NCBI RefSeq assembly: GCF_014863605.1 | Contig: NZ_CP062252.1 | Span: forward strand, 5,217,001-5,281,000 | Direction of reading: 5' to 3' | Origin: Pseudomonas allokribbensis | Lineage (GTDB): Bacteria; Pseudomonadota; Gammaproteobacteria; Pseudomonadales; Pseudomonadaceae | DNA: 64,000 bases | In this document: positions 1 through 64,000 of the stretch, one piece after another | How positions within the stretch are numbered: position 1 is the stretch's first letter | How the letters are laid out: each line of letters opens with the position of its first letter | Position numbers and translations under genes: made by a program | Notes under the pieces: generated by a model | The model's input: only the letters and a program-made list of their open reading frames with translations | The model's database searches: none | What the model was told of the DNA's origin: nothing

Positions 1-909
1 CTCGATCGGCTCGCGCCACAGGCCCAACAGATTGTCCGCCACCTGGCCGAGACTGTGCTGGGGCGCCGCCCCCGCATCTTCGCGCTGGGCACGGGCCAGC
101 ATCAGGAAAGTCTGCACCAGTTCGCGCATTTCTTCGCTGGCACGGGCGATGCGTTCGACCTGGGCGCGGCCGCGCTGATCGATGCCCGGGTTTTCCAGCA
201 GCAGCTCACAGGAACTGGCCAGCACCATCAGCGGTGTACGCAATTCATGGCTGACGTCACTGGTGAACAGCCGCTCACGCGTCAGCGCCTGACGCAAACG
301 CCCCAGCGTCGCATCGAATGCCACCGCCAGTTCACCCACTTCATCGGCGGCGTAGTCCGGCGCCAGCGGCGGTGCGAGTCCCAGCAACTGATCGCGATGA
401 CGCACCTGACGCGCCAGCCGGACCACCGGCGCCATCACCTTGCGTGCCAGCACCCAGCCGAGGAAAACCGCCAGCGCCAGGCTGAGCACGAAGCCCACCA
501 GCACCACGGCAAACAGTACGCGCTCACGCTCTTCGAAATCGCTTTGATCCTGCAGCAGCACATAGCGCCGGCCGTCGACGATTTCGACCATCGCGTGATA
601 CGACAGCTGCTCGCGGAAGACTTCGTGGAACCCGGAATCCAGATGTCGCAGATCCTTGGGCAGCTCGAAGTCACCCGGGCCGCCGCTGAAATAGAACAGT
701 TGATCCGGCTCCGGCCGATGGCTCCAGTCCGAGACGTTGTCCATCAACAACAGGCGCTGCAAGTCGCCGCCCAGTCCTGCGGAAATCAGTTTTTCTTCCA
801 CCAGGTGCACGGTCGCGACGATGCCCATGGCGAAGGCCCCTGCCACCAGTGCGCTCATCAGCGCAAAGGCGATGATGATCCGCTGGGCAAGGCTTTGCTT
901 AAACTCCAT
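1..909 (-). CDS. colS: ColS sensor histidine kinase (partial, C-terminus beyond left edge)
   Basis: Inner-membrane sensor kinase partner of ColR; in Pseudomonas ColRS senses excess zinc/iron and controls envelope-modifying genes (family knowledge). The reading frame is open from ATG at 909 to the left edge (303 codons). Seen: first TM segment about residues 11-32, periplasmic loop, second TM about 132-155, HAMP-like linker, and the phosphoacceptor motif SHELRTPL near residue 225; the ATPase domain is off the window. The periplasmic loop keeps H35, E38, E96, H105 and an ExxE pair at E126/E129, matching the metal-sensing residues I recall for P. putida ColS. The start overlaps the colR stop by 11 bases, so the two are translationally coupled. 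Confidence 0.88.
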   Translation of the reverse strand, partial: MEFKQSLAQRIIIAFALMSALVAGAFAMGIVATVHLVEEKLISAGLGGDLQRLLLMDNVSDWSHRPEPDQLFYFSGGPGDFELPKDLRHLDSGFHEVFREQLSYHAMVEIVDGRRYVLLQDQSDFEERERVLFAVVLVGFVLSLALAVFLGWVLARKVMAPVVRLARQVRHRDQLLGLAPPLAPDYAADEVGELAVAFDATLGRLRQALTRERLFTSDVSHELRTPLMVLASSCELLLENPGIDQRGRAQVERIARASEEMRELVQTFLMLARAQREDAGAAPQHSLGQVADNLLGLWREPIE

Positions 910-1582
910 CGCGGCCCTCGGCCAAGCGATAACCCACGCCGTGCACGGTGTGCAGCAGTGGTTTGGCGAACGGCTTGTCGATCACCTGACGCAATTGGTG
1001 GACGTGGCTGCGCAGGCTGTCGCTGTCCGGACAGTCATCGCCCCACAGGGCTTCTTCGAGAATTTCCCGACGCAGTACATGCGGGCTCTTCTGCATCAGC
1101 ACCGCGAGCAGCTTGAGGCCGACCGGGTTGAGCTTGAGCAGCTTGCCTTCGCGGGTCACTTCGAGTGTGTCGAGGTCGTAGCTCAGATCACCGACCTGCA
1201 GGGAACGGCGACCGCCGCCCTGGGTCCGGCGCATCACGGCTTCGACCCGCGCGGCCAGTTCCGACAACGCAAAGGGTTTGACCAGGTAATCGTCAGCCCC
1301 GGACTTGAAGCCCTGCAGGCGATCGTCGAGTTGGTCGCGGGCGGTGAGCATGATCACCGGCGTGTCGCGGCGCGCATCTTCGCGCAGGCGTTTGCACAGG
1401 GTATAGCCGTCGATGCCGGGCAACATGATGTCGAGCACGATCAGGTCATAGTGCTCGGTAGCCGCCAGATGCAGGCCCGACAGACCGTCCTGGGCGCAAT
1501 CGACGGTATAGCCCTTCAGGCCCAGGTAATCGGCCAGGTTGGCCAGGATATCGCGGTTGTCTTCGACCAATAGAATTCGCAT
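899..1582 (-). CDS. colR: ColR response regulator (OmpR family)
   Basis: Cytoplasmic DNA-binding response regulator, 227 aa. The N-terminal receiver domain has the acidic pair E7/D8, phosphoacceptor D51 (VLDIMLPG) and a conserved lysine in YLVKPF; the C-terminal winged-helix domain ends with the HTVHGVGYRL signature. I chose ATG at 1582, not the in-frame GTG two codons upstream, because GGAAGAGG lies five bases before that ATG. It is followed by colS with an 11-base overlap. The adjacent forward sulfatase-fold and PAP2 genes are the kind of envelope genes ColR controls, and two TTCAC repeats at the next promoter are a possible target. The sequence is very close to what I know of Pseudomonas ColR. 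Confidence 0.92.
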   Translation of the reverse strand: MRILLVEDNRDILANLADYLGLKGYTVDCAQDGLSGLHLAATEHYDLIVLDIMLPGIDGYTLCKRLREDARRDTPVIMLTARDQLDDRLQGFKSGADDYLVKPFALSELAARVEAVMRRTQGGGRRSLQVGDLSYDLDTLEVTREGKLLKLNPVGLKLLAVLMQKSPHVLRREILEEALWGDDCPDSDSLRSHVHQLRQVIDKPFAKPLLHTVHGVGYRLAEGRDGV

Positions 1583-1710
1583 GGGCACCTCTTCCGTACA
1601 CAGTAACGGCCGTCATGGCCCGCGCAGCTTACGGCCAACTTCGGCTCAGGGCTAGGGTTGCAGCCCCGACAGATCGATTTGCTCAACCAACATAAATCTT
1701 TAACAAAGTT

Positions 1711-1726
1711 TTCACTATCGGTTCAC
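1711..1726 (+). promoter_or_regulatory. candidate OmpR-family (ColR?) direct-repeat site
   Basis: TTCAC occurs at 1711-1715 and again at 1722-1726, an 11-base phase as for tandem half-sites of OmpR-family regulators, in the AT-rich gap between divergent colR and the sulfatase-fold gene. Assignment to ColR is inference from position; the published ColR consensus could not be matched exactly. Confidence 0.3.
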
Positions 1727-1785
1727 AACCTCATTACAGTGGCTTCGCGAAACTCCCGCGCCATTGATAAAAGGAAAAGAAAACA

Positions 1786-3735
1786 ATGGGTTTCTTCAAG
1801 ACAGCGCCTATGCGCTATCTGCTGCTGGTCACCGGTGCCTGGCTGGTCGTGTTTCTCCTCACCCGTATCGTACTGCTGCTGACTCATCTGGATGAGGCCG
1901 GTGGCGGTGCGCTGTCCGTGTTCGGTGTCGGTCTGGTCTACGACCTGGGCTTCCTCGCCTATGCCGCTTTGCCGATGGGTCTGTATCTGCTGCTGTGCCC
2001 GCCGGCCTTGTGGCGCCGTCGCGGTCACCGCTGGTTCCTGCAGGGACTGCTGACCGTCAGCCTGTACGCCATGCTGTTCACGGCGGTGGCCGAATGGCTG
2101 TTCTGGGATGAGTTCGGGGTGCGCTTCAACTTCATCGCCGTCGACTACCTGGTGTACTCCGACGAAGTGCTGAACAACGTGCTGGAGTCATATCCGATCG
2201 GCAAGTTGCTGAGCATCCTTGCGGTCCTGGCCGTGGGGCTGAGTCTTGTCTTGCGCAAGGCATTCAATGCAGCGCTCAACGCTCCGCTACCGCCACTGCG
2301 CAGTCGGCTGCTGAATGCCTTGGCGCTGTTGGTGGTGGCGGGCCTGAGCCTGCAACTGGTCAGTCAGGACGCACCGCGTGCCCAGGGCGGCAACGCCTAT
2401 CAGAATGAACTGGCGAGCAATGGCCCGTATCAGTTCTTCGCCGCGTTCCGTAACAACGAACTGGACTACAGCCAGTTCTACAAGAGCCTGCCAGCGGACA
2501 AGGTTGCCGGTCAGATTCGTGCCGAACTGAACGAACCCAATGCCCGTTTCGTCGGCCAGGATCCGCAGGACATCCGTCGCAATATCGATAACCCCGGCGT
2601 CACCCGCAAGCCGAACATCGTGCTGGTGACCATCGAAAGCCTGAGCGCCAAATACCTGGGCAGCAATGGTGATGGCCGCAACCTGACGCCGAACCTCGAC
2701 GCGTTGCGCAAGCAGAGCCTGTACTTCAACAATTTCTACGCCACCGGCACTCGCACAGACCGTGGACTGGAAGCCATCACCCTGGCCATTCCACCGACGC
2801 CGGGCCGTTCGATCGTCAAGCGCATCGGTCGCGAAAGCGGTTTCGCCAGCCTCGGCCAGCAATTGAGCGCTGTCGGCTATGACAGCGTGTTCGTGTACGG
2901 CGGGCGTGGCTACTTCGACAACATGAACGCGTTCTTCAGTGGCAACGGTTATCGCGTTGTCGATCAGAGCAGCGTCGATGAGTCTGAGATTCACTTCAAG
3001 AACGCCTGGGGCATGGCTGACGAGGATCTGTACAAACAGACCCTGAAGCTGGCGGACGCCGACTACGCCAAGCAGCAGCCTTTCCTGTTGCAGCTGATGA
3101 CCACCTCCAACCATCGTCCGTACACCTATCCGGATAACCGGATCGACATCAAGTCCGGCAACGGTCGTGATGGTGCGGTGAAGTACACCGACTACGCCAT
3201 CGGCCAGTTCCTGGCGCAGGCGCGTGAGAAGCCGTGGTTCGACAACACGATCTTCATCTTTGTCGCCGACCACACGGCCGGCAGCGCGGGCAAGGAAGAC
3301 CTGCCGATCACCAACTACCAGATCCCGCTGTTCATCTATGCACCGAAGATGATCGAAGCACGGGAAAACGCGCAACTGGCCAGCCAGATCGACCTCGCGC
3401 CGACCCTGCTGGGGTTGCTGAACCTGGATTACCAATCGACCTTCTTCGGTCGCAATCTGCTGCAGGACAACCCGCTGCCACCTCGGGTCGTGGTGGGCAA
3501 CTATCAGCATCTGGGGCTGTTCGACGGCAAGGATCTGGCGATCCTCAGCCCACGCCAGGGCCTGCGCCGGCACGACGACGCACTGACCGAAAGCCGCGAG
3601 TCCCGGGTCAACAGCGACGACCCGCTGGTGAGCCGCGCCATCACGTATTACCAAACCGCCAGTTATGGCTTCAAGCAACAGCTGCTTGGCTGGAAAGCGC
3701 CCAAGGAGGGTGCCGCGCAAGTCAGCGATCGTTAA
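1786..3735 (+). CDS. LtaS/OpgB-type sulfatase-fold inner-membrane protein
   Basis: Probable inner-membrane enzyme of the alkaline-phosphatase superfamily that transfers or hydrolyses phospho-head groups on envelope polymers, 649 aa. About five hydrophobic segments lie within residues 8-195, followed by a periplasmic sulfatase-like domain from about residue 270. Visible motifs are IVLVTIESLS (metal-binding glutamate), a threonine-rich TGTRTDRG (probable catalytic threonine) and FIFVADHTAG (metal-binding Asp/His). The start is preceded by AAAAGGAAAAG. It is divergent from colR and followed by a strong terminator and a PAP2 phosphatase gene. Whether it makes phosphoglycerol-modified glucans, a lipid A modification or something else cannot be read from the sequence. 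Confidence 0.8.
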   Translation: MGFFKTAPMRYLLLVTGAWLVVFLLTRIVLLLTHLDEAGGGALSVFGVGLVYDLGFLAYAALPMGLYLLLCPPALWRRRGHRWFLQGLLTVSLYAMLFTAVAEWLFWDEFGVRFNFIAVDYLVYSDEVLNNVLESYPIGKLLSILAVLAVGLSLVLRKAFNAALNAPLPPLRSRLLNALALLVVAGLSLQLVSQDAPRAQGGNAYQNELASNGPYQFFAAFRNNELDYSQFYKSLPADKVAGQIRAELNEPNARFVGQDPQDIRRNIDNPGVTRKPNIVLVTIESLSAKYLGSNGDGRNLTPNLDALRKQSLYFNNFYATGTRTDRGLEAITLAIPPTPGRSIVKRIGRESGFASLGQQLSAVGYDSVFVYGGRGYFDNMNAFFSGNGYRVVDQSSVDESEIHFKNAWGMADEDLYKQTLKLADADYAKQQPFLLQLMTTSNHRPYTYPDNRIDIKSGNGRDGAVKYTDYAIGQFLAQAREKPWFDNTIFIFVADHTAGSAGKEDLPITNYQIPLFIYAPKMIEARENAQLASQIDLAPTLLGLLNLDYQSTFFGRNLLQDNPLPPRVVVGNYQHLGLFDGKDLAILSPRQGLRRHDDALTESRESRVNSDDPLVSRAITYYQTASYGFKQQLLGWKAPKEGAAQVSDR

Positions 3736-3741
3736 TCGAAG

Positions 3742-3770
3742 CGCCCCGGGCTGATGCCCCGGGGCGTTTT
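3742..3770 (+). terminator. rho-independent terminator
   Basis: A 9-bp GC-rich stem (CGCCCCGGG / CCCGGGGCG) followed by TTTT, just after the sulfatase-fold gene stop. Confidence 0.85.
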
Positions 3771-3787
3771 CCCGTTCTGGATCCCTC

Positions 3788-4531
3788 ATGTCATCAAGCG
3801 TTGTACGCCCTGCCCCTCGCCCGCTGAACTTTTGGCTGTGTCTGGGGATACCCGCCGTCGCGGCCGCCATTCTGGTCTTGCTCGAACTGACCGATCTGGA
3901 CATGAACCTGGCCCGGATGTTTTACGACCCCGCCGCCGGCGACTTCATCGGGCGCCACAGTTACTTCCTGGAAAACATCCTTCACGACCGCGCCAAACAG
4001 GTGGTGATCGCGTTTTCGGTGTTTTCCGTCATTGGTTTCATCGCGGCGTTCTTCATCGCGCGGCTCAAGCCCTTCAAGCGTGAGCTGGGTTGCCTGGTGC
4101 TGTCGCTGGGCCTGGCGACGTCATTCGTGACACCAATGAAAGCCGTGACTGCCGTGCAGTGCCCGTGGAGCCTTGAGCAGTTCGGCGGCCATGAAACCTA
4201 CAGCAAACTGCTGGATCACCGCCCGCCGACCGACAAGCCCGGACGCTGCTGGCCCGGTGGCCATGCCGCAACGGGTTTCACCTTGTTTGCGCTGTTCTTC
4301 GTGCTGCGTGACCGTCGCCCGCGACTGGCGCGGCAGGCATTCATCTTTGCCTTTGCGCTGGGCTCGGTGTTCTCGATCAGCCGGATGATGCAGGGCGCGC
4401 ACTTCTTTTCGCACAACGTGTGGACGGCGATTTTCTGCTGGTTGATCTGCCTGGGGTCGTATTACTGGGTGCTCTATCGCCCGACCGTCAAAGCGGAAGC
4501 GGTCACGCAGGCACAACCGGCAAACGCCTGA
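3788..4531 (+). CDS. PAP2 family membrane phosphatase (lipid phosphatase type)
   Basis: Integral membrane acid phosphatase, 247 aa, probably acting on a lipid-linked phosphate (lipid A, undecaprenyl-PP or phosphatidate type). The three PAP2 signatures are recognisable in variant form: a lysine-containing motif near PMKAVTAV, CWPGGHAATGF (PSGH motif with the catalytic histidine), and SRMMQGAHFFSHNVW (SRxxxxxH motif). Six hydrophobic segments are visible. The ribosome site is weak and the gene starts only 18 bases after the preceding terminator, so its own promoter is unclear. The position beside colR and the sulfatase-fold gene suggests a shared role in envelope modification (inference). Confidence 0.8.
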   Translation: MSSSVVRPAPRPLNFWLCLGIPAVAAAILVLLELTDLDMNLARMFYDPAAGDFIGRHSYFLENILHDRAKQVVIAFSVFSVIGFIAAFFIARLKPFKRELGCLVLSLGLATSFVTPMKAVTAVQCPWSLEQFGGHETYSKLLDHRPPTDKPGRCWPGGHAATGFTLFALFFVLRDRRPRLARQAFIFAFALGSVFSISRMMQGAHFFSHNVWTAIFCWLICLGSYYWVLYRPTVKAEAVTQAQPANA

Positions 4532-4564
4532 GTACTTGAAGCTCTGCCTATAAAATCAGGGCAA

Positions 4565-4602
4565 TAAAAAACCCCGCCTGCTCATCGCAGGCGGGGTTTT
4601 TC
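4565..4602. terminator. bidirectional terminator
   Basis: A-tract, 9-bp stem (ACCCCGCCTG region / CAGGCGGGG), loop CTCATCG, then T-tract. It serves the converging PAP2 and groEL genes. Confidence 0.9.
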
Positions 4603-4621
4603 GTTTCGGGGTAAGGCTGGC

Positions 4622-6280
<1,659 letters not shown>

Positions 6281-6319
6281 TTAAATACTTTGTAGTAGCG
6301 GGAAAATGAACGGGGGTCA

Positions 6320-6613
6320 TCAGCCTTCGATAACAGCGAGGATTTCGTTCTCGCTCATTACCAGCAGGTCTTCGCCGTCGACTTTCACAGTGTTGCTGCC
6401 GGAGTAAGGACCGAACACAACCTTGTCGCCTTCCTTAACGGACAGTGCGCGCACTTCGCCGTTTTCCAGAGCTTTGCCCGGGCCTACAGCGAGAATCACA
6501 CCGTGGTTGGCTTTTTCAGCAGCCGAACCTGGCAGGACGATACCGCCAGCGGTTTTCTTTTCTTCTTCGCTGCGACGGATAACGACGCGGTCATGCAGAG
6601 GACGAAGCTTCAT
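6320..6613 (-). CDS. groES: Co-chaperonin GroES (Hsp10)
   Basis: 97 aa, the usual length. It forms the heptameric lid of the GroEL chamber. The N-terminus [14 protein letters not shown] and the mobile-loop region [15 protein letters not shown] are characteristic. The ribosome site reads AGGAGAG a few bases before the ATG. It is the first gene of the groES-groEL operon. Confidence 0.99.
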
Positions 6614-6755
6614 TGTCGATCTCTCCTAATTGTGGTTTTCATCGGCCGGTGTAGTCCCGGCGGGTTTAACGAATCCGGCCTGCGCCGGTTGCGGTTCGTC
6701 GAGCGAACCGCGGAAGTCTGTCCGACTCAAATGTCGGAAACCTTTCGGTGACCGA

Positions 6756-6784
6756 TACATAAGGGCGCATAAGCTTATTACAAG
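6756..6784 (-). promoter_or_regulatory. sigma-32 (heat-shock) promoter of groES-groEL
   Basis: On the minus strand the -35 reads CTTGTAA (6778-6784) and the -10 reads CCCTTATGTA (6756-6765) with a 12-base spacer, close to the sigma-32 pattern CTTGAAA-N11-15-CCCCATNTA. It lies about 145 bases before groES. Confidence 0.7.
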
Positions 6785-6837
6785 GGCGGGGCTAAAAAAA
6801 TTTCACTGCAGGTTTGATGAATCTGCCCCGCAAACGA

Positions 6838-6861
6838 ACACGGCACCCGAAGGTGCCGTGT
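6838..6861 (-). terminator. hairpin terminator after fxsA
   Basis: 10-bp stem ACACGGCACC / GGTGCCGTGT; on the minus strand the loop is a stabilising TTCG tetraloop. The T-run is weak, so termination may be partial. Confidence 0.6.
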
Positions 6862-6872
6862 CGATGCAGAAG

Positions 6873-7349
6873 TTACTGGGTGTCGCGGTGTTCGAACTCG
6901 CCTTCGATCACATCGCCTTCGCGCCCCAGAGGCTGGCGCGGTGCGGGACCGCCGCGAGGTTGCAGGTCATCGGCGAACGCGCGCTGACGCATGGCCTGTT
7001 CTTCGGCGCGCTGGCGCATTTTGTTGGCGACCAGACGACGGCTGAATGGCAGCAACAGCACCAGACCGACCACGTCGCTGATGAAACCCGGCAGGATCAG
7101 CAGGCCACCGGCCAGGGCCAGCATCAGGCCTTCGAGCATGGTTTGCGCGGGCAGTTCGCCGCGGTTCAGGCTTTCACGGGCACGCAGGGCGGTTGCCAGT
7201 CCGGCGACGCGCAGCACGAACACGCCGAACATCGAGCCGAGAATGATCAGCAGCAGGGCCGGGAAAAATCCGATCGATCCTGCCACTTTGACGAATACGA
7301 ACAGCTCCAACACCGGGAACAGCAGAAAGAGCAACAAAAAAGGGCGCAT
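6873..7349 (-). CDS. fxsA: FxsA family inner-membrane protein
   Basis: Small membrane protein, 158 aa, of the FxsA family; in E. coli overexpressed FxsA relieves F-plasmid exclusion of phage T7, but its normal role is unclear. Three to four hydrophobic segments lie in residues 3-105, with the typical stretch AGGLLILPGFISDVVGL, followed by a charged cytoplasmic tail. I chose ATG at 7349 over the adjacent upstream TTG because GAGGAAAC is properly spaced. The location next to groESL is as in other Pseudomonas genomes. Confidence 0.85.
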   Translation of the reverse strand: MRPFLLLFLLFPVLELFVFVKVAGSIGFFPALLLIILGSMFGVFVLRVAGLATALRARESLNRGELPAQTMLEGLMLALAGGLLILPGFISDVVGLVLLLPFSRRLVANKMRQRAEEQAMRQRAFADDLQPRGGPAPRQPLGREGDVIEGEFEHRDTQ

Positions 7350-7414
7350 CAAAGTTTCCTCAACGCAAGAAATGCCTTGCAGTAAGCCTTAGATGACGTC
7401 GCCCTTTCGTGAAT

Positions 7415-8146
7415 TCAAGCGTCGGCCACCGCATTTTTTGGCCAGACCTCGGCGTGAGCCAGAGAAACCAAGGCTTCGCGCACTTGTATCGGCGTATGAC
7501 AAGGCGCTTGAAACGGCAGCCAGTACAGCGCCTGACCGATGCGCAGGTGCATGCCTTCGGTGTCGATCCCGGCCATTTGCGCCGGGACGGTTTTCGGCAG
7601 CCCGGCGAGGTCGACGTAATGCGCGATGGCCTTGGCGTGGTCGCTGTTCATGTGCTCGACCATGCTGATTTCGGCCTTGCCGGCGAACGGGTTGGCCAGG
7701 GTCAGGTGATCGACCCAGTGGATCGCGCCGAAACCGCCGATGTAGCGATGACGTACCGGAGTGAGCACCCAGAAGTCGAAATCGTGGGCCTTGTGGTAAT
7801 TCTGCGAGTCGGGGAAATAGCGGTAGTAGCGCTCGGCGGCGGCTTCGATGGCAGCCGCATCTTCGAGCTTTTGAGCCTCGGCCAGATAGGTCAGGCGACC
7901 GACGGCTTGCACGTCATCGGCCTCGCGCTCGCCCACCAGCAGCGAACACTTCGGATCTTTCTGCAGGTTGTGGGTGTGCTGGGCGATGCGGCTGATCAGG
8001 ATCAGCGGCCGGCCCTGTTCGTCCAGGCAGTAGGGAACCACGGAGCCGAACGGAAAACCGGGCATCGATTTGGAGTGGGTCGACAGCACGCCACGGTATT
8101 CCTTGAGAAGCAATTCTCGGGCATTCTTAGCCGCTTCAACGCTCAA
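7415..8146 (-). CDS. HugZ-like pyridoxamine-5'-phosphate-oxidase-fold flavoprotein
   Basis: 243 aa. The N-terminal split-barrel FMN-binding domain resembles the pyridoxamine phosphate oxidase / HugZ haem-utilisation family (KSMPGFPFGSVVPYCLD, LISRIAQHTHNL, CSLLVG). The C-terminal part, with the EHMNSDHAKAIAHYVDLAG motif, is a DUF2470-type domain that in haem-degrading members contributes a histidine. I chose the TTG at 8146 (reading SVEAAKNARE) because AAGGAG lies seven bases upstream; the longer upstream extension has no ribosome site. Haem or flavin reduction is likely; the true substrate is not visible. Confidence 0.78.
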   Translation of the reverse strand: MSVEAAKNARELLLKEYRGVLSTHSKSMPGFPFGSVVPYCLDEQGRPLILISRIAQHTHNLQKDPKCSLLVGEREADDVQAVGRLTYLAEAQKLEDAAAIEAAAERYYRYFPDSQNYHKAHDFDFWVLTPVRHRYIGGFGAIHWVDHLTLANPFAGKAEISMVEHMNSDHAKAIAHYVDLAGLPKTVPAQMAGIDTEGMHLRIGQALYWLPFQAPCHTPIQVREALVSLAHAEVWPKNAVADA

Positions 8147-8308
8147 TTTATGACTCCTTAAATAGAATCCGTCGAAAAAACGGACGGGCGACACGGATAA
8201 GTATCAGTCGCCACAGGGGCAGTTCTCATGTGCAGCCGGGCTTTGTCAGGCGCAGATCGAGAGGCTCTCTAAAGGACACCACTCTGACCTGCTCTCGGGG
8301 ACATGCGA

Positions 8309-9067
8309 ATGCAACTCAACGACAAAGTAATCATTATCACTGGCGGTTGCCAAGGCCTGGGCCGCTCGATGGCCGAGTATTTCGCCGGCAAGGGCGCGAA
8401 GCTGGCACTGGTCGACCTGAACCAGGAAAAACTCGATGACGCCGTCGCGGCCTGCAAGGCCAAGGGCGTCGAGGCGCGCAGCTATCTGTGCAACGTCGCC
8501 AATGAAGAGCAAGTGACGCACATGGTTGCCCAGGTCGCCGAGGACTTCGGCGCGATTCACGGCTTGATCAACAACGCCGGGATCCTGCGCGACGGCCTGC
8601 TGCTCAAGGTCAAGGACGGCGAAATGACCAAGATGAGCCTGGCCCAATGGCAGGCGGTGATCGACGTCAACCTGACCGGCGTGTTCCTCTGCACCCGTGA
8701 AGTGGCGGCGAAAATGGTCGAGCTGAAGAACAGTGGCGCGATCATCAACATCTCGTCGATCTCCCGCGCGGGCAACGTCGGCCAGACCAACTACTCCGCC
8801 GCCAAGGCCGGTGTGGCGGCAGCGACCGTGACCTGGGCCAAGGAGCTGGCGCGCTACGGCATTCGCGTGGCCGGCATCGCGCCGGGCTTCATCGAAACCG
8901 AGATGACCCTGGGCATGAAACCGGAAGCGCTGGAGAAAATGACTTCGGGCATTCCGCTCAAGCGCATGGGCAAGCCGGAAGAGATCGCCCATTCGGCGGC
9001 GTACATCTTCGAGAACGACTACTACACCGGTCGGATTCTGGAGATGGACGGCGGGCTGCGCATCTGA
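8309..9067 (+). CDS. Short-chain dehydrogenase/reductase (FabG-like)
   Basis: 252 aa NAD(P)-dependent oxidoreductase of the classical SDR family. The Rossmann glycine motif [10 protein letters not shown] lies near residues 12-21, the NNAG motif is near residue 90, and the catalytic Ser, Tyr and Lys are in ISSIS and YSAAK. The C-terminal EMDGGLRI is typical. I prefer ATG at 8309 to ATG at 8303 because GGGGA then sits seven bases upstream. It corresponds to the SDR next to the HugZ-like gene in P. aeruginosa. The substrate is unknown; a 3-oxoacyl-type reductase is plausible. Confidence 0.88.
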
Positions 9068-9083
9068 CCGCTGTCGCGCAATG

Positions 9084-9119
9084 AAAAACGCCCCGGTGCT
9101 TAAGCACCGGGGCGTTTTT
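9084..9119. terminator. bidirectional terminator
   Basis: AAAAACGCCCCGGTGC stem with TTAA loop and GCACCGGGGCGTTTTT. It sits between the converging SDR and mrp genes. Confidence 0.92.
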
Positions 9120-9135
9120 GTTTAAACCACAGGCA

Positions 9136-10230
9136 TCAATCGTCGCTGATGGTGATGTTCGGCATCGCCGGCGATGCCGCTTCCTGCAACACGATCCGCG
9201 CGCCGACGTGGCGGGCCAGTTCCTGATAGACCATGGCGATCTGGCTGTCCGGCTCGGAAATCACCGTCGGCTTGCCGCCATCGGCCTGTTCGCGGATCAG
9301 CATCGACAATGGCAGCGAAGCCAGCAGCTCGACGCCGAACTGGGTCGCCAGCTTCTCGCCACCGCCCTCACCGAACAGATGCTCGGCGTGTCCGCAGTTC
9401 GAGCAGATGTGCACGGCCATGTTTTCCACCACGCCCAGCACCGGAATGTTGACCTTGCGGAACATCTCCACGCCCTTGCGTGCGTCGAGCAGCGCCAGAT
9501 CCTGCGGCGTGGTGACGATCACGGCGCCAGCCACCGGGACTTTCTGCGCCAGGGTCAGCTGGATGTCGCCGGTGCCTGGCGGCATGTCGATCACCAGATA
9601 ATCCAGGTCGCCCCAGGCGGTTTGCGTCACCAGTTGCAGCAGCGCGCCGGAGACCATCGGCCCGCGCCAGACCATCGGTGTGTTGTCATCGGTCAGGAAG
9701 GCCATCGACATGACTTCCACACCATGGGCCTGCAGCGGCACGAACCACTTCTGATCCTTGACCTGCGGACGGGTGCCCTCGGGAATGCCGAACATGATGC
9801 CCTGGCTCGGGCCGTAGATATCGGCGTCGAGAATCCCGACTTTCGCGCCTTCACGGGCCAGTGCAAGTGCCAGGTTGGCGGCGGTGGTGGATTTGCCCAC
9901 GCCGCCCTTGCCGGACGCCACGGCGACCACGTTCTTGACGTTGGCCAGCCCCGGGATCTGCGCCTGGGCCTTGTGCGCGGCGATCACGCTGTTGACCTCG
10001 ACCTTGGCCGACACTACGCCGTCGAGGTTTTCGATGGCCAGTTGCAGCAATTGCGCCCAGCCGCTCTTGAACAGACCGGCGGCATAACCGATTTCCAGCT
10101 GCACGCTGACGCGATCACCGGTGATTTCGATGTTGCGCACGCAACCGGCGCTGACCGGATCCTGGTTCAGGTAAGGGTCGGTGTATTGGCTGAGGACGGC
10201 TTCCACCGCTGCGCGAGTGACGGCGCTCAT
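9136..10230 (-). CDS. apbC: Mrp/ApbC iron-sulfur cluster carrier ATPase
   Basis: 364 aa P-loop NTPase that carries [4Fe-4S] clusters to apoproteins. The N-terminal MIP18-like domain (about 1-90) precedes the deviant Walker A motif [19 protein letters not shown]; the carrier CxxC occurs as HICSNCGH. I chose ATG at 10230 ([12 protein letters not shown]) because GGAG stands six bases before it, not the 6-codon longer version. It is divergent from metG, the usual neighbour in gamma-proteobacteria. Confidence 0.93.
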
Positions 10231-10320
10231 GGGCAACTCCGATAACAAGACTGGGAAAAGATGGCGGGTATCCTACCCCTTCTGTCCTCCGGACGGCATG
10301 CCCGGCAACGATTTGCAGGG

Positions 10321-10349
10321 GTGAAATATCTTTCCCGGCGCTTTATAGT
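10321..10349 (+). promoter_or_regulatory. candidate sigma-70 promoter of metG
   Basis: -35 GTGAAA (10321-10326), 17-base spacer and -10 TATAGT (10344-10349), about 37 bases upstream of metG. The -10 is good and the -35 weak. Confidence 0.4.
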
Positions 10350-10385
10350 GGCCGACCTCCGTTTCATCAAGTAGCGAAGCCCCAC

Positions 10386-12437
10386 ATGTCCGAACCACGC
10401 AAGATTCTCGTCACCAGCGCCCTGCCCTACGCCAACGGTTCGATTCACCTTGGCCATATGCTGGAATACATCCAGACCGATATGTGGGTGCGCTTCCAGA
10501 AGCATCGCGGCAATCAGTGCATTTATGTCTGCGCCGACGACGCCCACGGTTCGGCAATCATGCTGCGCGCGGAAAAGGAAGGCATCACCCCGGAACAACT
10601 GATCGCCAATGTCCAGGCTGAACACAGCGCCGACTTTGCCGAGTTCCTGGTGGACTTCGACAACTTCCACTCCACTCACGCCGAAGAAAACCGTGAGCTG
10701 TCGAGCCAGATCTACCTGAAGCTGCGTGACGCCGGGCACATCGCCCAACGTTCGATCACCCAGTATTTCGACCCGGAAAAGAAAATGTTCCTGGCCGACC
10801 GCTTCATCAAGGGCACCTGCCCGAAATGCGGCACCGAGGACCAGTACGGCGACAACTGCGAAAAATGCGGTGCGACCTACGCGCCGACCGACCTGAAGGA
10901 TCCGAAGTCGGCAATCTCCGGCGCCACCCCGGTGCTCAAGGATTCCCAGCACTTCTTCTTCAAGCTGCCGGACTTCCAGCAGATGCTGCAGACCTGGACC
11001 CGCAGCGGCACCCTGCAGGACGCCGTGGCCAACAAGATCGCCGAATGGCTGGACGCCGGCCTGCAACAGTGGGACATCTCCCGCGATGCGCCGTACTTCG
11101 GTTTCGAGATCCCGGGCGAACCAGGCAAGTATTTCTACGTGTGGCTGGACGCGCCGATCGGCTACATGGCCAGCTTCAAGAACCTGTGCAACCGCACGCC
11201 GGAGCTGGACTTCGACGCGTTCTGGGGCAAGGACTCCACCGCCGAGCTGTACCACTTCATCGGCAAGGACATCGTCAACTTCCACGCCCTGTTCTGGCCG
11301 GCGATGCTTGAAGGCGCGGGTTTCCGCAAGCCGACCGGGATCAACGTGCACGGCTACCTGACCGTCAACGGCCAGAAGATGTCCAAGTCCCGCGGCACCT
11401 TCATCAAGGCCCGGACCTACCTGGATCACCTGTCGCCGGAATACCTGCGCTACTACTACGCGGCCAAACTGGGCCGTGGCGTGGACGATCTCGACCTGAA
11501 CCTCGAAGACTTCGTGCAGAAGGTCAACTCCGACCTGGTCGGCAAAGTGGTCAACATCGCCAGCCGTTGCGCCGGTTTCATCCAGAAGGGCAACGCCGGC
11601 CTGCTGGTCGACACCAACGCCGCGCCGGAACTGACCGACGCGTTCCTGGCCGCTGCGCCGAGCATCGCCGACGCCTATGAAGCCCGCGACTTCGCCCGTG
11701 CCATGCGCGAAACCATGGCTTTGGCCGACCGCGCCAACGCGTGGATCGCCGACAAGGCACCGTGGTCGCTGAACAAGCAGGAAGGCAAGCAGGATGAAGT
11801 CCAGGCGGTCTGCGCCACCGCGATCAACCTGTTCCGCCAGTTGGTGATCTTCCTCAAGCCGGTGCTGCCGTTGCTGGCTGCCGATGCCGAGGCGTTCCTC
11901 AATGTCGCCCCGCTGACCTGGAACGACCACACCACCCTGCTGGCCAACCACCAGTTGAACGAATTCAAACCGTTGATGACCCGCATCGACCCGGTAAAAG
12001 TGCAAGCCATGACCGACGCCTCGAAAGAAGACCTGACCGCCAGCCAGACCGACACTGGCGCCGCCGCGCCTGCCGGCAATGGCGAACTGACCAAGGATCC
12101 GCTGTCGCCGGAAATCGACTTCGACACCTTCGCCGCCGTCGACCTGCGCGTCGCGCTGATCGTCAAGGCCGAACACGTTGAAGGGGCGGACAAGCTGCTG
12201 CGTCTGACCCTCGACATCGGTGACGAACAACGCAACGTGTTCTCGGGGATCAAGAGCGCCTATCCGGATCCGTCGAAACTCGACGGTCGCCTGACCATGA
12301 TGATCGCCAACCTCAAGCCACGGAAAATGAAGTTCGGCATCTCCGAAGGCATGGTGATGGCGGCCGGCCCTGGCGGTGAAGAAATCTACCTGCTGAGCCC
12401 GGACAGCGGCGCCAAGCCAGGTCAGCGCATCAAGTAA
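10386..12437 (+). CDS. metG: Methionyl-tRNA synthetase
   Basis: 683 aa, the length of the dimeric bacterial enzyme that charges tRNA-Met. The class I HIGH motif appears as HLGH (residues 22-25 region, [10 protein letters not shown]), the four-cysteine zinc knuckle as CPKCG...[13 protein letters not shown], and the KMSKS motif as [11 protein letters not shown]. The anticodon-binding domain follows, and the C-terminal Trbp111-type tRNA-binding domain spans about residues 580-683 ([20 protein letters not shown]). A strong terminator follows. Confidence 0.98.
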
Positions 12438-12452
12438 GGTTCTGCACTGACC

Positions 12453-12491
12453 GATCCCACAGGCGTACCCCGTGCGCCTGTGGGATTTTTC
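12453..12491 (+). terminator. rho-independent terminator after metG
   Basis: 12-bp stem ATCCCACAGGCG / CGCCTGTGGGAT followed by TTTTT. Confidence 0.92.
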
Positions 12492-12568
12492 ATATCTGGC
12501 CCACCCGTCATGGCCGCCGGATAATGCCTAATCTTAAGTGACACCCGCCCGCTCTCACCGGCAGAACC

Positions 12569-13138
12569 ATGACCGAACTCGTGCTTACGCTCTTCAGTGC
12601 TGCGCTGATCAACAACTTCGTGTTGCACTGGCCGCTGGGCGTCGATCCGCTGCTGGCTGGCGAGCGCCGTCAGGTGCATGCGCTGGGGCTGGCGACGTTG
12701 TGTCTGATGCTGATTGTCGGTGTGGCGAGTTACGCGATCTGGCATTGGCTGCTGGTGCCGTTGCAACTGGAATTCCTGCGTCTATTCGTATTCCTGCCGC
12801 TGAGCGTCCTGCTGATCACACCGTTGCTGAAGTTGCTGGCGCGCTGGCGACCCGCCCTGCCGTTCGACGGTTTGTGGCCGTTGCTGCTGGGCAATGCCGG
12901 TGTGCTGGGGCTGACGCTGATCAACGCGCAAACGGATAAGGGCCTGTTTCATGCGACAGCGCTGAGCCTTGGCGCCGGCCTGGGTTTCTGGCTGGTGTTG
13001 AGCCTGTTCAGCGATTTGCGTGAGCGCACGGCCGACAACGATATTCCCCTGCCCTTTCGTGGCCTGCCGATCCAGTTGATCGGCGCCGGATTGATGGCCG
13101 TGGCTTTTCTCGGATTCAGTGGACTGATCAAAACATGA
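12569..13138 (+). CDS. RnfA-like (Rnf-Nqr) membrane subunit lacking cluster cysteines
   Basis: 189 aa, six hydrophobic segments, homologous over its whole length to RnfA/RsxA (INNFVL near the start, [25 protein letters not shown] at the end). In canonical RnfA two cysteines (LGLCPF and TTNCAVLG) help hold a membrane iron-sulfur cluster shared with RnfE; here the aligned positions are D26 (LGVDPL) and A110 (GNAGVLG), so neither cysteine is present. First gene of a tightly packed operon, overlapping rnfB by 4 bases. Electron transport through a normal RnfA/E cluster is therefore doubtful. Confidence 0.8.
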
Positions 13139-14349
13139 GTCTGATTCAACGCATCGATGCCTTGCTGCCACAGACCCAATGCGGCAAATGCGGCCATCCC
13201 GGATGCAAACCCTACGCTGAAGGCATCGCCGACGGCGAGCCGATCAACAAATGCCCGCCGGGTGGTGACGAAACCATCGCGGCGCTGGCCGAACTGCTGA
13301 AAATCCCGGTGCTGGAGCTGGACATCAGCCGTGGCGCGGCACCGCCGCAAGTGGCGTTCATCCGTGAAGCCGAATGCATCGGCTGCACCAAGTGCATACA
13401 GGCCTGCCCGATCGACGCCATCGTCGGCGCGGCGAAACTGATGCACACGGTGATCATCGACGAGTGCACCGGTTGCGATCTGTGCGTGGCGCCTTGCCCC
13501 GTCGATTGCATCGAGATGCACCCGCTGCCGCTCGGAACGCTGCCAGTGGTGGGTGGCCTGGCCAACAGCCTCGAAGAACAGCAGGCGCGTACCGCCAAGC
13601 GCGATCACGCCCGGCAACGCTTCGAACGGCGTAACGCCCGGCTGCAAAGAGAAGAGCAGCAGAAGCAGGCCGAACGCGAAGCCCGTGCGAAACGTGCGGC
13701 GCAGGTTGAAGTCGCAGCCGTTACGCTCGATCCGGTGCAAGCGGCGCTGGAACGGGTACGTGCGCAGAAAGCCGCGACAGCCGACGCCGCGCTGAAGAAG
13801 GCCAAGATCGATGTAGCGATGAGCCGCGCTCAATTGCACAAATCGTTGAAAGCCTTCGGTCATCCGCCGACCTTCGAACAACAGTCGCAATTGATCGTAT
13901 TGCAACAGCAGTTCGAAGCCGCCGAACAGGCCCTGGCGAAACTGGAAAGCAGCGCCTCACCTGCGCCTGTCGTGACAGCCCCATCAAAAGACGCCGATCT
14001 GAAACGAGCGAAAATCCAGCTGGCGATGCGCCGTGCCGAGCTGAAAAAGGCGCAGACCGCAGAGGCTCCGCCGGAGCAGATTGCAGCGCTGGAACAAGCG
14101 CTGCGTGACGCCGAACAAGCGTTGCACACTGCAGAAGCGGCCAGCGATCAACCGGCCCCCGACCTTGTGCGCGTGGAGAAACGTCCGATCGACAACCAGC
14201 TTCGTCAGCTGAAAACCGAACTGGCCTTCGCTCGCGCCGACCTGAACAAACTGCAACGACGTGACGGCACGCCAGCCGAGATCCTCGACAAGGCCCGCAC
14301 CCGCCTGCAAGAGGCGGAGCGGCAGGTAGAAGCCCATGTCATCCATTGA
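13135..14349 (+). CDS. rnfB: RnfB-like ferredoxin subunit, no membrane anchor, repetitive C-terminal tail
   Basis: 404 aa. It starts directly at the iron-sulfur domain: C16, C19, C24 and C40 ([22 protein letters not shown]), followed by two [4Fe-4S] ferredoxin motifs ([24 protein letters not shown]). Canonical RnfB is about 190 aa with an N-terminal membrane helix, which is missing here. From about residue 165 there is a long charged, alanine-rich coiled-coil-like tail with three imperfect repeats (beginning [34 protein letters not shown] and [17 protein letters not shown]). This resembles the C-terminal tail of RnfC from other gamma-proteobacteria. It overlaps both neighbours (4 bases upstream, 14 downstream). 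Confidence 0.85.
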
Positions 14350-15319
14350 AACCAGAGACGAACGCCTGCAACAGGCAATGAAGCTGGTTTTGCTGGCGAC
14401 ATTGCCGGGGTTGTTGGCGTTGTTCTGGTTTTACGGATGGGGTGTGTTGATCAACCTGATCCTGTCCGTCGTCACAGCCTTGAGCGTCGAAGCCGCCGTG
14501 ACTCGTCTGCGCCGGCAGCCGGTGCAAGCCACTCTCACCGATGGCAGCGCAGTGGTCAGCGCCACACTGCTGGCAATCGCCTTGCCGCCTTACTGCCCGT
14601 GGTGGCTGACGGTCACGGCGATCGGCTCGGGCCTGCTGTTGGGCAAACACTTGTACGGTGGCGTGGGCAGAAACCCTTTCAATCCGGCCATGCTCGGTTT
14701 TGCTTTCGCGATGGTGATGTTCCCGCAGCCGATGACCCATTGGCCGGCCCATGGCATGGATCTGACGACGGCCATTGAACAGGTGTTCAACCTGGGCGTG
14801 GCGCCGGACGCCTGGGTTCAGGCCACCGCACTGGACAGCCTGCGCATCAACAAAAGCCTGACCATCGATGAGTTGTTTGCCAGCAACCCGGCATTCGGCC
14901 GCTTCGGCGGGCATGGCGTGGAGTGGGTGAACCTGGCATTTCTTGCCGGTGGATTGTTCCTGTTACAGCGCCGGGTGATCGGCTGGCACGCACCGGTCGG
15001 TATGCTTGCCAGCCTGTTCGTCATCAGCCTGCTGTGCTGGAACGGTTCGGGGTCCGACGCTCATGGCTCGCCGCTGTTTCATCTGCTGAGTGGCGCGACC
15101 ATGCTGGGTGCGTTCTTCATCGTCACTGAACCGGTGTCGGGGGCAAAGAGTCCGCTCGCCCGCTTGTTGTTCGGCGTGGGCGTCGGCCTGCTGACCTACC
15201 TGACTCGCACCTGGGGCGGCTATCCGGATGGCGTGGCGTTCTCAGTGTTGCTGATGAATCTGTGCGTGCCGGCGCTGGAACGCATTGCAGCCGCTCGTCA
15301 GTCGCAGGTGATGCCATGA
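14336..15319 (+). CDS. rnfD: RnfD-like FMN-carrying membrane subunit
   Basis: 327 aa integral membrane subunit of the Rnf/Nqr complex, about ten hydrophobic segments. The covalent-FMN threonine context is preserved as [10 protein letters not shown] (threonine near residue 164), and the conserved blocks [34 protein letters not shown] and [18 protein letters not shown] are intact. It overlaps rnfB by 14 bases and rnfG by 4. It is shorter than the E. coli protein (about 350 aa) mainly in loops. Confidence 0.88.
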
Positions 15320-15921
15320 ACCGCACAAGCAGCCTGATCACCCTGGCGCTGCTGGCAACGATTGGTGTCGGCGCGACTTATGTTGTGCAACGCAGCAATG
15401 CGCCGCAGATCGCCGCCGAGCAGCGCCAGCTCGAAAGTCGCAAACTGCTGGATGTGCTCTCAGTCGACACCTACGACAATCAGCCTCTGGAACAGCCTCT
15501 GGCACTGACCGACACCCACCTGAGCCACAGCGAGTTGCTGGGCGGTTATCGGGCGACCAGGGCCGGTCAACCCGTGGCGGTGCTGCTGCGCAGCCAGACC
15601 GAGGGTTATGCGGGTCGCATCGAGTTGCTGATTGCCATCGATGCCAATGGCCGATTGCTCGGCGTGAAAACCCTTGAGCAAACTGAAACGCCGGCGCTGG
15701 GCGGGCATCTCGGTGACTGGCCAAATAGCTGGTTGCAGGCGTTTATCGGCAAATCCAGCGGCCAGCCGACCGATGCCGGATGGGCCTTGAAAAAGGATCA
15801 GGGGCAATTCGACCAGATCGCTGGCGCAACCATCACATCTCGCGCGGCCATCAACGCCATCCACGATGCCCTGCGTTACTTCGACGACCACCGGACGAGC
15901 CTGCTGGGGAGCACGCCATGA
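15316..15921 (+). CDS. rnfG: RnfG-like FMN-carrying periplasmic subunit
   Basis: 201 aa. One N-terminal TM helix (about residues 5-24), then a periplasmic FMN-binding domain ending with the flavinylation motif AGATITSRA, where T172 is the expected covalent FMN site. The block ETPALGGHL is the family's conserved glycine region. It starts inside the rnfD stop (ATG at 15316, 4-base overlap) and ends overlapping rnfE. It appears intact, unlike RnfA and RnfE of the same operon. Confidence 0.88.
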   Translation: MNRTSSLITLALLATIGVGATYVVQRSNAPQIAAEQRQLESRKLLDVLSVDTYDNQPLEQPLALTDTHLSHSELLGGYRATRAGQPVAVLLRSQTEGYAGRIELLIAIDANGRLLGVKTLEQTETPALGGHLGDWPNSWLQAFIGKSSGQPTDAGWALKKDQGQFDQIAGATITSRAAINAIHDALRYFDDHRTSLLGSTP

Positions 15922-16499
15922 ACGCATCAGCGACCCTGTCGAACTCAATGATGCTGGTGCTGTTGATCGGCGCCACTGACTCCGTGGCCGGCGCGCTGGC
16001 GATCCTGCTGATGTTCACCGTTGTGGTGAGTGCTTACGGTTTGTGCATGACACCACTGCGGACTCGACTGAGCTCCGAGAGCCTGTTGCCGGTCGGTCTG
16101 GTGCTGGCCGCAACACTGGCGGGGTGCGCCGATATTCTGCTGCAGCGCGCCGCTATGCAGTGGCAACAACTGAGTAGCCTTTACGCCGGCCTGATCGGTT
16201 TGCAGTGCGTCATTCTGGAACACAATGGATACTTTCGATTGCCAGCCCGAGGGCGTCTGACACTGGGTGGCGTGTTTGCCGCCCTGATGACCGTGCTGGC
16301 GGTGTTGCGCGAGCTGCTCGGTCAGGGCAGCATCGGCCATCACCTGTCGGATCACTGGCAAGGTTTTATTCTGTTCGGCGACGGCCTGCATTTCGCGACG
16401 CTGGCTCCCGGCGCCTTCATACTGCTGGGGCTGGTGCTCGCCGCCCGTCAGGCCTGTTCTCGCCCTGCCGCCCTACCCGAGGAAACGCATCACCCATGA
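15918..16499 (+). CDS. RnfE-like (Rnf-Nqr) membrane subunit, one cluster cysteine lost
   Basis: 193 aa, about six hydrophobic segments. Homology to RnfE/RsxE shows in VLRELLGQGSI and in LAPGAFILLGLVLAARQ near the end. Canonical RnfE uses cysteines in LLGLCPLL and VTNCIVVGR; here the first position is T20 (LLIGATDSV) and the second is retained as C97 (LQCVILEHN). Together with RnfA only one of four cluster ligands remains. Start ATG at 15918 overlaps the rnfG stop; the nth start overlaps its own stop. Confidence 0.75.
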   Translation: MNASATLSNSMMLVLLIGATDSVAGALAILLMFTVVVSAYGLCMTPLRTRLSSESLLPVGLVLAATLAGCADILLQRAAMQWQQLSSLYAGLIGLQCVILEHNGYFRLPARGRLTLGGVFAALMTVLAVLRELLGQGSIGHHLSDHWQGFILFGDGLHFATLAPGAFILLGLVLAARQACSRPAALPEETHHP

Positions 16500-17134
16500 A
16501 TGCCGCAAAACGTCTGGAGATCTTCCGCAGGCTTCACGAGGAGAATCCCGAACCCAAGACCGAACTCGCCTACTCTTCGCCTTTCGAGTTGTTGATCGCG
16601 GTGATTCTGTCCGCACAATCGACTGACGTCGGGGTGAACAAGGCGACGGCGAAACTTTACCCGGTGGCCAACACGCCGGCTGCCATTCATGCCTTGGGCG
16701 TCGAAGGTTTGTCCGAGTACATCAAGACCATCGGCCTCTATAACAGCAAGGCCAAAAACGTGATCGAGACCTGTCGCATGCTGGTCGAGTTGCACAATGG
16801 CGAAGTCCCACAGACGCGCGAAGCGCTGGAAGCCCTGCCCGGCGTCGGCCGCAAGACCGCCAACGTCGTGCTCAACACCGCGTTCCGTCAATTGACGATG
16901 GCGGTGGACACCCACATTTTCCGGGTCAGTAACCGCACCGGTATTGCGCCGGGCAAAAACGTGGTCGAGGTGGAGAACAAACTGATGAAGTTTGTGCCCA
17001 AGCAATACCTGCTCGATTCGCATCACTGGCTCATTCTTCACGGGCGCTACGTGTGCCTGGCCCGCAAGCCGCGGTGCGGTAGCTGTCGGATCGAAGACTT
17101 GTGCGAATACAAGGACAAAACTTCGGACGATTGA
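16496..17134 (+). CDS. nth: Endonuclease III (DNA glycosylase/AP lyase)
   Basis: 212 aa base-excision repair enzyme removing oxidised pyrimidines. The helix-hairpin-helix carries catalytic K120 (LPGVGRKTANVV) and D138 (VDTHIF); the C-terminal [4Fe-4S] ligands are C187, C194, C197 and C203. These positions match E. coli Nth. ATG at 16496 overlaps the rnfE stop, so it is co-translated with the Rnf-like operon, a linkage known from many gamma-proteobacteria. Confidence 0.97.
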   Translation: MNAAKRLEIFRRLHEENPEPKTELAYSSPFELLIAVILSAQSTDVGVNKATAKLYPVANTPAAIHALGVEGLSEYIKTIGLYNSKAKNVIETCRMLVELHNGEVPQTREALEALPGVGRKTANVVLNTAFRQLTMAVDTHIFRVSNRTGIAPGKNVVEVENKLMKFVPKQYLLDSHHWLILHGRYVCLARKPRCGSCRIEDLCEYKDKTSDD

Positions 17135-17241
17135 GCGTCTATTAAGTTTATTGATATTGCGATTGAAAAAATCTTTTTTACGATCTGCTGGAATATCGAT
17201 ATAAGGAGCGCCAAAGGCAGCCTTAGCCTGGAGTTAACCTT

Positions 17242-17415
17242 ATGAGCACCAGCAAAGAGCAAGTGGACGTAGAAGACGATTTCGTCGCGGAGTCGGACGA
17301 CGAACCGGTGGTTGAGGTCGCCAAGACCAACCTGAGCAAACGCCGCACCATCGATAACATGCTTGAGGAACGCCGACTGCAGAAGCAATTGGCCGATTAC
17401 GACTTTGATCTCTGA
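17242..17415 (+). CDS. PA3496-family small protein (putative envelope integrity)
   Basis: 57-aa acidic protein MSTSKEQVDVEDDF..., ending NMLEERRLQKQLADYDFDL. The RR-x-ID-x-(M/L)LEERRL(Q/R)KQLADYDFDL core is the signature of the small PA3496-type family found downstream of nth in Pseudomonas. No membrane segment or signal peptide. A GGAG stands eight bases before the ATG and a terminator follows. The function is not established; 'envelope integrity' is only the family label. Confidence 0.8.
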   Translation: MSTSKEQVDVEDDFVAESDDEPVVEVAKTNLSKRRTIDNMLEERRLQKQLADYDFDL

Positions 17416-17421
17416 CATTTG

Positions 17422-17448
17422 AAAGCCTCCCGCAACGGAGGCTTTTTC
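17422..17448 (+). terminator. rho-independent terminator
   Basis: Stem AGCCTCC / GGAGGCT, loop CGCAAC, followed by TTTTT; ends the small PA3496-like transcript. Confidence 0.9.
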
Positions 17449-17503
17449 GTTTCTGCTGCAAGCTGATGCCGACCTGCCCAGGATCCGTCAGCGACTGAAG
17501 CGG

Positions 17504-18130
17504 TCAGACCAGGCCATTGCGCTGGGCCAGTTCGATCAGATCCACCAGTGAACGCGCATTGAGCTTCAGCAGCAACCGCGTCTTGTAGGTGCTGACGGTC
17601 TTGTTGCTGAGAAACATGCCATCGGCGATTTCCTTGTTGGTCTTGCCGCGTGCCAACTGCTGCAACACCATCATCTCGCGCCCGGACAAACGATCGACCA
17701 TGTCGGCTTCACTGGCATTGCCCAGGCTGGTGCGTACGGTGTGCAACGCCTGATTCGGAAAATAGCTGTACCCGGACAGCACAGCCTTGATAGCGCTGAG
17801 CAGTTCGGTCAGATCCTGTTGTTTGCAAACATATCCCGCCGCTCCCGACTGCATGCAGCGCATGGAGAAATGGCCCGGGGCCTGGGACGTCAACACCAGC
17901 ACCTTCAGAGGCATCGCGCTGGTTGTAAGACGCGCAATGACTTCCAGTCCATCAAGTTTCGGTATACCGATATCCAGAATGACAATATCAGGCATCTGGT
18001 CGCGAGCCAGTTGTAATGCATCCACTCCGTTATCCGTTTCTGCAATGACTTCGTAGCCATGACGTTCCATCAGCATACGCACCGCAAGACGAATGACGGG
18101 GTGATCATCCACGATCAGCACTTTATTCAT
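17504..18130 (-). CDS. Orphan NarL/LuxR-type response regulator (BvgA/RocA1-like)
   Basis: 208 aa transcription factor. Receiver domain with D8/D9 acidic pair, phosphoacceptor D53 (VILDIGIPKLDG) and threonine in VLTSQ; C-terminal LuxR-type helix-turn-helix (LSGREMMVLQQLARGKTNKEIADGMFLSNKTVSTYKTR, read in pieces). The closest family I know is BvgA/EvgA/RocA1, which usually pairs with a hybrid BvgS-type kinase and controls fimbriae or biofilm genes. No kinase gene lies nearby, so the partner must be elsewhere. I chose ATG at 18130 over a 14-codon N-terminal extension, because the family starts at MNKVLIVDDHP. Confidence 0.85.
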   Translation of the reverse strand: MNKVLIVDDHPVIRLAVRMLMERHGYEVIAETDNGVDALQLARDQMPDIVILDIGIPKLDGLEVIARLTTSAMPLKVLVLTSQAPGHFSMRCMQSGAAGYVCKQQDLTELLSAIKAVLSGYSYFPNQALHTVRTSLGNASEADMVDRLSGREMMVLQQLARGKTNKEIADGMFLSNKTVSTYKTRLLLKLNARSLVDLIELAQRNGLV

Positions 18131-18525
18131 GGGCAAGTCCAGTTTCGCTGTTCGAATTTTTAGAACCGGCACAATAACGTAGTCATTTCACCCATGGCAT
18201 AGCGAAGTTCCCTTGCATTGGCAGCGAGAGACACTTCCTACAGGCAATAAAGATTTCTCCTACAGAAAAGACTCATAAATGTAGCGACAAGTCATCCAGA
18301 CCAAGTGACCACTTGAAAATTATTTGGCCTGCGACACTCGCTTATCGAGTAACGAACCCTGACAAGAGAAACTCGATACGACAAAAAACCGAAACAACAT
18401 ACTTATATCCAACCGTCCACTTTTAATATAAATACCAGACATCGGGGACAAAAATATCTCCACCCCCTTACAGCAACTTAAACGACCCAACATAAAGAGA
18501 AAGACCATACTCATGAGTAAAGAAC
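18131..18525. other. AT-rich intergenic region
   Basis: About 395 bases between the divergent response regulator and the unknown membrane-protein gene. It is clearly AT-rich against the GC-rich background and probably carries both promoters, but no confident -35/-10 pair or operator could be picked. Short open frames inside it have no supporting features. Confidence 0.5.
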
Positions 18526-19110
18526 ATGTTAAAGATCAACAAGAAAATCACCAACCCCATCAGTGTCATTGCCATATTCGCGTTCATCTCCGAAACGTCC
18601 GCAGCAGTGTCCCTGCCCTTCCTTGACAATGACGAACGGGAAATCTACATCTGGTTTCTGATCAGCTTTCCATTCTATTTACTGTTCCTGTTTTTCATCA
18701 CCTTGAACTTCAACTACCGATCCCTTTATGCACCTTCGGACTTTGGTGACGACAAGAATTTCCTGAAAGCTTTTGAAGATAACAACGCTGATTTCCCCGG
18801 CGAATCGACTGCCCCATCAACTACCGAAATTCAGACTGTAAAACTACCAAAACCGCTGAGTACGCTGTGCATCATTGACATTCGAGGCATGAACACCGAA
18901 TCAAAAATAAACACACTTCTGGAAAAAGTCCCACAACCCGCCAAGCACTCGCTCAGAATATTCCTCGTTTTAACGGATGATATGTCAGAGATTTTACCGA
19001 AAGAAAACATCGCCAAATCGCTCAAACGAGGAAGGAAAGCCATGGGGACGACGTACTGTATTATTTACGACGTTCACTCGCTGAACATCAGTGTATTGGG
19101 AAGAGTTTAA
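18526..19110 (+). CDS. Unknown two-TM membrane protein in AT-rich islet
   Basis: 194 aa, no family recognised. Two hydrophobic segments (about residues 11-31 and 42-61), then a hydrophilic domain that ends in an alternating strand/helix pattern (PLSTLCIIDIRGM, KHSLRIFLVLTDD, GTTYCIIYDVHS). Codon use is unlike the neighbours (many AAA, ATA, TTA and AAT), suggesting horizontal acquisition. The ribosome site is weak (GAG eight bases upstream). It is divergent from the orphan response regulator. Could be a small effector or membrane sensor; no function can be assigned. Confidence 0.6.
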   Translation: MLKINKKITNPISVIAIFAFISETSAAVSLPFLDNDEREIYIWFLISFPFYLLFLFFITLNFNYRSLYAPSDFGDDKNFLKAFEDNNADFPGESTAPSTTEIQTVKLPKPLSTLCIIDIRGMNTESKINTLLEKVPQPAKHSLRIFLVLTDDMSEILPKENIAKSLKRGRKAMGTTYCIIYDVHSLNISVLGRV

Positions 19111-19218
19111 ATTGAGGCGCGGAGACACGAAGTACATCAATACGATGCGCACAGTACAACAGATGAGTTCGGGATCGCTGATCCACTACGATCAGGTAAA
19201 CAGAAGGGTTTTGCAGCA

Positions 19219-19249
19219 TAGCGGTCTTGTCAGAACGACAAGACCGCTA
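19219..19249. terminator. hairpin terminator between unknown gene and argG
   Basis: Perfect 13-bp stem TAGCGGTCTTGTC / GACAAGACCGCTA, loop AGAAC, with only a short T-run on the plus strand. It sits just beyond the argG stop. Confidence 0.65.
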
Positions 19250-19271
19250 TTTCACGTCTGGTCCGAAGGAC

Positions 19272-20489
19272 TCAGAACAGCTTGCGGCCTTTGTTGGCAG
19301 CAATGCGCATGCGCAGCGCGTTGAGCTTGATGAAGCCCGCCGCGTCGGCCTGGTTGTAGGCGCCGCCGTCTTCTTCGAAGGTCGCGATGTTGGCGTCGAA
19401 CAGCGAATCGTCGGACTTGCGGCCGGTCACGATCACGTTGCCCTTGTACAGCTTCAGGCGCACGACGCCATTCACGTTGACCTGGGAGGCGTCGATCATC
19501 TGTTGCAGCATCAGACGCTCCGGGCTCCACCAGTAACCGGTGTAGATCAGGCTGGCGTACTTCGGCATCAACTCGTCTTTCAAGTGAGCGACTTCGCGGT
19601 CCAGGGTGATCGACTCGATGGCGCGGTGAGCGCGCAGCATGATGGTGCCGCCCGGGGTTTCGTAGCAGCCACGGGACTTCATGCCGACATAACGGTTCTC
19701 GACGATGTCGAGACGGCCGATGCCGTGTTGGCCACCGATCTTGTTCAGGGTCGCCAGTACGGTGGCCGGAGTCATTTCGACGCCGTCCAGAGCGACGATG
19801 TCGCCGTTGCGGTAGGTCAGTTCCAAGTATTGCGGCTTGTCGGGTGCGTTCTCCGGGGAGACGGTCCAGCGCCACATGTCTTCTTCGTGCTCGGTCCAGG
19901 TGTCTTCCAGCACGCCGCCCTCATAGGAGATGTGCAGCAGGTTGGCATCCATCGAGTACGGGGATTTCTTCTTGCCGTGGCGCTCGATCGGGATCGCGTG
20001 CTTCTCGGCGTAGTCCATCAGCTTCTCGCGGGACAGCAGGTCCCACTCGCGCCAAGGAGCAATCACTTTTACGCCTGGCTTGAGCGCGTAGGCACCCAGT
20101 TCGAAACGGACCTGGTCGTTGCCCTTGCCGGTTGCGCCGTGGGAAATGGCGTCGGCGCCGGTTTCGTTGGCGATTTCGATCAGACGCTTGGCGATCAGCG
20201 GACGCGCGATGGAAGTACCCAGCAGGTACTCGCCTTCGTAAACGGTGTTGGCACGGAACATCGGGAACACGAAGTCACGCACGAATTCTTCGCGCAGGTC
20301 GTCGATGTAGATTTCTTTGACGCCCATGGCCTGAGCCTTGGCGCGAGCCGGTTCGACCTCTTCGCCCTGACCCAGGTCAGCGGTGAAGGTCACGACTTCA
20401 CAGTTATAAGTATCCTGCAGCCACTTGAGGATCACCGAAGTGTCCAGGCCGCCGGAATACGCCAGAACGACCTTGTTTACGTCCGCCAT
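19272..20489 (-). CDS. argG: Argininosuccinate synthase
   Basis: 405 aa; joins citrulline and aspartate with ATP in arginine biosynthesis. The ATP-binding motif [16 protein letters not shown] occurs at residues 8-23, and the [15 protein letters not shown] and family-end motifs are intact. GGAG stands before the ATG. In Pseudomonas argG commonly precedes motY and pyrC, as here. Confidence 0.98.
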
Positions 20490-20618
20490 GCCATCACTCC
20501 ACGGGGTTCTACGGAAAGCCGAGGAGTCTACCGCTCAAACGCGATAATTTACAGAGGCGCGACAGCTTAAGACGACAAAGCGACAGAATCTGTCGAGAGG
20601 GCGACGATGACCGGAGGG

Positions 20619-21539
20619 TCAGGACGTCGCCGCAGCGTTGGCCGGTGTGCTGGCCTGAGGCGCAGGAGCGGTGGTCGGTGCCACCCGCGCAAGGTGCACG
20701 TTGACCCGACGGTTCTTGGCCCGGTTGGCGGCATTGGTGTTTGGCACCAACGGGTAACGTTCACCATGGAAGCGCACGGTGATCTGCGATTCCTGGATGC
20801 CGTTGGCCTTGAAGAAATCGACCACCGCCAGGGCGCGCCGGCGCGACAGCTCGCGGTTGGTCAGGCGATTGCCGCTGTTGTCGGAGTGGCCGTCGAGCTC
20901 GATGTGGTTGACCGTCGGATCGGCCTTCATATATTCGAGCATGACTTGCAGCTTGGCCTTGGCGGCGGCGTCCAGTTCGATGCCTTCGCCGGGGAAACCG
21001 ATCTGCGATTGTTTGACCTGCTCGAAATTCTGCGGGAGCAGTTTCGCCACGCAGGCCTGATAGTCGTTGAACGCCTTGCTGAACTTGACCGGCAACAGAC
21101 GCACTTCCGACACACGGCCATCGCCCGATGCATGGCGCACCACGGGGCTGCGTCCGTCCATCAGGCCGCTGATCAACTGTCCGGCCTGCGCCTGAGAACT
21201 GTTGAACAGGATATTGCCACTGCCGATCCTGACCGTGCCCAGATTGATATCGCCACGGCCCGGCTGCCAGGGCGCCGCTGCCGCCATCAAGGTCGCCGAA
21301 CCGCCGCCGAGCATGGCGTTGTAGGCGTTCAGGCGGAAAGTCGCCTGCTCGCCGGCCTTGCGCACGAACTGGCCCGAGCCGAAATCGGTGATCGGCTGCG
21401 TCAGGCGGCATTCGAACTTGTCGCCCTCGACCGTCCACTCAATGTTCTCCAGACGGGTCTGGTAGGTCAGCGCCATCGCCGGAAGGCTGGCAAACACACT
21501 GAGCAAGGCTAAATAACGCTGGCGCACGGGAGGCTCCAT
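20619..21539 (-). CDS. motY: MotY-type OmpA-domain flagellar protein
   Basis: 306 aa exported protein; MotY forms the T ring around the flagellar basal body and helps stator assembly (family knowledge; P. aeruginosa PA3526 in the same argG-motY-pyrC order). Signal peptide about residues 1-23 (cleavage after MA), N-terminal MotY domain, and C-terminal OmpA peptidoglycan-binding domain with ELDGHSDNSGNRLTNRELSRRR and NRRVNVHLA. The start is uncertain: ATG at 21539 has a poor ribosome site, whereas a GTG at 21527 follows GGAG by six bases and would still leave a full signal peptide. Confidence 0.85.
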   Translation of the reverse strand: MEPPVRQRYLALLSVFASLPAMALTYQTRLENIEWTVEGDKFECRLTQPITDFGSGQFVRKAGEQATFRLNAYNAMLGGGSATLMAAAAPWQPGRGDINLGTVRIGSGNILFNSSQAQAGQLISGLMDGRSPVVRHASGDGRVSEVRLLPVKFSKAFNDYQACVAKLLPQNFEQVKQSQIGFPGEGIELDAAAKAKLQVMLEYMKADPTVNHIELDGHSDNSGNRLTNRELSRRRALAVVDFFKANGIQESQITVRFHGERYPLVPNTNAANRAKNRRVNVHLARVAPTTAPAPQASTPANAAATS

Positions 21540-21686
21540 TGGCTTCTACAACAAAAAGACCGATACATACATGTTTACGGCATACCTATGGGATATCGGA
21601 CGCTCGTCGCAAAACTTGATAGCGAGTGCCTGCAAGAGTCTTTTCCGGTAGCATTCGCCTCAGTTTGACCCGCCTGGAATCCCCTC

Positions 21687-22733
21687 ATGTCCGACCGCCT
21701 GACCCTGCTGCGTCCCGACGACTGGCACATTCATCTTCGCGATGGTGCCGTGTTGACCAATACCGTTGCAGATGTTGCGCGCACCTTTGGTCGCGCGATC
21801 ATCATGCCTAACCTGGTACCTCCGGTGCGCAACGCCGCTGAAGCCGACGGCTATCGCCAGCGGATTCTCGCTGCCCGCCCGGCCGGCAGTCGTTTCGAGC
21901 CGTTGATGGTGCTGTACCTCACCGACCGTACCCAGCCCGAAGAAATTCGTGAAGCCAAGGCCAGCGGTTTTGTCCACGCGGCCAAGTTGTACCCGGCCGG
22001 CGCCACCACCAACTCCGATTCCGGGGTCACCAGCATCGACAAGATCTTCCCGGCGCTGGAAGCCATGGCCGAAGTCGGCATGCCGCTGTTGATCCACGGT
22101 GAAGTCACCCGTGGCGACGTCGACGTGTTCGACCGCGAGAAAATCTTCATCGACGAGCACATGCGTCGTGTGGTCGAGCGTTTCCCGACGCTCAAGGTCG
22201 TGTTCGAACACATCACCACCGGCGACGCCGTGCAGTTCGTCAACGAGGCTTCGGCCAACGTTGGCGCGACGATCACCGCGCATCACCTGCTCTACAACCG
22301 CAACCACATGCTGGTAGGCGGAATTCGGCCGCACTTCTATTGCCTGCCGATCCTCAAGCGCAATACCCACCAGGAAGCCCTGCTCGACGCCGCCACCAGC
22401 GGCAGCGCGAAGTTCTTCCTCGGCACCGACTCGGCGCCGCACGCCCAGCACGCCAAGGAAGCCGCCTGCGGCTGCGCCGGCTGCTACACCGCGTACGCCG
22501 CCATCGAGTTGTATGCCGAAGCCTTTGAACAGCGCAATGCGCTGGACAAGCTCGAAGCCTTCGCCAGCCTCAACGGCCCGCGTTTCTACGGCCTGCCGGC
22601 GAACACCGATCGCATTACCCTGGTCCGTGAAGAATGGACCGCCCCGACCAGCCTGCCCTTCGGCGAGCTGACCGTTATCCCGCTGCGCGCCGGTGAAAAA
22701 CTGCGCTGGCGCCTGCTGGAGGAACACGCGTGA
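21687..22733 (+). CDS. pyrC: Dihydroorotase
   Basis: 348 aa zinc amidohydrolase of pyrimidine synthesis (class II, E. coli PyrC type). Metal ligand motif [10 protein letters not shown] is at the N-terminus, the carboxylated-lysine context is [14 protein letters not shown], and [10 protein letters not shown] carries the catalytic aspartate. It overlaps rnt by four bases, so the two are coupled. Confidence 0.97.
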
Positions 22734-23404
22734 GTGAAGACCATTTCGACGACGAACTGGACGGTCAAGGTGGCGGCGGTTCGCGCCATCCAATGGCAGC
22801 ACGCTTTCGCGGCTACCTGCCGGTTGTCGTCGACGTAGAGACCGGTGGCTTCAACTCGGCCACCGACGCCTTGCTGGAGATTGCCGCGACCACCATCGCC
22901 ATGGATGAAAAGGGTTTCGTCTACCCGGATCACACCTACTTCTTCCGTGTCGAGCCATTCGAAGGCGCCAACATCGAAGCGGCCGCGCTGGAGTTCACCG
23001 GGATCAAGCTCGATCACCCGTTGCGCATGGCGGTCAGCGAAGAGACGGCCCTGACCGATATCTTCCGTGGCGTGCGCAAGGCCTTGAAGGCCAACGGTTG
23101 CAAACGGGCGATCCTGGTCGGCCACAACAGCAGCTTCGACCTGGGCTTCCTCAATGCCGCCGTTGCGCGGCTGGACATGAAGCGCAACCCGTTCCACCCG
23201 TTCTCCAGCTTCGACACCGCAACCCTCGCGGGTCTGGCGTACGGTCAGACCGTACTGGCCAAGGCCTGTCAGGCAGCCGACATCGATTTCGATGGCCGTG
23301 AAGCGCACTCCGCGCGTTACGACACCGAAAAGACGGCCGAGCTGTTCTGCGGCATCGTCAACCGCTGGAAACAGATGGGCGGCTGGGAAGACTTCGACGA
23401 CTGA
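22730..23404 (+). CDS. rnt: Ribonuclease T
   Basis: 224 aa DEDD-type 3'-5' exoribonuclease that trims tRNA and other stable RNA 3' ends. Exo motifs: DVETGGFN (DxE), [10 protein letters not shown] (motif II aspartate), and [14 protein letters not shown] (motif III H and D). Start is GTG at 22730 with GGAGGA seven bases upstream, overlapping the pyrC stop. A terminator follows. Confidence 0.96.
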
Positions 23405-23431
23405 GGGTCGTCGGATTAAATCCCGCGCATG

Positions 23432-23460
23432 AAAAAACCGGCTCAAGAGCCGGTTTTTTT
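23432..23460. terminator. bidirectional terminator
   Basis: AAAAAACCGGCTC AA GAGCCGGTTTTTTT between converging rnt and the peroxiredoxin gene. Confidence 0.92.
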
Positions 23461-23478
23461 GTACCTCGACGTTGCGCC

Positions 23479-24081
23479 TTACAGGGCAGCAGCGTTCTCG
23501 GTCAGGTAAGCCGCAACGCCTTCTGGCGAAGCGTTCATGCCTTTGTCGCCTTTTTTCCAGTTGGCAGGGCAGACTTCGCCGTGCTCTTCGTGGAATTGCA
23601 GAGCGTCGACCAGACGGATCAGCTCTTCCATGTTACGGCCCAGCGGCAGGTCGTTGATGATCTGCGAGCGGACAACGCCTTTGTCGTCGATCAGGAACGC
23701 GCCACGGAAAGCCACGCCGCCTTCGGACTCAACGTCGTAGGCCTTGGCGATGTCGTGCTTCATGTCGGCAGCCATGGTGTATTTCACCTGGCCGATGCCG
23801 CCATTGTTGACCGGGGTGTTGCGCCAGGCGTTGTGGGTGAAGTGCGAGTCGATCGACACAGCGATCACTTCTACGTTACGTGCCTTGAAGTCGGCCATGC
23901 GGTTGTCCAGAGCGATCAGTTCGGACGGGCAGACGAAGGTGAAGTCCAGCGGGTAGAAGAACACCAGGCCGTATTTGCCTTTGATGGCCGAGGACAGGGT
24001 GAAGCTGTCAACGATCTCGCCATTGCCGAGTACGGCCGGGACGGTGAAGTCAGGGGCTTGTTTGCCTACGAGTACGCTCAT
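23479..24081 (-). CDS. 2-Cys peroxiredoxin (Prx1/AhpC type)
   Basis: 200 aa thiol peroxidase. Peroxidatic C51 in DFTFVCPSE and resolving C171 in GEVCPANW are both present, so it is a typical 2-Cys enzyme reduced by thioredoxin or a dedicated reductase. Corresponds to the peroxiredoxin between rnt and bfd in P. aeruginosa (PA3529). It is divergent from bfd, joining peroxide defence with iron release. No OxyR site was recognised upstream. Confidence 0.93.
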   Translation of the reverse strand: MSVLVGKQAPDFTVPAVLGNGEIVDSFTLSSAIKGKYGLVFFYPLDFTFVCPSELIALDNRMADFKARNVEVIAVSIDSHFTHNAWRNTPVNNGGIGQVKYTMAADMKHDIAKAYDVESEGGVAFRGAFLIDDKGVVRSQIINDLPLGRNMEELIRLVDALQFHEEHGEVCPANWKKGDKGMNASPEGVAAYLTENAAAL

Positions 24082-24304
24082 TGATATCTCCTGGTGTAGA
24101 AACTTGAAGTTCAGGGTTCGCGCCAGCCTGCCACCCTCAGGCGACAGCCCTGTGACACGAACCCCCTTCGCAAGGGCCGACCATCATACACTGCGTTTTT
24201 CGACTGTCCTTAACGGTTTTTCGCGAAATCCCGGCTGGCATTCAGCCATGCACCACCGTTCGTCAGTCACAGCCGTTGGCGATGAAAACCGTTGGGAAAG
24301 CACT

Positions 24305-24333
24305 TTGACAATCATTCTCGTTAACATTAAGAT
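24305..24333 (+). promoter_or_regulatory. sigma-70 promoter of bfd overlapped by a Fur box
   Basis: -35 TTGACA (24305-24310), 17-base spacer, -10 TAAGAT (24328-24333). Within it GACAATCATTCTC (24307-24319) matches 11 of 13 bases of the second part of the Fur consensus (GATAATCATTATC). Iron repression of bfd is known in Pseudomonas. Confidence 0.65.
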
Positions 24334-24372
24334 CCATCGCAATTGAGCCACAACCAGCGACGGTTCTCACTT

Positions 24373-24591
24373 ATGTATGTTTGCCTCTGCACTGGCGTCA
24401 CCGACGGACAGATCCGCGAAGCGATCTATGAAGGTTGCTGCAGCTATAAAGAAGTCCGTCAGGCCACCGGCGTAGCCAGCCAATGCGGCAAATGTGCCTG
24501 CCTGGCGAAGGAAGTGGTACGCGAAACCCTGACCAAGCTGCAAACCGCCCAGGCCGCGATCCCCTACCCTGTAGAATTTACTGCCGCGTAA
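24373..24591 (+). CDS. bfd: Bacterioferritin-associated ferredoxin
   Basis: 72 aa [2Fe-2S] protein that delivers electrons to BfrB so that stored Fe3+ is released as Fe2+. Cluster ligands C4, C6, C38 and C41 are present (MYVCLCTG, ASQCGKCAC). ATG at 24373 gives the conserved start; an upstream 10-codon extension is not conserved-looking. Preceded by a Fur-box promoter and followed by a terminator and bfrB. Confidence 0.95.
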   Translation: MYVCLCTGVTDGQIREAIYEGCCSYKEVRQATGVASQCGKCACLAKEVVRETLTKLQTAQAAIPYPVEFTAA

Positions 24592-24609
24592 CTGCACCCA
24601 TTTCAAAGA

Positions 24610-24633
24610 ACCGGACTTATGTCCGGTTTTTTT
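24610..24633 (+). terminator. rho-independent terminator after bfd
   Basis: ACCGGAC TTAT GTCCGGT followed by TTTTTT. Confidence 0.9.
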
Positions 24634-24723
24634 ATGCCTGAAAATCAATTGCTTAGCGACTAGACGCGGAACACAAACATTCTTATTCCGATTAATTTTC
24701 ATATATTATTCAATAACTTAGGT

Positions 24724-24752
24724 TTGACACTTATAAGTACCAAGCTCAAACT
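24724..24752 (+). promoter_or_regulatory. candidate promoter of bfrB
   Basis: -35 TTGACA (perfect, 24724-24729), 17-base spacer, weak -10 CAAACT (24747-24752), in an AT-rich leader 38 bases before the ATG at 24791. Confidence 0.45.
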
Positions 24753-24790
24753 CCGCCTTATATACCGCTACTTAGGGCAGGACTCCCATC

Positions 24791-25267
24791 ATGAAAGGCG
24801 ACGTAACAGTCATCCAGCATCTCAACAAGATCCTTGCCAATGAGCTGGTCGCGATCAATCAGTACTTCCTGCATGCGCGCATGTATGAAGATTGGGGCCT
24901 GAACAAGCTCGGCAAGCACGAGTACAAAGAATCCATCGACGAGATGAAGCACGCGGACAAGCTGATCAAGCGCATCCTGTTCCTCGAAGGCCTGCCGAAC
25001 GTGCAGGACCTGGGCAAGCTGCACATCGGCGAGCACACCAAGGAAATGCTGGAGTGCGACCTGCGTATCGAACGCACCGGCCATGCCGATCTGAAGACCG
25101 CCATCGCTCATTGCGAATCGGTTGGTGACTTCGGCAGCCGCGAATTGCTCGAAGACATTCTCGAATCCGAAGAAGAACACATCGACTGGCTGGAAACCCA
25201 ACTGGGCCTGATCGATAAAGTCGGTCTTGAGAACTATCTGCAATCGCAGATGGGCGAAGACGAGTAA
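24791..25267 (+). CDS. bfrB: Bacterioferritin
   Basis: 158 aa iron-storage protein forming a 24-mer. Ferroxidase residues E18, E51, H54, E94, E127 and H130 and haem-ligating M52 ([18 protein letters not shown] region) are in place. It closely resembles P. aeruginosa BfrB, including the start MKGD and the end ENYLQSxM. Its partner bfd lies 199 bases upstream but behind a terminator, so the two are separately transcribed. Confidence 0.95.
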
Positions 25268-25293
25268 TTAGCGAGCGCTAAACTCGAGACACT

Positions 25294-25331
25294 AAAAAGC
25301 CCCGCCCTCTTTCGAGAGGCGGGGCTTTTTA
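25294..25331. terminator. bidirectional terminator
   Basis: AAAAAGCCCCGCC...GGCGGGGCTTTTT with inner CTCT/AGAG around TTCG, between converging bfrB and grxD. Confidence 0.92.
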
Positions 25332-25373
25332 TTGCCCGGACTTCGGACTCGCCGAAATCCGGGCAGAAGCCAA

Positions 25374-25715
25374 TCAGGCTTCGGACTTGGCCGCAGCAGC
25401 CTTGGCGGATGCTTCCTTGACCAGAGTCTGCAGCTCACCGTTGGCGAACATTTCAGCCATGATGTCGCTGCCGCCGACCAGTTCACCGCCCACCCACAGC
25501 TGCGGGAAAGTCGGCCAGTTGGCGTATTTCGGCAGGTTGGCACGGATTTCCGGGTTCTGCAGGATGTCGACGTAGGCGAACTTCTCGCCACAGCCCATCA
25601 CAGCCTGCGCAGCTTTCGCGGAGAAGCCACACTGCGGGGCATTCGGCGAGCCTTTCATGTAAAGCAGAATGGTGTTGTTGGCAATCTGCTCTTTAATCGT
25701 TTCGATGATATCCAT
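25374..25715 (-). CDS. grxD: Monothiol glutaredoxin (Grx4 type)
   Basis: 113 aa. The CGFS motif (residues 29-32) defines the class II monothiol glutaredoxin that binds and transfers a [2Fe-2S] cluster with glutathione. WP(T)FPQLWVGGELVGGSDI matches the cis-proline and glutathione-binding regions. ATG at 25715 is preceded by GAGG; the 10-codon upstream extension is probably not translated. Neighbour of bfrB as in other pseudomonads. Confidence 0.95.
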   Translation of the reverse strand: MDIIETIKEQIANNTILLYMKGSPNAPQCGFSAKAAQAVMGCGEKFAYVDILQNPEIRANLPKYANWPTFPQLWVGGELVGGSDIMAEMFANGELQTLVKEASAKAAAAKSEA

Positions 25716-25812
25716 GGAGCACCTCGGCTGAACTTTCCGACTCATGGGTCGGCACGGTGGCGCATTGTAACGGAATCCCGAGCGCCCTGCTCGGTCTCCC
25801 CGACAGACTTGC

Positions 25813-27918
25813 TCAAGCCGCTGCCACGGTCACCGGCACGCCATTGAGCGCCGCGTTGCCCGAGAGCTCGTCGAGCTGACACTCATCGGTCAGGTCGTTG
25901 GCACTGGAGCCCGGCTGGCCGCTGGCAATCGCCATCTGCACGCCCGGGCGCGCATGGCCCCAACCGTGTGGCAGGCTGACCACGCCCGGCATCATGTCCG
26001 CACTGCCCAGCACTTCAACCTCGATCTGTCCGACCCGTGAGCTTACGCGCACAAGCTGGCCATCGCTGAGCCCGCGACTGGCGAGATCCTCCGGGTTCAT
26101 CAGCAACTGATGACGCGGCTTGCCCTTCACCAGCCGATGATAGTTGTGCATCCACGAGTTGTTGCTGCGCACATGGCGACGGCCGATCATCAACAGCTCA
26201 TCGGCAGCCGGCGCCTGCAATGCGGAAAAGCGCGCAAGGTCGGCAAGAATTTCCGGCGGTGCCGCCTGGACTCGTTGATTGGCGGTCTTCAATCGCGGTG
26301 TCAGGTTGGGTTTCAGCGCCCCCAGATCCACGCCGTGCGGATGATCGAACAGCGTCGCCAGCGACAACTTGTGTTCGGATGCATCGCCATACAGGCCCAT
26401 GCGCAGCCCCATGTCGATCATCTTCGCCGGCGGCATCGTCGGCTTCAGTTCCTTGTCGGTCTTCGCCGCAAAGGCCTTGGCCAGGCCGACGAAGATCTCC
26501 CAGTCATGCAGCGCGCCCTCGGGTTTGGCGAGGATCGCCCGGTTGAAACGGGTGACGTTGCGCACTGCGAACAGGTTGAACGTGGTGTCGTAGTGATCAT
26601 TTTCCAGCGCTGAGGTGGACGGCAGGATCAGGTCGGCATAACGGGTGGTTTCGTTGATATACAGGTCGACACTGACCATGAACTCCAACCCGTCCAGCGC
26701 CTGCTCCAGTTGCCGGCCGTTGGGCGTCGACAGCACCGGATTGCCGGCCACGGTGATCAGCGCACGAATCTGGCCCTCGCCTTCGGTGAGCATTTCTTCG
26801 GCCAGCGCCGAAACCGGCAACTCGCCGCCGTACTCGGGACGGCCCGAGACACGGCTCTGCCATTTGTTGAAGTGCCCGCCCGAAGTGGACGCCACCAGAT
26901 CCACCGCCGGCTCGGTGCACAGTGCACCGCCCACGCGGTCGAGGTTGCCGGTCACCAGATTGATCAGTTGCACGACCCAATGGCACAGCGTGCCGAAAGC
27001 CTGGGTGGAAACCCCCATCCGGCCGTAGCAGACGGCGCTTGGCGCCGCGGCGAAGTCCCGGGCCAATTGGCGGATCTGTTCGGCAGGAACGGCGCACAGC
27101 GGGCTCATGGCCTCGGCCGTGAACGCCGCCACCGCTGCGCGCACGTCGTCCAGACCGTCCACCGGCAGATGGCTCTCCGACGTCAGTCCTTCGCTGAACA
27201 GCGTGTTGAGCACACCAAACAGCAACGCCGCATCGCCACCGGGACGCACGAACAGGTGCTGGTCGGCCATCGCCGCTGTCTCGCTGCGCCGCGGATCGAC
27301 CACCACCACTTTGCCGCCCCGGGCCTGAATCGCCTTCAGACGCTTTTCCACGTCCGGCACGGTCATGATGCTGCCGTTGGAGGCCAGCGGGTTGCCACCC
27401 AGGATCAGCATGAAGTCTGTGTGATCGATATCCGGGATCGGCAGCAGCAAACCGTGGCCGTACATCAGGTAGCTGGTCAGGTGATGCGGCAATTGGTCGA
27501 CCGAGGTTGCCGAATAGCGATTACGGGTTTTCAGCAGGCCGAGGAAATAATTGCTGTGAGTCATCAACCCGTAGTTATGCACGCTGGGATTGCCCTGATA
27601 CACGGCAACCGAGTTCTGCCCATGACGCGCCTGAATGGCAGACAGCTTTTCAGCCACCAGCTCAAAAGCCTCTTCCCACCCGATCGGCAACCATTCACGG
27701 CCGACCCGGCGCATGGGTTGGCGCAGGCGATCCGGATCGTTCTGAATGTCTTGCAACGCCACAGCCTTGGGGCAGATGTGCCCGCGACTGAAGGTGTCCA
27801 GTGCGTCACCCTTGATCGAGGTGATCTGCACCTGGCCGTCGGTTTCAGTGGTTTCGATGCTCAGGCCGCAGATGGCTTCGCACAGGTGGCAGGCACGGTG
27901 GTGGAGAGTCTTGGTCAT
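25813..27918 (-). CDS. Molybdopterin-dependent oxidoreductase (formate dehydrogenase/nitrate reductase superfamily)
   Basis: 701 aa. The N-terminal [4Fe-4S] motif is C10-x2-C13-x3-C17...C49 (RACHLCEAICG, HICPKA). The MGD-binding domains follow (LILGGNPLASNGS, VVVDPRRSETA) and the C-terminal MopB-type barrel has VRSNNSWMHNYHRLVKGKPRH. At the position where related enzymes have the Mo-ligating Cys or Sec, the segment reads SATSVDQLPHHL, without cysteine, so the metal may be bound by Ser, Asp or not by protein. No Tat signal, so probably cytoplasmic. No partner subunits adjacent. Matches an uncharacterised gene at this place in P. aeruginosa. Confidence 0.85.
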   Translation of the reverse strand: MTKTLHHRACHLCEAICGLSIETTETDGQVQITSIKGDALDTFSRGHICPKAVALQDIQNDPDRLRQPMRRVGREWLPIGWEEAFELVAEKLSAIQARHGQNSVAVYQGNPSVHNYGLMTHSNYFLGLLKTRNRYSATSVDQLPHHLTSYLMYGHGLLLPIPDIDHTDFMLILGGNPLASNGSIMTVPDVEKRLKAIQARGGKVVVVDPRRSETAAMADQHLFVRPGGDAALLFGVLNTLFSEGLTSESHLPVDGLDDVRAAVAAFTAEAMSPLCAVPAEQIRQLARDFAAAPSAVCYGRMGVSTQAFGTLCHWVVQLINLVTGNLDRVGGALCTEPAVDLVASTSGGHFNKWQSRVSGRPEYGGELPVSALAEEMLTEGEGQIRALITVAGNPVLSTPNGRQLEQALDGLEFMVSVDLYINETTRYADLILPSTSALENDHYDTTFNLFAVRNVTRFNRAILAKPEGALHDWEIFVGLAKAFAAKTDKELKPTMPPAKMIDMGLRMGLYGDASEHKLSLATLFDHPHGVDLGALKPNLTPRLKTANQRVQAAPPEILADLARFSALQAPAADELLMIGRRHVRSNNSWMHNYHRLVKGKPRHQLLMNPEDLASRGLSDGQLVRVSSRVGQIEVEVLGSADMMPGVVSLPHGWGHARPGVQMAIASGQPGSSANDLTDECQLDELSGNAALNGVPVTVAAA

Positions 27919-28052
27919 GGCCAGTCTCTGTCTTGTTCTGGGCAGGCAATAACGCCTGCGGGAACAAAACTATGGCGCGTGGCCGGGCGCGGCGCCAGCG
28001 ACGTTCGTCTTGTGAATCGACGACCATCAGGCGAGCCGATAGCCCGACGCAA

Positions 28053-28343
28053 TCAACTGGAGGGTAACTGGGGCGGCGCTGCCAGCTGGATTTCCTGGAT
28101 GGTTTCGATCTGCTCGTGGGCGACGTGCACCCCGGTGAGTTCACCGATCAGTCGCCAGTGCTCGTCGAGCCCGGTGCTGATGGTGGCCATGCGATCGATC
28201 ATGTGGCGGCCGGCCGTCTTGACCACTTCGTCTTCACTGCGCAGCAGTTCGAAGGACAATGAGGTGACCGAAGCGGTCAGATGAGTCAGTGAGCGAGCCG
28301 TGTGGCCCAGCAATTCCATTAACAGTTTTTCTTTCGATTCCAT
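28053..28343 (-). CDS. Small helical protein of unknown function
   Basis: 96 aa, no family recognised with certainty. Predicted largely helical (MESKEKLLMELLGHTARSL..., LSFELLRSEDEVVKTAG). No membrane segment, signal peptide or cysteine. GCGGAGG lies upstream of the ATG. It sits between the molybdopterin oxidoreductase and argF, on the same strand as the former (135-base gap). It could be a small accessory protein; nothing in the sequence identifies its role. Confidence 0.6.
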   Translation of the reverse strand: MESKEKLLMELLGHTARSLTHLTASVTSLSFELLRSEDEVVKTAGRHMIDRMATISTGLDEHWRLIGELTGVHVAHEQIETIQEIQLAAPPQLPSS

Positions 28344-28733
28344 GCGGAGGCTTCCTGCGTCGCTCGTGAGTTATTTATAACCCAGCACTTTGCTTTAGCA
28401 AATGTTTCAGGTCTGACATCCGACCAGCGAATCCATGGCTGGCCGGTCGCAAACCGACCAGGTCTGCTCCATCCCCGCCCCGCCTGATTGCCAAGCCCTG
28501 CGGCGCCAGTGTACAAAGGGTTGGAAATCCGGCTTCAAACCAGCGCTTCGTGTGACCTCGTCACCCCCGCACAATCCGCAAAAATCGTAGCCTATTGGAA
28601 AAACGCGACATTTAGTGTCAATATCGCGCCTCCCCCTATTTCGTCGCCCCGTGCGGCTTACGCCGCAGGTCTCGCCCGTTGTTCCGATAAACAAGGCTTT
28701 GAGCATCTGCGGTTTGTAGCAAAAAGGTAGTCA
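28344..28733. other. Intergenic region upstream of argF
   Basis: About 390 bases between the divergent small protein gene and argF. It holds a candidate ArgR site at 28595-28610 and presumably the argF promoter; no confident sigma-70 pair was fixed. No open frame here has coding support. Confidence 0.5.
28595..28610 (-). promoter_or_regulatory. candidate ArgR half-site of argF
   Basis: Reads TGTCGC-N8-AA on the minus strand, matching the Pseudomonas ArgR half-site pattern. It lies about 125 bases upstream of argF, which is repressed by ArgR in P. aeruginosa. Confidence 0.45.
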
Positions 28734-29657
28734 ATGATGAGCGCAAGGCACTTTCTCTCCCTGATGGATTGCACGCCCGAAGAGCTGGTCAGCGTGATCC
28801 GTCGAGGCGTTGAGCTCAAGGACCTGCGTAACCGCGGCGTACTGTTCGAGCCTCTGAAAAACCGCGTCCTGGGGATGATCTTCGAGAAATCCTCGACCCG
28901 CACCCGGATCTCCTTCGAGGCCGGCATGATCCAGCTCGGTGGCCAGGCGATCTTCCTTTCGCCCCGCGACACCCAACTGGGCCGTGGCGAGCCCATCGGC
29001 GACTGCGCCATCGTCATGTCGAGCATGCTCGATGCGGTGATGATCCGTACCTTTGCCCACAGCACCCTGACCGAATTTGCCGCCAACTCCCGCGTGCCGG
29101 TGATCAACGGCCTGTCCGATGACCTGCACCCGTGCCAGTTGCTGGCCGACATGCAGACGTTCCTCGAACACCGTGGCTCGATCCAGGGCAAGACCGTGGC
29201 CTGGATCGGCGACGGCAACAACATGTGCAACAGCTATATAGAAGCGGCGATCCAGTTCGACTTCCAGTTGCGCGTCGCCTGCCCTGAAGGCTATGAGCCA
29301 AACCCTGAATTCCTGGCCAAGGCCGGTGATCGCGTGACCATCGTCCGCGATCCGAAGGACGCCGTGCGCGGCGCGCATCTGGTGAGCACCGATGTCTGGA
29401 CCTCCATGGGCCAGGAAGAGGAAACCGCCAAGCGCCTCAAGCTGTTCGCGCCGTTCCAGGTCACCCGCGCCCTGCTCGACCTGGCCGCCGAGGACGTGCT
29501 GTTCCTGCACTGCCTGCCTGCCCACCGCGGCGAAGAAATCAGCCTCGACCTGCTTGATGACCCGCGCTCCGTCGCCTGGGATCAGGCAGAAAACCGTCTC
29601 CACGCACAGAAGGCCCTGCTCGAGTTCCTCGTTGAACCGGCATATCACCACGCATGA
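28734..29657 (+). CDS. argF: Ornithine carbamoyltransferase, anabolic
   Basis: 307 aa; makes citrulline from ornithine and carbamoyl phosphate. Carbamoyl-phosphate site SSTRTR, ornithine-loop HPCQ and catalytic HCLPAHRG are present. Two ATG codons stand in tandem (28734, 28737). Overlaps the following ABC ATPase start by four bases. The length and Pseudomonas context indicate the biosynthetic ArgF, not the catabolic ArcB. Confidence 0.95.
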
Positions 29658-30763
29658 GCCATGAATTACTGCTGAACCTGCGCAACCTCGCTTGCGGCTA
29701 TCAAGATCAACGTGTGGTGCAGAACCTCAATCTGCACCTCAACGCCGGCGACATCGGTTGCCTGCTCGGCTCTTCGGGCTGCGGCAAGACCACCACCCTG
29801 CGCGCCATTGCCGGCTTCGAACCGGTGCACGAAGGGGAAATCCAGCTGGGCGGTGAAGTGATCTCCAGCGCCGGTTTCACCCTCGCCCCGGAGAAACGCC
29901 GGATCGGCATGGTGTTCCAGGACTACGCGCTGTTCCCGCACCTGAGCGTCGCGGACAACATCGCCTTCGGCATTCGCAAGCACCCGAACAAGGAGCGCGT
30001 CGTCGAAGAACTGCTGGAACTGGTCAACCTGAAGAACCTCGGCAAGCGCTTCCCGCACGAACTGTCCGGCGGGCAGCAACAACGTGTCGCCCTCGCCCGC
30101 GCCCTGGCGCCGGAGCCACAACTGCTGCTGCTCGACGAACCATTCTCCAACCTCGACGGCGAGCTGCGACGCAAGCTCAGCCATGAAGTGCGCGACATTC
30201 TCAAGGCCCGTGGCACCAGTGCGATTCTGGTAACTCACGACCAGGAAGAAGCCTTTGCCGTCAGCGATCACGTCGGTGTGTTCAAGGAAGGCCGGCTGGA
30301 GCAGTGGGATACGCCCTACAACCTCTATCACGAACCGGCGACGCCGTTTGTTGCCAGCTTCATTGGCCAGGGTTACTTCATTCGCGGCCAGCTCGGCAGC
30401 CCGGAATCGGTGCACACCGAACTCGGTGAACTGCGCGGCAATCGCGCCTACACCTGGCCGATCGGCGGTGCGGTGGATGTGTTGCTGCGTCCGGATGACA
30501 TTGTTTATGCACCGGACAGCGGGTTGAAAGCACGGATCGTCGGCAAGACCTTCCTCGGCGCCTCGACCCTGTATCGCCTGCAACTGCCAACCGGCGCGCA
30601 ACTGGAGTCGATCTTCCCGAGCCACGCAGACCATCAGGTCGGGGCGGATGTAGGGATTCGCGTGGCGGCGGAACATCTGGTGTTGTTCCAGGCATCCGGC
30701 AGCACGGCTGCGCAGATCCCGGCGGTGGAAAACGGTGTTCGCCGGTACAGCACCGCACACTGA
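29654..30763 (+). CDS. ABC transporter ATP-binding protein (FbpC/PotA-like)
   Basis: 369 aa. Walker [12 protein letters not shown]-loop, signature [15 protein letters not shown], Walker [13 protein letters not shown] and H-loop VTHDQEEAF are intact; the last third is a TOBE-type regulatory domain ([12 protein letters not shown]). Similar to iron(III), spermidine/putrescine or phosphonate importer ATPases. No permease or binding-protein gene is adjacent, so it must work with components elsewhere or as a stand-alone ATPase. Coupled to argF by a 4-base overlap, as in P. aeruginosa (PA3537-PA3538). Confidence 0.88.
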
Positions 30764-30779
30764 TCTACACAAAAACAAA

Positions 30780-30808
30780 GAGGGAGCCTGATGGCTCCCT
30801 CATTGTTT
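30780..30808. terminator. bidirectional terminator
   Basis: GAGGGAGCC TGAT GGCTCCCTC with T-rich tails on both strands, between the converging ABC gene and the PhzF-like gene. Confidence 0.88.
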
Positions 30809-30813
30809 TGGCC

Positions 30814-31596
30814 TCAGCCCAGCATCAATGTGCCGCTGGCGACCAGCGTCGCATTCCCGCCGATCTTCACCCGCTCGCCTTCCAGCCGACAGAACAACTC
30901 CCCGCCCCGCGCCGAACGCTGGCACGCGGTCAGGCTCGATTTGCCCAGACGTTTTGACCAATACGGAATCAGGCTGCAATGGGTCGAGCCGGTCACCGGG
31001 TCTTCATTGATGCCGATGGCCGGAGCGAAGTAGCGCGAGACGAAATCATGCTGGTTACCCCGGGCCGTGACGATGGCGCCGAGCCAAGGCAGTTTGGCCA
31101 GGGCGACCATGTCCGGCGTGCAATCGAGTACCGCCTGCTCCGACTCCAGCACCACGAACAGTTCGTTGGAACCGAGCACGTCCACGGCTTCGACGCCCAA
31201 TGCCCGCTCGACATCCAGCGTCACACCGATTTCCGACGGCACGATCGACGGAAAATCCAGCCACAAACGACCTCCCTCGCGACTGACACTCAACGGGCCG
31301 GACTTGCAGACGAAGTCCAGACGCTCGGCCGTTTCCTTGTAAATCTCGAACAATACATACGCGCTGGCCAGCGTCGCGTGACCGCACAATGGCACCTCGG
31401 TGGTCGGCGTGAACCAGCGGATATGCCAGGCCTGGCCTTCGCGCACCAGAAACGCAGTTTCCGCCAGGTTGTGTTCGGCGGCGATCTTCTGCATCAAGTC
31501 GTCCGCGAGCCAGGCGTCGAGCCGATAGACCATCGCCGGGTTGCCACTGAACGGCCGATCACTGAAGGCGTCGACCTGATGAAACTCGAGCTGCAT
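30814..31596 (-). CDS. PhzF family protein (isomerase-type)
   Basis: 260 aa, diaminopimelate-epimerase fold, as in PhzF of phenazine synthesis. N-terminal VDAFSDRPFSGNPAMV, the catalytic glutamate region NLAETAFLV, PLCGHATLASAYVLF, and EDPVTGSTHC are family hallmarks. ATG at 31596 follows GGGAG by six bases; the longer frame is rejected. No phenazine genes are near, so this is probably a general-metabolism paralogue with unknown substrate. Confidence 0.88.
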   Translation of the reverse strand: MQLEFHQVDAFSDRPFSGNPAMVYRLDAWLADDLMQKIAAEHNLAETAFLVREGQAWHIRWFTPTTEVPLCGHATLASAYVLFEIYKETAERLDFVCKSGPLSVSREGGRLWLDFPSIVPSEIGVTLDVERALGVEAVDVLGSNELFVVLESEQAVLDCTPDMVALAKLPWLGAIVTARGNQHDFVSRYFAPAIGINEDPVTGSTHCSLIPYWSKRLGKSSLTACQRSARGGELFCRLEGERVKIGGNATLVASGTLMLG

Positions 31597-31685
31597 AACG
31601 TTCTCCCTGAATTCGTCAACGGAGCATGCCGCTACGGCTCGTTCATCGCCAGTGACAGAACCGGTCAATTTTCCTCATACAGACC

Positions 31686-32156
31686 TCAGGAACGGCCGAT
31701 GTCGGCGAATTTGGCCTGGGTGTGCTCGGCCAGAACGGCGGGCGCCAGTTCAACTTCCAGTCCACGTCGCCCGGCACTGACATAAATGGTCGCAAAAGCC
31801 TGGGCGGAATTATCGATGAAGGTACGCAGGCGCTTTTTCTGCCCCAGCGGACTGATGCCGCCCAACAGGTAACCGGTGGAACGCTGCGCAGCGGCCGGGT
31901 CGGCCATCTCCACTTTTTTCACGCCGGCGGCGTGGGCCAGCCCCTTGAGGTCAAGGCTTCCGACGACCGGCACCACCGCCACCAGCAATTCACCTTTTTC
32001 GCTGGCCGCCAGCAGCGTCTTGAACACCTGCGCCGGCTCCAGGCCCAGTTTTTCCGCGGCCTCCAGCCCGTAGGACGCCGCCTTGGGGTCATGTTCGTAA
32101 CTGTGCACGCGATGTTCGGCACGAACTTTTTTCAACAAGTCCAACGCAGGGGTCAT
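31686..32156 (-). CDS. ybaK: Cys-tRNA(Pro)/Cys-tRNA(Cys) deacylase YbaK
   Basis: 156 aa; hydrolyses Cys mischarged on tRNA-Pro. The conserved lysine context VFKTLL and the [20 protein letters not shown] block are typical of YbaK/EbsC. ATG at 32156 follows GGAG by five bases. It is followed by a PhzF-like gene on the same strand (89-base gap), possibly one transcript. Confidence 0.92.
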
Positions 32157-32517
32157 GGCAGCTCCGGGCTCGGCAGTGGCAAAAAATCCTGCGCCGGATT
32201 CTAGGCCATCGCCATACAAAAGGCTCTACCACGCGCCACGTTTCCCGGGGCTTGCAGGCCGATAACAGGATCGTCAGGCCAGTGACCCGCAGGATCATTC
32301 ACACGACTGATAGTTTATTTGTGACTGACGGTTCACTTTCGACCTTTGACAGCTTTGTTTCTTGTCTATATTTTTTCGAATCTGAATAATGTAAGAATTA
32401 TCGTCACCGCAGCACCCAGCAGTAAACCGGGAACAGGATGGGGATCCTGCCCCGGCGAAAATCGCGCCTTGCCCTGTCGGCAAACGCGCCAGACAACAAC
32501 AAAAACCGAGGTTTTCA
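32157..32517. other. Intergenic region upstream of glpF
   Basis: About 360 bases between divergent ybaK and glpF. It contains an AT-rich stretch with a TTCGAA core near 32375-32392 that may be a GlpR half-site (TTTTTTCGAATCTGAATAATG), and the Crc/Hfq motif just before glpF. No other element was recognised. Confidence 0.45.
32495..32505 (+). promoter_or_regulatory. catabolite-repression (Crc/Hfq) A-rich motif before glpF
   Basis: AACAACAAAAA fits the AAnAAnAA motif bound by Hfq/Crc on Pseudomonas mRNA. It ends 12 bases before the glpF start and just before the GAGG ribosome site, so binding would block initiation. Confidence 0.5.
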
Positions 32518-34949
<2,432 letters not shown>

Positions 34950-35044
34950 GCCACGAACCGGACTCGTATCCGTATGTAACTGGTAGGGAGCGGATTCCTG
35001 CGGCATCATGGGCAAATTTTGCACGGCAGCCCAAAGGAAGCCCC

Positions 35045-35800
35045 ATGAATCTGCCTCCCCGTCAGCAGCAAATCCTCGAACTGGTCCGCGAACGCGGCTA
35101 TGTGAGCATCGAGGAAATGGCCACGCTGTTCGTTGTTACCCCGCAAACCATCCGCCGCGACATCAATCAACTGGCGGAAGCCAATCTGCTGCGTCGCTAC
35201 CACGGCGGCGCAGCCTATGATTCCAGCGTCGAAAACACCGCCTATGCGATGCGCGCCGATCAGATGCGCGATGAAAAACAACGCATCGGCGAAGCCATCG
35301 CCGCACAGATTCCCGATCACGCCTCGCTGTTCATCAACATCGGCACCACCACCGAATCCATCGCCCGCGCCCTGCTCAACCACAGCCACCTGAAAATCAT
35401 CACCAACAACCTGCACGTCGCCTCGATGCTCAGCGCCAAGGATGATTTCGATGTGCTGCTCACCGGCGGCAATGTCCGTCGCGACGGCGGCGTGGTGGGT
35501 CAGGCGAGCGTGGATTTCATCAATCAATTCAAGGTCGACTTTGCGCTGGTGGGCATCAGCGGCATCGATGAAGACGGCAGCCTGCTCGACTTCGATTACC
35601 AGGAAGTCCGGGTGTCCCAGGCAATCATCGCCAATGCCCGCCAGGTGATCCTCGCGGCGGACTCCAGCAAGTTCGGTCGTAACGCGATGATCCGCCTCGG
35701 CCCGATCAGCCTGATCGATTGCCTGGTCACCGACCAGCAGCCGGTGCCGGCCCTGGCGCAACTGCTGAGCCAGCACAAGATTCGCCTGGAAGTCGTTTAA
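35045..35800 (+). CDS. glpR: DeoR-family glycerol-3-phosphate regulon repressor
   Basis: 251 aa. N-terminal DeoR helix-turn-helix ([20 protein letters not shown]..., [14 protein letters not shown]) and C-terminal ligand-binding DeoRC domain ([14 protein letters not shown]). It represses glp genes until glycerol-3-phosphate binds. AAAGGAAG ribosome site before ATG at 35045. It sits between glpK and glpD; candidate operators lie upstream of glpD. Confidence 0.95.
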
Positions 35801-35846
35801 CCTTCCCCCGCACATGGCGCCTGCACCGGCGCCTTATGCGCATCTG

Positions 35847-35857
35847 ATGTTCGAATA
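35847..35857 (+). promoter_or_regulatory. candidate GlpR half-site upstream of glpD
   Basis: ATGTTCGAATA, sharing ATGTTCGA with the palindrome at 35943. E. coli GlpR operators also contain ATGTTCG. Confidence 0.4.
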
Positions 35858-35942
35858 TTTTCTTTTAGCCGCCCTTCGATGAGTTTTTTCAATCGAAGTC
35901 GGCTGGCTGTGCGCGTCTTTATGGGCTACCATTTTCGCAAAT

Positions 35943-35956
35943 GAACATTCATGTTC
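35943..35956 (+). promoter_or_regulatory. candidate GlpR operator of glpD
   Basis: Perfect palindrome GAACATTCATGTTC (followed by GA), 41 bases before the glpD start. The ATGTTCGA core recurs at 35847. Confidence 0.55.
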
Positions 35957-35997
35957 GATTTCCAAGACAGAAAATCAAAAGAGCCCGAGGCCAGCCG

Positions 35998-37533
35998 ATG
36001 TCCACATCTACCTTGCGTACGCCCCCTATCTCCGAGATCTACGATATCGCCGTCATCGGCGGCGGGATCAATGGCGTGGGGATCGCAGCAGATGCCGCCG
36101 GTCGCGGTCTTTCGGTGTTCCTTTGCGAAAAGGACGATTTGGCCAGCCACACCTCGTCGGCCAGCAGCAAGCTGATCCACGGTGGCCTGCGCTACCTCGA
36201 ACATTACGAATTCCGTCTGGTGCGCGAAGCCCTGGCCGAACGCGAAGTGCTGCTGGCCAAGGCCCCGCACATCGTCAAGCCGATGCGTTTCGTACTGCCG
36301 CACCGTCCGCACCTGCGTCCGGCGTGGATGATCCGTGCCGGCCTGTTCCTCTATGACAACCTCGGCAAGCGCGAAAAACTCGCCGGTTCCAAGAGCCTGA
36401 AGTTCGGCGCCGACAGCGCGTTGAAAAGCGAAATCACCAAAGGCTTCGAATACTCCGACTGCTGGGTCGATGACGCCCGCCTCGTCGTATTGAACGCCAT
36501 GGCTGCCCGCGAGAAAGGCGCGCATGTCCACACCCAGACCCGTTGCGTCAGCGCCCGCCGTGCCAAAGGCCTGTGGCACCTGAACCTGGAACGCGCCGAT
36601 GGCAGCCTGTTTTCGATCACTGCCAAGGCATTGGTGAACGCGGCCGGCCCGTGGGTCGCCAAGTTCATCCGTGACGACCTGAAGATGGAATCGCCGTACG
36701 GCATCCGCCTGATTCAGGGCAGCCACGTCATCGTGCCGAAACTGTACGAAGGCGATCACGCGCACATCCTGCAGAACGAAGATCAGCGCATCGTTTTCAC
36801 CATTCCGTACCTGAACCACTTCACCCTGATCGGCACCACCGACCGCGAATACACCGGCGATCCGGCCAAAGTGGCGATCACCGACGGCGAAACCGATTAC
36901 CTGCTCAAAGTGGTCAACGCCCACTTCAAGAAGCAGATCAGTCGCGAAGACATCCTGCACAGCTACTCGGGCGTGCGCCCACTGTGCAACGACGAATCCG
37001 ACAATCCTTCGGCCGTGACCCGCGACTACACCCTGGCGCTGTCCGGCAGCACCGAAGAAGCGCCACTGCTGTCGGTGTTCGGCGGCAAGCTGACCACCTA
37101 CCGCAAACTCGCCGAGTCGGCGATGGCGCAACTGATGCCGTTCTTCACCCAGATGCGCCCGAGCTGGACCGCCAGCGCCACCCTGCCGGGCGGCGAAGAC
37201 ATGACCACGCCGCAGGCCCTGAGCGCGCTGATCCGCGACAAGTTCGACTTCGTGCCAAGCGAGATCGCCCGCCGCTGGGCCACCACCTACGGCAGCCGCA
37301 CCTGGCGCATGCTGGAAGGCGTCGACACCCTCGCCGACATGGGCGAGCACATCGGCGGCGGTCTCTACACCCGTGAAGTCGATTACCTGTGCAGTGAAGA
37401 ATGGGCCACCACCGCGCACGACATCCTGTGGCGCCGCAGCAAACTGGGGCTGTTCACCACCCCGGCCGAGCAGGAAAAACTCGCGGCGTACCTGAACAAG
37501 GTCGAGCAGAACCGCAAGATCGAAGCGGCCTGA
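35998..37533 (+). CDS. glpD: Aerobic glycerol-3-phosphate dehydrogenase
   Basis: 511 aa membrane-associated flavoenzyme passing electrons from glycerol-3-phosphate to ubiquinone. N-terminal FAD motif IAVIGGGINGVGIAADAAGRG, and downstream SSASSKLIHGGLRYLE are typical. ATG at 35998 follows GAGG; upstream codons are the leader. A strong terminator follows, isolating it from the transporter operon. Confidence 0.97.
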   Translation: MSTSTLRTPPISEIYDIAVIGGGINGVGIAADAAGRGLSVFLCEKDDLASHTSSASSKLIHGGLRYLEHYEFRLVREALAEREVLLAKAPHIVKPMRFVLPHRPHLRPAWMIRAGLFLYDNLGKREKLAGSKSLKFGADSALKSEITKGFEYSDCWVDDARLVVLNAMAAREKGAHVHTQTRCVSARRAKGLWHLNLERADGSLFSITAKALVNAAGPWVAKFIRDDLKMESPYGIRLIQGSHVIVPKLYEGDHAHILQNEDQRIVFTIPYLNHFTLIGTTDREYTGDPAKVAITDGETDYLLKVVNAHFKKQISREDILHSYSGVRPLCNDESDNPSAVTRDYTLALSGSTEEAPLLSVFGGKLTTYRKLAESAMAQLMPFFTQMRPSWTASATLPGGEDMTTPQALSALIRDKFDFVPSEIARRWATTYGSRTWRMLEGVDTLADMGEHIGGGLYTREVDYLCSEEWATTAHDILWRRSKLGLFTTPAEQEKLAAYLNKVEQNRKIEAA

Positions 37534-37552
37534 TCGATCCGCCCGTAAAACG

Positions 37553-37587
37553 AAAAGCCCCTGAATCGAGAGATCCAGGGGCTTTTT
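37553..37587 (+). terminator. rho-independent terminator after glpD
   Basis: Stem AAAGCCCCTG / CAGGGGCTTT followed by TTTTT. Confidence 0.9.
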
Positions 37588-37620
37588 GCATCCCGGCTGA
37601 AACACGGGATGACGAATGCC

Positions 37621-37636
37621 GTTCGGTTTTCCGAAC
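37621..37636. promoter_or_regulatory. AauR upstream activating site 1
   Basis: Perfect palindrome GTTCGGTTTTCCGAAC, matching the TTCGG-N4-CCGAA pattern I recall for AauR of P. putida. It lies about 107 bases before the sigma-54 promoter of the acidic amino-acid operon. Confidence 0.7.
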
Positions 37637-37652
37637 GCGACCTGTCAGTCGA

Positions 37653-37666
37653 TTCGGATAACCGGA
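37653..37666. promoter_or_regulatory. AauR upstream activating site 2 (imperfect)
   Basis: TTCGGATAACCGGA fits TTCGG-N4-CCGAA with one mismatch, 32 bases after site 1, about three helical turns, as expected for cooperative binding. Confidence 0.55.
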
Positions 37667-37742
37667 TCAGAAACGCAGAAAAACACCATCACAAAACATT
37701 AATCATCAAATAAATCAACAAGTTAACTTGTAGCAACTGGTC

Positions 37743-37758
37743 TGGCACGAGTCATGCT
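37743..37758 (+). promoter_or_regulatory. sigma-54 promoter of the Glu/Asp uptake operon
   Basis: TGGCACGAGTCATGCT matches TGGCACG-N4-TTGCW with one mismatch; GG at -24 and GC at -12 are spaced correctly. It precedes the substrate-binding gene by about 118 bases and lies downstream of the AauR sites. Confidence 0.8.
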
Positions 37759-37848
37759 CTACACTCCTTCGACGAATGCCTGTTGCGCCAACACAACAGG
37801 AGCCGTCAGGCATTCGAAGCACAAAAGGGCCCGCTCAACCGGCTCCAT

Positions 37849-37856
37849 AAAAAAAA
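37849..37856 (+). promoter_or_regulatory. possible Crc/Hfq A-rich motif before gltI
   Basis: Run of eight A residues followed by CAA fits AAnAAnAA, just upstream of the GAGG ribosome site. It could mediate catabolite repression of the transporter. Confidence 0.3.
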
Positions 37857-37875
37857 CAATGTCGAGGAAAATTTG

Positions 37876-38790
37876 ATGCGCATCGTTCCCCATATCCTGG
37901 GCGCAGCCATTGCTGCCGCTCTGATCAGCACACCAGTTTTCGCTGCCGAACTCACCGGCACCCTTAAGAAGATCAAAGAGTCCAACACCATCACCCTGGG
38001 GCACCGCGACGCCTCCATTCCGTTTTCCTACATCGCTGACGCCTCCGGCAAACCGGTCGGCTACTCCCACGATATCCAGCTGGCCATCGTCGAAGCGATC
38101 AAGAAAGACCTGGACCTGCCAAACCTGCAGGTCAAATACAACCTCGTGACCTCGCAGACCCGTATCCCGCTGGTGCAGAACGGCACCGTGGACGTCGAGT
38201 GCGGCTCCACCACCAACAACGTCGAGCGTCAGCAACAGGTCGACTTCTCCGTCGGCATCTTCGAGATCGGTACCCGTCTGCTGTCCAAGGCCGGTTCGCA
38301 GTACAAGGATTTCGACGATCTGAAAGGCAAGAACGTCGTGACCACCGCCGGCACCACCTCCGAGCGCATCCTCAAGGCGATGAACGCCGACAAGCAGATG
38401 GGCATGAACGTCATCTCCGCCAAGGACCACGGCGAATCCTTCCAGATGCTGGAATCGGGTCGTGCCGTTGCGTTCATGATGGACGACGCGCTGCTGGCAG
38501 GCGAAGCCGCCAAGGCCAAGAAAGCCACCGACTGGGCCGTGACCGGCACTCCGCAGTCCTATGAAATCTACGGCTGCATGGTGCGCAAGGGCGACGAGCC
38601 GTTCAAAAAGGCTGTGGATGACGCCATCGTCTCCGTCTACAAGTCGGGCGAGATCAACAAGATCTACACCAAGTGGTTCATGTCGCCGATTCCGCCAAAA
38701 GGCCTGAATCTGAACTTCCCGATGAGCGACGAGCTCAAGAAGCTGATCGCCGAACCGACCGACAAAGCGGCCGACGACAAGAAAGCCTGA
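37876..38790 (+). CDS. gltI: Glutamate/aspartate periplasmic binding protein
   Basis: 304 aa solute-binding protein (AatJ in Pseudomonas). Signal peptide residues 1-23 (AAIAAALISTPVFAAE), then SBP family 3 domain: LGHRDASIPFSY, SQTRIPLVQNGTVDVECG. ATG at 37876 follows GAGG. Two AauR sites and a sigma-54 promoter precede it, and a long intercistronic hairpin after it fits the usual high expression of the binding protein over its membrane partners. Confidence 0.93.
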   Translation: MRIVPHILGAAIAAALISTPVFAAELTGTLKKIKESNTITLGHRDASIPFSYIADASGKPVGYSHDIQLAIVEAIKKDLDLPNLQVKYNLVTSQTRIPLVQNGTVDVECGSTTNNVERQQQVDFSVGIFEIGTRLLSKAGSQYKDFDDLKGKNVVTTAGTTSERILKAMNADKQMGMNVISAKDHGESFQMLESGRAVAFMMDDALLAGEAAKAKKATDWAVTGTPQSYEIYGCMVRKGDEPFKKAVDDAIVSVYKSGEINKIYTKWFMSPIPPKGLNLNFPMSDELKKLIAEPTDKAADDKKA

Positions 38791-38806
38791 TTTCTGACTA
38801 ACCTTG

Positions 38807-38838
38807 TTCCCTGAGGAGGCGCCTGCCTTCTCGGGGAA
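38807..38838 (+). other. intercistronic stem-loop after gltI
   Basis: 14-bp stem (TTCCCTGAGGAGGC / GCCTTCTCGGGGAA, two G-U pairs) with loop GCCT and no T-run. Such hairpins often stabilise the upstream transcript of a binding-protein gene. Confidence 0.65.
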
Positions 38839-38984
38839 TGGTCACTCCCTGCTGGCATTTTCTGGAAACACTCGAACCGGTGGCTGTCGAGCCGATCGCG
38901 TGTGCCTGACCGTCAAGATCAGGCTGGGAACGGAGCTTCCCCAGGCGGGCACTTGTACATCGATCGAATCGAGGGGAGACCCTA

Positions 38985-39731
38985 ATGAATTACAACTGGG
39001 ACTGGGGCGTGTTCTTCAAGTCCACCGGCGTGGGCAGCGAGACCTATCTCGACTGGTTCATTTCCGGTCTGGGCTGGACCATCGCCATCGCCATCGTGGC
39101 CTGGATCATCGCCCTGCTGCTGGGCTCGCTGCTGGGCATCATGCGCACCGTGCCGAACCGCATCGTATCGGGTATCGCGACCTGCTACGTCGAACTGTTC
39201 CGTAACGTACCGCTGCTGGTTCAGCTGTTCATCTGGTACTTCCTGGTACCCGACATGCTGCCGCAGAACCTGCAGGACTGGTACAAACAAGACCTGAACC
39301 CGACCACCTCGGCCTACCTGAGCGTTGTCGTGTGCCTGGGCCTGTTCACCGCCGCCCGTGTCTGCGAACAGGTTCGCACCGGTATCCAGGCGCTGCCACG
39401 TGGCCAGGAATCCGCCGCCCGCGCCATGGGTTTCAAGCTGCCGCAGATCTATTGGAACGTGCTGCTGCCCCAGGCCTACCGGATCATCATTCCGCCGCTC
39501 ACCTCGGAATTTTTGAACGTGTTCAAGAACTCCTCCGTGGCGTCCCTGATCGGCCTGATGGAACTGCTGGCGCAAACCAAACAGACCGCCGAGTTCTCGG
39601 CCAACCTGTTTGAAGCCTTCACCCTGGCGACCCTGATCTATTTCACCCTGAACATGAGCCTGATGCTGCTGATGCGCGCGGTCGAGAAGAAAGTCTCCGT
39701 GCCCGGCCTGATCTCCGTAGGGGGTAAATGA
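38985..39731 (+). CDS. gltJ: Glutamate/aspartate ABC permease, GltJ-type
   Basis: 248 aa inner-membrane subunit of the polar amino-acid transporter. About five hydrophobic segments, with the EAA loop ESAARAMGFKLPQIYWNVLLPQA typical of the His/Glu family. GGGGAG before ATG. Overlaps gltK by a few bases. Confidence 0.93.
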   Translation: MNYNWDWGVFFKSTGVGSETYLDWFISGLGWTIAIAIVAWIIALLLGSLLGIMRTVPNRIVSGIATCYVELFRNVPLLVQLFIWYFLVPDMLPQNLQDWYKQDLNPTTSAYLSVVVCLGLFTAARVCEQVRTGIQALPRGQESAARAMGFKLPQIYWNVLLPQAYRIIIPPLTSEFLNVFKNSSVASLIGLMELLAQTKQTAEFSANLFEAFTLATLIYFTLNMSLMLLMRAVEKKVSVPGLISVGGK

Positions 39732-40402
39732 TGGACTTTGATTTCAGTGGCATCGTCCCGGCCATTCCCGGCCTGTGGAACGGCATGCTGATGACCCTCA
39801 AGCTGATGGCGCTGGGCGTGGTCGGCGGGATCATTCTCGGCACCCTACTCGCGCTGTGCCGCCTGTCGCATAACAAACTGCTGTCGAACCTCGCCGGCGC
39901 CTACGTCAACTATTTCCGCTCGATCCCGTTGCTGCTGGTGATCACCTGGTTCTACCTGGCGGTGCCGTTCGTACTGCGCTGGATCACCGGCGAAGACACC
40001 CCGATCGGCGCGTTCACCTCGTGCATCGTGGCCTTCATGATGTTCGAAGCGGCGTACTTCTGCGAAATCGTCCGTGCCGGCGTGCAGTCGATTCCGAAAG
40101 GCCAGATGGGTGCCGCACAGGCACTGGGCATGAGCTACGGCCAGATGATGCGCCTGATCATCCTGCCCCAGGCGTTCCGCAAGATGACCCCGCTGCTGCT
40201 GCAGCAGAGCATCATCCTGTTCCAGGACACCTCGCTGGTCTACACCGTGGGCCTGGTGGACTTCCTCAACGCCTCGCGCGCCAGTGGCGACATCATTGGC
40301 CGCTCGAATGAGTTCCTGATCTTCGCAGGTCTCGTGTACTTCACCATCAGCTTTGCCGCCTCGGTGCTGGTCAAGCGTCTGCAAAAAAGGTTCGCCGTAT
40401 GA
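39728..40402 (+). CDS. gltK: Glutamate/aspartate ABC permease, GltK-type
   Basis: 224 aa second permease subunit. The EAA loop [26 protein letters not shown] occurs in its second half. Tandem ATG codons at 39728 and 39731 are equally possible; both overlap the gltJ stop. Followed by gltL with a 4-base overlap. Confidence 0.92.
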
Positions 40403-41133
40403 TCTCTATCAAGAACATCAACAAGTGGTATGGGGACTTCCAGGTGCTGACCGATTGCAGCACCGAGGTCAAAAAGGGTGAAGTGATCGTGGTCTGCGGT
40501 CCGTCCGGTTCGGGCAAGTCGACCCTGATCAAGTGCGTCAACGCGCTGGAGCCGTTCCAGAAAGGCGACATCGTGGTCGACGGCACGTCGATTGCCGACC
40601 CGAAGACCAACCTGCCGAAACTGCGCTCGCGCGTCGGCATGGTGTTCCAGCATTTCGAACTGTTCCCGCACCTGACCATCACCGAAAACCTGACCATCGC
40701 GCAGATCAAGGTGCTGGGCCGCAGCAAGGAAGAAGCGACCAAGAAAGGTCTGCAACTGCTTGATCGCGTCGGTCTGGCTGCCCATGCCCACAAGCACCCG
40801 GGCCAACTGTCCGGCGGTCAACAACAGCGTGTGGCGATTGCCCGTGCGCTGGCGATGGACCCGATCGTCATGCTGTTCGACGAACCGACCTCGGCGCTGG
40901 ACCCGGAAATGGTCAACGAAGTGCTCGACGTGATGGTGCAACTGGCCCACGAAGGCATGACCATGATGTGCGTGACCCACGAAATGGGCTTCGCCCGCAA
41001 AGTGGCCGACCGGGTGATCTTCATGGATGCCGGCAAGATCATCGAAGACTGCAAGAAAGAAGAGTTCTTCGGCGACATCAGCCAACGCTCCGAACGCGCG
41101 CAGCATTTCCTCGAGAAAATCCTGCAGCACTAA
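40399..41133 (+). CDS. gltL: Glutamate/aspartate ABC ATPase
   Basis: 244 aa ATP-hydrolysing subunit. Walker [13 protein letters not shown], signature [15 protein letters not shown], Walker [17 protein letters not shown]-loop [16 protein letters not shown] at 40399 overlaps the gltK stop. A strong hairpin follows, then the aauS kinase gene. Confidence 0.95.
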
Positions 41134-41140
41134 AAACCTG

Positions 41141-41175
41141 CCGGACTCCCCGACAGCAACTGTCGGGGAATCCGG
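41141..41175 (+). terminator. strong hairpin between gltL and aauS (partial terminator?)
   Basis: 16-bp nearly perfect stem (CCGGACTCCCCGACAG / CTGTCGGGGAATCCGG, one mismatch) with loop CAA and no T-run. It probably attenuates read-through from the transporter operon into the regulator genes. Confidence 0.5.
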
Positions 41176-41198
41176 GTGGTTGACCCAAGGCATCTGTG

Positions 41199-43100
41199 AT
41201 GAAATGCGACCCCAATCTCTATCGCGCAACCACGCCATCACTTGCCGTGAAACCCCGTCTGATCCGCCATTTGTTCCTGCCGCCGCTGGTCATCATTTTG
41301 ATGGTCGGACTGGGTTACGCCGGCTTCTGGATCAGTGAACACTTCGGCATTCGCAGCCTCAGCGAAAACGGCCAGCGTCAGCTCGAACTGAACGCCCGTG
41401 CCGTCGAAAGCGAAATCAGCAAATACACCTACCTGCCCAGCCTGCTGGAACTCGAATCGAGCGTTTCGCAGTTGCTGGACGACCCGACCCCGGAGCACCG
41501 GCAAACGGTCAACGATTACCTGGAAGGCCTGAACCGGCGCAGCCGCAGTCGGGCCATCTACGTCATGGACACCACCGGCCGCGTCATGGCCACCAGCAAC
41601 TGGCGCGATGTCGACAGCTACCTCGGCGAAGACCTGTCGTTCCGCGCCTATTTCCAGCACGCCATCCGCGGCCAGCCCGGACGTTTCTACGGGATCGGCA
41701 GCACCAACGGCGAACCCGGCTATTACCTGGCCCACGGCCTGGAAGAACACGGCAAGATCATTGGCGTCGCGGTGGTCAAAGTGCGCCTGGAAGCCATGGA
41801 AGAGCGCTGGCAACGGGCGCGCCTGGAAGCCTTCGTCAGTGACGAGAACGGCATCATCATTCTCTCCAGCGATCCGGCCCGCCGCCTGAAATCCGTGGTG
41901 CCATTGAGCGACGAGACCAAGGAAAAACTCGCCCGCAGCCTCCAGTACTACTGGTTCCCGCTCAACGAACTGCAACCGCTGGCCCGGGAAACCCTGGCCG
42001 AAGGCGTGGAAAAACTGACCTTCCCGGCCAACAGCGAAGTCGATGCCGACGAGGAAAACATCAGTTACCTGGCGCAAACCCGGCCGCTGAGCGACACACC
42101 GTGGAATTTCACCCTGCTCACACCGTTGCAGGACCTGCGGCGCGAAGCGATCAATCAGGGGATTCTGGTGGCGGTCGCCTTCGCCCTCGTTGCCTTTCTG
42201 CTGATCGCCTGGAACGAGCGCCGCAAGGTCATCGCCACCCGCCTCGCCGCCCGGGAAGCCCTGCAGGAAGCCAACAATCAGCTGGAGCGTCGGATTACCG
42301 AACGCACCGCCGACCTGCGCGCCAGCAATGACCGGCTCAAGAGTCAGATCCGCGAACGCCGTCAGGCCGAAGAAACCTTGCGCCGTGCCCAGGACGAACT
42401 GGTGCAGGCCGGTAAACTCGCGGCCATCGGCCAGATGTCCACCAGCATTGCCCACGAACTGAACCAGCCACTGGCAGCGATGCGCACCTTGTCCGGCAAT
42501 ACGATTCGCTTTCTGGAACGTGGTCAGCTCGACGTCGCCAGCACCAACCTGAAAACCATCAATGACCTGATCGACCGCATGGGCCGGATCACCGCCAGCC
42601 TGCGCTCGTTCGCCCGGCGCGGCGACGACAAGGGTCGCGCCAGCCTCGGTAAAGCCGTGGACGCCGCGCTGCAAGTACTCGGTGCCCGTGTCGAAAAAGC
42701 CGCCCTGCAAGTGCATCGTCAGTTCATTGATGAGCAAGTGCAAATCGACCAGACACGGCTGGAGCAGATTCTGGTCAACCTGATCGGCAACGCCCTCGAC
42801 GCCATGCAGGCACAACCGCTGCCGGAGCTGTGGCTGGAGGGCGAAGAATTCGACGGCAAATATCGCCTGCGAGTACGCGACAACGGCCACGGTATCGACG
42901 CCGAAGCGCGCAAGCATCTGTTCGAGCCGTTCTTCACCACCAAACCCGGCGAACAGGGTCTGGGCCTCGGCCTGACTCTCTCCGCCAGCCTGGCCGCCGC
43001 CACCGGCGGACACCTGGGTGTCGAACACCCGGCCAGCGGTGGTACCACCTTCGTCCTCAGTTTACCGTTGGTAAGCCCTACTCCTGCCGAGCCAATATGA
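41199..43100 (+). CDS. aauS: AauS sensor histidine kinase (DctB type)
   Basis: 633 aa. Two TM segments (about residues 23-44 and 308-328) flank a periplasmic Cache-like sensing domain (AIYVMDTTGRVMATSNW); then a coiled coil, HisKA box SIAHELNQPLAAM and HATPase with N, G1 and G2 motifs (NLIGNALDAM, DNGHGI, GLGLGLTLS). Start ATG at 41199 (AAGG eight bases upstream); an in-frame GTG immediately precedes it. It senses acidic amino acids for AauR. Overlaps aauR by four bases. Confidence 0.9.
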   Translation: MKCDPNLYRATTPSLAVKPRLIRHLFLPPLVIILMVGLGYAGFWISEHFGIRSLSENGQRQLELNARAVESEISKYTYLPSLLELESSVSQLLDDPTPEHRQTVNDYLEGLNRRSRSRAIYVMDTTGRVMATSNWRDVDSYLGEDLSFRAYFQHAIRGQPGRFYGIGSTNGEPGYYLAHGLEEHGKIIGVAVVKVRLEAMEERWQRARLEAFVSDENGIIILSSDPARRLKSVVPLSDETKEKLARSLQYYWFPLNELQPLARETLAEGVEKLTFPANSEVDADEENISYLAQTRPLSDTPWNFTLLTPLQDLRREAINQGILVAVAFALVAFLLIAWNERRKVIATRLAAREALQEANNQLERRITERTADLRASNDRLKSQIRERRQAEETLRRAQDELVQAGKLAAIGQMSTSIAHELNQPLAAMRTLSGNTIRFLERGQLDVASTNLKTINDLIDRMGRITASLRSFARRGDDKGRASLGKAVDAALQVLGARVEKAALQVHRQFIDEQVQIDQTRLEQILVNLIGNALDAMQAQPLPELWLEGEEFDGKYRLRVRDNGHGIDAEARKHLFEPFFTTKPGEQGLGLGLTLSASLAAATGGHLGVEHPASGGTTFVLSLPLVSPTPAEPI

Positions 43101-44425
43101 ACAACGACCTTAGTGTGCTGATCGTCGAAGACGATCCCCATGTGCTGCTCGGCTGCCAGCAGGCCCTGACCCTGGAAGACATTCCCTGCATCGGCGTCGG
43201 CAGTGCCGAAGAAGCGCTGGAGCGGGTCGGCGACAATTTCGCCGGCATCGTCATCAGTGACATTCGCCTGCCCGGCATCGATGGCCTGGAACTGTTGACC
43301 CGTCTCAAGCAACGCGACCGCAGCCTGCCGGTGGTGCTGATCACCGGTCACGGCGACATCTCCATGGCGGTCGGCGCGATGCAGAAAGGCGCCTACGACT
43401 TCATGGAAAAACCGTTCTCCCCGGAACGGCTGGTGGACGTCGCCCGGCGTGCGCTGGAGCAACGCAGCCTGGCTCGCGAAGTCACATCCCTGCGTCGGCA
43501 ACTGGCCGAGCGCGACTCCCTTGAAGGACGGATCATCGGTCGCTCGCCTGCGATGCAGAACCTGCGCGAACTGATCGCCAATGTCGCCGACACCTCGGCC
43601 AACGTGTTGATCGAAGGCGAAACCGGTACTGGCAAGGAACTGGTCGCCCGTTGCCTGCACGACTTCAGTCGCCGCCACACCAAACAATTCGTCGCGCTGA
43701 ACTGCGGCGGCCTGCCGGAAAACCTGTTCGAAAGCGAAATCTTCGGCCACGAGGCCAACGCCTTCACCGGCGCCGGCAAGCGGCGGATCGGCAAGATCGA
43801 ACACGCCGACGGCGGCACGCTGTTCCTCGATGAAGTGGAAAGCATGCCGCTGCCACTGCAGATCAAACTGCTGCGGGTGTTGCAGGAACGCACCCTCGAA
43901 CGCCTCGGTTCGAACCAGAGCGTGGCGGTGGATTGCCGGGTGATCGCGGCGACCAAGTCGGATCTCGACGAATCGAGCAAGGCCGGTGAATTCCGCAGCG
44001 ACTTGTACTACCGCCTCAACGTGGTGACGCTGGAGCTGCCGCCCCTGCGCGAGCGCCGCGAAGACATTCTGCAACTGTTCGAACACTTCACCCAGCAATC
44101 GGCCCTGCGCTTCGACCGCGCGCTGCCGGAGCTGGACAACCAGACCCTGTCCAGCCTGATGAGCCACGACTGGCCGGGCAACGTGCGTGAATTGCGCAAC
44201 GTCGCCGAACGCTTCGCGCTTGGTTTGCCGGCGTTCAAGAAGTCCGGTGCCGGCAGTGGCGGCCAGGGCCTGGCGTTCGCCGAAGCGGTCGAAGCGTTCG
44301 AACGCAACCTGCTCAGCGATGCCTTGCAACGCAGCGGCGGCAACCTGACCCAGGCCAGCCTCGAACTGGGCATGGCCAAGACCACGCTGTTCGACAAAGT
44401 GAAAAAATACGGCCTGAGCCATTAA
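43097..44425 (+). CDS. aauR: AauR sigma-54-dependent response regulator
   Basis: 442 aa. Receiver domain with D55 phosphoacceptor, AAA+ domain with Walker A GETGTGKEL and Walker B GTLFLDEVESM, and a C-terminal Fis-type helix-turn-helix (NLTQASLELGMAKTTLFDKVKKY, read in pieces). The sigma-54 contact loop reads NAFTGA where GAFTGA is canonical, so the first glycine is replaced. It should activate the upstream gltI operon via the TTCGG-N4-CCGAA sites. ATG at 43097 overlaps the aauS stop. Confidence 0.9.
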   Translation: MNNDLSVLIVEDDPHVLLGCQQALTLEDIPCIGVGSAEEALERVGDNFAGIVISDIRLPGIDGLELLTRLKQRDRSLPVVLITGHGDISMAVGAMQKGAYDFMEKPFSPERLVDVARRALEQRSLAREVTSLRRQLAERDSLEGRIIGRSPAMQNLRELIANVADTSANVLIEGETGTGKELVARCLHDFSRRHTKQFVALNCGGLPENLFESEIFGHEANAFTGAGKRRIGKIEHADGGTLFLDEVESMPLPLQIKLLRVLQERTLERLGSNQSVAVDCRVIAATKSDLDESSKAGEFRSDLYYRLNVVTLELPPLRERREDILQLFEHFTQQSALRFDRALPELDNQTLSSLMSHDWPGNVRELRNVAERFALGLPAFKKSGAGSGGQGLAFAEAVEAFERNLLSDALQRSGGNLTQASLELGMAKTTLFDKVKKYGLSH

Positions 44426-44436
44426 GCGAGAACGAT

Positions 44437-44775
44437 GTGGATCTGATTTTCAAGGCAATGATCGGTGCGGCGGTGGTGGTGATCCTCGCCATGCTGGCCA
44501 AGACCAAAAACTACTACATCGCCGGCCTGGTGCCGCTGTTTCCGACCTTCGCCCTGATCGCCCATTACATCGTCGGCAAGGGACGCTCGGTCGACGACCT
44601 GAAGACCACCATCGTGTTCGGCATGTGGTCGATCATTCCGTACTTCGTGTACCTGGCGACGCTGTACGTGATGGTTGACCGGATGCGTCTGGAAGCTTCA
44701 CTGGCCGTGGCGGCTGTCGCGTGGCTGATGGCGGCGACGGTACTGGTCAGCGTCTGGGTACGTCTGCACGCCTGA
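44437..44775 (+). CDS. glpM: GlpM family membrane protein
   Basis: 112 aa, four hydrophobic segments; contains KNYYIAGLVPLFPTFALIAHYIVG, the GlpM hallmark. In P. aeruginosa glpM lies by glpD and affects alginate production; its molecular role is unclear. Start GTG at 44437, 11 bases after aauR, so probably part of that transcript. P. putida has it at this same place, as I recall. Confidence 0.85.
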   Translation: MDLIFKAMIGAAVVVILAMLAKTKNYYIAGLVPLFPTFALIAHYIVGKGRSVDDLKTTIVFGMWSIIPYFVYLATLYVMVDRMRLEASLAVAAVAWLMAATVLVSVWVRLHA

Positions 44776-44798
44776 CGGCCGCCGTATGGGAGAGGGCC

Positions 44799-44814
44799 TG
44801 GCCCGTCCCTTGCA
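44799..44814 (+). promoter_or_regulatory. sigma-54 promoter match upstream of ureohydrolase-like gene
   Basis: TGGCCCGTCCCTTGCA fits TGGCACG-N4-TTGCW except for one base (A to C). The -24 GG is at 44800-44801 and the -12 GC at 44812-44813. It lies 85 bases before the next gene. No activator site was recognised nearby. Confidence 0.65.
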
Positions 44815-44898
44815 TTTACCCCCGAAAGCCCGCCCGGCCGGCGCTCATGTTCGATGAGGCCGGTGTCTGGGAGGGTCTGCCAAGGGTGAATTGCGACC

Positions 44899-45819
44899 TT
44901 GAACATTTTAGATCTCGACCACAGCCTGACCGGCCAGGCGTCCATCATGCAGCTGCTCGACAGCGGCCGCGCCCAACGCCTGGACCTGCTCGACCTCGGC
45001 CCGAAACTGCGGCTCTGGTCCAGCGAACGGACCTTTCGCCGCTTTACCGAACGCCTGCGTGAGCGGCCCCGGCACAGCGGCCCTGCACCGGAAATCTTCT
45101 TCGTCGGCTCCGGCGACTATCACCATCTGACGCCGGCCTTCCTGACTGACCTGCCCGAGCCGGTAAGCCTGATCCACTTCGACAATCATCCCGACTGGGT
45201 TCACTTTGCCCCCCGTCGCCACTGCGGCTCGTGGGTCAATCAGGCCCTGAAACTGCCAAACATCGAACGTATCGTCACCCTCGGTCCGTGCAGCGACGAT
45301 CTGCAAAATCCTCAGATCAAGGGCGGCAATCTCGGTGCCCTGAAACGCGGTGTGTTGCAGCTGTTCCCGTGGCAGCACCCGCCGTCGAAAGTCTGGGGCC
45401 GGGTCGGCGATGGCGCCGGTCATCAGCAACAGGAAAACCTGCTGCACTGGCACAACCTGGCCGATCAGGACTGGACGGCGTTTCTCGAGCGGATGATCGC
45501 CAGCCTTCCTACCAAAGCCGTGTGGATCACCATCGACAAGGACGTACTGGCCAGCGAAGACGCCGCGACCAATTGGGATCAGGGCCAGATGCGCCTGAGC
45601 CACTTGCTCCAGGCGATCCGCAGCCTGGCCGCCAGCAAACGCATCATCGGCATCGACATCTGTGGCGAGTTCGCCCGCCCGGCCTTCAGCAACGCGTTCA
45701 AACGCTGGGAAGCCAAGTCCGACCAGCCGCCGGCCGAGCGCTGGAGCGAAACCGATCTGCTACGCAACTCGGCGACCAATCAAGCGTTGATCGAGTTGTT
45801 CGAGGAGCTGTTCCCATGA
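44899..45819 (+). CDS. Ureohydrolase (arginase/agmatinase)-fold protein with variant metal motifs
   Basis: 306 aa. The three metal motifs of the arginase superfamily are recognisable but changed: SGDYHHLTP for GGDHS, HFDNHPDW for DAHxD, and TIDKDVL for SxDxD. Histidine and aspartate ligands could still bind two metals, so a hydrolase for a guanidino or amide substrate is likely, though the actual substrate is unknown. Start TTG at 44899 (reads as NILDLDHSLTGQ); ATG at 44947 is an alternative. Overlaps the next gene by four bases. Confidence 0.7.
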   Translation: MNILDLDHSLTGQASIMQLLDSGRAQRLDLLDLGPKLRLWSSERTFRRFTERLRERPRHSGPAPEIFFVGSGDYHHLTPAFLTDLPEPVSLIHFDNHPDWVHFAPRRHCGSWVNQALKLPNIERIVTLGPCSDDLQNPQIKGGNLGALKRGVLQLFPWQHPPSKVWGRVGDGAGHQQQENLLHWHNLADQDWTAFLERMIASLPTKAVWITIDKDVLASEDAATNWDQGQMRLSHLLQAIRSLAASKRIIGIDICGEFARPAFSNAFKRWEAKSDQPPAERWSETDLLRNSATNQALIELFEELFP

Positions 45820-46190
45820 CCTTGACCGTGATTTTGCTGGTGGCGTTTTCCATCGTGCTCGACGTGATCGGCCAGCTCTGTTTCAAACTCGGCCTGGACC
45901 GTTTGCCTGAGCTTGAGGGCGGTTTTCGGCTGGGGGCGTTCTGGGGGCAGGTGTTCAACGCACCGCTGCTGTGGTGCGGGATCGGCGCCTACGTGATCGA
46001 GTTTTTCGTCTGGCTCGAAGCGCTGTCCCGGGCGCCGCTGAGCCTGTTGTTTCCCGCCGCCGCGCTGGCGTATTGCGGCGTGGTGCTGGCCGGCAAGCTG
46101 TTCCTTGGCGAGACCGTCAGCCGCCGTCGCTGGATGGGCACACTGGTGATTACGGCGGGCGTGATGCTCGTGTGTGTCGGCCATGCCTGA
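45816..46190 (+). CDS. Small EamA/SMR-type membrane transporter subunit 1 (ArnE-like)
   Basis: 124 aa, four TM helices. VLDVIGQLCFKLG near the start is like ArnE (SVAGQLCQKQA) and aligns an aspartate with the essential proton-coupling glutamate of SMR proteins; PLSLLFPAAALAYCGVVL and the C-terminal TLVITAGVMLV follow the family. ATG at 45816 overlaps the previous stop. With the next gene it forms a paired set, like the ArnE/ArnF flippase heterodimer. Confidence 0.75.
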   Translation: MTLTVILLVAFSIVLDVIGQLCFKLGLDRLPELEGGFRLGAFWGQVFNAPLLWCGIGAYVIEFFVWLEALSRAPLSLLFPAAALAYCGVVLAGKLFLGETVSRRRWMGTLVITAGVMLVCVGHA

Positions 46191-46221
46191 TTCTCAACTG
46201 ATACTCAAAAGGAATGGCTCG

Positions 46222-46605
46222 ATGGATTGGCTTCACGGCCGTCTCGGCACCGTGGTGCTCTGGGCGTTGCTGATTATTCTGGAAAGTGGTGGGCAGATCG
46301 CGACCAAGGTCGGCGGCGATCAACTGGGGCAAATGGACTTCACCCTGCAATGGCTGCTCAACGTCGCTCAGGCACCCGGTGTGCTGTTGGCGATTGCCTG
46401 TTACATCGGTGCGTTCTTTGTCTGGATGCTGATTCTGCGACGCAGCAGCCTGTCCCTGGCGTTTCCACTCAGTTCGCTGGTGTTCGTCGGCGTGCTGCTG
46501 GGGTCGTGGCTGGGGCTGGGTGAGCAGATCAGCGTGCTGCACTGGGTGGGTGTGGCCGTGATCATGGGCGGCATTGCGCTGCTGGCCGAGGGCGAGGAAA
46601 ACTGA
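46222..46605 (+). CDS. Small EamA/SMR-type membrane transporter subunit 2
   Basis: 127 aa, four TM helices; IILESGGQIATKVG carries the family's membrane glutamate, and SLSLAFPLSSLVFVGVLLG is typical. Start ATG at 46222 chosen because AAGGA stands eight bases upstream; ATG at 46183 (overlapping the previous stop) would add 13 residues. Similar in size to its partner, so the two probably form a heterodimeric flippase or exporter. Followed by a hairpin. Confidence 0.75.
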   Translation: MDWLHGRLGTVVLWALLIILESGGQIATKVGGDQLGQMDFTLQWLLNVAQAPGVLLAIACYIGAFFVWMLILRRSSLSLAFPLSSLVFVGVLLGSWLGLGEQISVLHWVGVAVIMGGIALLAEGEEN

Positions 46606-46616
46606 GGAAGTCGACA

Positions 46617-46638
46617 GTGGGAGCCAGCAGGCTCCCAC
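46617..46638. terminator. hairpin between converging genes
   Basis: GTGGGAGCC AGCA GGCTCCCAC, weak T-run. Serves the flippase genes and/or the desaturase gene. Confidence 0.6.
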
Positions 46639-46650
46639 GTTATGTACGGT

Positions 46651-47517
46651 TCAATCCTTGCGATGAGCCACCAGAAACCCGAGGCCATGGGCCACCGGAA
46701 TGTCCTTCACCCCCGCCTCCCGCTGCTGCTCGCCAATCTCCCGGTGAAACACCTTGACCCGGGTCCAATGCATTTTCGGCCGATAGTGATGCTCGGCGTG
46801 ATAGCCGTTGTTCATCCACAACAAGTTGTAGAGCGGGCTGTAGGCGCTGACGCCCCAGGCAATCGGCGAATCCGGGTTGCCGCCAAAATGCTCGTAGTAG
46901 CCGTTGAGCGATGACAGCGCCTGACCCAGATACCAGAACGGCAACAACACCAGCACCGCCCGCCAGTCATACGCAGCCAACCCCAGGTAAAACGCCACTG
47001 TCACGCCGATCTCCACTTTGACCCAGCGCGCATCGTCGGGACGCTTGCGACGCATCTCGTCGTAGATCGGCTTGGGATCATCGCGAAAGAAACTCAAAAA
47101 GGTGTAGGCCCAGGGATTCTCGGGCTGGCCGTCCTTGCCCCGCTGGTAGATCGACAGCGGATCGATGGTCTTGCCATCCGCCCCCGGCCGGTCCGAATTA
47201 CCCCGGTGATGGCGGTTGTGGATGTCGCGGTAGAGGGTCTGGGAGAAACCGATGGTCACCGACAACAGCAGGTCAAAAGCGCGGTTGAGCCACGCCGGCG
47301 TGAAGTAGGCGTTGTGGATCTGGTTGTGGGAAATGCTGTTGATGCTCCACGACAGGCTCACCGCATAGCCCAGCGCCAAAGGCAGCAACGCCCACCAGGA
47401 CAGCGCATGAAAGGCTGTGACCAGCCACACGACAAAAGCGAAATGGGCCAGGCCGAGGGCGATGGGAATCAGGTCCCACAGCGAGTGAGCCAGCAGACGA
47501 TAAACAGGGCGAGCCAT
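46651..47517 (-). CDS. Membrane fatty-acid desaturase/hydroxylase
   Basis: 288 aa di-iron integral membrane enzyme. All three histidine boxes are present: SHNQIHN (HxxxH), RDIHNRHH (HxxHH) and GYHAEHH (HxxHH). Hydrophobic segments precede and follow the boxes. ATG at 47517 (ARPVYRLL) is preceded by AGGA at eight bases; the longer frame is rejected. It follows the MipA-like gene on the same strand (67-base gap). The substrate may be an acyl chain; it does not look like the acyl-CoA desaturases with fused cytochrome b5. Confidence 0.85.
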   Translation of the reverse strand: MARPVYRLLAHSLWDLIPIALGLAHFAFVVWLVTAFHALSWWALLPLALGYAVSLSWSINSISHNQIHNAYFTPAWLNRAFDLLLSVTIGFSQTLYRDIHNRHHRGNSDRPGADGKTIDPLSIYQRGKDGQPENPWAYTFLSFFRDDPKPIYDEMRRKRPDDARWVKVEIGVTVAFYLGLAAYDWRAVLVLLPFWYLGQALSSLNGYYEHFGGNPDSPIAWGVSAYSPLYNLLWMNNGYHAEHHYRPKMHWTRVKVFHREIGEQQREAGVKDIPVAHGLGFLVAHRKD

Positions 47518-47584
47518 GAAGAACATCCTGAAACAATGGGTTCGACACGGCTGTCTGCAAAGGCCAGACCAGTTCCCGCCTGGC

Positions 47585-48346
47585 TCACTTGAATTTATAG
47601 GCGATCGCCATCTGCACCTCGCCCTGATTGGTATCGCCGACGCTTTTGACAATGCTGCTGTCGGCCGCCGAGTTCGTCAGGTGAATCCAGCTGGCGCTGG
47701 CCACCAGCGACCATTGAGGCGCGATAGGGAACTCGAAACTCTGGGTCAGCGCAATATTCTGCAAGCCGCCGCCGGCGTTGTACGCACGGATGCCGGAGGC
47801 CAGGGCCTCCTTGTCGCTGACACCGAAGAACGTGTTGTTTTGCCGGGCATTGGCGAAATGCGCGGTCAGATTGCTGCTGCCGATCACGCCGCCGCCCAGT
47901 GGATAGCCGATCTCGCCACCGACCCGACCGAGCACGCCGCCCTGCCCGCCGCCACCGCCGATGGCCTGGCCAACGGACGCGAACACCCGCCAGAAGTCGG
48001 CCGGGGCGTACTGCACGAAACCACCGGCCTCGGCCATGTCGGGCACATCGCGCAACCCGCGCAATTCGCCGTTGGAGGTACGGCCGGGCAGGTAATTCAC
48101 ATACGGACCGGCGCTGAAACCGTTGGCCTTCAAGGCGCTCCAGGTCAGGCCATCGTCGGTGCTGAGGCTGACATCGCCCCAGTCCAGATCGAGATACGGT
48201 ATCGGCCGGGTTTCATAACGGCTGCCGCTGGGATCATGAGGCTGATAACCCAGGCCCACGCCCGCCTCCCCGGTAATCCCCTGCGCCATTGCGCCTGCTG
48301 AAAAAGCGCTCAGCGCCACCAGTAAAAGCAGTGTCTTCCTCTTCAT
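47585..48346 (-). CDS. MipA/OmpV family outer-membrane protein
   Basis: 253 aa. Signal peptide residues 1-21 (LLLVALSAFSAGAMAQ). Beta-barrel-like repeats with GVGLGYQPHDP and family end MAIAYKFK. MipA scaffolds murein enzymes in E. coli; other members are antimicrobial-induced porin-like proteins. AAAGGA stands before the ATG. It shares the upstream region with the divergent HAD operon, so it may be co-regulated; no sigma-54 site was found on its strand. Confidence 0.82.
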   Translation of the reverse strand: MKRKTLLLLVALSAFSAGAMAQGITGEAGVGLGYQPHDPSGSRYETRPIPYLDLDWGDVSLSTDDGLTWSALKANGFSAGPYVNYLPGRTSNGELRGLRDVPDMAEAGGFVQYAPADFWRVFASVGQAIGGGGGQGGVLGRVGGEIGYPLGGGVIGSSNLTAHFANARQNNTFFGVSDKEALASGIRAYNAGGGLQNIALTQSFEFPIAPQWSLVASASWIHLTNSAADSSIVKSVGDTNQGEVQMAIAYKFK

Positions 48347-48418
48347 GAGGCCATTCCTTTAATTGAACATGCGCGCATCAATCCCCGGATGCCGCCCACC
48401 GCGCAAGCACTCATGTTG

Positions 48419-48436
48419 TTTGTAGCAAGCTACAAA
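48419..48436. promoter_or_regulatory. inverted repeat, candidate activator site
   Basis: TTTGTAGCAAGCTACAAA: 8-bp arms with a 2-base spacer. A further half-site TTGTAGC lies at 48439-48445. Located about 60-80 bases upstream of a sigma-54 promoter match, as for an enhancer bound by the operon's own last gene (inference). Confidence 0.55.
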
Positions 48437-48498
48437 AATTGTAGCTTCGAATCGCCAAAGCACCTCATCAGCCCCGCCAACAAGGGGGCCGAAGCACT

Positions 48499-48514
48499 TG
48501 GCACAGTCCCTGCT
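48499..48514 (+). promoter_or_regulatory. sigma-54 promoter match before HAD operon
   Basis: TGGCACAGTCCCTGCT matches TGGCACG-N4-TTGCW at all but two positions; GG at -24 and GC at -12 are correctly spaced. Initiation near 48525 would give about a 40-base leader. Confidence 0.7.
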
Positions 48515-48564
48515 CTACCCCTCGGCAAGCGCACACAACGCGCTCTGACCAATAGGTAATGCAG

Positions 48565-49293
48565 ATGATTGACTGGCATATCGTGTGTGATTTCGACGGG
48601 ACCATCACCCGCACCGACGTGATCGACAGCATTCTCGAACGCTTCGCCGACCCGAGTTGGGAAGTGATCGAAAACCAGTGGCTGGCCGGTGAAATCGGTT
48701 CCCGTGAATGCCTCAGCCGCCAGCTCTCGCTGGTCAAGGCCACGCCCGGCCAATTGCTGGAATTCTTCGACAGCATCGAAATCGATCCGGACTTTCCCGA
48801 CTTCGTCGACCACGCCATCGGCCTGGGCGCATCGTTCGAAGTGGTCAGCGACGGCATCGAACAAGGCATCGCGCGGATTCTTTCGCGCAACTACGTGACC
48901 CTGCTGCCGATCCTCGCCAACCGCCTGCGACAGCTGGATCACGAAAGCTGGCGCATCGACTTTCCGTATTCCAGCGATGCCTGCCGCGCGGCCTCCGGCA
49001 ACTGCAAATGCAAATCCACGCCCGGCAACAAACGGGTGCTGGTGATCGGCGACGGCCAGTCCGACATGTGCGTGTCGTCCACCGCCGACTTCGTCTTCGC
49101 CAAGGGTCGCCTCGCCGAATACTGCGAACGCAACGCGATCCCTTACGCCCGCTTCGACAGCTTCGCTGAACTGCCGGCGCTGCTGGCCCTGCTGCCAAAG
49201 GCCAGCGCCGCCAACGCCACCTCTTTCAATGCCGAAGCTTTCAACTCGGAAACTTTCAATACAGAAACACAGGAACTCTTCCACCATGTCTGA
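48565..49293 (+). CDS. MtnX-like HAD phosphatase
   Basis: 242 aa. HAD motif I CDFDGTIT (catalytic D9 and D11), motif II VVSDG, and motif IV GDGQSDMCV; the insert GNCKCK is typical of the MtnX-like HAD-IB branch. Soluble phosphatase acting on a small phosphorylated substrate. ATG at 48565 is preferred to ATG at 48559, since AGG is better spaced. The C-terminus carries a 15-nt triplicated sequence (SFNAEAFNSETFNTET) that seems to be a late addition. Overlaps the aminotransferase start by eight bases. Confidence 0.8.
   Translation: MIDWHIVCDFDGTITRTDVIDSILERFADPSWEVIENQWLAGEIGSRECLSRQLSLVKATPGQLLEFFDSIEIDPDFPDFVDHAIGLGASFEVVSDGIEQGIARILSRNYVTLLPILANRLRQLDHESWRIDFPYSSDACRAASGNCKCKSTPGNKRVLVIGDGQSDMCVSSTADFVFAKGRLAEYCERNAIPYARFDSFAELPALLALLPKASAANATSFNAEAFNSETFNTETQELFHHV
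49223..49267 (+). repeat. three imperfect 15-nt tandem repeats
   Basis: Units CTTTCAATGCCGAAG, CTTTCAACTCGGAAA, CTTTCAATACAGAAA encode (A/S/T)FN-x-E repeats at the C-terminus of the HAD phosphatase, just before the aminotransferase start. Confidence 0.85.
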
Positions 49294-50680
49294 TATTCGA
49301 ATTGCTACTGCGGAAGACCAGATTCTTCTGGAAAAAGAAGCCAAGTACTGCTCCTACGGCGACACCGTTCACTACATCGAACCGCCGCGCATTTTCAGCC
49401 GCTGCGAAGGCTCCTACGTCTGGGACACCGAAGACCAGGCCTACCTCGACCTGCAAATGTGGTACTCGGCGGTCAACTTCGGTTACGCCAACCCGCGCCT
49501 GAACAACGCGCTGAAACAGCAAATCGACACCCTGCCGCAGATCGCCAGCCAATACCTGCACAAAGGCAAGATCGAGCTCTCGGAAATGATCGCCGTGGAC
49601 GCCAAGAAGAAGTTCGGCCTCGACGGTCGCGTGCACTTCAACGTCGGCGGTTCGCAGTCCATCGAGGACTCGCTGAAAGTCGTGCGTAACGCCAGCAACG
49701 GCAAAAGCCTGATGTTCGCCTTCGAGGGCGGTTACCACGGTCGTACCCTCGGCGCCTCGTCGATCACCTCCAGCTACCGCTATCGCCGCCGCTACGGCCA
49801 CTTCGGCGAACGCGCCAACTTCATCCCGTTCCCGTACCACTTCCGCGGCCCGAAAGGCATGACCAAGGAAGAGTACGGCAGCCACTGCGTGCAGCAGTTC
49901 GCCCGTCTGTTCGAAACTGAATACAACGGTGTCTGGGACCCGAAAGTCGGCCAGAGCGAATACGCAGCGTTCTACGTCGAGCCGATCCAGGGCACCGGCG
50001 GCTACGTGATTCCACCGATGAACTTCTACAGCGAACTCAAGCATGTGCTGGACCAGCACGGCATCCTGATGGTGGTCGACGAAATCCAGATGGGCTTCTA
50101 TCGCACCGGCAAGCTGTGGTCGATCGAACACTTCGACGTCAAACCGGACGTGATCGTCTTCGGCAAGGCACTGACCAACGGCCTCAACCCGCTGGGCGGC
50201 ATCTGGGCCAAGGAAGAACTGATCAACCCGAAAGTCTTCCCGCCAGGCTCGACCCACTCCACCTTCGCCTCCAACCCGCTGGGCACCGCCGTGGGCCTGG
50301 AAATGTTCAAGATGACCAGCGAAGTCGACTACGGCGCGATGGTCATGGCCAAGGGCAAATACTTCCTTGAAGGCCTGCAGGACCTGCAGAAACGCTACCC
50401 GATCATCGGCGACGTCGATGGCCTGGGCCTGGCCCTGCGCTGCGAAATCTGCGGCCCGGACGGTTTCACTCCGGACAAGGCCACCCTGGACTTCATGGTC
50501 GAAGAAGGCATGAAAGGCGACATCGAGATCGACGGCCGCAAACTGGGCCTGATCCTCGACGTGGGCGGCTACTACAAGAACGTGATCACCCTCGCGCCAT
50601 CGCTGGAAATCAGCTACCCGGAAATCGACCTGGGCATCGCCCTGCTCGACCGTCTGCTGGCCCGGGCGATGAAACGATGA
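49286..50680 (+). CDS. Class III PLP aminotransferase
   Basis: 464 aa, of the 4-aminobutyrate / ornithine aminotransferase fold. PLP lysine K294 (VFGKALTNG), aspartate D265 in VVDEIQMG, and GGYHGRTLGASS. It transfers an amino group onto an aldehyde or ketone (or makes a diamine); substrate unknown. Position after a HAD phosphatase suggests a phosphorylated or dephosphorylated intermediate. Coupled to its neighbours by overlaps of eight and four bases. Confidence 0.85.
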   Translation: MSDIRIATAEDQILLEKEAKYCSYGDTVHYIEPPRIFSRCEGSYVWDTEDQAYLDLQMWYSAVNFGYANPRLNNALKQQIDTLPQIASQYLHKGKIELSEMIAVDAKKKFGLDGRVHFNVGGSQSIEDSLKVVRNASNGKSLMFAFEGGYHGRTLGASSITSSYRYRRRYGHFGERANFIPFPYHFRGPKGMTKEEYGSHCVQQFARLFETEYNGVWDPKVGQSEYAAFYVEPIQGTGGYVIPPMNFYSELKHVLDQHGILMVVDEIQMGFYRTGKLWSIEHFDVKPDVIVFGKALTNGLNPLGGIWAKEELINPKVFPPGSTHSTFASNPLGTAVGLEMFKMTSEVDYGAMVMAKGKYFLEGLQDLQKRYPIIGDVDGLGLALRCEICGPDGFTPDKATLDFMVEEGMKGDIEIDGRKLGLILDVGGYYKNVITLAPSLEISYPEIDLGIALLDRLLARAMKR

Positions 50681-51558
50681 ACGCTGCCGGGATCGATCTG
50701 GGCGAAGGCGACGCCGGTTTCGTTCTCGGCACAGGGGAGGTCGCGGTGTTGTTGATCCACGGCCTCACCGGCACCCCGACGGAGTTGCGTCGGGTCGCCG
50801 TGGGACTGGCCAAGGCCGGTTGCACGGTGTACGTGCCGACCCTGGCCGGGCACTGTGGCGGCAATGCCGATTTGCAGGCCACCGGCTGGCGCGACTGGTA
50901 CGAAGGCGTGCGCAAAACCTTCGTCGGCATCCGTCGCCAGCACAGCAAAGTGTTTGTCGGCGGCCTGTCGATGGGTGCGGTGATGTCGATGTACGTGGCG
51001 TCCGAGCATCCGGGCCAGGTGGCCGGGTTGCTGATGTATTCCACGACCCTGAAATACGACGGCTGGAGCATCCACAAACTGGCGTTCCTGACGCCGTTGC
51101 TGATGAAAATCCCGTTCGGCGTGCACATCTGCAAGTTCGAGGAGAAACCACCCTACGGCATCAAGAATGAACGCCTTCGGGCCATCGTCGAACGGCAGAT
51201 GAAGGAAGGCCACAGCAGTGAGGCCGGCCTGCTGACCATGGAGGGCGTGACCGTGCGCGAACTGCATCGGATGAACGCCGTGGTGCGCAAACGCATGCCT
51301 TCCATCACGGTGCCGGCCCTGGTGCTGCACTCCATCGAGGACGACATCACCAGCCGCTGGAACGCCGACTACGTGGAACGCAAGCTCGGTGGCGAAGTGG
51401 TGAAGATCCTGCTGGACGACTGCTATCACATGATCACGGTCGACCTGCAGTACCGACGCGTCGTGGAACTGAGTGTGCAATTCATCCAGAACCACCGCAC
51501 CGACCTGCCGCTCACCGCTCCCTCCCTGCCGGCCGAGGAATACCGGCAGCGGGCGTGA
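50677..51558 (+). CDS. Alpha/beta hydrolase (carboxylesterase/lipase type)
   Basis: 293 aa. HGLTGTPTE oxyanion motif, nucleophile S98 in GGLSMG, acid in SIEDDITSRW and histidine in CYHMITVD. Similar to Est30-type carboxylesterases. No signal peptide, so cytosolic. It could hydrolyse or transfer an acyl ester within the pathway. ATG overlaps the aminotransferase stop by four bases. Confidence 0.85.
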   Translation: MNAAGIDLGEGDAGFVLGTGEVAVLLIHGLTGTPTELRRVAVGLAKAGCTVYVPTLAGHCGGNADLQATGWRDWYEGVRKTFVGIRRQHSKVFVGGLSMGAVMSMYVASEHPGQVAGLLMYSTTLKYDGWSIHKLAFLTPLLMKIPFGVHICKFEEKPPYGIKNERLRAIVERQMKEGHSSEAGLLTMEGVTVRELHRMNAVVRKRMPSITVPALVLHSIEDDITSRWNADYVERKLGGEVVKILLDDCYHMITVDLQYRRVVELSVQFIQNHRTDLPLTAPSLPAEEYRQRA

Positions 51559-51601
51559 GTCGACTGCAAAAACGATACGCCTTGCCGGTTAAGGAAACGA
51601 C

Positions 51602-52729
51602 GTGATCACGGCCCAAGCCTTTTCAACCATCGAAGCGATTGATCGCGACGCATGGAATGCCTGCTTTCCCGAGGAGCTCGAAGACTGGGCCTATTATCGC
51701 GCCGTTGAACAGGCCGGCATCGACGGCTTCCAGTGGCGCTACCTGGCGCTGTTTGAAGACAACCACCTGATTGCGGCGGTCGTGGCCTTCACGACCGCCT
51801 ATTCGCTCGACACCACCCTGCAGGGCACCGGCAAACGCTTGAGCCAATGGCTGCGCAGTTGCTGGCCGGGGCTGTTCGACATCCGCCTGTACGCCCTCGG
51901 TTCGCCGGTGGCGGAGCAGTGCCACGTCGGCACCCTCCCGTCTATTGATCCGACCCGCTGGCCTGACCTGTTCGCGCGCCTGCTGAAACTGGCTCGCGAG
52001 GACGCGGACCAGGCCGGAATCGGCCTGCTGGCCGTCAAGGATGCTTCCCATCGCAACCCGCAATGGCTCCAGGCCTGTCGCGAGGCCGGGTTGCAGAGCA
52101 TGCCGGGGTTGCCCGGTGCCGAGCTGCCGATCACCTTCGCATCGGTCGACGCCTACCTCGGCACCCTGGGCAAATCCACCCGCAAGGACTTGCGCCGGAC
52201 CCTGCGTGGTTCGGGCCCGCGCATCGAATGGCGGCGCTCGGTCGACGACCTGCTGCCGACCATGATGCGTCTGTACGAAGCGACCCTGGCCCGCAGCGAC
52301 CTGACGTTCGAGTGCCTGCCGGCTGCGTACTTTCGCCAGGTGCTGGAACACCTCGACGAACGTGCCGCCTGCGTTTTGTACTGGGTCGGCGATGAGCTGG
52401 TAGCGTTCAACCTGGTGCTGCTGGACGAGCAAAGGCTGGTGGACAAGTTTTTTGCCCACGATCTGGCCCGGACCCGCGAGCACAAACTGTACATGCGCAG
52501 CTGGCTGGCCAATGTCGGCTACTGTATTGAACACCGCATCCCGATCTACGCGTGCGGCCAGGCCGGTTATGCCAGTAAGCTGCGCCTGGGTTGCTCGTTC
52601 GTCGGCAACACCGTGTTTTTCCGCCACCGCCATCCCGTGCTCAATCAACTGCTGCGGCTGGTGAAGTTATTCATCCGCCCGGATCGTACCGACCCGGCCA
52701 TGGCGACTGCGATAAGCGAACAACAATAA
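51602..52729 (+). CDS. FemAB/GNAT-like acyltransferase
   Basis: 375 aa. The C-terminal half has the acetyltransferase-6 (BioF2/FemAB-like) pattern: STRKDLRRTLRGSGPRIEWRR, LTFECLPAAYFRQVLEHL, DELVAFNLVLLDEQRLVDKF. These enzymes attach acyl or aminoacyl groups. Start GTG at 51602 follows AAGGA by seven bases. No TM segment. Gap of 43 bases from the hydrolase. The family assignment is by motif shape; the acyl donor and substrate are unknown. Confidence 0.7.
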   Translation: MITAQAFSTIEAIDRDAWNACFPEELEDWAYYRAVEQAGIDGFQWRYLALFEDNHLIAAVVAFTTAYSLDTTLQGTGKRLSQWLRSCWPGLFDIRLYALGSPVAEQCHVGTLPSIDPTRWPDLFARLLKLAREDADQAGIGLLAVKDASHRNPQWLQACREAGLQSMPGLPGAELPITFASVDAYLGTLGKSTRKDLRRTLRGSGPRIEWRRSVDDLLPTMMRLYEATLARSDLTFECLPAAYFRQVLEHLDERAACVLYWVGDELVAFNLVLLDEQRLVDKFFAHDLARTREHKLYMRSWLANVGYCIEHRIPIYACGQAGYASKLRLGCSFVGNTVFFRHRHPVLNQLLRLVKLFIRPDRTDPAMATAISEQQ

Positions 52730-52735
52730 GCGAGC

Positions 52736-54511
52736 ATGATGATCAACGACCGACGCGCCACCGCCCGACCCTTCGCCCTCTCCGGCTGGAGCCTGCAACG
52801 CAAACTGGTGCTGGCGTTCTGGCTGGTCAGCGTGATCCCGACCATGATCGCCGCGGAACTGGCGGCCACCACCCTGTCGCAGATTTTCGACAGCAACGTG
52901 CGGATCTGGCTGCAGGAATCGACCAAGATCGTCGAGGACGAGATTCGCGAGATCGTGCGCGACAACGCCCGCGTCGCACAGTTGTTCCTGCGCTATACCC
53001 GCCCGCCCACGGACCGGCAGTCGTCCAGACGCGACAAGCTCACCGCTGACATCGCTGACTCCATGGGCATCGACGTGGTCGCCCTGGTGCGCAATAGCGA
53101 TCACAAAGTGGTATTCAGCACTGCCGCCGATGACATCGTGCGGCAAATCAGCACCGCGCCCAAAGCCGTGCTGCAGACTCTGCAGGTCGGCGGCGTGGCG
53201 ACCGGCGCCGTGGTTTCAACCTTCGAAAGCGATCAGGACGGCACCGACTACAAACTGATTGTCGTGACCTATCTCGATAACAGTTTCCTCACCAGCGTCG
53301 CCGACGTGCACTCTCTGGATCTGCGCCTGTACCTGGCCAAGGACGCCGACTTCTCGGAAATCTTTTCCACTCAGCGTTTTGAAGATCACCCGGCGATCGT
53401 GCCTGCAAAAATCGAGGACCAACTGCGCAGCACCAAGTTGCCGATCGAGCAGTCGACCAACCGCTACAGCGGCATCTACCGACCGATTCTCAACGAAAAC
53501 GGTGAACTGCAAGGCGTGGTATTCAGCGGTCTGCTGCGCCACACGACACTGGTCGGGCTGGTGAACCAGAGCAACCTGTTCATCCTGATCTTCATCCTCA
53601 GCTCGGCGGCTTCGCTCGCGGTGGGCTGGCTGGTATCCCAGCGCCTGACCATGCCGCTGCGCGGCCTGGCCAAAGGCGTGCAAGCGGTGATCGCCGGGGA
53701 CTACCGTCAGCGCCTGCCCGTCACCGGCGGCGATGAACTGGCGGAACTGAGCAGCACCTTCAACCACATGAGCGAACGCCTCGGCGAGTTGCAACACCTG
53801 GAATCGCAACTGCGACGCCGCGACCGCTTGCATGCGCTGGGTGAAGTCGCGATGGGCCTGGCCCATGAAATCCGCAACCCGCTGGGCATCATCAAGACCG
53901 CCACGCAACTGCTGCACCGACGCGCCGACCTGCCGGAGACCGACAAGCGTCATCTGGAATACGTGGTCAGCGAGGTCAGCCGCATCAACGACCTGATCAC
54001 CGAATTTCTCGACTTCGCCAAGCCCAGCGCGCCGCTACGCTCGACCCAACTGGCGCGGCCGCTGGTGGATGAGCTGGTGGGCTTCTGCGCCCCGGAACTG
54101 GCCAGCCACAATATCGATGTGCGGATCGACGACCGCGCCCCCACCGCCACCCTGTATGCCGATGCCCGGCAACTCAAACAGGCGGGCCTGAACCTGATCG
54201 TCAACGCCATCGACGCCATGCCCGACGGCGGTCGCCTGACCCTGGGCATCCACAGCGATAAGCACAATACGGTCATCAGCGTCAGCGACACGGGCCAGGG
54301 CATCGAAGCCGATATGCTCGAGCGGATCTTCACGCCGTTCGTCACCACCAAGGCGTCCGGCACCGGGCTCGGCCTGGCCAAGGTGTTCTCGATCATGGAA
54401 AGCCATGACGGGCGCATCGAATGCGTCAGCGAAAAAGATGCCGGGGCCACGTTCAGCCTGTACATTCCGGCCAACGGTGAAGATTTCGACGAGGACAGCG
54501 ATGACGCATAA
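52736..54511 (+). CDS. Membrane sensor histidine kinase
   Basis: 591 aa. TM at about residues 26-45, a periplasmic sensing domain (about 50-275), TM at about 283-305, HAMP, HisKA box MGLAHEIRNPLGII and HATPase with N, G1 and G2 motifs (NLIVNAIDAMPDGG, DTGQGI, TGLGLAKVF). Tandem ATG codons at 52736/52739. Overlaps the regulator by 11 bases. The ligand is unknown; by context it may be the pathway's own precursor or product. Confidence 0.9.
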   Translation: MMINDRRATARPFALSGWSLQRKLVLAFWLVSVIPTMIAAELAATTLSQIFDSNVRIWLQESTKIVEDEIREIVRDNARVAQLFLRYTRPPTDRQSSRRDKLTADIADSMGIDVVALVRNSDHKVVFSTAADDIVRQISTAPKAVLQTLQVGGVATGAVVSTFESDQDGTDYKLIVVTYLDNSFLTSVADVHSLDLRLYLAKDADFSEIFSTQRFEDHPAIVPAKIEDQLRSTKLPIEQSTNRYSGIYRPILNENGELQGVVFSGLLRHTTLVGLVNQSNLFILIFILSSAASLAVGWLVSQRLTMPLRGLAKGVQAVIAGDYRQRLPVTGGDELAELSSTFNHMSERLGELQHLESQLRRRDRLHALGEVAMGLAHEIRNPLGIIKTATQLLHRRADLPETDKRHLEYVVSEVSRINDLITEFLDFAKPSAPLRSTQLARPLVDELVGFCAPELASHNIDVRIDDRAPTATLYADARQLKQAGLNLIVNAIDAMPDGGRLTLGIHSDKHNTVISVSDTGQGIEADMLERIFTPFVTTKASGTGLGLAKVFSIMESHDGRIECVSEKDAGATFSLYIPANGEDFDEDSDDA

Positions 54512-55889
54512 CGTACTGGTGGTCGACGACGAGCCCAAGCTCTGCGACTTGCTGGCATCGGCCTTGAGTCAGAACGACATTGTGGTGTTCACCGCCGGCA
54601 ACGGCCTGCACGCGCTCAAGGTGCTGGAAACCGAAGACATCGATCTGGTGATCAGCGACTGGCGCATGCCCGGCATGGACGGCCCGCAACTGCTGGCGGA
54701 AATCAAAAACCGTTTCCCGCAGTTGCCGGTGATCGTCATGACCGCCTACAGCACGGTGAAAAACGCCGTGCAGTCGATGCGCAACGGCGCCTTCGACTAC
54801 ATCGCCAAGCCCTTCGATATCGATGAGCTGGACATCACCGTCAGCAAGGCCCTGCAATTTCGCGACATCCTCAAAGACAACCAGCGCATGCGCGCCGAAC
54901 TCGACGAACACCAGCAGATCGACAGCCTGGTCGGCGACAGCCCGAGCTTTCGTCGGGTACTGAGCGCGATCGACTCGGTGCGCGAAAGCAACGCCACCAT
55001 CCTGCTGACCGGCGAGAGCGGCACCGGCAAGGAAATGGTCGCCCGGGCCATCCACAAGCACGGCAACCGCGCCGACAAGCCGTTTGTCGCAGTCAACTGC
55101 GCGGCAATCCCGGAAGGGCTGCTGGAGAGTGAAATGTTCGGCCACCGCAAAGGCGCGTTCACCGGTGCGGTGGCGGACCGGGTCGGGCGTTTCCAGCAGG
55201 CGGACAAGGGCACGCTGTTTCTCGACGAAATCGGCGAAATGCCGCTGGCGCTGCAAGCGAAAATCCTGCGCGCCTTGCAAGAACGCATCATCGAACCGGT
55301 GGGCGATCCGCGCGAGCGCAAGGTCGATGTGCGGGTCATCGCCGCGACCAACAAGAACCTGCTGGATGCGGTGGCCAACAAGGAGTTTCGCGAAGACCTG
55401 TATTACCGCCTCAACGTGTTCCCGATTCCGTTGCCGGCCCTGCGTGAGCGGGTCGAAGACATCGCGCCGCTGGCCCGGCATTTCGCTCACACCCTGGGCG
55501 CCGCGGCGGGCAAGCGCTTTAGCGGTTTCAGTGCCGAAGCGTTGCAGGCAATGGCCCGCTACTCGTGGCCGGGCAATATTCGTGAACTGCAGAACTGCGT
55601 CGAACGCGCGACCATCGTGGCGTCCGGCGCAGAGATTGAAGAGCAGGACTTGCCGGCCTATCTGTTTGCCTCACAGCCGACCGAGCCCGGCGCCCTGGTC
55701 GCTGAAGGCAGCGTGCCGGCCGACCTGGAAGCGGCACTGGCCGAGGTGGAAAGAGCCTACATCCTCGCCGCGCTGGCGCAGAGCAACGGCGTGCAGGCTG
55801 CGGCAGCGCAGTTGATCGGGATTTCCGAGCGCAGTTTCTGGTATCGGTTGAAGAAACTGGGGATTCACGTGGACAAGATCGTCCGCTAG
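54501..55889 (+). CDS. Sigma-54-dependent response regulator
   Basis: 462 aa. Receiver with D53 (ISDWRMPGMDG), AAA+ domain with Walker A GESGTGKEM, intact GAFTGA loop (GHRKGAFTGA), Walker B GTLFLDEIGEM, arginine finger region YYRLNVFPIPLPALR, and a C-terminal Fis-type helix-turn-helix (AAAQLIGISERSFWYRLKKLG). It is the final gene of the operon whose own promoter looks sigma-54-dependent, implying autoregulation. ATG at 54501 overlaps the kinase gene by 11 bases. Confidence 0.93.
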   Translation: MTHNVLVVDDEPKLCDLLASALSQNDIVVFTAGNGLHALKVLETEDIDLVISDWRMPGMDGPQLLAEIKNRFPQLPVIVMTAYSTVKNAVQSMRNGAFDYIAKPFDIDELDITVSKALQFRDILKDNQRMRAELDEHQQIDSLVGDSPSFRRVLSAIDSVRESNATILLTGESGTGKEMVARAIHKHGNRADKPFVAVNCAAIPEGLLESEMFGHRKGAFTGAVADRVGRFQQADKGTLFLDEIGEMPLALQAKILRALQERIIEPVGDPRERKVDVRVIAATNKNLLDAVANKEFREDLYYRLNVFPIPLPALRERVEDIAPLARHFAHTLGAAAGKRFSGFSAEALQAMARYSWPGNIRELQNCVERATIVASGAEIEEQDLPAYLFASQPTEPGALVAEGSVPADLEAALAEVERAYILAALAQSNGVQAAAAQLIGISERSFWYRLKKLGIHVDKIVR

Positions 55890-55893
55890 CCAC

Positions 55894-55918
55894 GGTTCCC
55901 GGACAATGCCCGGGAACC
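55894..55918. terminator. hairpin after the sigma-54 operon
   Basis: GGTTCCCGG / CCGGGAACC stem with loop ACAATGC; no clear T-run. It lies between converging genes. Confidence 0.5.
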
Positions 55919-55927
55919 CTCGCAGCA

Positions 55928-56593
55928 TCAGTTCACCGTGCCGCCCTTCGCCTCGCTCATGATCTGCCGGATCGCCCCGACAAAGGTCTCGACCGGCTGC
56001 CCGCCACTGACCGCGTATTGCCCGTTGAACACCACGGTCGGCACCGAGCTTACGCCGCGCGACAGCCACAATTGCTCCTCCTTGCGCACGTCGCTGGCGA
56101 ATTCGTCGGATGCCAGAATCGCCTCGGCACGCTGTCGGTCCAGACCCACGCTTTCGGTAATCTGCGCCAGTTGCGAGTGATCGGACGGGTTGCCGCCATC
56201 AGTGAAATACGCCTTGAACAGCGCCTCTTTCAACGGCAACTGCAAGCCCTCCTCCCCGGCCCAGTGCAGCAGCCGATGAGCATCGAAGGTGTTGTAGATG
56301 CGGCTGTTCGAATCGGTGCGAAAACTGAAACCGACATCGGCCCCACGGGAGCGGATCACTTCACGATTCTTCTGTGACTGCTCCGGGGTCGATCCGTATT
56401 TTTCCTGGATATGCTCGCCGATGTTCTGCCCGTCCGGCCCCATCTTCGGGTTCAGCTCGAACGGCTGGAAACGGATCTCGGCCTGCACCTCGTTGCGCAA
56501 AATCTCCAGCGCCCGCAGCAAACCGTACAGACCGACGACGCACCACGGGCAGGACACGTCGCTGACAAAATCGATTTTCAGGGCAGAACTCAT
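55928..56593 (-). CDS. DsbA family oxidoreductase (FrnE-like)
   Basis: 221 aa. CxxC motif is CPWC (residues 15-18 region), with the FrnE-type pattern VSCPWCVVGLYGL and cis-proline loop SSVPTVVFNGQYAVSGGQP. No signal peptide, so cytoplasmic, as in other FrnE-like proteins. It may reduce or isomerise disulfides, or act as a 2-hydroxychromene-2-carboxylate isomerase relative. Converges with the sigma-54 operon. Confidence 0.88.
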   Translation of the reverse strand: MSSALKIDFVSDVSCPWCVVGLYGLLRALEILRNEVQAEIRFQPFELNPKMGPDGQNIGEHIQEKYGSTPEQSQKNREVIRSRGADVGFSFRTDSNSRIYNTFDAHRLLHWAGEEGLQLPLKEALFKAYFTDGGNPSDHSQLAQITESVGLDRQRAEAILASDEFASDVRKEEQLWLSRGVSSVPTVVFNGQYAVSGGQPVETFVGAIRQIMSEAKGGTVN

Positions 56594-56643
56594 GACTCAC
56601 CTCGCGCGTTCAATCGTGGCCAAAGACCTGCACGATACACCCG

Positions 56644-57678
56644 CTAGAGCAGATTGCGCTCGGTCACCGGTTCGATCTGCGCCCAGTGCGAAGTGTCTTC
56701 ACGGTGTTGCTGCAAATACGGCAACACCGCCGCCAGCAACGGCGCCTTGAACGCCTCCTGGAAACGATGGGCCAGACCCGGAATCAGCTTCAACTGGCTG
56801 CCGCGAATGTGCGCCGCCAGATGCACGCCATGCATCACCGGCAGCAATGGGTCGGCCGTGCCGTGCACCACCAGCGTCGGCACCCGCAATTGATTGAGCA
56901 ATGCCACGCGGCTCGGCTCGGCAAGGATCGCCATGATCTGACGCTTCACGCCTTCGGGGTTGAACGCCCGGTCATAGGACACCGCCGCCTGATGCAACAG
57001 CATCTGACGATCATCGGTGACCGTCGGGCTGCCCAGTGCCGCCAGCAGATCGGCCTGTTGTTCCAGCGCCACTTCGCGATTGGGTGCGCCGCGTCGCGAC
57101 AGCAACTGCACCAACGCCGCGCTCGGTGCCGGCAGGCCTTCGGCACCGGAGCTGGTCATGATCAGCGTCAGGCTCTCGACCCGTTGCGGCGCCATGGCCG
57201 CCAGGTGCTGGGCGATCATCCCGCCCATGCTCGCGCCGAGCACGTGGAATTGCTCGACGTGCAACGCGTCCATCAGGCCCAGCGCATCCTCGGCCATGTC
57301 GGTCAGGCTGTAGGGCGCCGCCACCGGCAGACCGAGTTTGTAACGCAGCACTTCAAACGTCAGGTTGGCCTCGGCCGGCGCCTGGCGCCAGGTCGAAAGA
57401 CCGACATCGCGGTTGTCATAACGAATCACCCGAAATCCCTGCTGACACAGGGCAATCACGACTTCGTCAGGCCAGTGAATCAACTGCCCGCCCAGCCCCA
57501 TCACCAGCAACAACGCCGGATCCGACGCACGACCAATGCTCTGGTACGCCAGGCTCACCTGCTCCAGATCGACCCGTTCGGTCGGTACATTGACGTCGCA
57601 ACGCGACGCCGCATAAGACGCCTGCCCGAAAAAAACCGCGGCCAACAACGCCGCGATTGCAAAAAATCCCTTGAACAT
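56644..57678 (-). CDS. Exported alpha/beta hydrolase
   Basis: 344 aa. Signal peptide residues 1-24 ([18 protein letters not shown]). Oxyanion HG-like [10 protein letters not shown], nucleophile GASMGG (serine), acid in GTADPLLPV and histidine in GLAHRF complete a hydrolase triad. Likely periplasmic. I chose ATG at 57678; the 36-codon upstream extension would disturb the signal peptide. It is divergent from the large toxin gene (212-base gap to the chosen start). Confidence 0.82.
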
Positions 57679-57890
57679 GAAAAACACCGAAACGCAGAAC
57701 CCCAGTAGAGCGCGAGTCTGATGAAGTTTGTTCAAGCGCGCTGCCACAGTTCGATGACAGTTTGATGAAGAGTGCCGAGCGGTCATTTCCAGGCGCGATA
57801 ACTATGCAACACCACTGCCCCCAGGCATTTCTTTTCAATGGTTCGTTATATGGAGTGGATCTCCCGCTCCCCGTCGCGAGCCACTTGAGC

Positions 57891-60800
57891 ATGTCCGAAC
57901 ACATTTTTACCGATCACCCGATGCCTGCACCGCACGTCTGGCCTGCTTCGCTGCCTTTGCCGACAAACATCGACAGCGCGCTGTTACACAGCGCCATGGA
58001 TCGCTGGCGCAGTGCCAGTCATGGTTTGCGTGACCTGTTTGACGGCGTACCGTCCATCCGCGCTTCGCTGACTGACCTGCTGGAACGTGAGCTCGATCTG
58101 GGGGAGCGGGATTCAGGCTTTCTCTTTCCGGCGACTGATAAATACTCCGAGCAATTTGTCGGTTTCACGCCGCTGCTTGCCTTCATCTATCCAAAAGACC
58201 AACCGGAAACGACGCTCGCCCGCCCCTGTGCAGTAACCGGCCTCGACAGCAACCATGCGATGGCGTCCCTTACCCCCCTTCAATTGCTGGTCCGGATCAC
58301 GGCGCTGGCCCCGGAAACTGAACTGAACCGGCGCTGGGAGTCGTACTGGAATGCCCGAGCGCCCGGGACGGCTTTTTCACGTCGTGAACAGGCCGGCCGG
58401 CTGTACCAGTCTCATCTGGAGGCAACCGCTCAGGTAGCGCTGGCGCAGCGCAGCCTGACCGCCGACCATTTAGAACCGTTATGGCTGCTCATGAATGCCT
58501 CGTCGTCCCCGCCACGCCTGGGTGATCAACCCGTGCATAGCGAAGGGTTGGAGCTGGTGCTCGGAAACGACTCCCGGGGCAAAATTCCCGGTACGTGGGT
58601 GATCAGCGTCGGAGACCGACAATCCGGGCGGCAACTCCTGTATTTGCCCCATCATCCGGTGCCCTTGCAGTCCTTCGACGGACGCAGCGATATGGAGGCC
58701 TGGTTGTCTGGCCTGGGACTCGTTCCGAACGGACTGCTCACAACCGGGCTGCGCTTTGAATACAGTGCCAGAGCCCTGCCATTGACCACAGGCATGACAG
58801 ACGTGCTGGCCCAGATGCAACAGGCCCGGATCAATACCTTGCGTCAGGGCTCGGCCGGCAAGTCCGGACTGGCCGAGCATGGCGCTCAGGCTCTGGACCA
58901 GACAGACAGGCTGGAACGCCAACTGCGCATTGCGGGGTCGCCGGCCTCCCCTCCTGCTGTGCCGGAGTGGAGGCCGGCGACCCGGGATGAAGAGCAACCG
59001 TTGTTCGGTGCGCTGACCACCGATATTCCATGGCCAGTGCGCCAGGCTGCACTCGAGCGACAGCGCGACGCCCTGCAAATCTGGTCAACCGTTGCCAGAG
59101 ATGAAGAGCGCCAGGCGTTCAAGGATCAGCTTCAGCGTCTGGAAGCTGCTGAACTGGCGGCCGATATGGCAGCTCAAGCCATGCTGTACCGCGAACGCGC
59201 ACTGGATACGGTTACCCTCGATCGCGAATTCACCGCCTTGCACCAGGCGCACAAAAAAGGGCTGCTCGCCGAAGCCGGACTGCAGCACACACTCAAGCAA
59301 CTGAGTGAAGAACAGTACGTGGCACTGATGTCTGTTCTGGACACCTCCGGCGACACCGATGCCGACTGGTGCGCAGCCGAGATATCGCTATCGGCGCGCG
59401 ACCGGCCCAACGCCTCCCGACAGACGCTCAACGGACCGCTGGTCATCACCCACGAGGTCGCCCTGTCGGATCCCGCTGCGCCTCATGCTCTGCTGTTGTA
59501 TTGGCCGGGTACTGGTGGCGGATTGCAACGGTTCGACAATCGTCGTGAACTGGAGTGCGAGGTGTTCAAGGTACAGGAGCAGGACCCGTTGCTGATGTTG
59601 CAACTGAGCCGGATCACAGGCGATCCGTTGCAGCATGTCCTGAATCAGGTGTCCGTCGAGTTCGAAGAGCAGGCAGGCGCCCTACGCCGGAACGACAGTG
59701 AAACACCCCGGTCGGCGCTACATGCCGAATATCTCGAAACCTTGCGCCGGCAGTTTGTCGCCAGACTGCAAGTGCCCGTCAGCGCCGCACGGCAACTGGC
59801 CTTGTCGCACCTTGGAGAACAAGACACCAGCGCTGCTCTGGCCTCCAGCCTGCCGGACTGGCTGAGCAATCTGTCCGGGTTCGACCGTAGCGAACTCAGG
59901 TGGCTGGTCGAGGCATACATCAAAGCCATGCAACGTAGTCAGACCCTGATGGAAACGGCCCTGCCACCGCGCGACGAATTCACCCGAAAACATTTGCAAG
60001 CCCGCCTGCGCGAGGATTTTTCGCTCAAGGGAATTTTCGATGTGCAATTGGATCTGCCCGATTCAGTCGCGATGGAACACCATGCGTTCAACGCCCCTGG
60101 CGCGCCGGGCACCCCGAAGAAACTGGTATTGGTACCCAGCAAGACACGCAGCAAGATGTCCCTTGAAACCCTCGCCCAGAGCAATATCGACAACACACCG
60201 TCGATGAGCATGGAGCCCCTGGCGCTACGCCTGGGCTTCATGAAAGTCGACGTCACCGCATCAGACGAGACCGAGCGCCAAATCCTGGCCGCCGGTATTA
60301 CCAAGGCTTACCTGACCAGAACACTGCCCGACCTGGACCTGCCCAAAGCTTACGAAACCCTGATCCACCAGGTATTCATGGGATCGAACGATGACACGCC
60401 GTTCGTCAACGAACATCGTCGCGAGTGCCTGCTGGAACCGTGGCGGTTGGTACTCAGACTGCAAGGCGAATGCGCCCGGCTGCAAAAACACATCAGCGCG
60501 CAGGACCTGCAAATCCTCGACATCGCCATCGATGCCGATACCGCCCCTGCCTGGCGTGCGAATAACAGGCACATCGTCTTGCTGCCGGCCCTGCTGACTT
60601 CCGGCGGCAGGGACACACCAAACGAAGGCCCGGTGACGATCTCCGGCGTGAGCTTCATAGAGGAACAGGTCAGCGGGACAACATTGCTGTACCTGACCGA
60701 CAGCCCCGATGGGCAATGTCTGCGTCGCTACGACAATCTGGAAACCGCGCGCAAGGCGCTCTTCAACCTGTGCATGCAGGAAAAATGGTCTGGTTACCTG

Positions 60801-63443
60801 GCCGGCCGGGCTGTGCAAGGCGACGTACGCGCCCACGAGCACCGTATAGGGCAAGCCGTGTTAAAGCGTTTCGATGCCCTGATCGGAGTGGGTGAACGCT
60901 GGCCGGCGACAACATCTTTGGCCGCGCACCTGCTCAATGCGCAAATGGGGCGACTGATCCAGGCCCATCGCAGCACTTCGCACTCCAATGCCGACCTGGC
61001 TGGTGAGCGTTACGCGTTGAGCGGCTCAAGAGTGTTTACCTACATCAAACTGGCGCTGAGTCTCGTGCCATTTGTCGGCACTGCCATTGGCCTGTACGAC
61101 GCCTGGACCAGCGCCAATCAGGCCGTGTCTGCATTGCTGCGGGGTGCTGTGGGCGATGGACTGTCGGAAATCGAAGGGTTGCTGCTGGCGCTGATCGATG
61201 CGGCGATGGACATTCTGCCCACCGTAGGCGCAGGCACCGGGGCCGCAACAGTGACGCGTGGCCGGCAGTTGCGCAAATTGGCTGCCAGCCCTGCCACGTT
61301 TCACGTACCCGACAGGCGCAGCGCGCAACATCTGAGTGCGCGGTTTGCCGGCTACGAGTGCCAGCAGCCCATTTTCCTGAGCGGCATGGAACCGGCCAGC
61401 GCAGGTCTGTTTCGCAACGTCTACCGACATGCCGACGGCGATTTTGTTATCCGTCAGGGACGGATCTATCAGGTTGAACTGAGCAAGGACTCACGGGGCT
61501 GGCGCCTGGCCGGAAGTTCGCAGAAAACCTACAAGCAGCCAATCGCTCTGGATGAAGCGGGTAACTGGGACACCCATTTCGGGGTGTATGGAACGACATT
61601 CGACGGCGGCGGCGCAGGAGGCGGCAACGTATTCGGGCACCTCGCGGATGCGCTGGATCCTGTCTGGCCGATGAGCATTCGTCAACGTCTGCCACGCTGG
61701 TGGGGTGACCGGGTGTTTCGTCGCCATCACCAATTGACCCGGCAGACTGATGACCTCGCCCGGCAGATCGACGCCCGATTCGCCGAAAGCCACGCCGCCA
61801 TCACCCGCTACAACGACGCCCCCCTCGATCAACGCCCGGCCTTGCGAGCGACCGCCGATGCGGCCTGCATCGGCGATATCGAAATAGCCAGCCGGCGTTA
61901 CCGGTTACTGACCGATCTGTTGCCTCTGACCCATGGCAACAAGCGACGCAAGGTCATCGAATGCATGAGCCTGGACGCCTGGAAAGTGACTGATCGGGTT
62001 CAACTGCGCGTTCATCACGTCAATCACCAGGTCAGCCCGCTGCTGGACCGGATTGACCCGCTGATCGAGCGTCTGATCGACCTGCCAGCAGAGCTGCTCG
62101 ATGAACACATCTCCATTCACCGGGAGATTCGCAGATTGCGCCTGGAAACGATGCAAAAAACCGAGGAGATCGAAAGCCTGATGCGCGATCTCAACCAATG
62201 GTACGAACGCATCAGCCTGCCCCGGGACAAAGCGCATCTCCGTGCCGAAGTCGAGGGTTTGAACAAGCGATTGAGCGAGAGCAACCTGCTCTATCTCAAG
62301 ACCGGCAGCTTGCTGGAGATCGTCCAGCGCTACGACAACCTGAGCGAGCTGTCCTGGCACTTTCTGCAGAGTCAGGCACGAGAGTTGCGCGCCGGGATGG
62401 ATCGTGCCCTCTACATCCAGTTCAGCCTGCCCGAGGCCGGCGCGACCCGAGGCCAACGCAATCAGATCCTGCAGGACTGCCTCGATACGTATGCACAGTT
62501 TCGGCGAGCCATGACCGCGTGGACGGCCAGTTACTCCCAACATTTTCACATGGAAGACGTCCCTGCCCTGCTGGCCGGCATCGAGAAAATGGCCGACCGG
62601 GCCCGCAGAACCCTTGAACTGCCGACAGTGTCCGCACCCACCGGGCGCAGCAACAAAAAGATCTTCATCACCGAAGACGATCAATTACTGATCGGTGTCG
62701 AACACTGGGAGTCGACCACCCAGACACGCCGCTATCACTTGACCGGCAAGGGCGGTGTCGATGAGGTGTGGGAACAGGGCAGCAACGGCAAATACCGTCT
62801 CTTGAACACCCCTGCCCGATCGACTTCCCCCATCGAGCGAAATCTGGACGCGTTAGTCACCGAGGCGCGCACGCGACTGGATCGCTTGCCGACTTACGAG
62901 ACCAAGGTGAACAACCATGCCCGGCAAGACATGCTCCCGGTCGACCTGGAACACATGATGGTCAGTGAAGCGGACGAACTGATTCGCCGCGCACAACGTA
63001 TCGAGCAGATCGATGCGCAGCACCCGATCATCGCTACCCTGCGCGGCAAAGCGACCGAAGTCCGGATTCGCGGAAGACAAATGCGCACCCGGCAGTCACT
63101 GAACAGCAAGAACCCGACCGATGGCATGCTCGACGACCTGATCGGACAGCACGCCGTGGATATTCAAAAGGTTCAGCCACTGAAAAATCTCGGCAAACGC
63201 AAGGACGGTCGTATCGATTACCTGCAGGAATACGAAGTCCGCGACAGGACACAGGCACCACCACGACTGCTGTGGTATGCCCACTTCCATTATTCCAAGG
63301 CAACCCCCGGCTTTCGCGAATTCGAAAAGGCCCATTTGAAGCTGCCCGAACACCGGTCATTGACCCACGCCGACGATCCTTCCCTGCCTTATGCCGACAT
63401 CGGCAAGCGCTCGTCGGTACTGATCCATTTCGAGAACCTGTGA
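57891..63443 (+). CDS. Very large dermonecrotic-toxin-domain-like protein
   Basis: About 1850 aa. Similar in overall architecture to the long DUF6543 / dermonecrotic-toxin-domain proteins of Pseudomonas: a long N-terminal region, a hydrophobic segment ([21 protein letters not shown], about residues 1048-1115), and a C-terminal region with [14 protein letters not shown] and [16 protein letters not shown], plus a glycine-rich [13 protein letters not shown] near residue 1239. No signal peptide or T6SS marker was seen. The start is uncertain: ATG at 57891 ([10 protein letters not shown]) was chosen because the preceding sequence looks promoter-like; ATG at 57804 or 57765 would lengthen it. A cytotoxic or injected effector is a plausible but unproven role. 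Confidence 0.7.
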
Positions 63444-63451
63444 AAACGAAC

Positions 63452-63476
63452 GGGGGAGCGGTCAATGCGCTCCCCC
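63452..63476. terminator. hairpin between toxin gene and metE
   Basis: 9-bp stem GGGGGAGCG / CGCTCCCCC, loop GTCAATG, followed by GCTTTG. Confidence 0.75.
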
Positions 63477-63482
63477 GCTTTG

Positions 63483-64000
63483 TCAGGCCAACTGACTGCG
63501 CAACTGCCGTGCCGCCGCAACCATGTTCACCAATGCCGCTTCAGTCTCCGGCCAGGCACGAGTCTTCAACCCGCAATCGGGGTTGACCCACAAGCGCTGC
63601 GCCGGAATACGCTTCACGGCCTTGCTCATCAACTTGACCATTTCCGCCGTGTCCGGCACCCGTGGCGAGTGGATGTCGTAGACGCCCGGGCCGATGTCGT
63701 TCGGGTAGTCGAACGCTTCGAAGGCTTCGAGCAGTTCCATGTCCGAACGCGAGGTTTCGATGGTGATCACGTCGGCGTCCATGTCGGCGATCGCCTTGAT
63801 CACGTCGTTGAATTCGCTGTAGCACATGTGGGTGTGAATCTGGGTTTCATCCTTCACGCCCGAGGCCGTCAGGCGGAACGCGTCCACGGCCCAGTCGAGG
63901 TATTCCTGCCATTGCTCACGGCGCAGCGGCAGGCCTTCACGGAACGCGGCTTCGTCGATCTGGACGATCTTGATCCCGGCGTTTTCCAGATCCACCACTT
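63483..64000 (-). CDS. metE: Cobalamin-independent methionine synthase (C-terminal part, cut by right edge)
   Basis: 172 in-frame residues of the MetE C-terminal domain, open to the right edge. Zinc ligands are seen: His and Cys of THMCYSEF, Glu of [10 protein letters not shown] and Cys of NPDCGLKTR. It transfers methyl from methyltetrahydropteroyl-triglutamate to homocysteine. The N-terminal domain and promoter are beyond the window. Confidence 0.95.

Follow-up and report, generated by a model that had tools for sequence, protein, structure and literature searches.

Several described systems resemble parts of the locus reported here. The MprF/Fem aminoacyl-tRNA transferases (FemX, FemA, and Sbb17) have a tandem-GNAT Fem fold, ArnE/ArnF is the flippase of the aminoarabinose lipid, and DevBCA-type exporters combine HlyD, a DevA-like ATPase, and a DevC-like FtsX permease. 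AtoSC and NtrBC are two-component systems whose regulators carry GAFTGA and act at sigma-54 promoters, and MtnX is an HAD-IB family enzyme of methionine salvage. The bacterial sphingolipid pathway includes an acyl carrier protein (ACP) and a GNAT-type N-acyltransferase; a literature search on the likeness of the locus to this pathway gave nothing. The N-terminal domain of RtxA is a DHAP aminotransferase whose reaction, together with dephosphorylation, yields serinol (PMC3222319).

The window analysed here is a stretch of 64,000 nucleotides of Pseudomonas allokribbensis (contig NZ_CP062252.1, positions 5,217,001 to 5,281,000). The first-pass annotation had described six of its genes as a self-regulated sigma-54 operon. 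The gene run HAD-AT-ABH-FEM-sensor kinase-sigma-54 regulator was confirmed with all six genes on the + strand, as were the start-stop overlaps of 8 (HAD/AT), 4 (AT/ABH), and 11 (kinase/regulator) bases and the gaps of 43 and 6 bases on the ABH and kinase sides of FEM. The described interval omits a partner operon at 44899-46605, which follows a predicted sigma-54 promoter and encodes a ureohydrolase-like protein and two ArnE/ArnF-like small membrane proteins, and it also omits a MipA gene. The features are as follows.

44799-44814, + strand: TGGCCCGTCCCTTGCA, predicted sigma-54 (-24/-12) promoter of the second operon, from conservation upstream of ARG
44899-45819, + strand: ARG, ureohydrolase fold (Pfam Arginase, 27 bits; cut-off 22)
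45810-46190, + strand: SMR1, small membrane protein, hydrophobic, scoring best with ArnF
46174-46605, + strand: SMR2, partner small membrane protein with hydrophobic segments
47585-48346, - strand: MipA/OmpV family outer-membrane protein, divergent from HAD (Pfam MipA, 127 bits)
48420-48445, + strand: TTGTAGC-AA-GCTACAA-AAA-TTGTAGC, probable regulator binding site, an inverted repeat conserved upstream of HAD
48499-48514, + strand: TGGCACAGTCCCTGCT, predicted sigma-54 promoter of the described operon, from conservation upstream of HAD
48559-49293, + strand: HAD, MtnX-like HAD-IB phosphatase
49286-50680, + strand: AT, class III aminotransferase
50677-51558, + strand: ABH, alpha/beta hydrolase, monoacylglycerol-lipase-like
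51602-52729, + strand: FEM, Fem-type transferase, tandem-GNAT
52736-54511, + strand: HK, sensor kinase with a periplasmic double-Cache-like domain
54501-55889, + strand: RR, sigma-54 activator, AtoC/NtrC-like

The sequence thus holds two gene runs with conserved predicted sigma-54 promoters, HAD-AT-ABH-FEM-HK-RR and ARG-SMR1-SMR2. The enzyme set fits an amino, possibly acylated, product, as had been suggested before. In our own reading, to which we give about even confidence, the operon forms the centre of a conserved module; this would synthesize an acylated amine, probably of a lipid-like nature, in the cytoplasm, from where the product would be moved to the cell envelope.

Enzymes and membrane proteins

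HAD belongs to the HAD-IB family (NCBIfam TIGR01488, 50.5 bits, cut-off 45; Pfam HAD, 32 bits) and carries the motifs DFDGT, SDG, and GDGxSD. Its sole PDB match at E ≤0.001 was 2fea (E 2e-15). Family and motifs are common to HAD and MtnX, but HAD scored below both MtnX equivalogs (NF007103, 106.8 bits versus 292; TIGR03333, 89.2 versus 303.2). Phosphorylation of a substrate, which the earlier description had allowed for, is unsupported, because HAD looks like a phosphatase and the operon has no small-molecule kinase.

AT matched Pfam Aminotran_3 with 244 bits (cut-off 30.5) and was 64-97% identical to the seven other rows of an alignment (A1), in which lysine 294 of its GKAL motif, which we take to be the PLP lysine, was invariant (8/8). 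Aligned to 7vno, AT has Thr at both positions that hold Glu and Arg in that structure, presumably the switch Glu and the carboxylate-binding Arg, and so lacks these hallmarks of the 4-aminobutyrate/ornithine type; 6io1 is likewise without them. ABH was assigned from Pfam Hydrolase_4 (68 bits), PDB 4lhe (E 1e-27), and the motif GLSMG. AT is strongly conserved across distant lineages, with identities of about 62-78% between them, yet HAD, AT, ABH, and FEM all scored below every NCBIfam equivalog cut-off among the families listed (for AT, the best 25 of 69). The statement that no named pathway has this combination also found support, in that no description of the gene set turned up among the papers listed by searches of an open-access library aimed at it.

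FEM matched Pfam FemAB_like (40 bits) and Acetyltransf_6 (35 bits) and has the tandem-GNAT Fem fold. In the window genome, a search for further FEM genes returned the known one only. The fold also fits an aminoacyl-tRNA donor, which counts against the acylated-amine reading. FEM could act in an MprF/Arn-like envelope modification, transferring an amino acid from aminoacyl-tRNA to the amine or lipid that AT and HAD produce; the ArnE/F-like pair would then flip the product, lowering surface charge and protecting against cationic peptides. We regard this as rather doubtful. FEM shares its fold with the Fem transferases and travels with flippase-like genes, but neither the window FEM nor that of locus L104 had a PDB sequence match at E ≤1. 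SMR1 and SMR2, like ArnE and ArnF, are adjacent, small, and hydrophobic, and among NCBIfam models ArnF and ArnE fit them best, but they lie far under the cut-offs. SMR1 scored 50 bits with ArnF (cut-off 99) and 34 with ArnE (cut-off 92), above the other SMR models listed, and SMR2 scored 39 bits with ArnE (cut-off 92) and 38 with ArnF, both below cut-off.

The two-metal-site motifs of ARG (GSGDxHH, DNHPD, and DKD), presumably metal ligands by comparison with arginases, were invariant in 29/29 aligned sequences together with its own signature, NWDQG. ARG scored below the agmatinase equivalogs, with 12 bits versus 302 for the window protein (NF002564) and 25 versus 174 for that of L104 (TIGR01230).

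Linkage of the module genes across lineages

The linkage of the module genes is recurrent in the genomes compared, elsewhere together with homologues of ACP, ketosynthase, a DegT enzyme, a HlyD-DevA-FtsX exporter, and MipA. In a set of 51 loci that were chosen for AT, so that all 51 contain it, and that cover about 16 lineages (bit thresholds set by the analyst), HAD was found in 48, ABH in 40, FEM in 32, SMR in 31, and ARG in 28. The same loci held a DegT enzyme in 22 cases, a ketosynthase in 20, an ACP in 14, and MipA in 11, and ACP and ketosynthase occurred together in 14/51. Some of these counts need qualification: self-hits were dropped, which leaves the MipA of the window uncounted; ACP is undercounted, as L135 and L148 carry one but served as queries; and the ketosynthase matches in L213, L214, L219, L220, and L222 were only 37-45% identical and could be general ones. 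Several loci stop at contig ends. Each of 13 module families was found in 0/20 control windows; these were taken from the same genomes as the tested loci, and a single family supplied 17 of them. In L141, HAD-AT-ARG-SMR-ABH-FEM-SMR-HK-RR are consecutive on one strand. The comparative genomics proposed earlier showed co-occurrence, and the described operon is half of a larger system.

A Pseudomonas-rich sample was drawn from the best 80 of 579 confirmed loci, in which close Pseudomonas dominate; the 65 loci used were those with enough flank, L088 and L104 having been excluded beforehand and L106 being out of range. MipA was present in all 65; by position, it lies just upstream of HAD on the opposite strand. 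ARG was seen only with FEM, in 40/40 ARG-positive loci of this sample and in 28/28 among the 51 wider loci, where FEM occurred without ARG in 4. Both genes were missing from 14/65 Pseudomonas loci; hence the core can do without them. The desaturase at 46651-47652 was considered as a further component but was readable upstream in 15 Pseudomonas loci only, and was therefore omitted.

Genes for an ACP, a ketosynthase, a DegT enzyme, and an ABC exporter were not found beside the window cluster. Elsewhere, the window genome has ketosynthase matches at 7 places and ACP matches, mostly weak, at 5; its best DegT match is also weak (45 bits). The HlyD/DevA/FtsX exporter was linked in 19-20 of the 51 loci. 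It resembles DevBCA-type exporters in composition but, in L025, the one locus on which the models were checked, scored below the cut-offs (DevA, 224 versus 296; DevC, 64 versus 290).

These exporter genes also suit a secreted small antibiotic or signal in place of an envelope lipid; the same enzymes would then make a diffusible N-acyl amine exported by the SMR and ABC exporters. Such a product would agree with the patchy distribution, namely 13/148 genomes of the window's family (its own included), 3/274 of a class sample, and 9/200 of another order, and with a weakly PvdQ-acylase-like gene that adjoins a second FEM-ARG locus of one Pseudomonas. In one family, however, AT was present in 77/117 genomes and 21/26 genera, a spread more typical of housekeeping or envelope functions, and we consider a secreted product unlikely.

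Promoters, regulator, and sensor

The sigma-54 match before HAD was unremarkable by chance alone, since the window held 36 matches with ≤2 mismatches versus 42 expected. A single match is thus not significant, and conservation was used as evidence instead. On that basis the proposed promoter stood. A site with at least 9 of 12 matching positions was present upstream of HAD in 82/83 Pseudomonas loci (shuffles, 4.0%), and one with at least 10 in 81/83 (shuffles, 0.8%). Upstream of ARG, a site with at least 10 of 12 was found in 45/45 Pseudomonas loci (shuffles, 1.1%). These shuffles, like those for the repeat and for the cross-lineage comparison below, keep single-base composition only, and the Pseudomonas loci are related, hence not independent. 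A site preceded SMR1 in 12/15 loci without ARG versus 0/45 with ARG, where absence means absence from the locus; the L052 genome carries a close ARG, but on a different contig.

Across 31 loci from many lineages, a HAD-side site of at least 9 was found in 8/8 loci with a linked close sigma-54 regulator versus 0/18 without one. Four of the eight are Pseudomonas or near, and some of the 18 have HAD in a position other than first. Two of the eight sites were weak (L101, p 0.037; L106, p 0.047). The five loci in neither group were L134, L136, and L147, which gave no HAD match, L142, cut before the regulator (score 10), and L145, with a distant regulator only (score 9). A score of 10 was also reached in front of a few other module genes, namely AT in L136, ARG in L139, and ABH in L148, L137, and L103.

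The inverted repeat TGTAGCNNGCTACA was found with ≤3 mismatches in 61/61 HAD upstream regions (shuffles, 9.9%), these being the loci among the 83 whose promoter pattern could be anchored. From this conservation, 48420-48445 is probably the binding site of the regulator. As a site shared by both operons the repeat was rejected: it occurred upstream of ARG in 6/44 loci (shuffles, 9.5%), with no enrichment. Shared 7- or 8-mers were not convincing either, the best being AGCAAGC (17/44 and 35/61). A genome-wide scan for the inverted repeat with ≤2 mismatches gave no excess on either strand (83 versus 151 for the backward control). Control of the ARG operon by the same regulator is unproven, as its promoter region is without the inverted repeat; control of the HAD operon by its own regulator is what we infer. 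Genome-wide, the combined promoter pattern occurs at 6 places, of which 2 belong to this cluster; the ORFs around the remaining 4, inspected by eye, suggested nothing further. Rfam had no match at gathering scores in 42000-57000.

RR has the receiver, AAA+, and Fis-type HTH domains of a sigma-54 activator (Pfam Response_reg/Sigma54_activat/HTH_8) and retains SDW and GAFTGA; HK has HAMP/HisKA/HATPase_c domains and the motif HEIR. The pair shares the architecture of AtoSC and NtrBC but falls below the equivalog cut-offs among the families listed (25 of 91 and 25 of 123 families for the two proteins; RR scored 482 bits with AtoC, cut-off 714, and 454 with NtrC, cut-off 559), and it sits in a biosynthesis-like operon. 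The structure model of the HK sensor was of middling confidence (pLDDT 76, pTM 0.62), and its matches included chemoreceptor and kinase Cache domains with TM-scores of about 0.4-0.5.

AtoC and AtoS were the best-scoring models for the regulator and kinase, and the sensor is Cache-like, as are amine and amino acid receptors. These features would suit a catabolic operon: the sensor would detect an external amine or amide, ABH and ARG would hydrolyse it, and AT would deaminate it, under sigma-54 control of the kind used for other nitrogen and carbon sources. Catabolic roles are common among ureohydrolases and class III aminotransferases. The recurrent transporters are, however, ArnE/F-like proteins and HlyD-DevA-FtsX exporters, the ACP, ketosynthase, and Fem-type transferase are biosynthetic, and the largest neighbour families listed include neither an uptake transporter nor a dehydrogenase. 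We judged catabolism quite improbable.

A possible biosynthetic route

The acylated-amine reading draws on the conserved sigma-54 sites, the joint occurrence of the module genes, the ArnF/ArnE scores of the SMR pair, the Fem fold of FEM, and the missing Glu and Arg of AT. Besides the alternative donor for FEM, the points against it are the absence of ACP, ketosynthase, DegT, and ABC exporter genes beside the window cluster, the loss of FEM and ARG from some Pseudomonas loci, the lack of the inverted repeat before ARG, the two weak linked sites and the scores of 10 before other module genes, and the middling sensor model. For this reading, the following route may be proposed. AT would aminate a small ketone or aldehyde that may carry a phosphate, which HAD would then strip off, giving an amino alcohol; methyl-ketone and beta-amino-acid routes were also considered. 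As source of the acyl chain, the ACP/ketosynthase could serve where these are linked, or general fatty-acid synthesis in Pseudomonas; FEM would make the amide bond, and ABH and ARG may trim or release intermediates. The product would be flipped by the ArnE/F-like pair, and MipA, plus the ABC exporter where present, would serve the outer membrane. The sensor would bind a small molecule from outside, after which the regulator would activate the HAD promoter.

More tentatively, and with less than even confidence, the module may make an envelope aminolipid of a so far undescribed class that would be widespread among Proteobacteria, insect-gut symbionts among them. An amine from AT and HAD would be acylated by the Fem-type enzyme, flipped by the ArnE/F-like pair, and carried outward with HlyD-DevA-FtsX and MipA. 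It would be made when the Cache sensor detects an outside ligand, and its control unit would have been swapped between sigma-54 and OmpR-like types with the enzymes kept. A new envelope lipid, should the product prove to be one, would matter for surface charge, for host-peptide resistance, and for living in insect guts and on roots.

AT and HAD would follow the same logic as RtxA, amination of a phospho-ketone and then removal of the phosphate, a likeness drawn from the description of RtxA (PMC3222319). By this analogy, serinol may be considered as their product, as a lead only.

Operon genes and distribution of the aminotransferase

The source genome is one contig of 6.57 Mb, and its closest named match among the loci fetched was P. 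bananamidigenes (AT, 99%). Recomputed gene positions bore out the six genes, overlaps and gaps that the first-pass annotation had proposed for the operon, and Pfam and NCBIfam profiles confirmed the class of each: HAD phosphatase, class III aminotransferase (AT), alpha/beta hydrolase (ABH), Fem-type transferase (FEM), sensor kinase and sigma-54 regulator. Neither HAD, AT, ABH nor FEM, the four enzymes, passed an equivalog cut-off among the NCBIfam models listed.

The AT family is widespread but unevenly distributed: among 8,000 proteins scored, 5,898 reached E 1e-100 or better. In the family to which the window belongs, AT was detected in 13 of 148 genomes; the counts were 3 of 274 for the class, 25 of 398 for the phylum and 9 of 200 for another order. 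One family carried it in 77 of 117 genomes, spread over 21 of 26 genera. This family is likely to be Rhodanobacteraceae, to guess from the relatives with names, such as Rhodanobacter and Luteibacter, of the FEM at the Bartonella-like locus L104. At another locus (L147, 10788..11732), a sulfotransferase-like protein, judged by eye, immediately follows an otherwise lone AT.

Gene linkage and the proposed product

The surroundings of 51 AT loci from about 16 lineages were set against 20 control windows taken elsewhere in genomes that hold these loci.

Genes linked to AT in 51 loci (counts not independent, because 22 of the loci come from one family); every gene was found in 0 of 20 controls
AT: 51 (by choice of loci)
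HAD: 48
ABH: 40
FEM: 32
SMR (small membrane protein): 31
ARG (ureohydrolase-like): 28
DegT: 22
Ketosynthase: 20
HlyD: 20
FtsX: 20
DevA: 19
ACP: 14
MipA: 11

The fullest gene order, at L200, has MipA divergent from HAD-AT-ACP-ketosynthase-FEM-ARG, which faces DegT-SMR-ABH-HlyD-DevA-FtsX. Linkage to the ketosynthase was seen in six families (f182, f206, f264, f192, f254 and f274). These genes very probably form one functional module. The best reading is that it synthesizes and exports an acylated amine, likely lipid-like, although we regard this class of product as an even call; the product may instead be an aminoacyl variant, like MprF/Arn, or diffusible, or the module may be catabolic. No description of the gene set was found in listings of mainly open-access literature, which is weak evidence of novelty; one paper considered here deals with serinol (PMC3222319). 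What is new is the combination of parts and its conservation, every single part being of a known kind.

Among 65 fully flanked Pseudomonas loci, found through AT, the HAD, ABH, kinase, regulator and MipA genes were each present in all 65, both SMR genes in 54, FEM in 51 and ARG in 40; ARG never occurred without FEM (0 of 65). A search of 20 genomes for ARG matched seven, two closely (79–81%; one copy on a different contig from the cluster) and five distantly (38–40%). FEM-like and ARG-like genes stood together in all four distant cases examined (L189–L192), with a DegT-like gene in three of these four second-type loci and an SMR-type gene in L189. The FEM of this second type, present in some Pseudomonas, is about 49% identical to the L104 type. 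In L191, the one locus examined for this match, a long protein adjoining the FEM-ARG locus weakly matched PvdQ acylase (61 bits; cut-off 950).

Two further features were observed in the window:
46651..47652: gene of the fatty-acid desaturase family, located between SMR2 and MipA and shared by some Pseudomonas loci only
57762..63443: open reading frame of 1893 codons downstream of the described operon

Promoters and control genes

The -24/-12 match upstream of HAD (48499..48514) was not significant taken alone in a chance test. The site was kept in 82 of 83 Pseudomonas loci, with at least 10 of 12 consensus matches in 81 (shuffles, 0.8%). The sole exception was L088 of P. libanensis, where a second, free-standing HAD-AT-ABH copy (9232..12261) lacks an adjoining kinase, regulator or sigma-54 site. 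In a set of 31 loci drawn from many lineages, the site preceded HAD in 8 of 8 loci with a linked close sigma-54 regulator versus 0 of 18 without, five loci belonging to neither group. In several other lineages, the kinase and regulator adjoining the enzymes are of a different type, OmpR-like on visual inspection, so the control unit seems to have been swapped. An inverted-repeat array (48420..48445), kept in all 61 upstream regions in which a promoter could be anchored, is by inference the likely binding site.

The second gene run and its neighbor are as follows:
44899..46605 (+): ARG and two small membrane proteins (SMR1 and SMR2)
41196..44425: another sensor kinase with its sigma-54 regulator, resembling DctBD on visual inspection, with regulator domains found

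A sigma-54 site preceded the ARG operon in 45 of 45 Pseudomonas loci; upstream of SMR1, a site was found in 12 of 15 loci lacking ARG versus 0 of 45 with it. L141 ties the two halves of the system together, because ARG, both SMR genes and FEM stand there in one row with HAD, AT, ABH, the kinase and the sigma-54 regulator. The HAD-side inverted repeat was not found upstream of the ARG operon, and control by the same regulator is therefore only putative. The ARG promoter might also be a target of the DctBD-like regulator. In the window, the genes for this regulator and its kinase directly precede GlpM and the ARG operon, whereas other Pseudomonas have the regulator gene downstream of the described operon instead.
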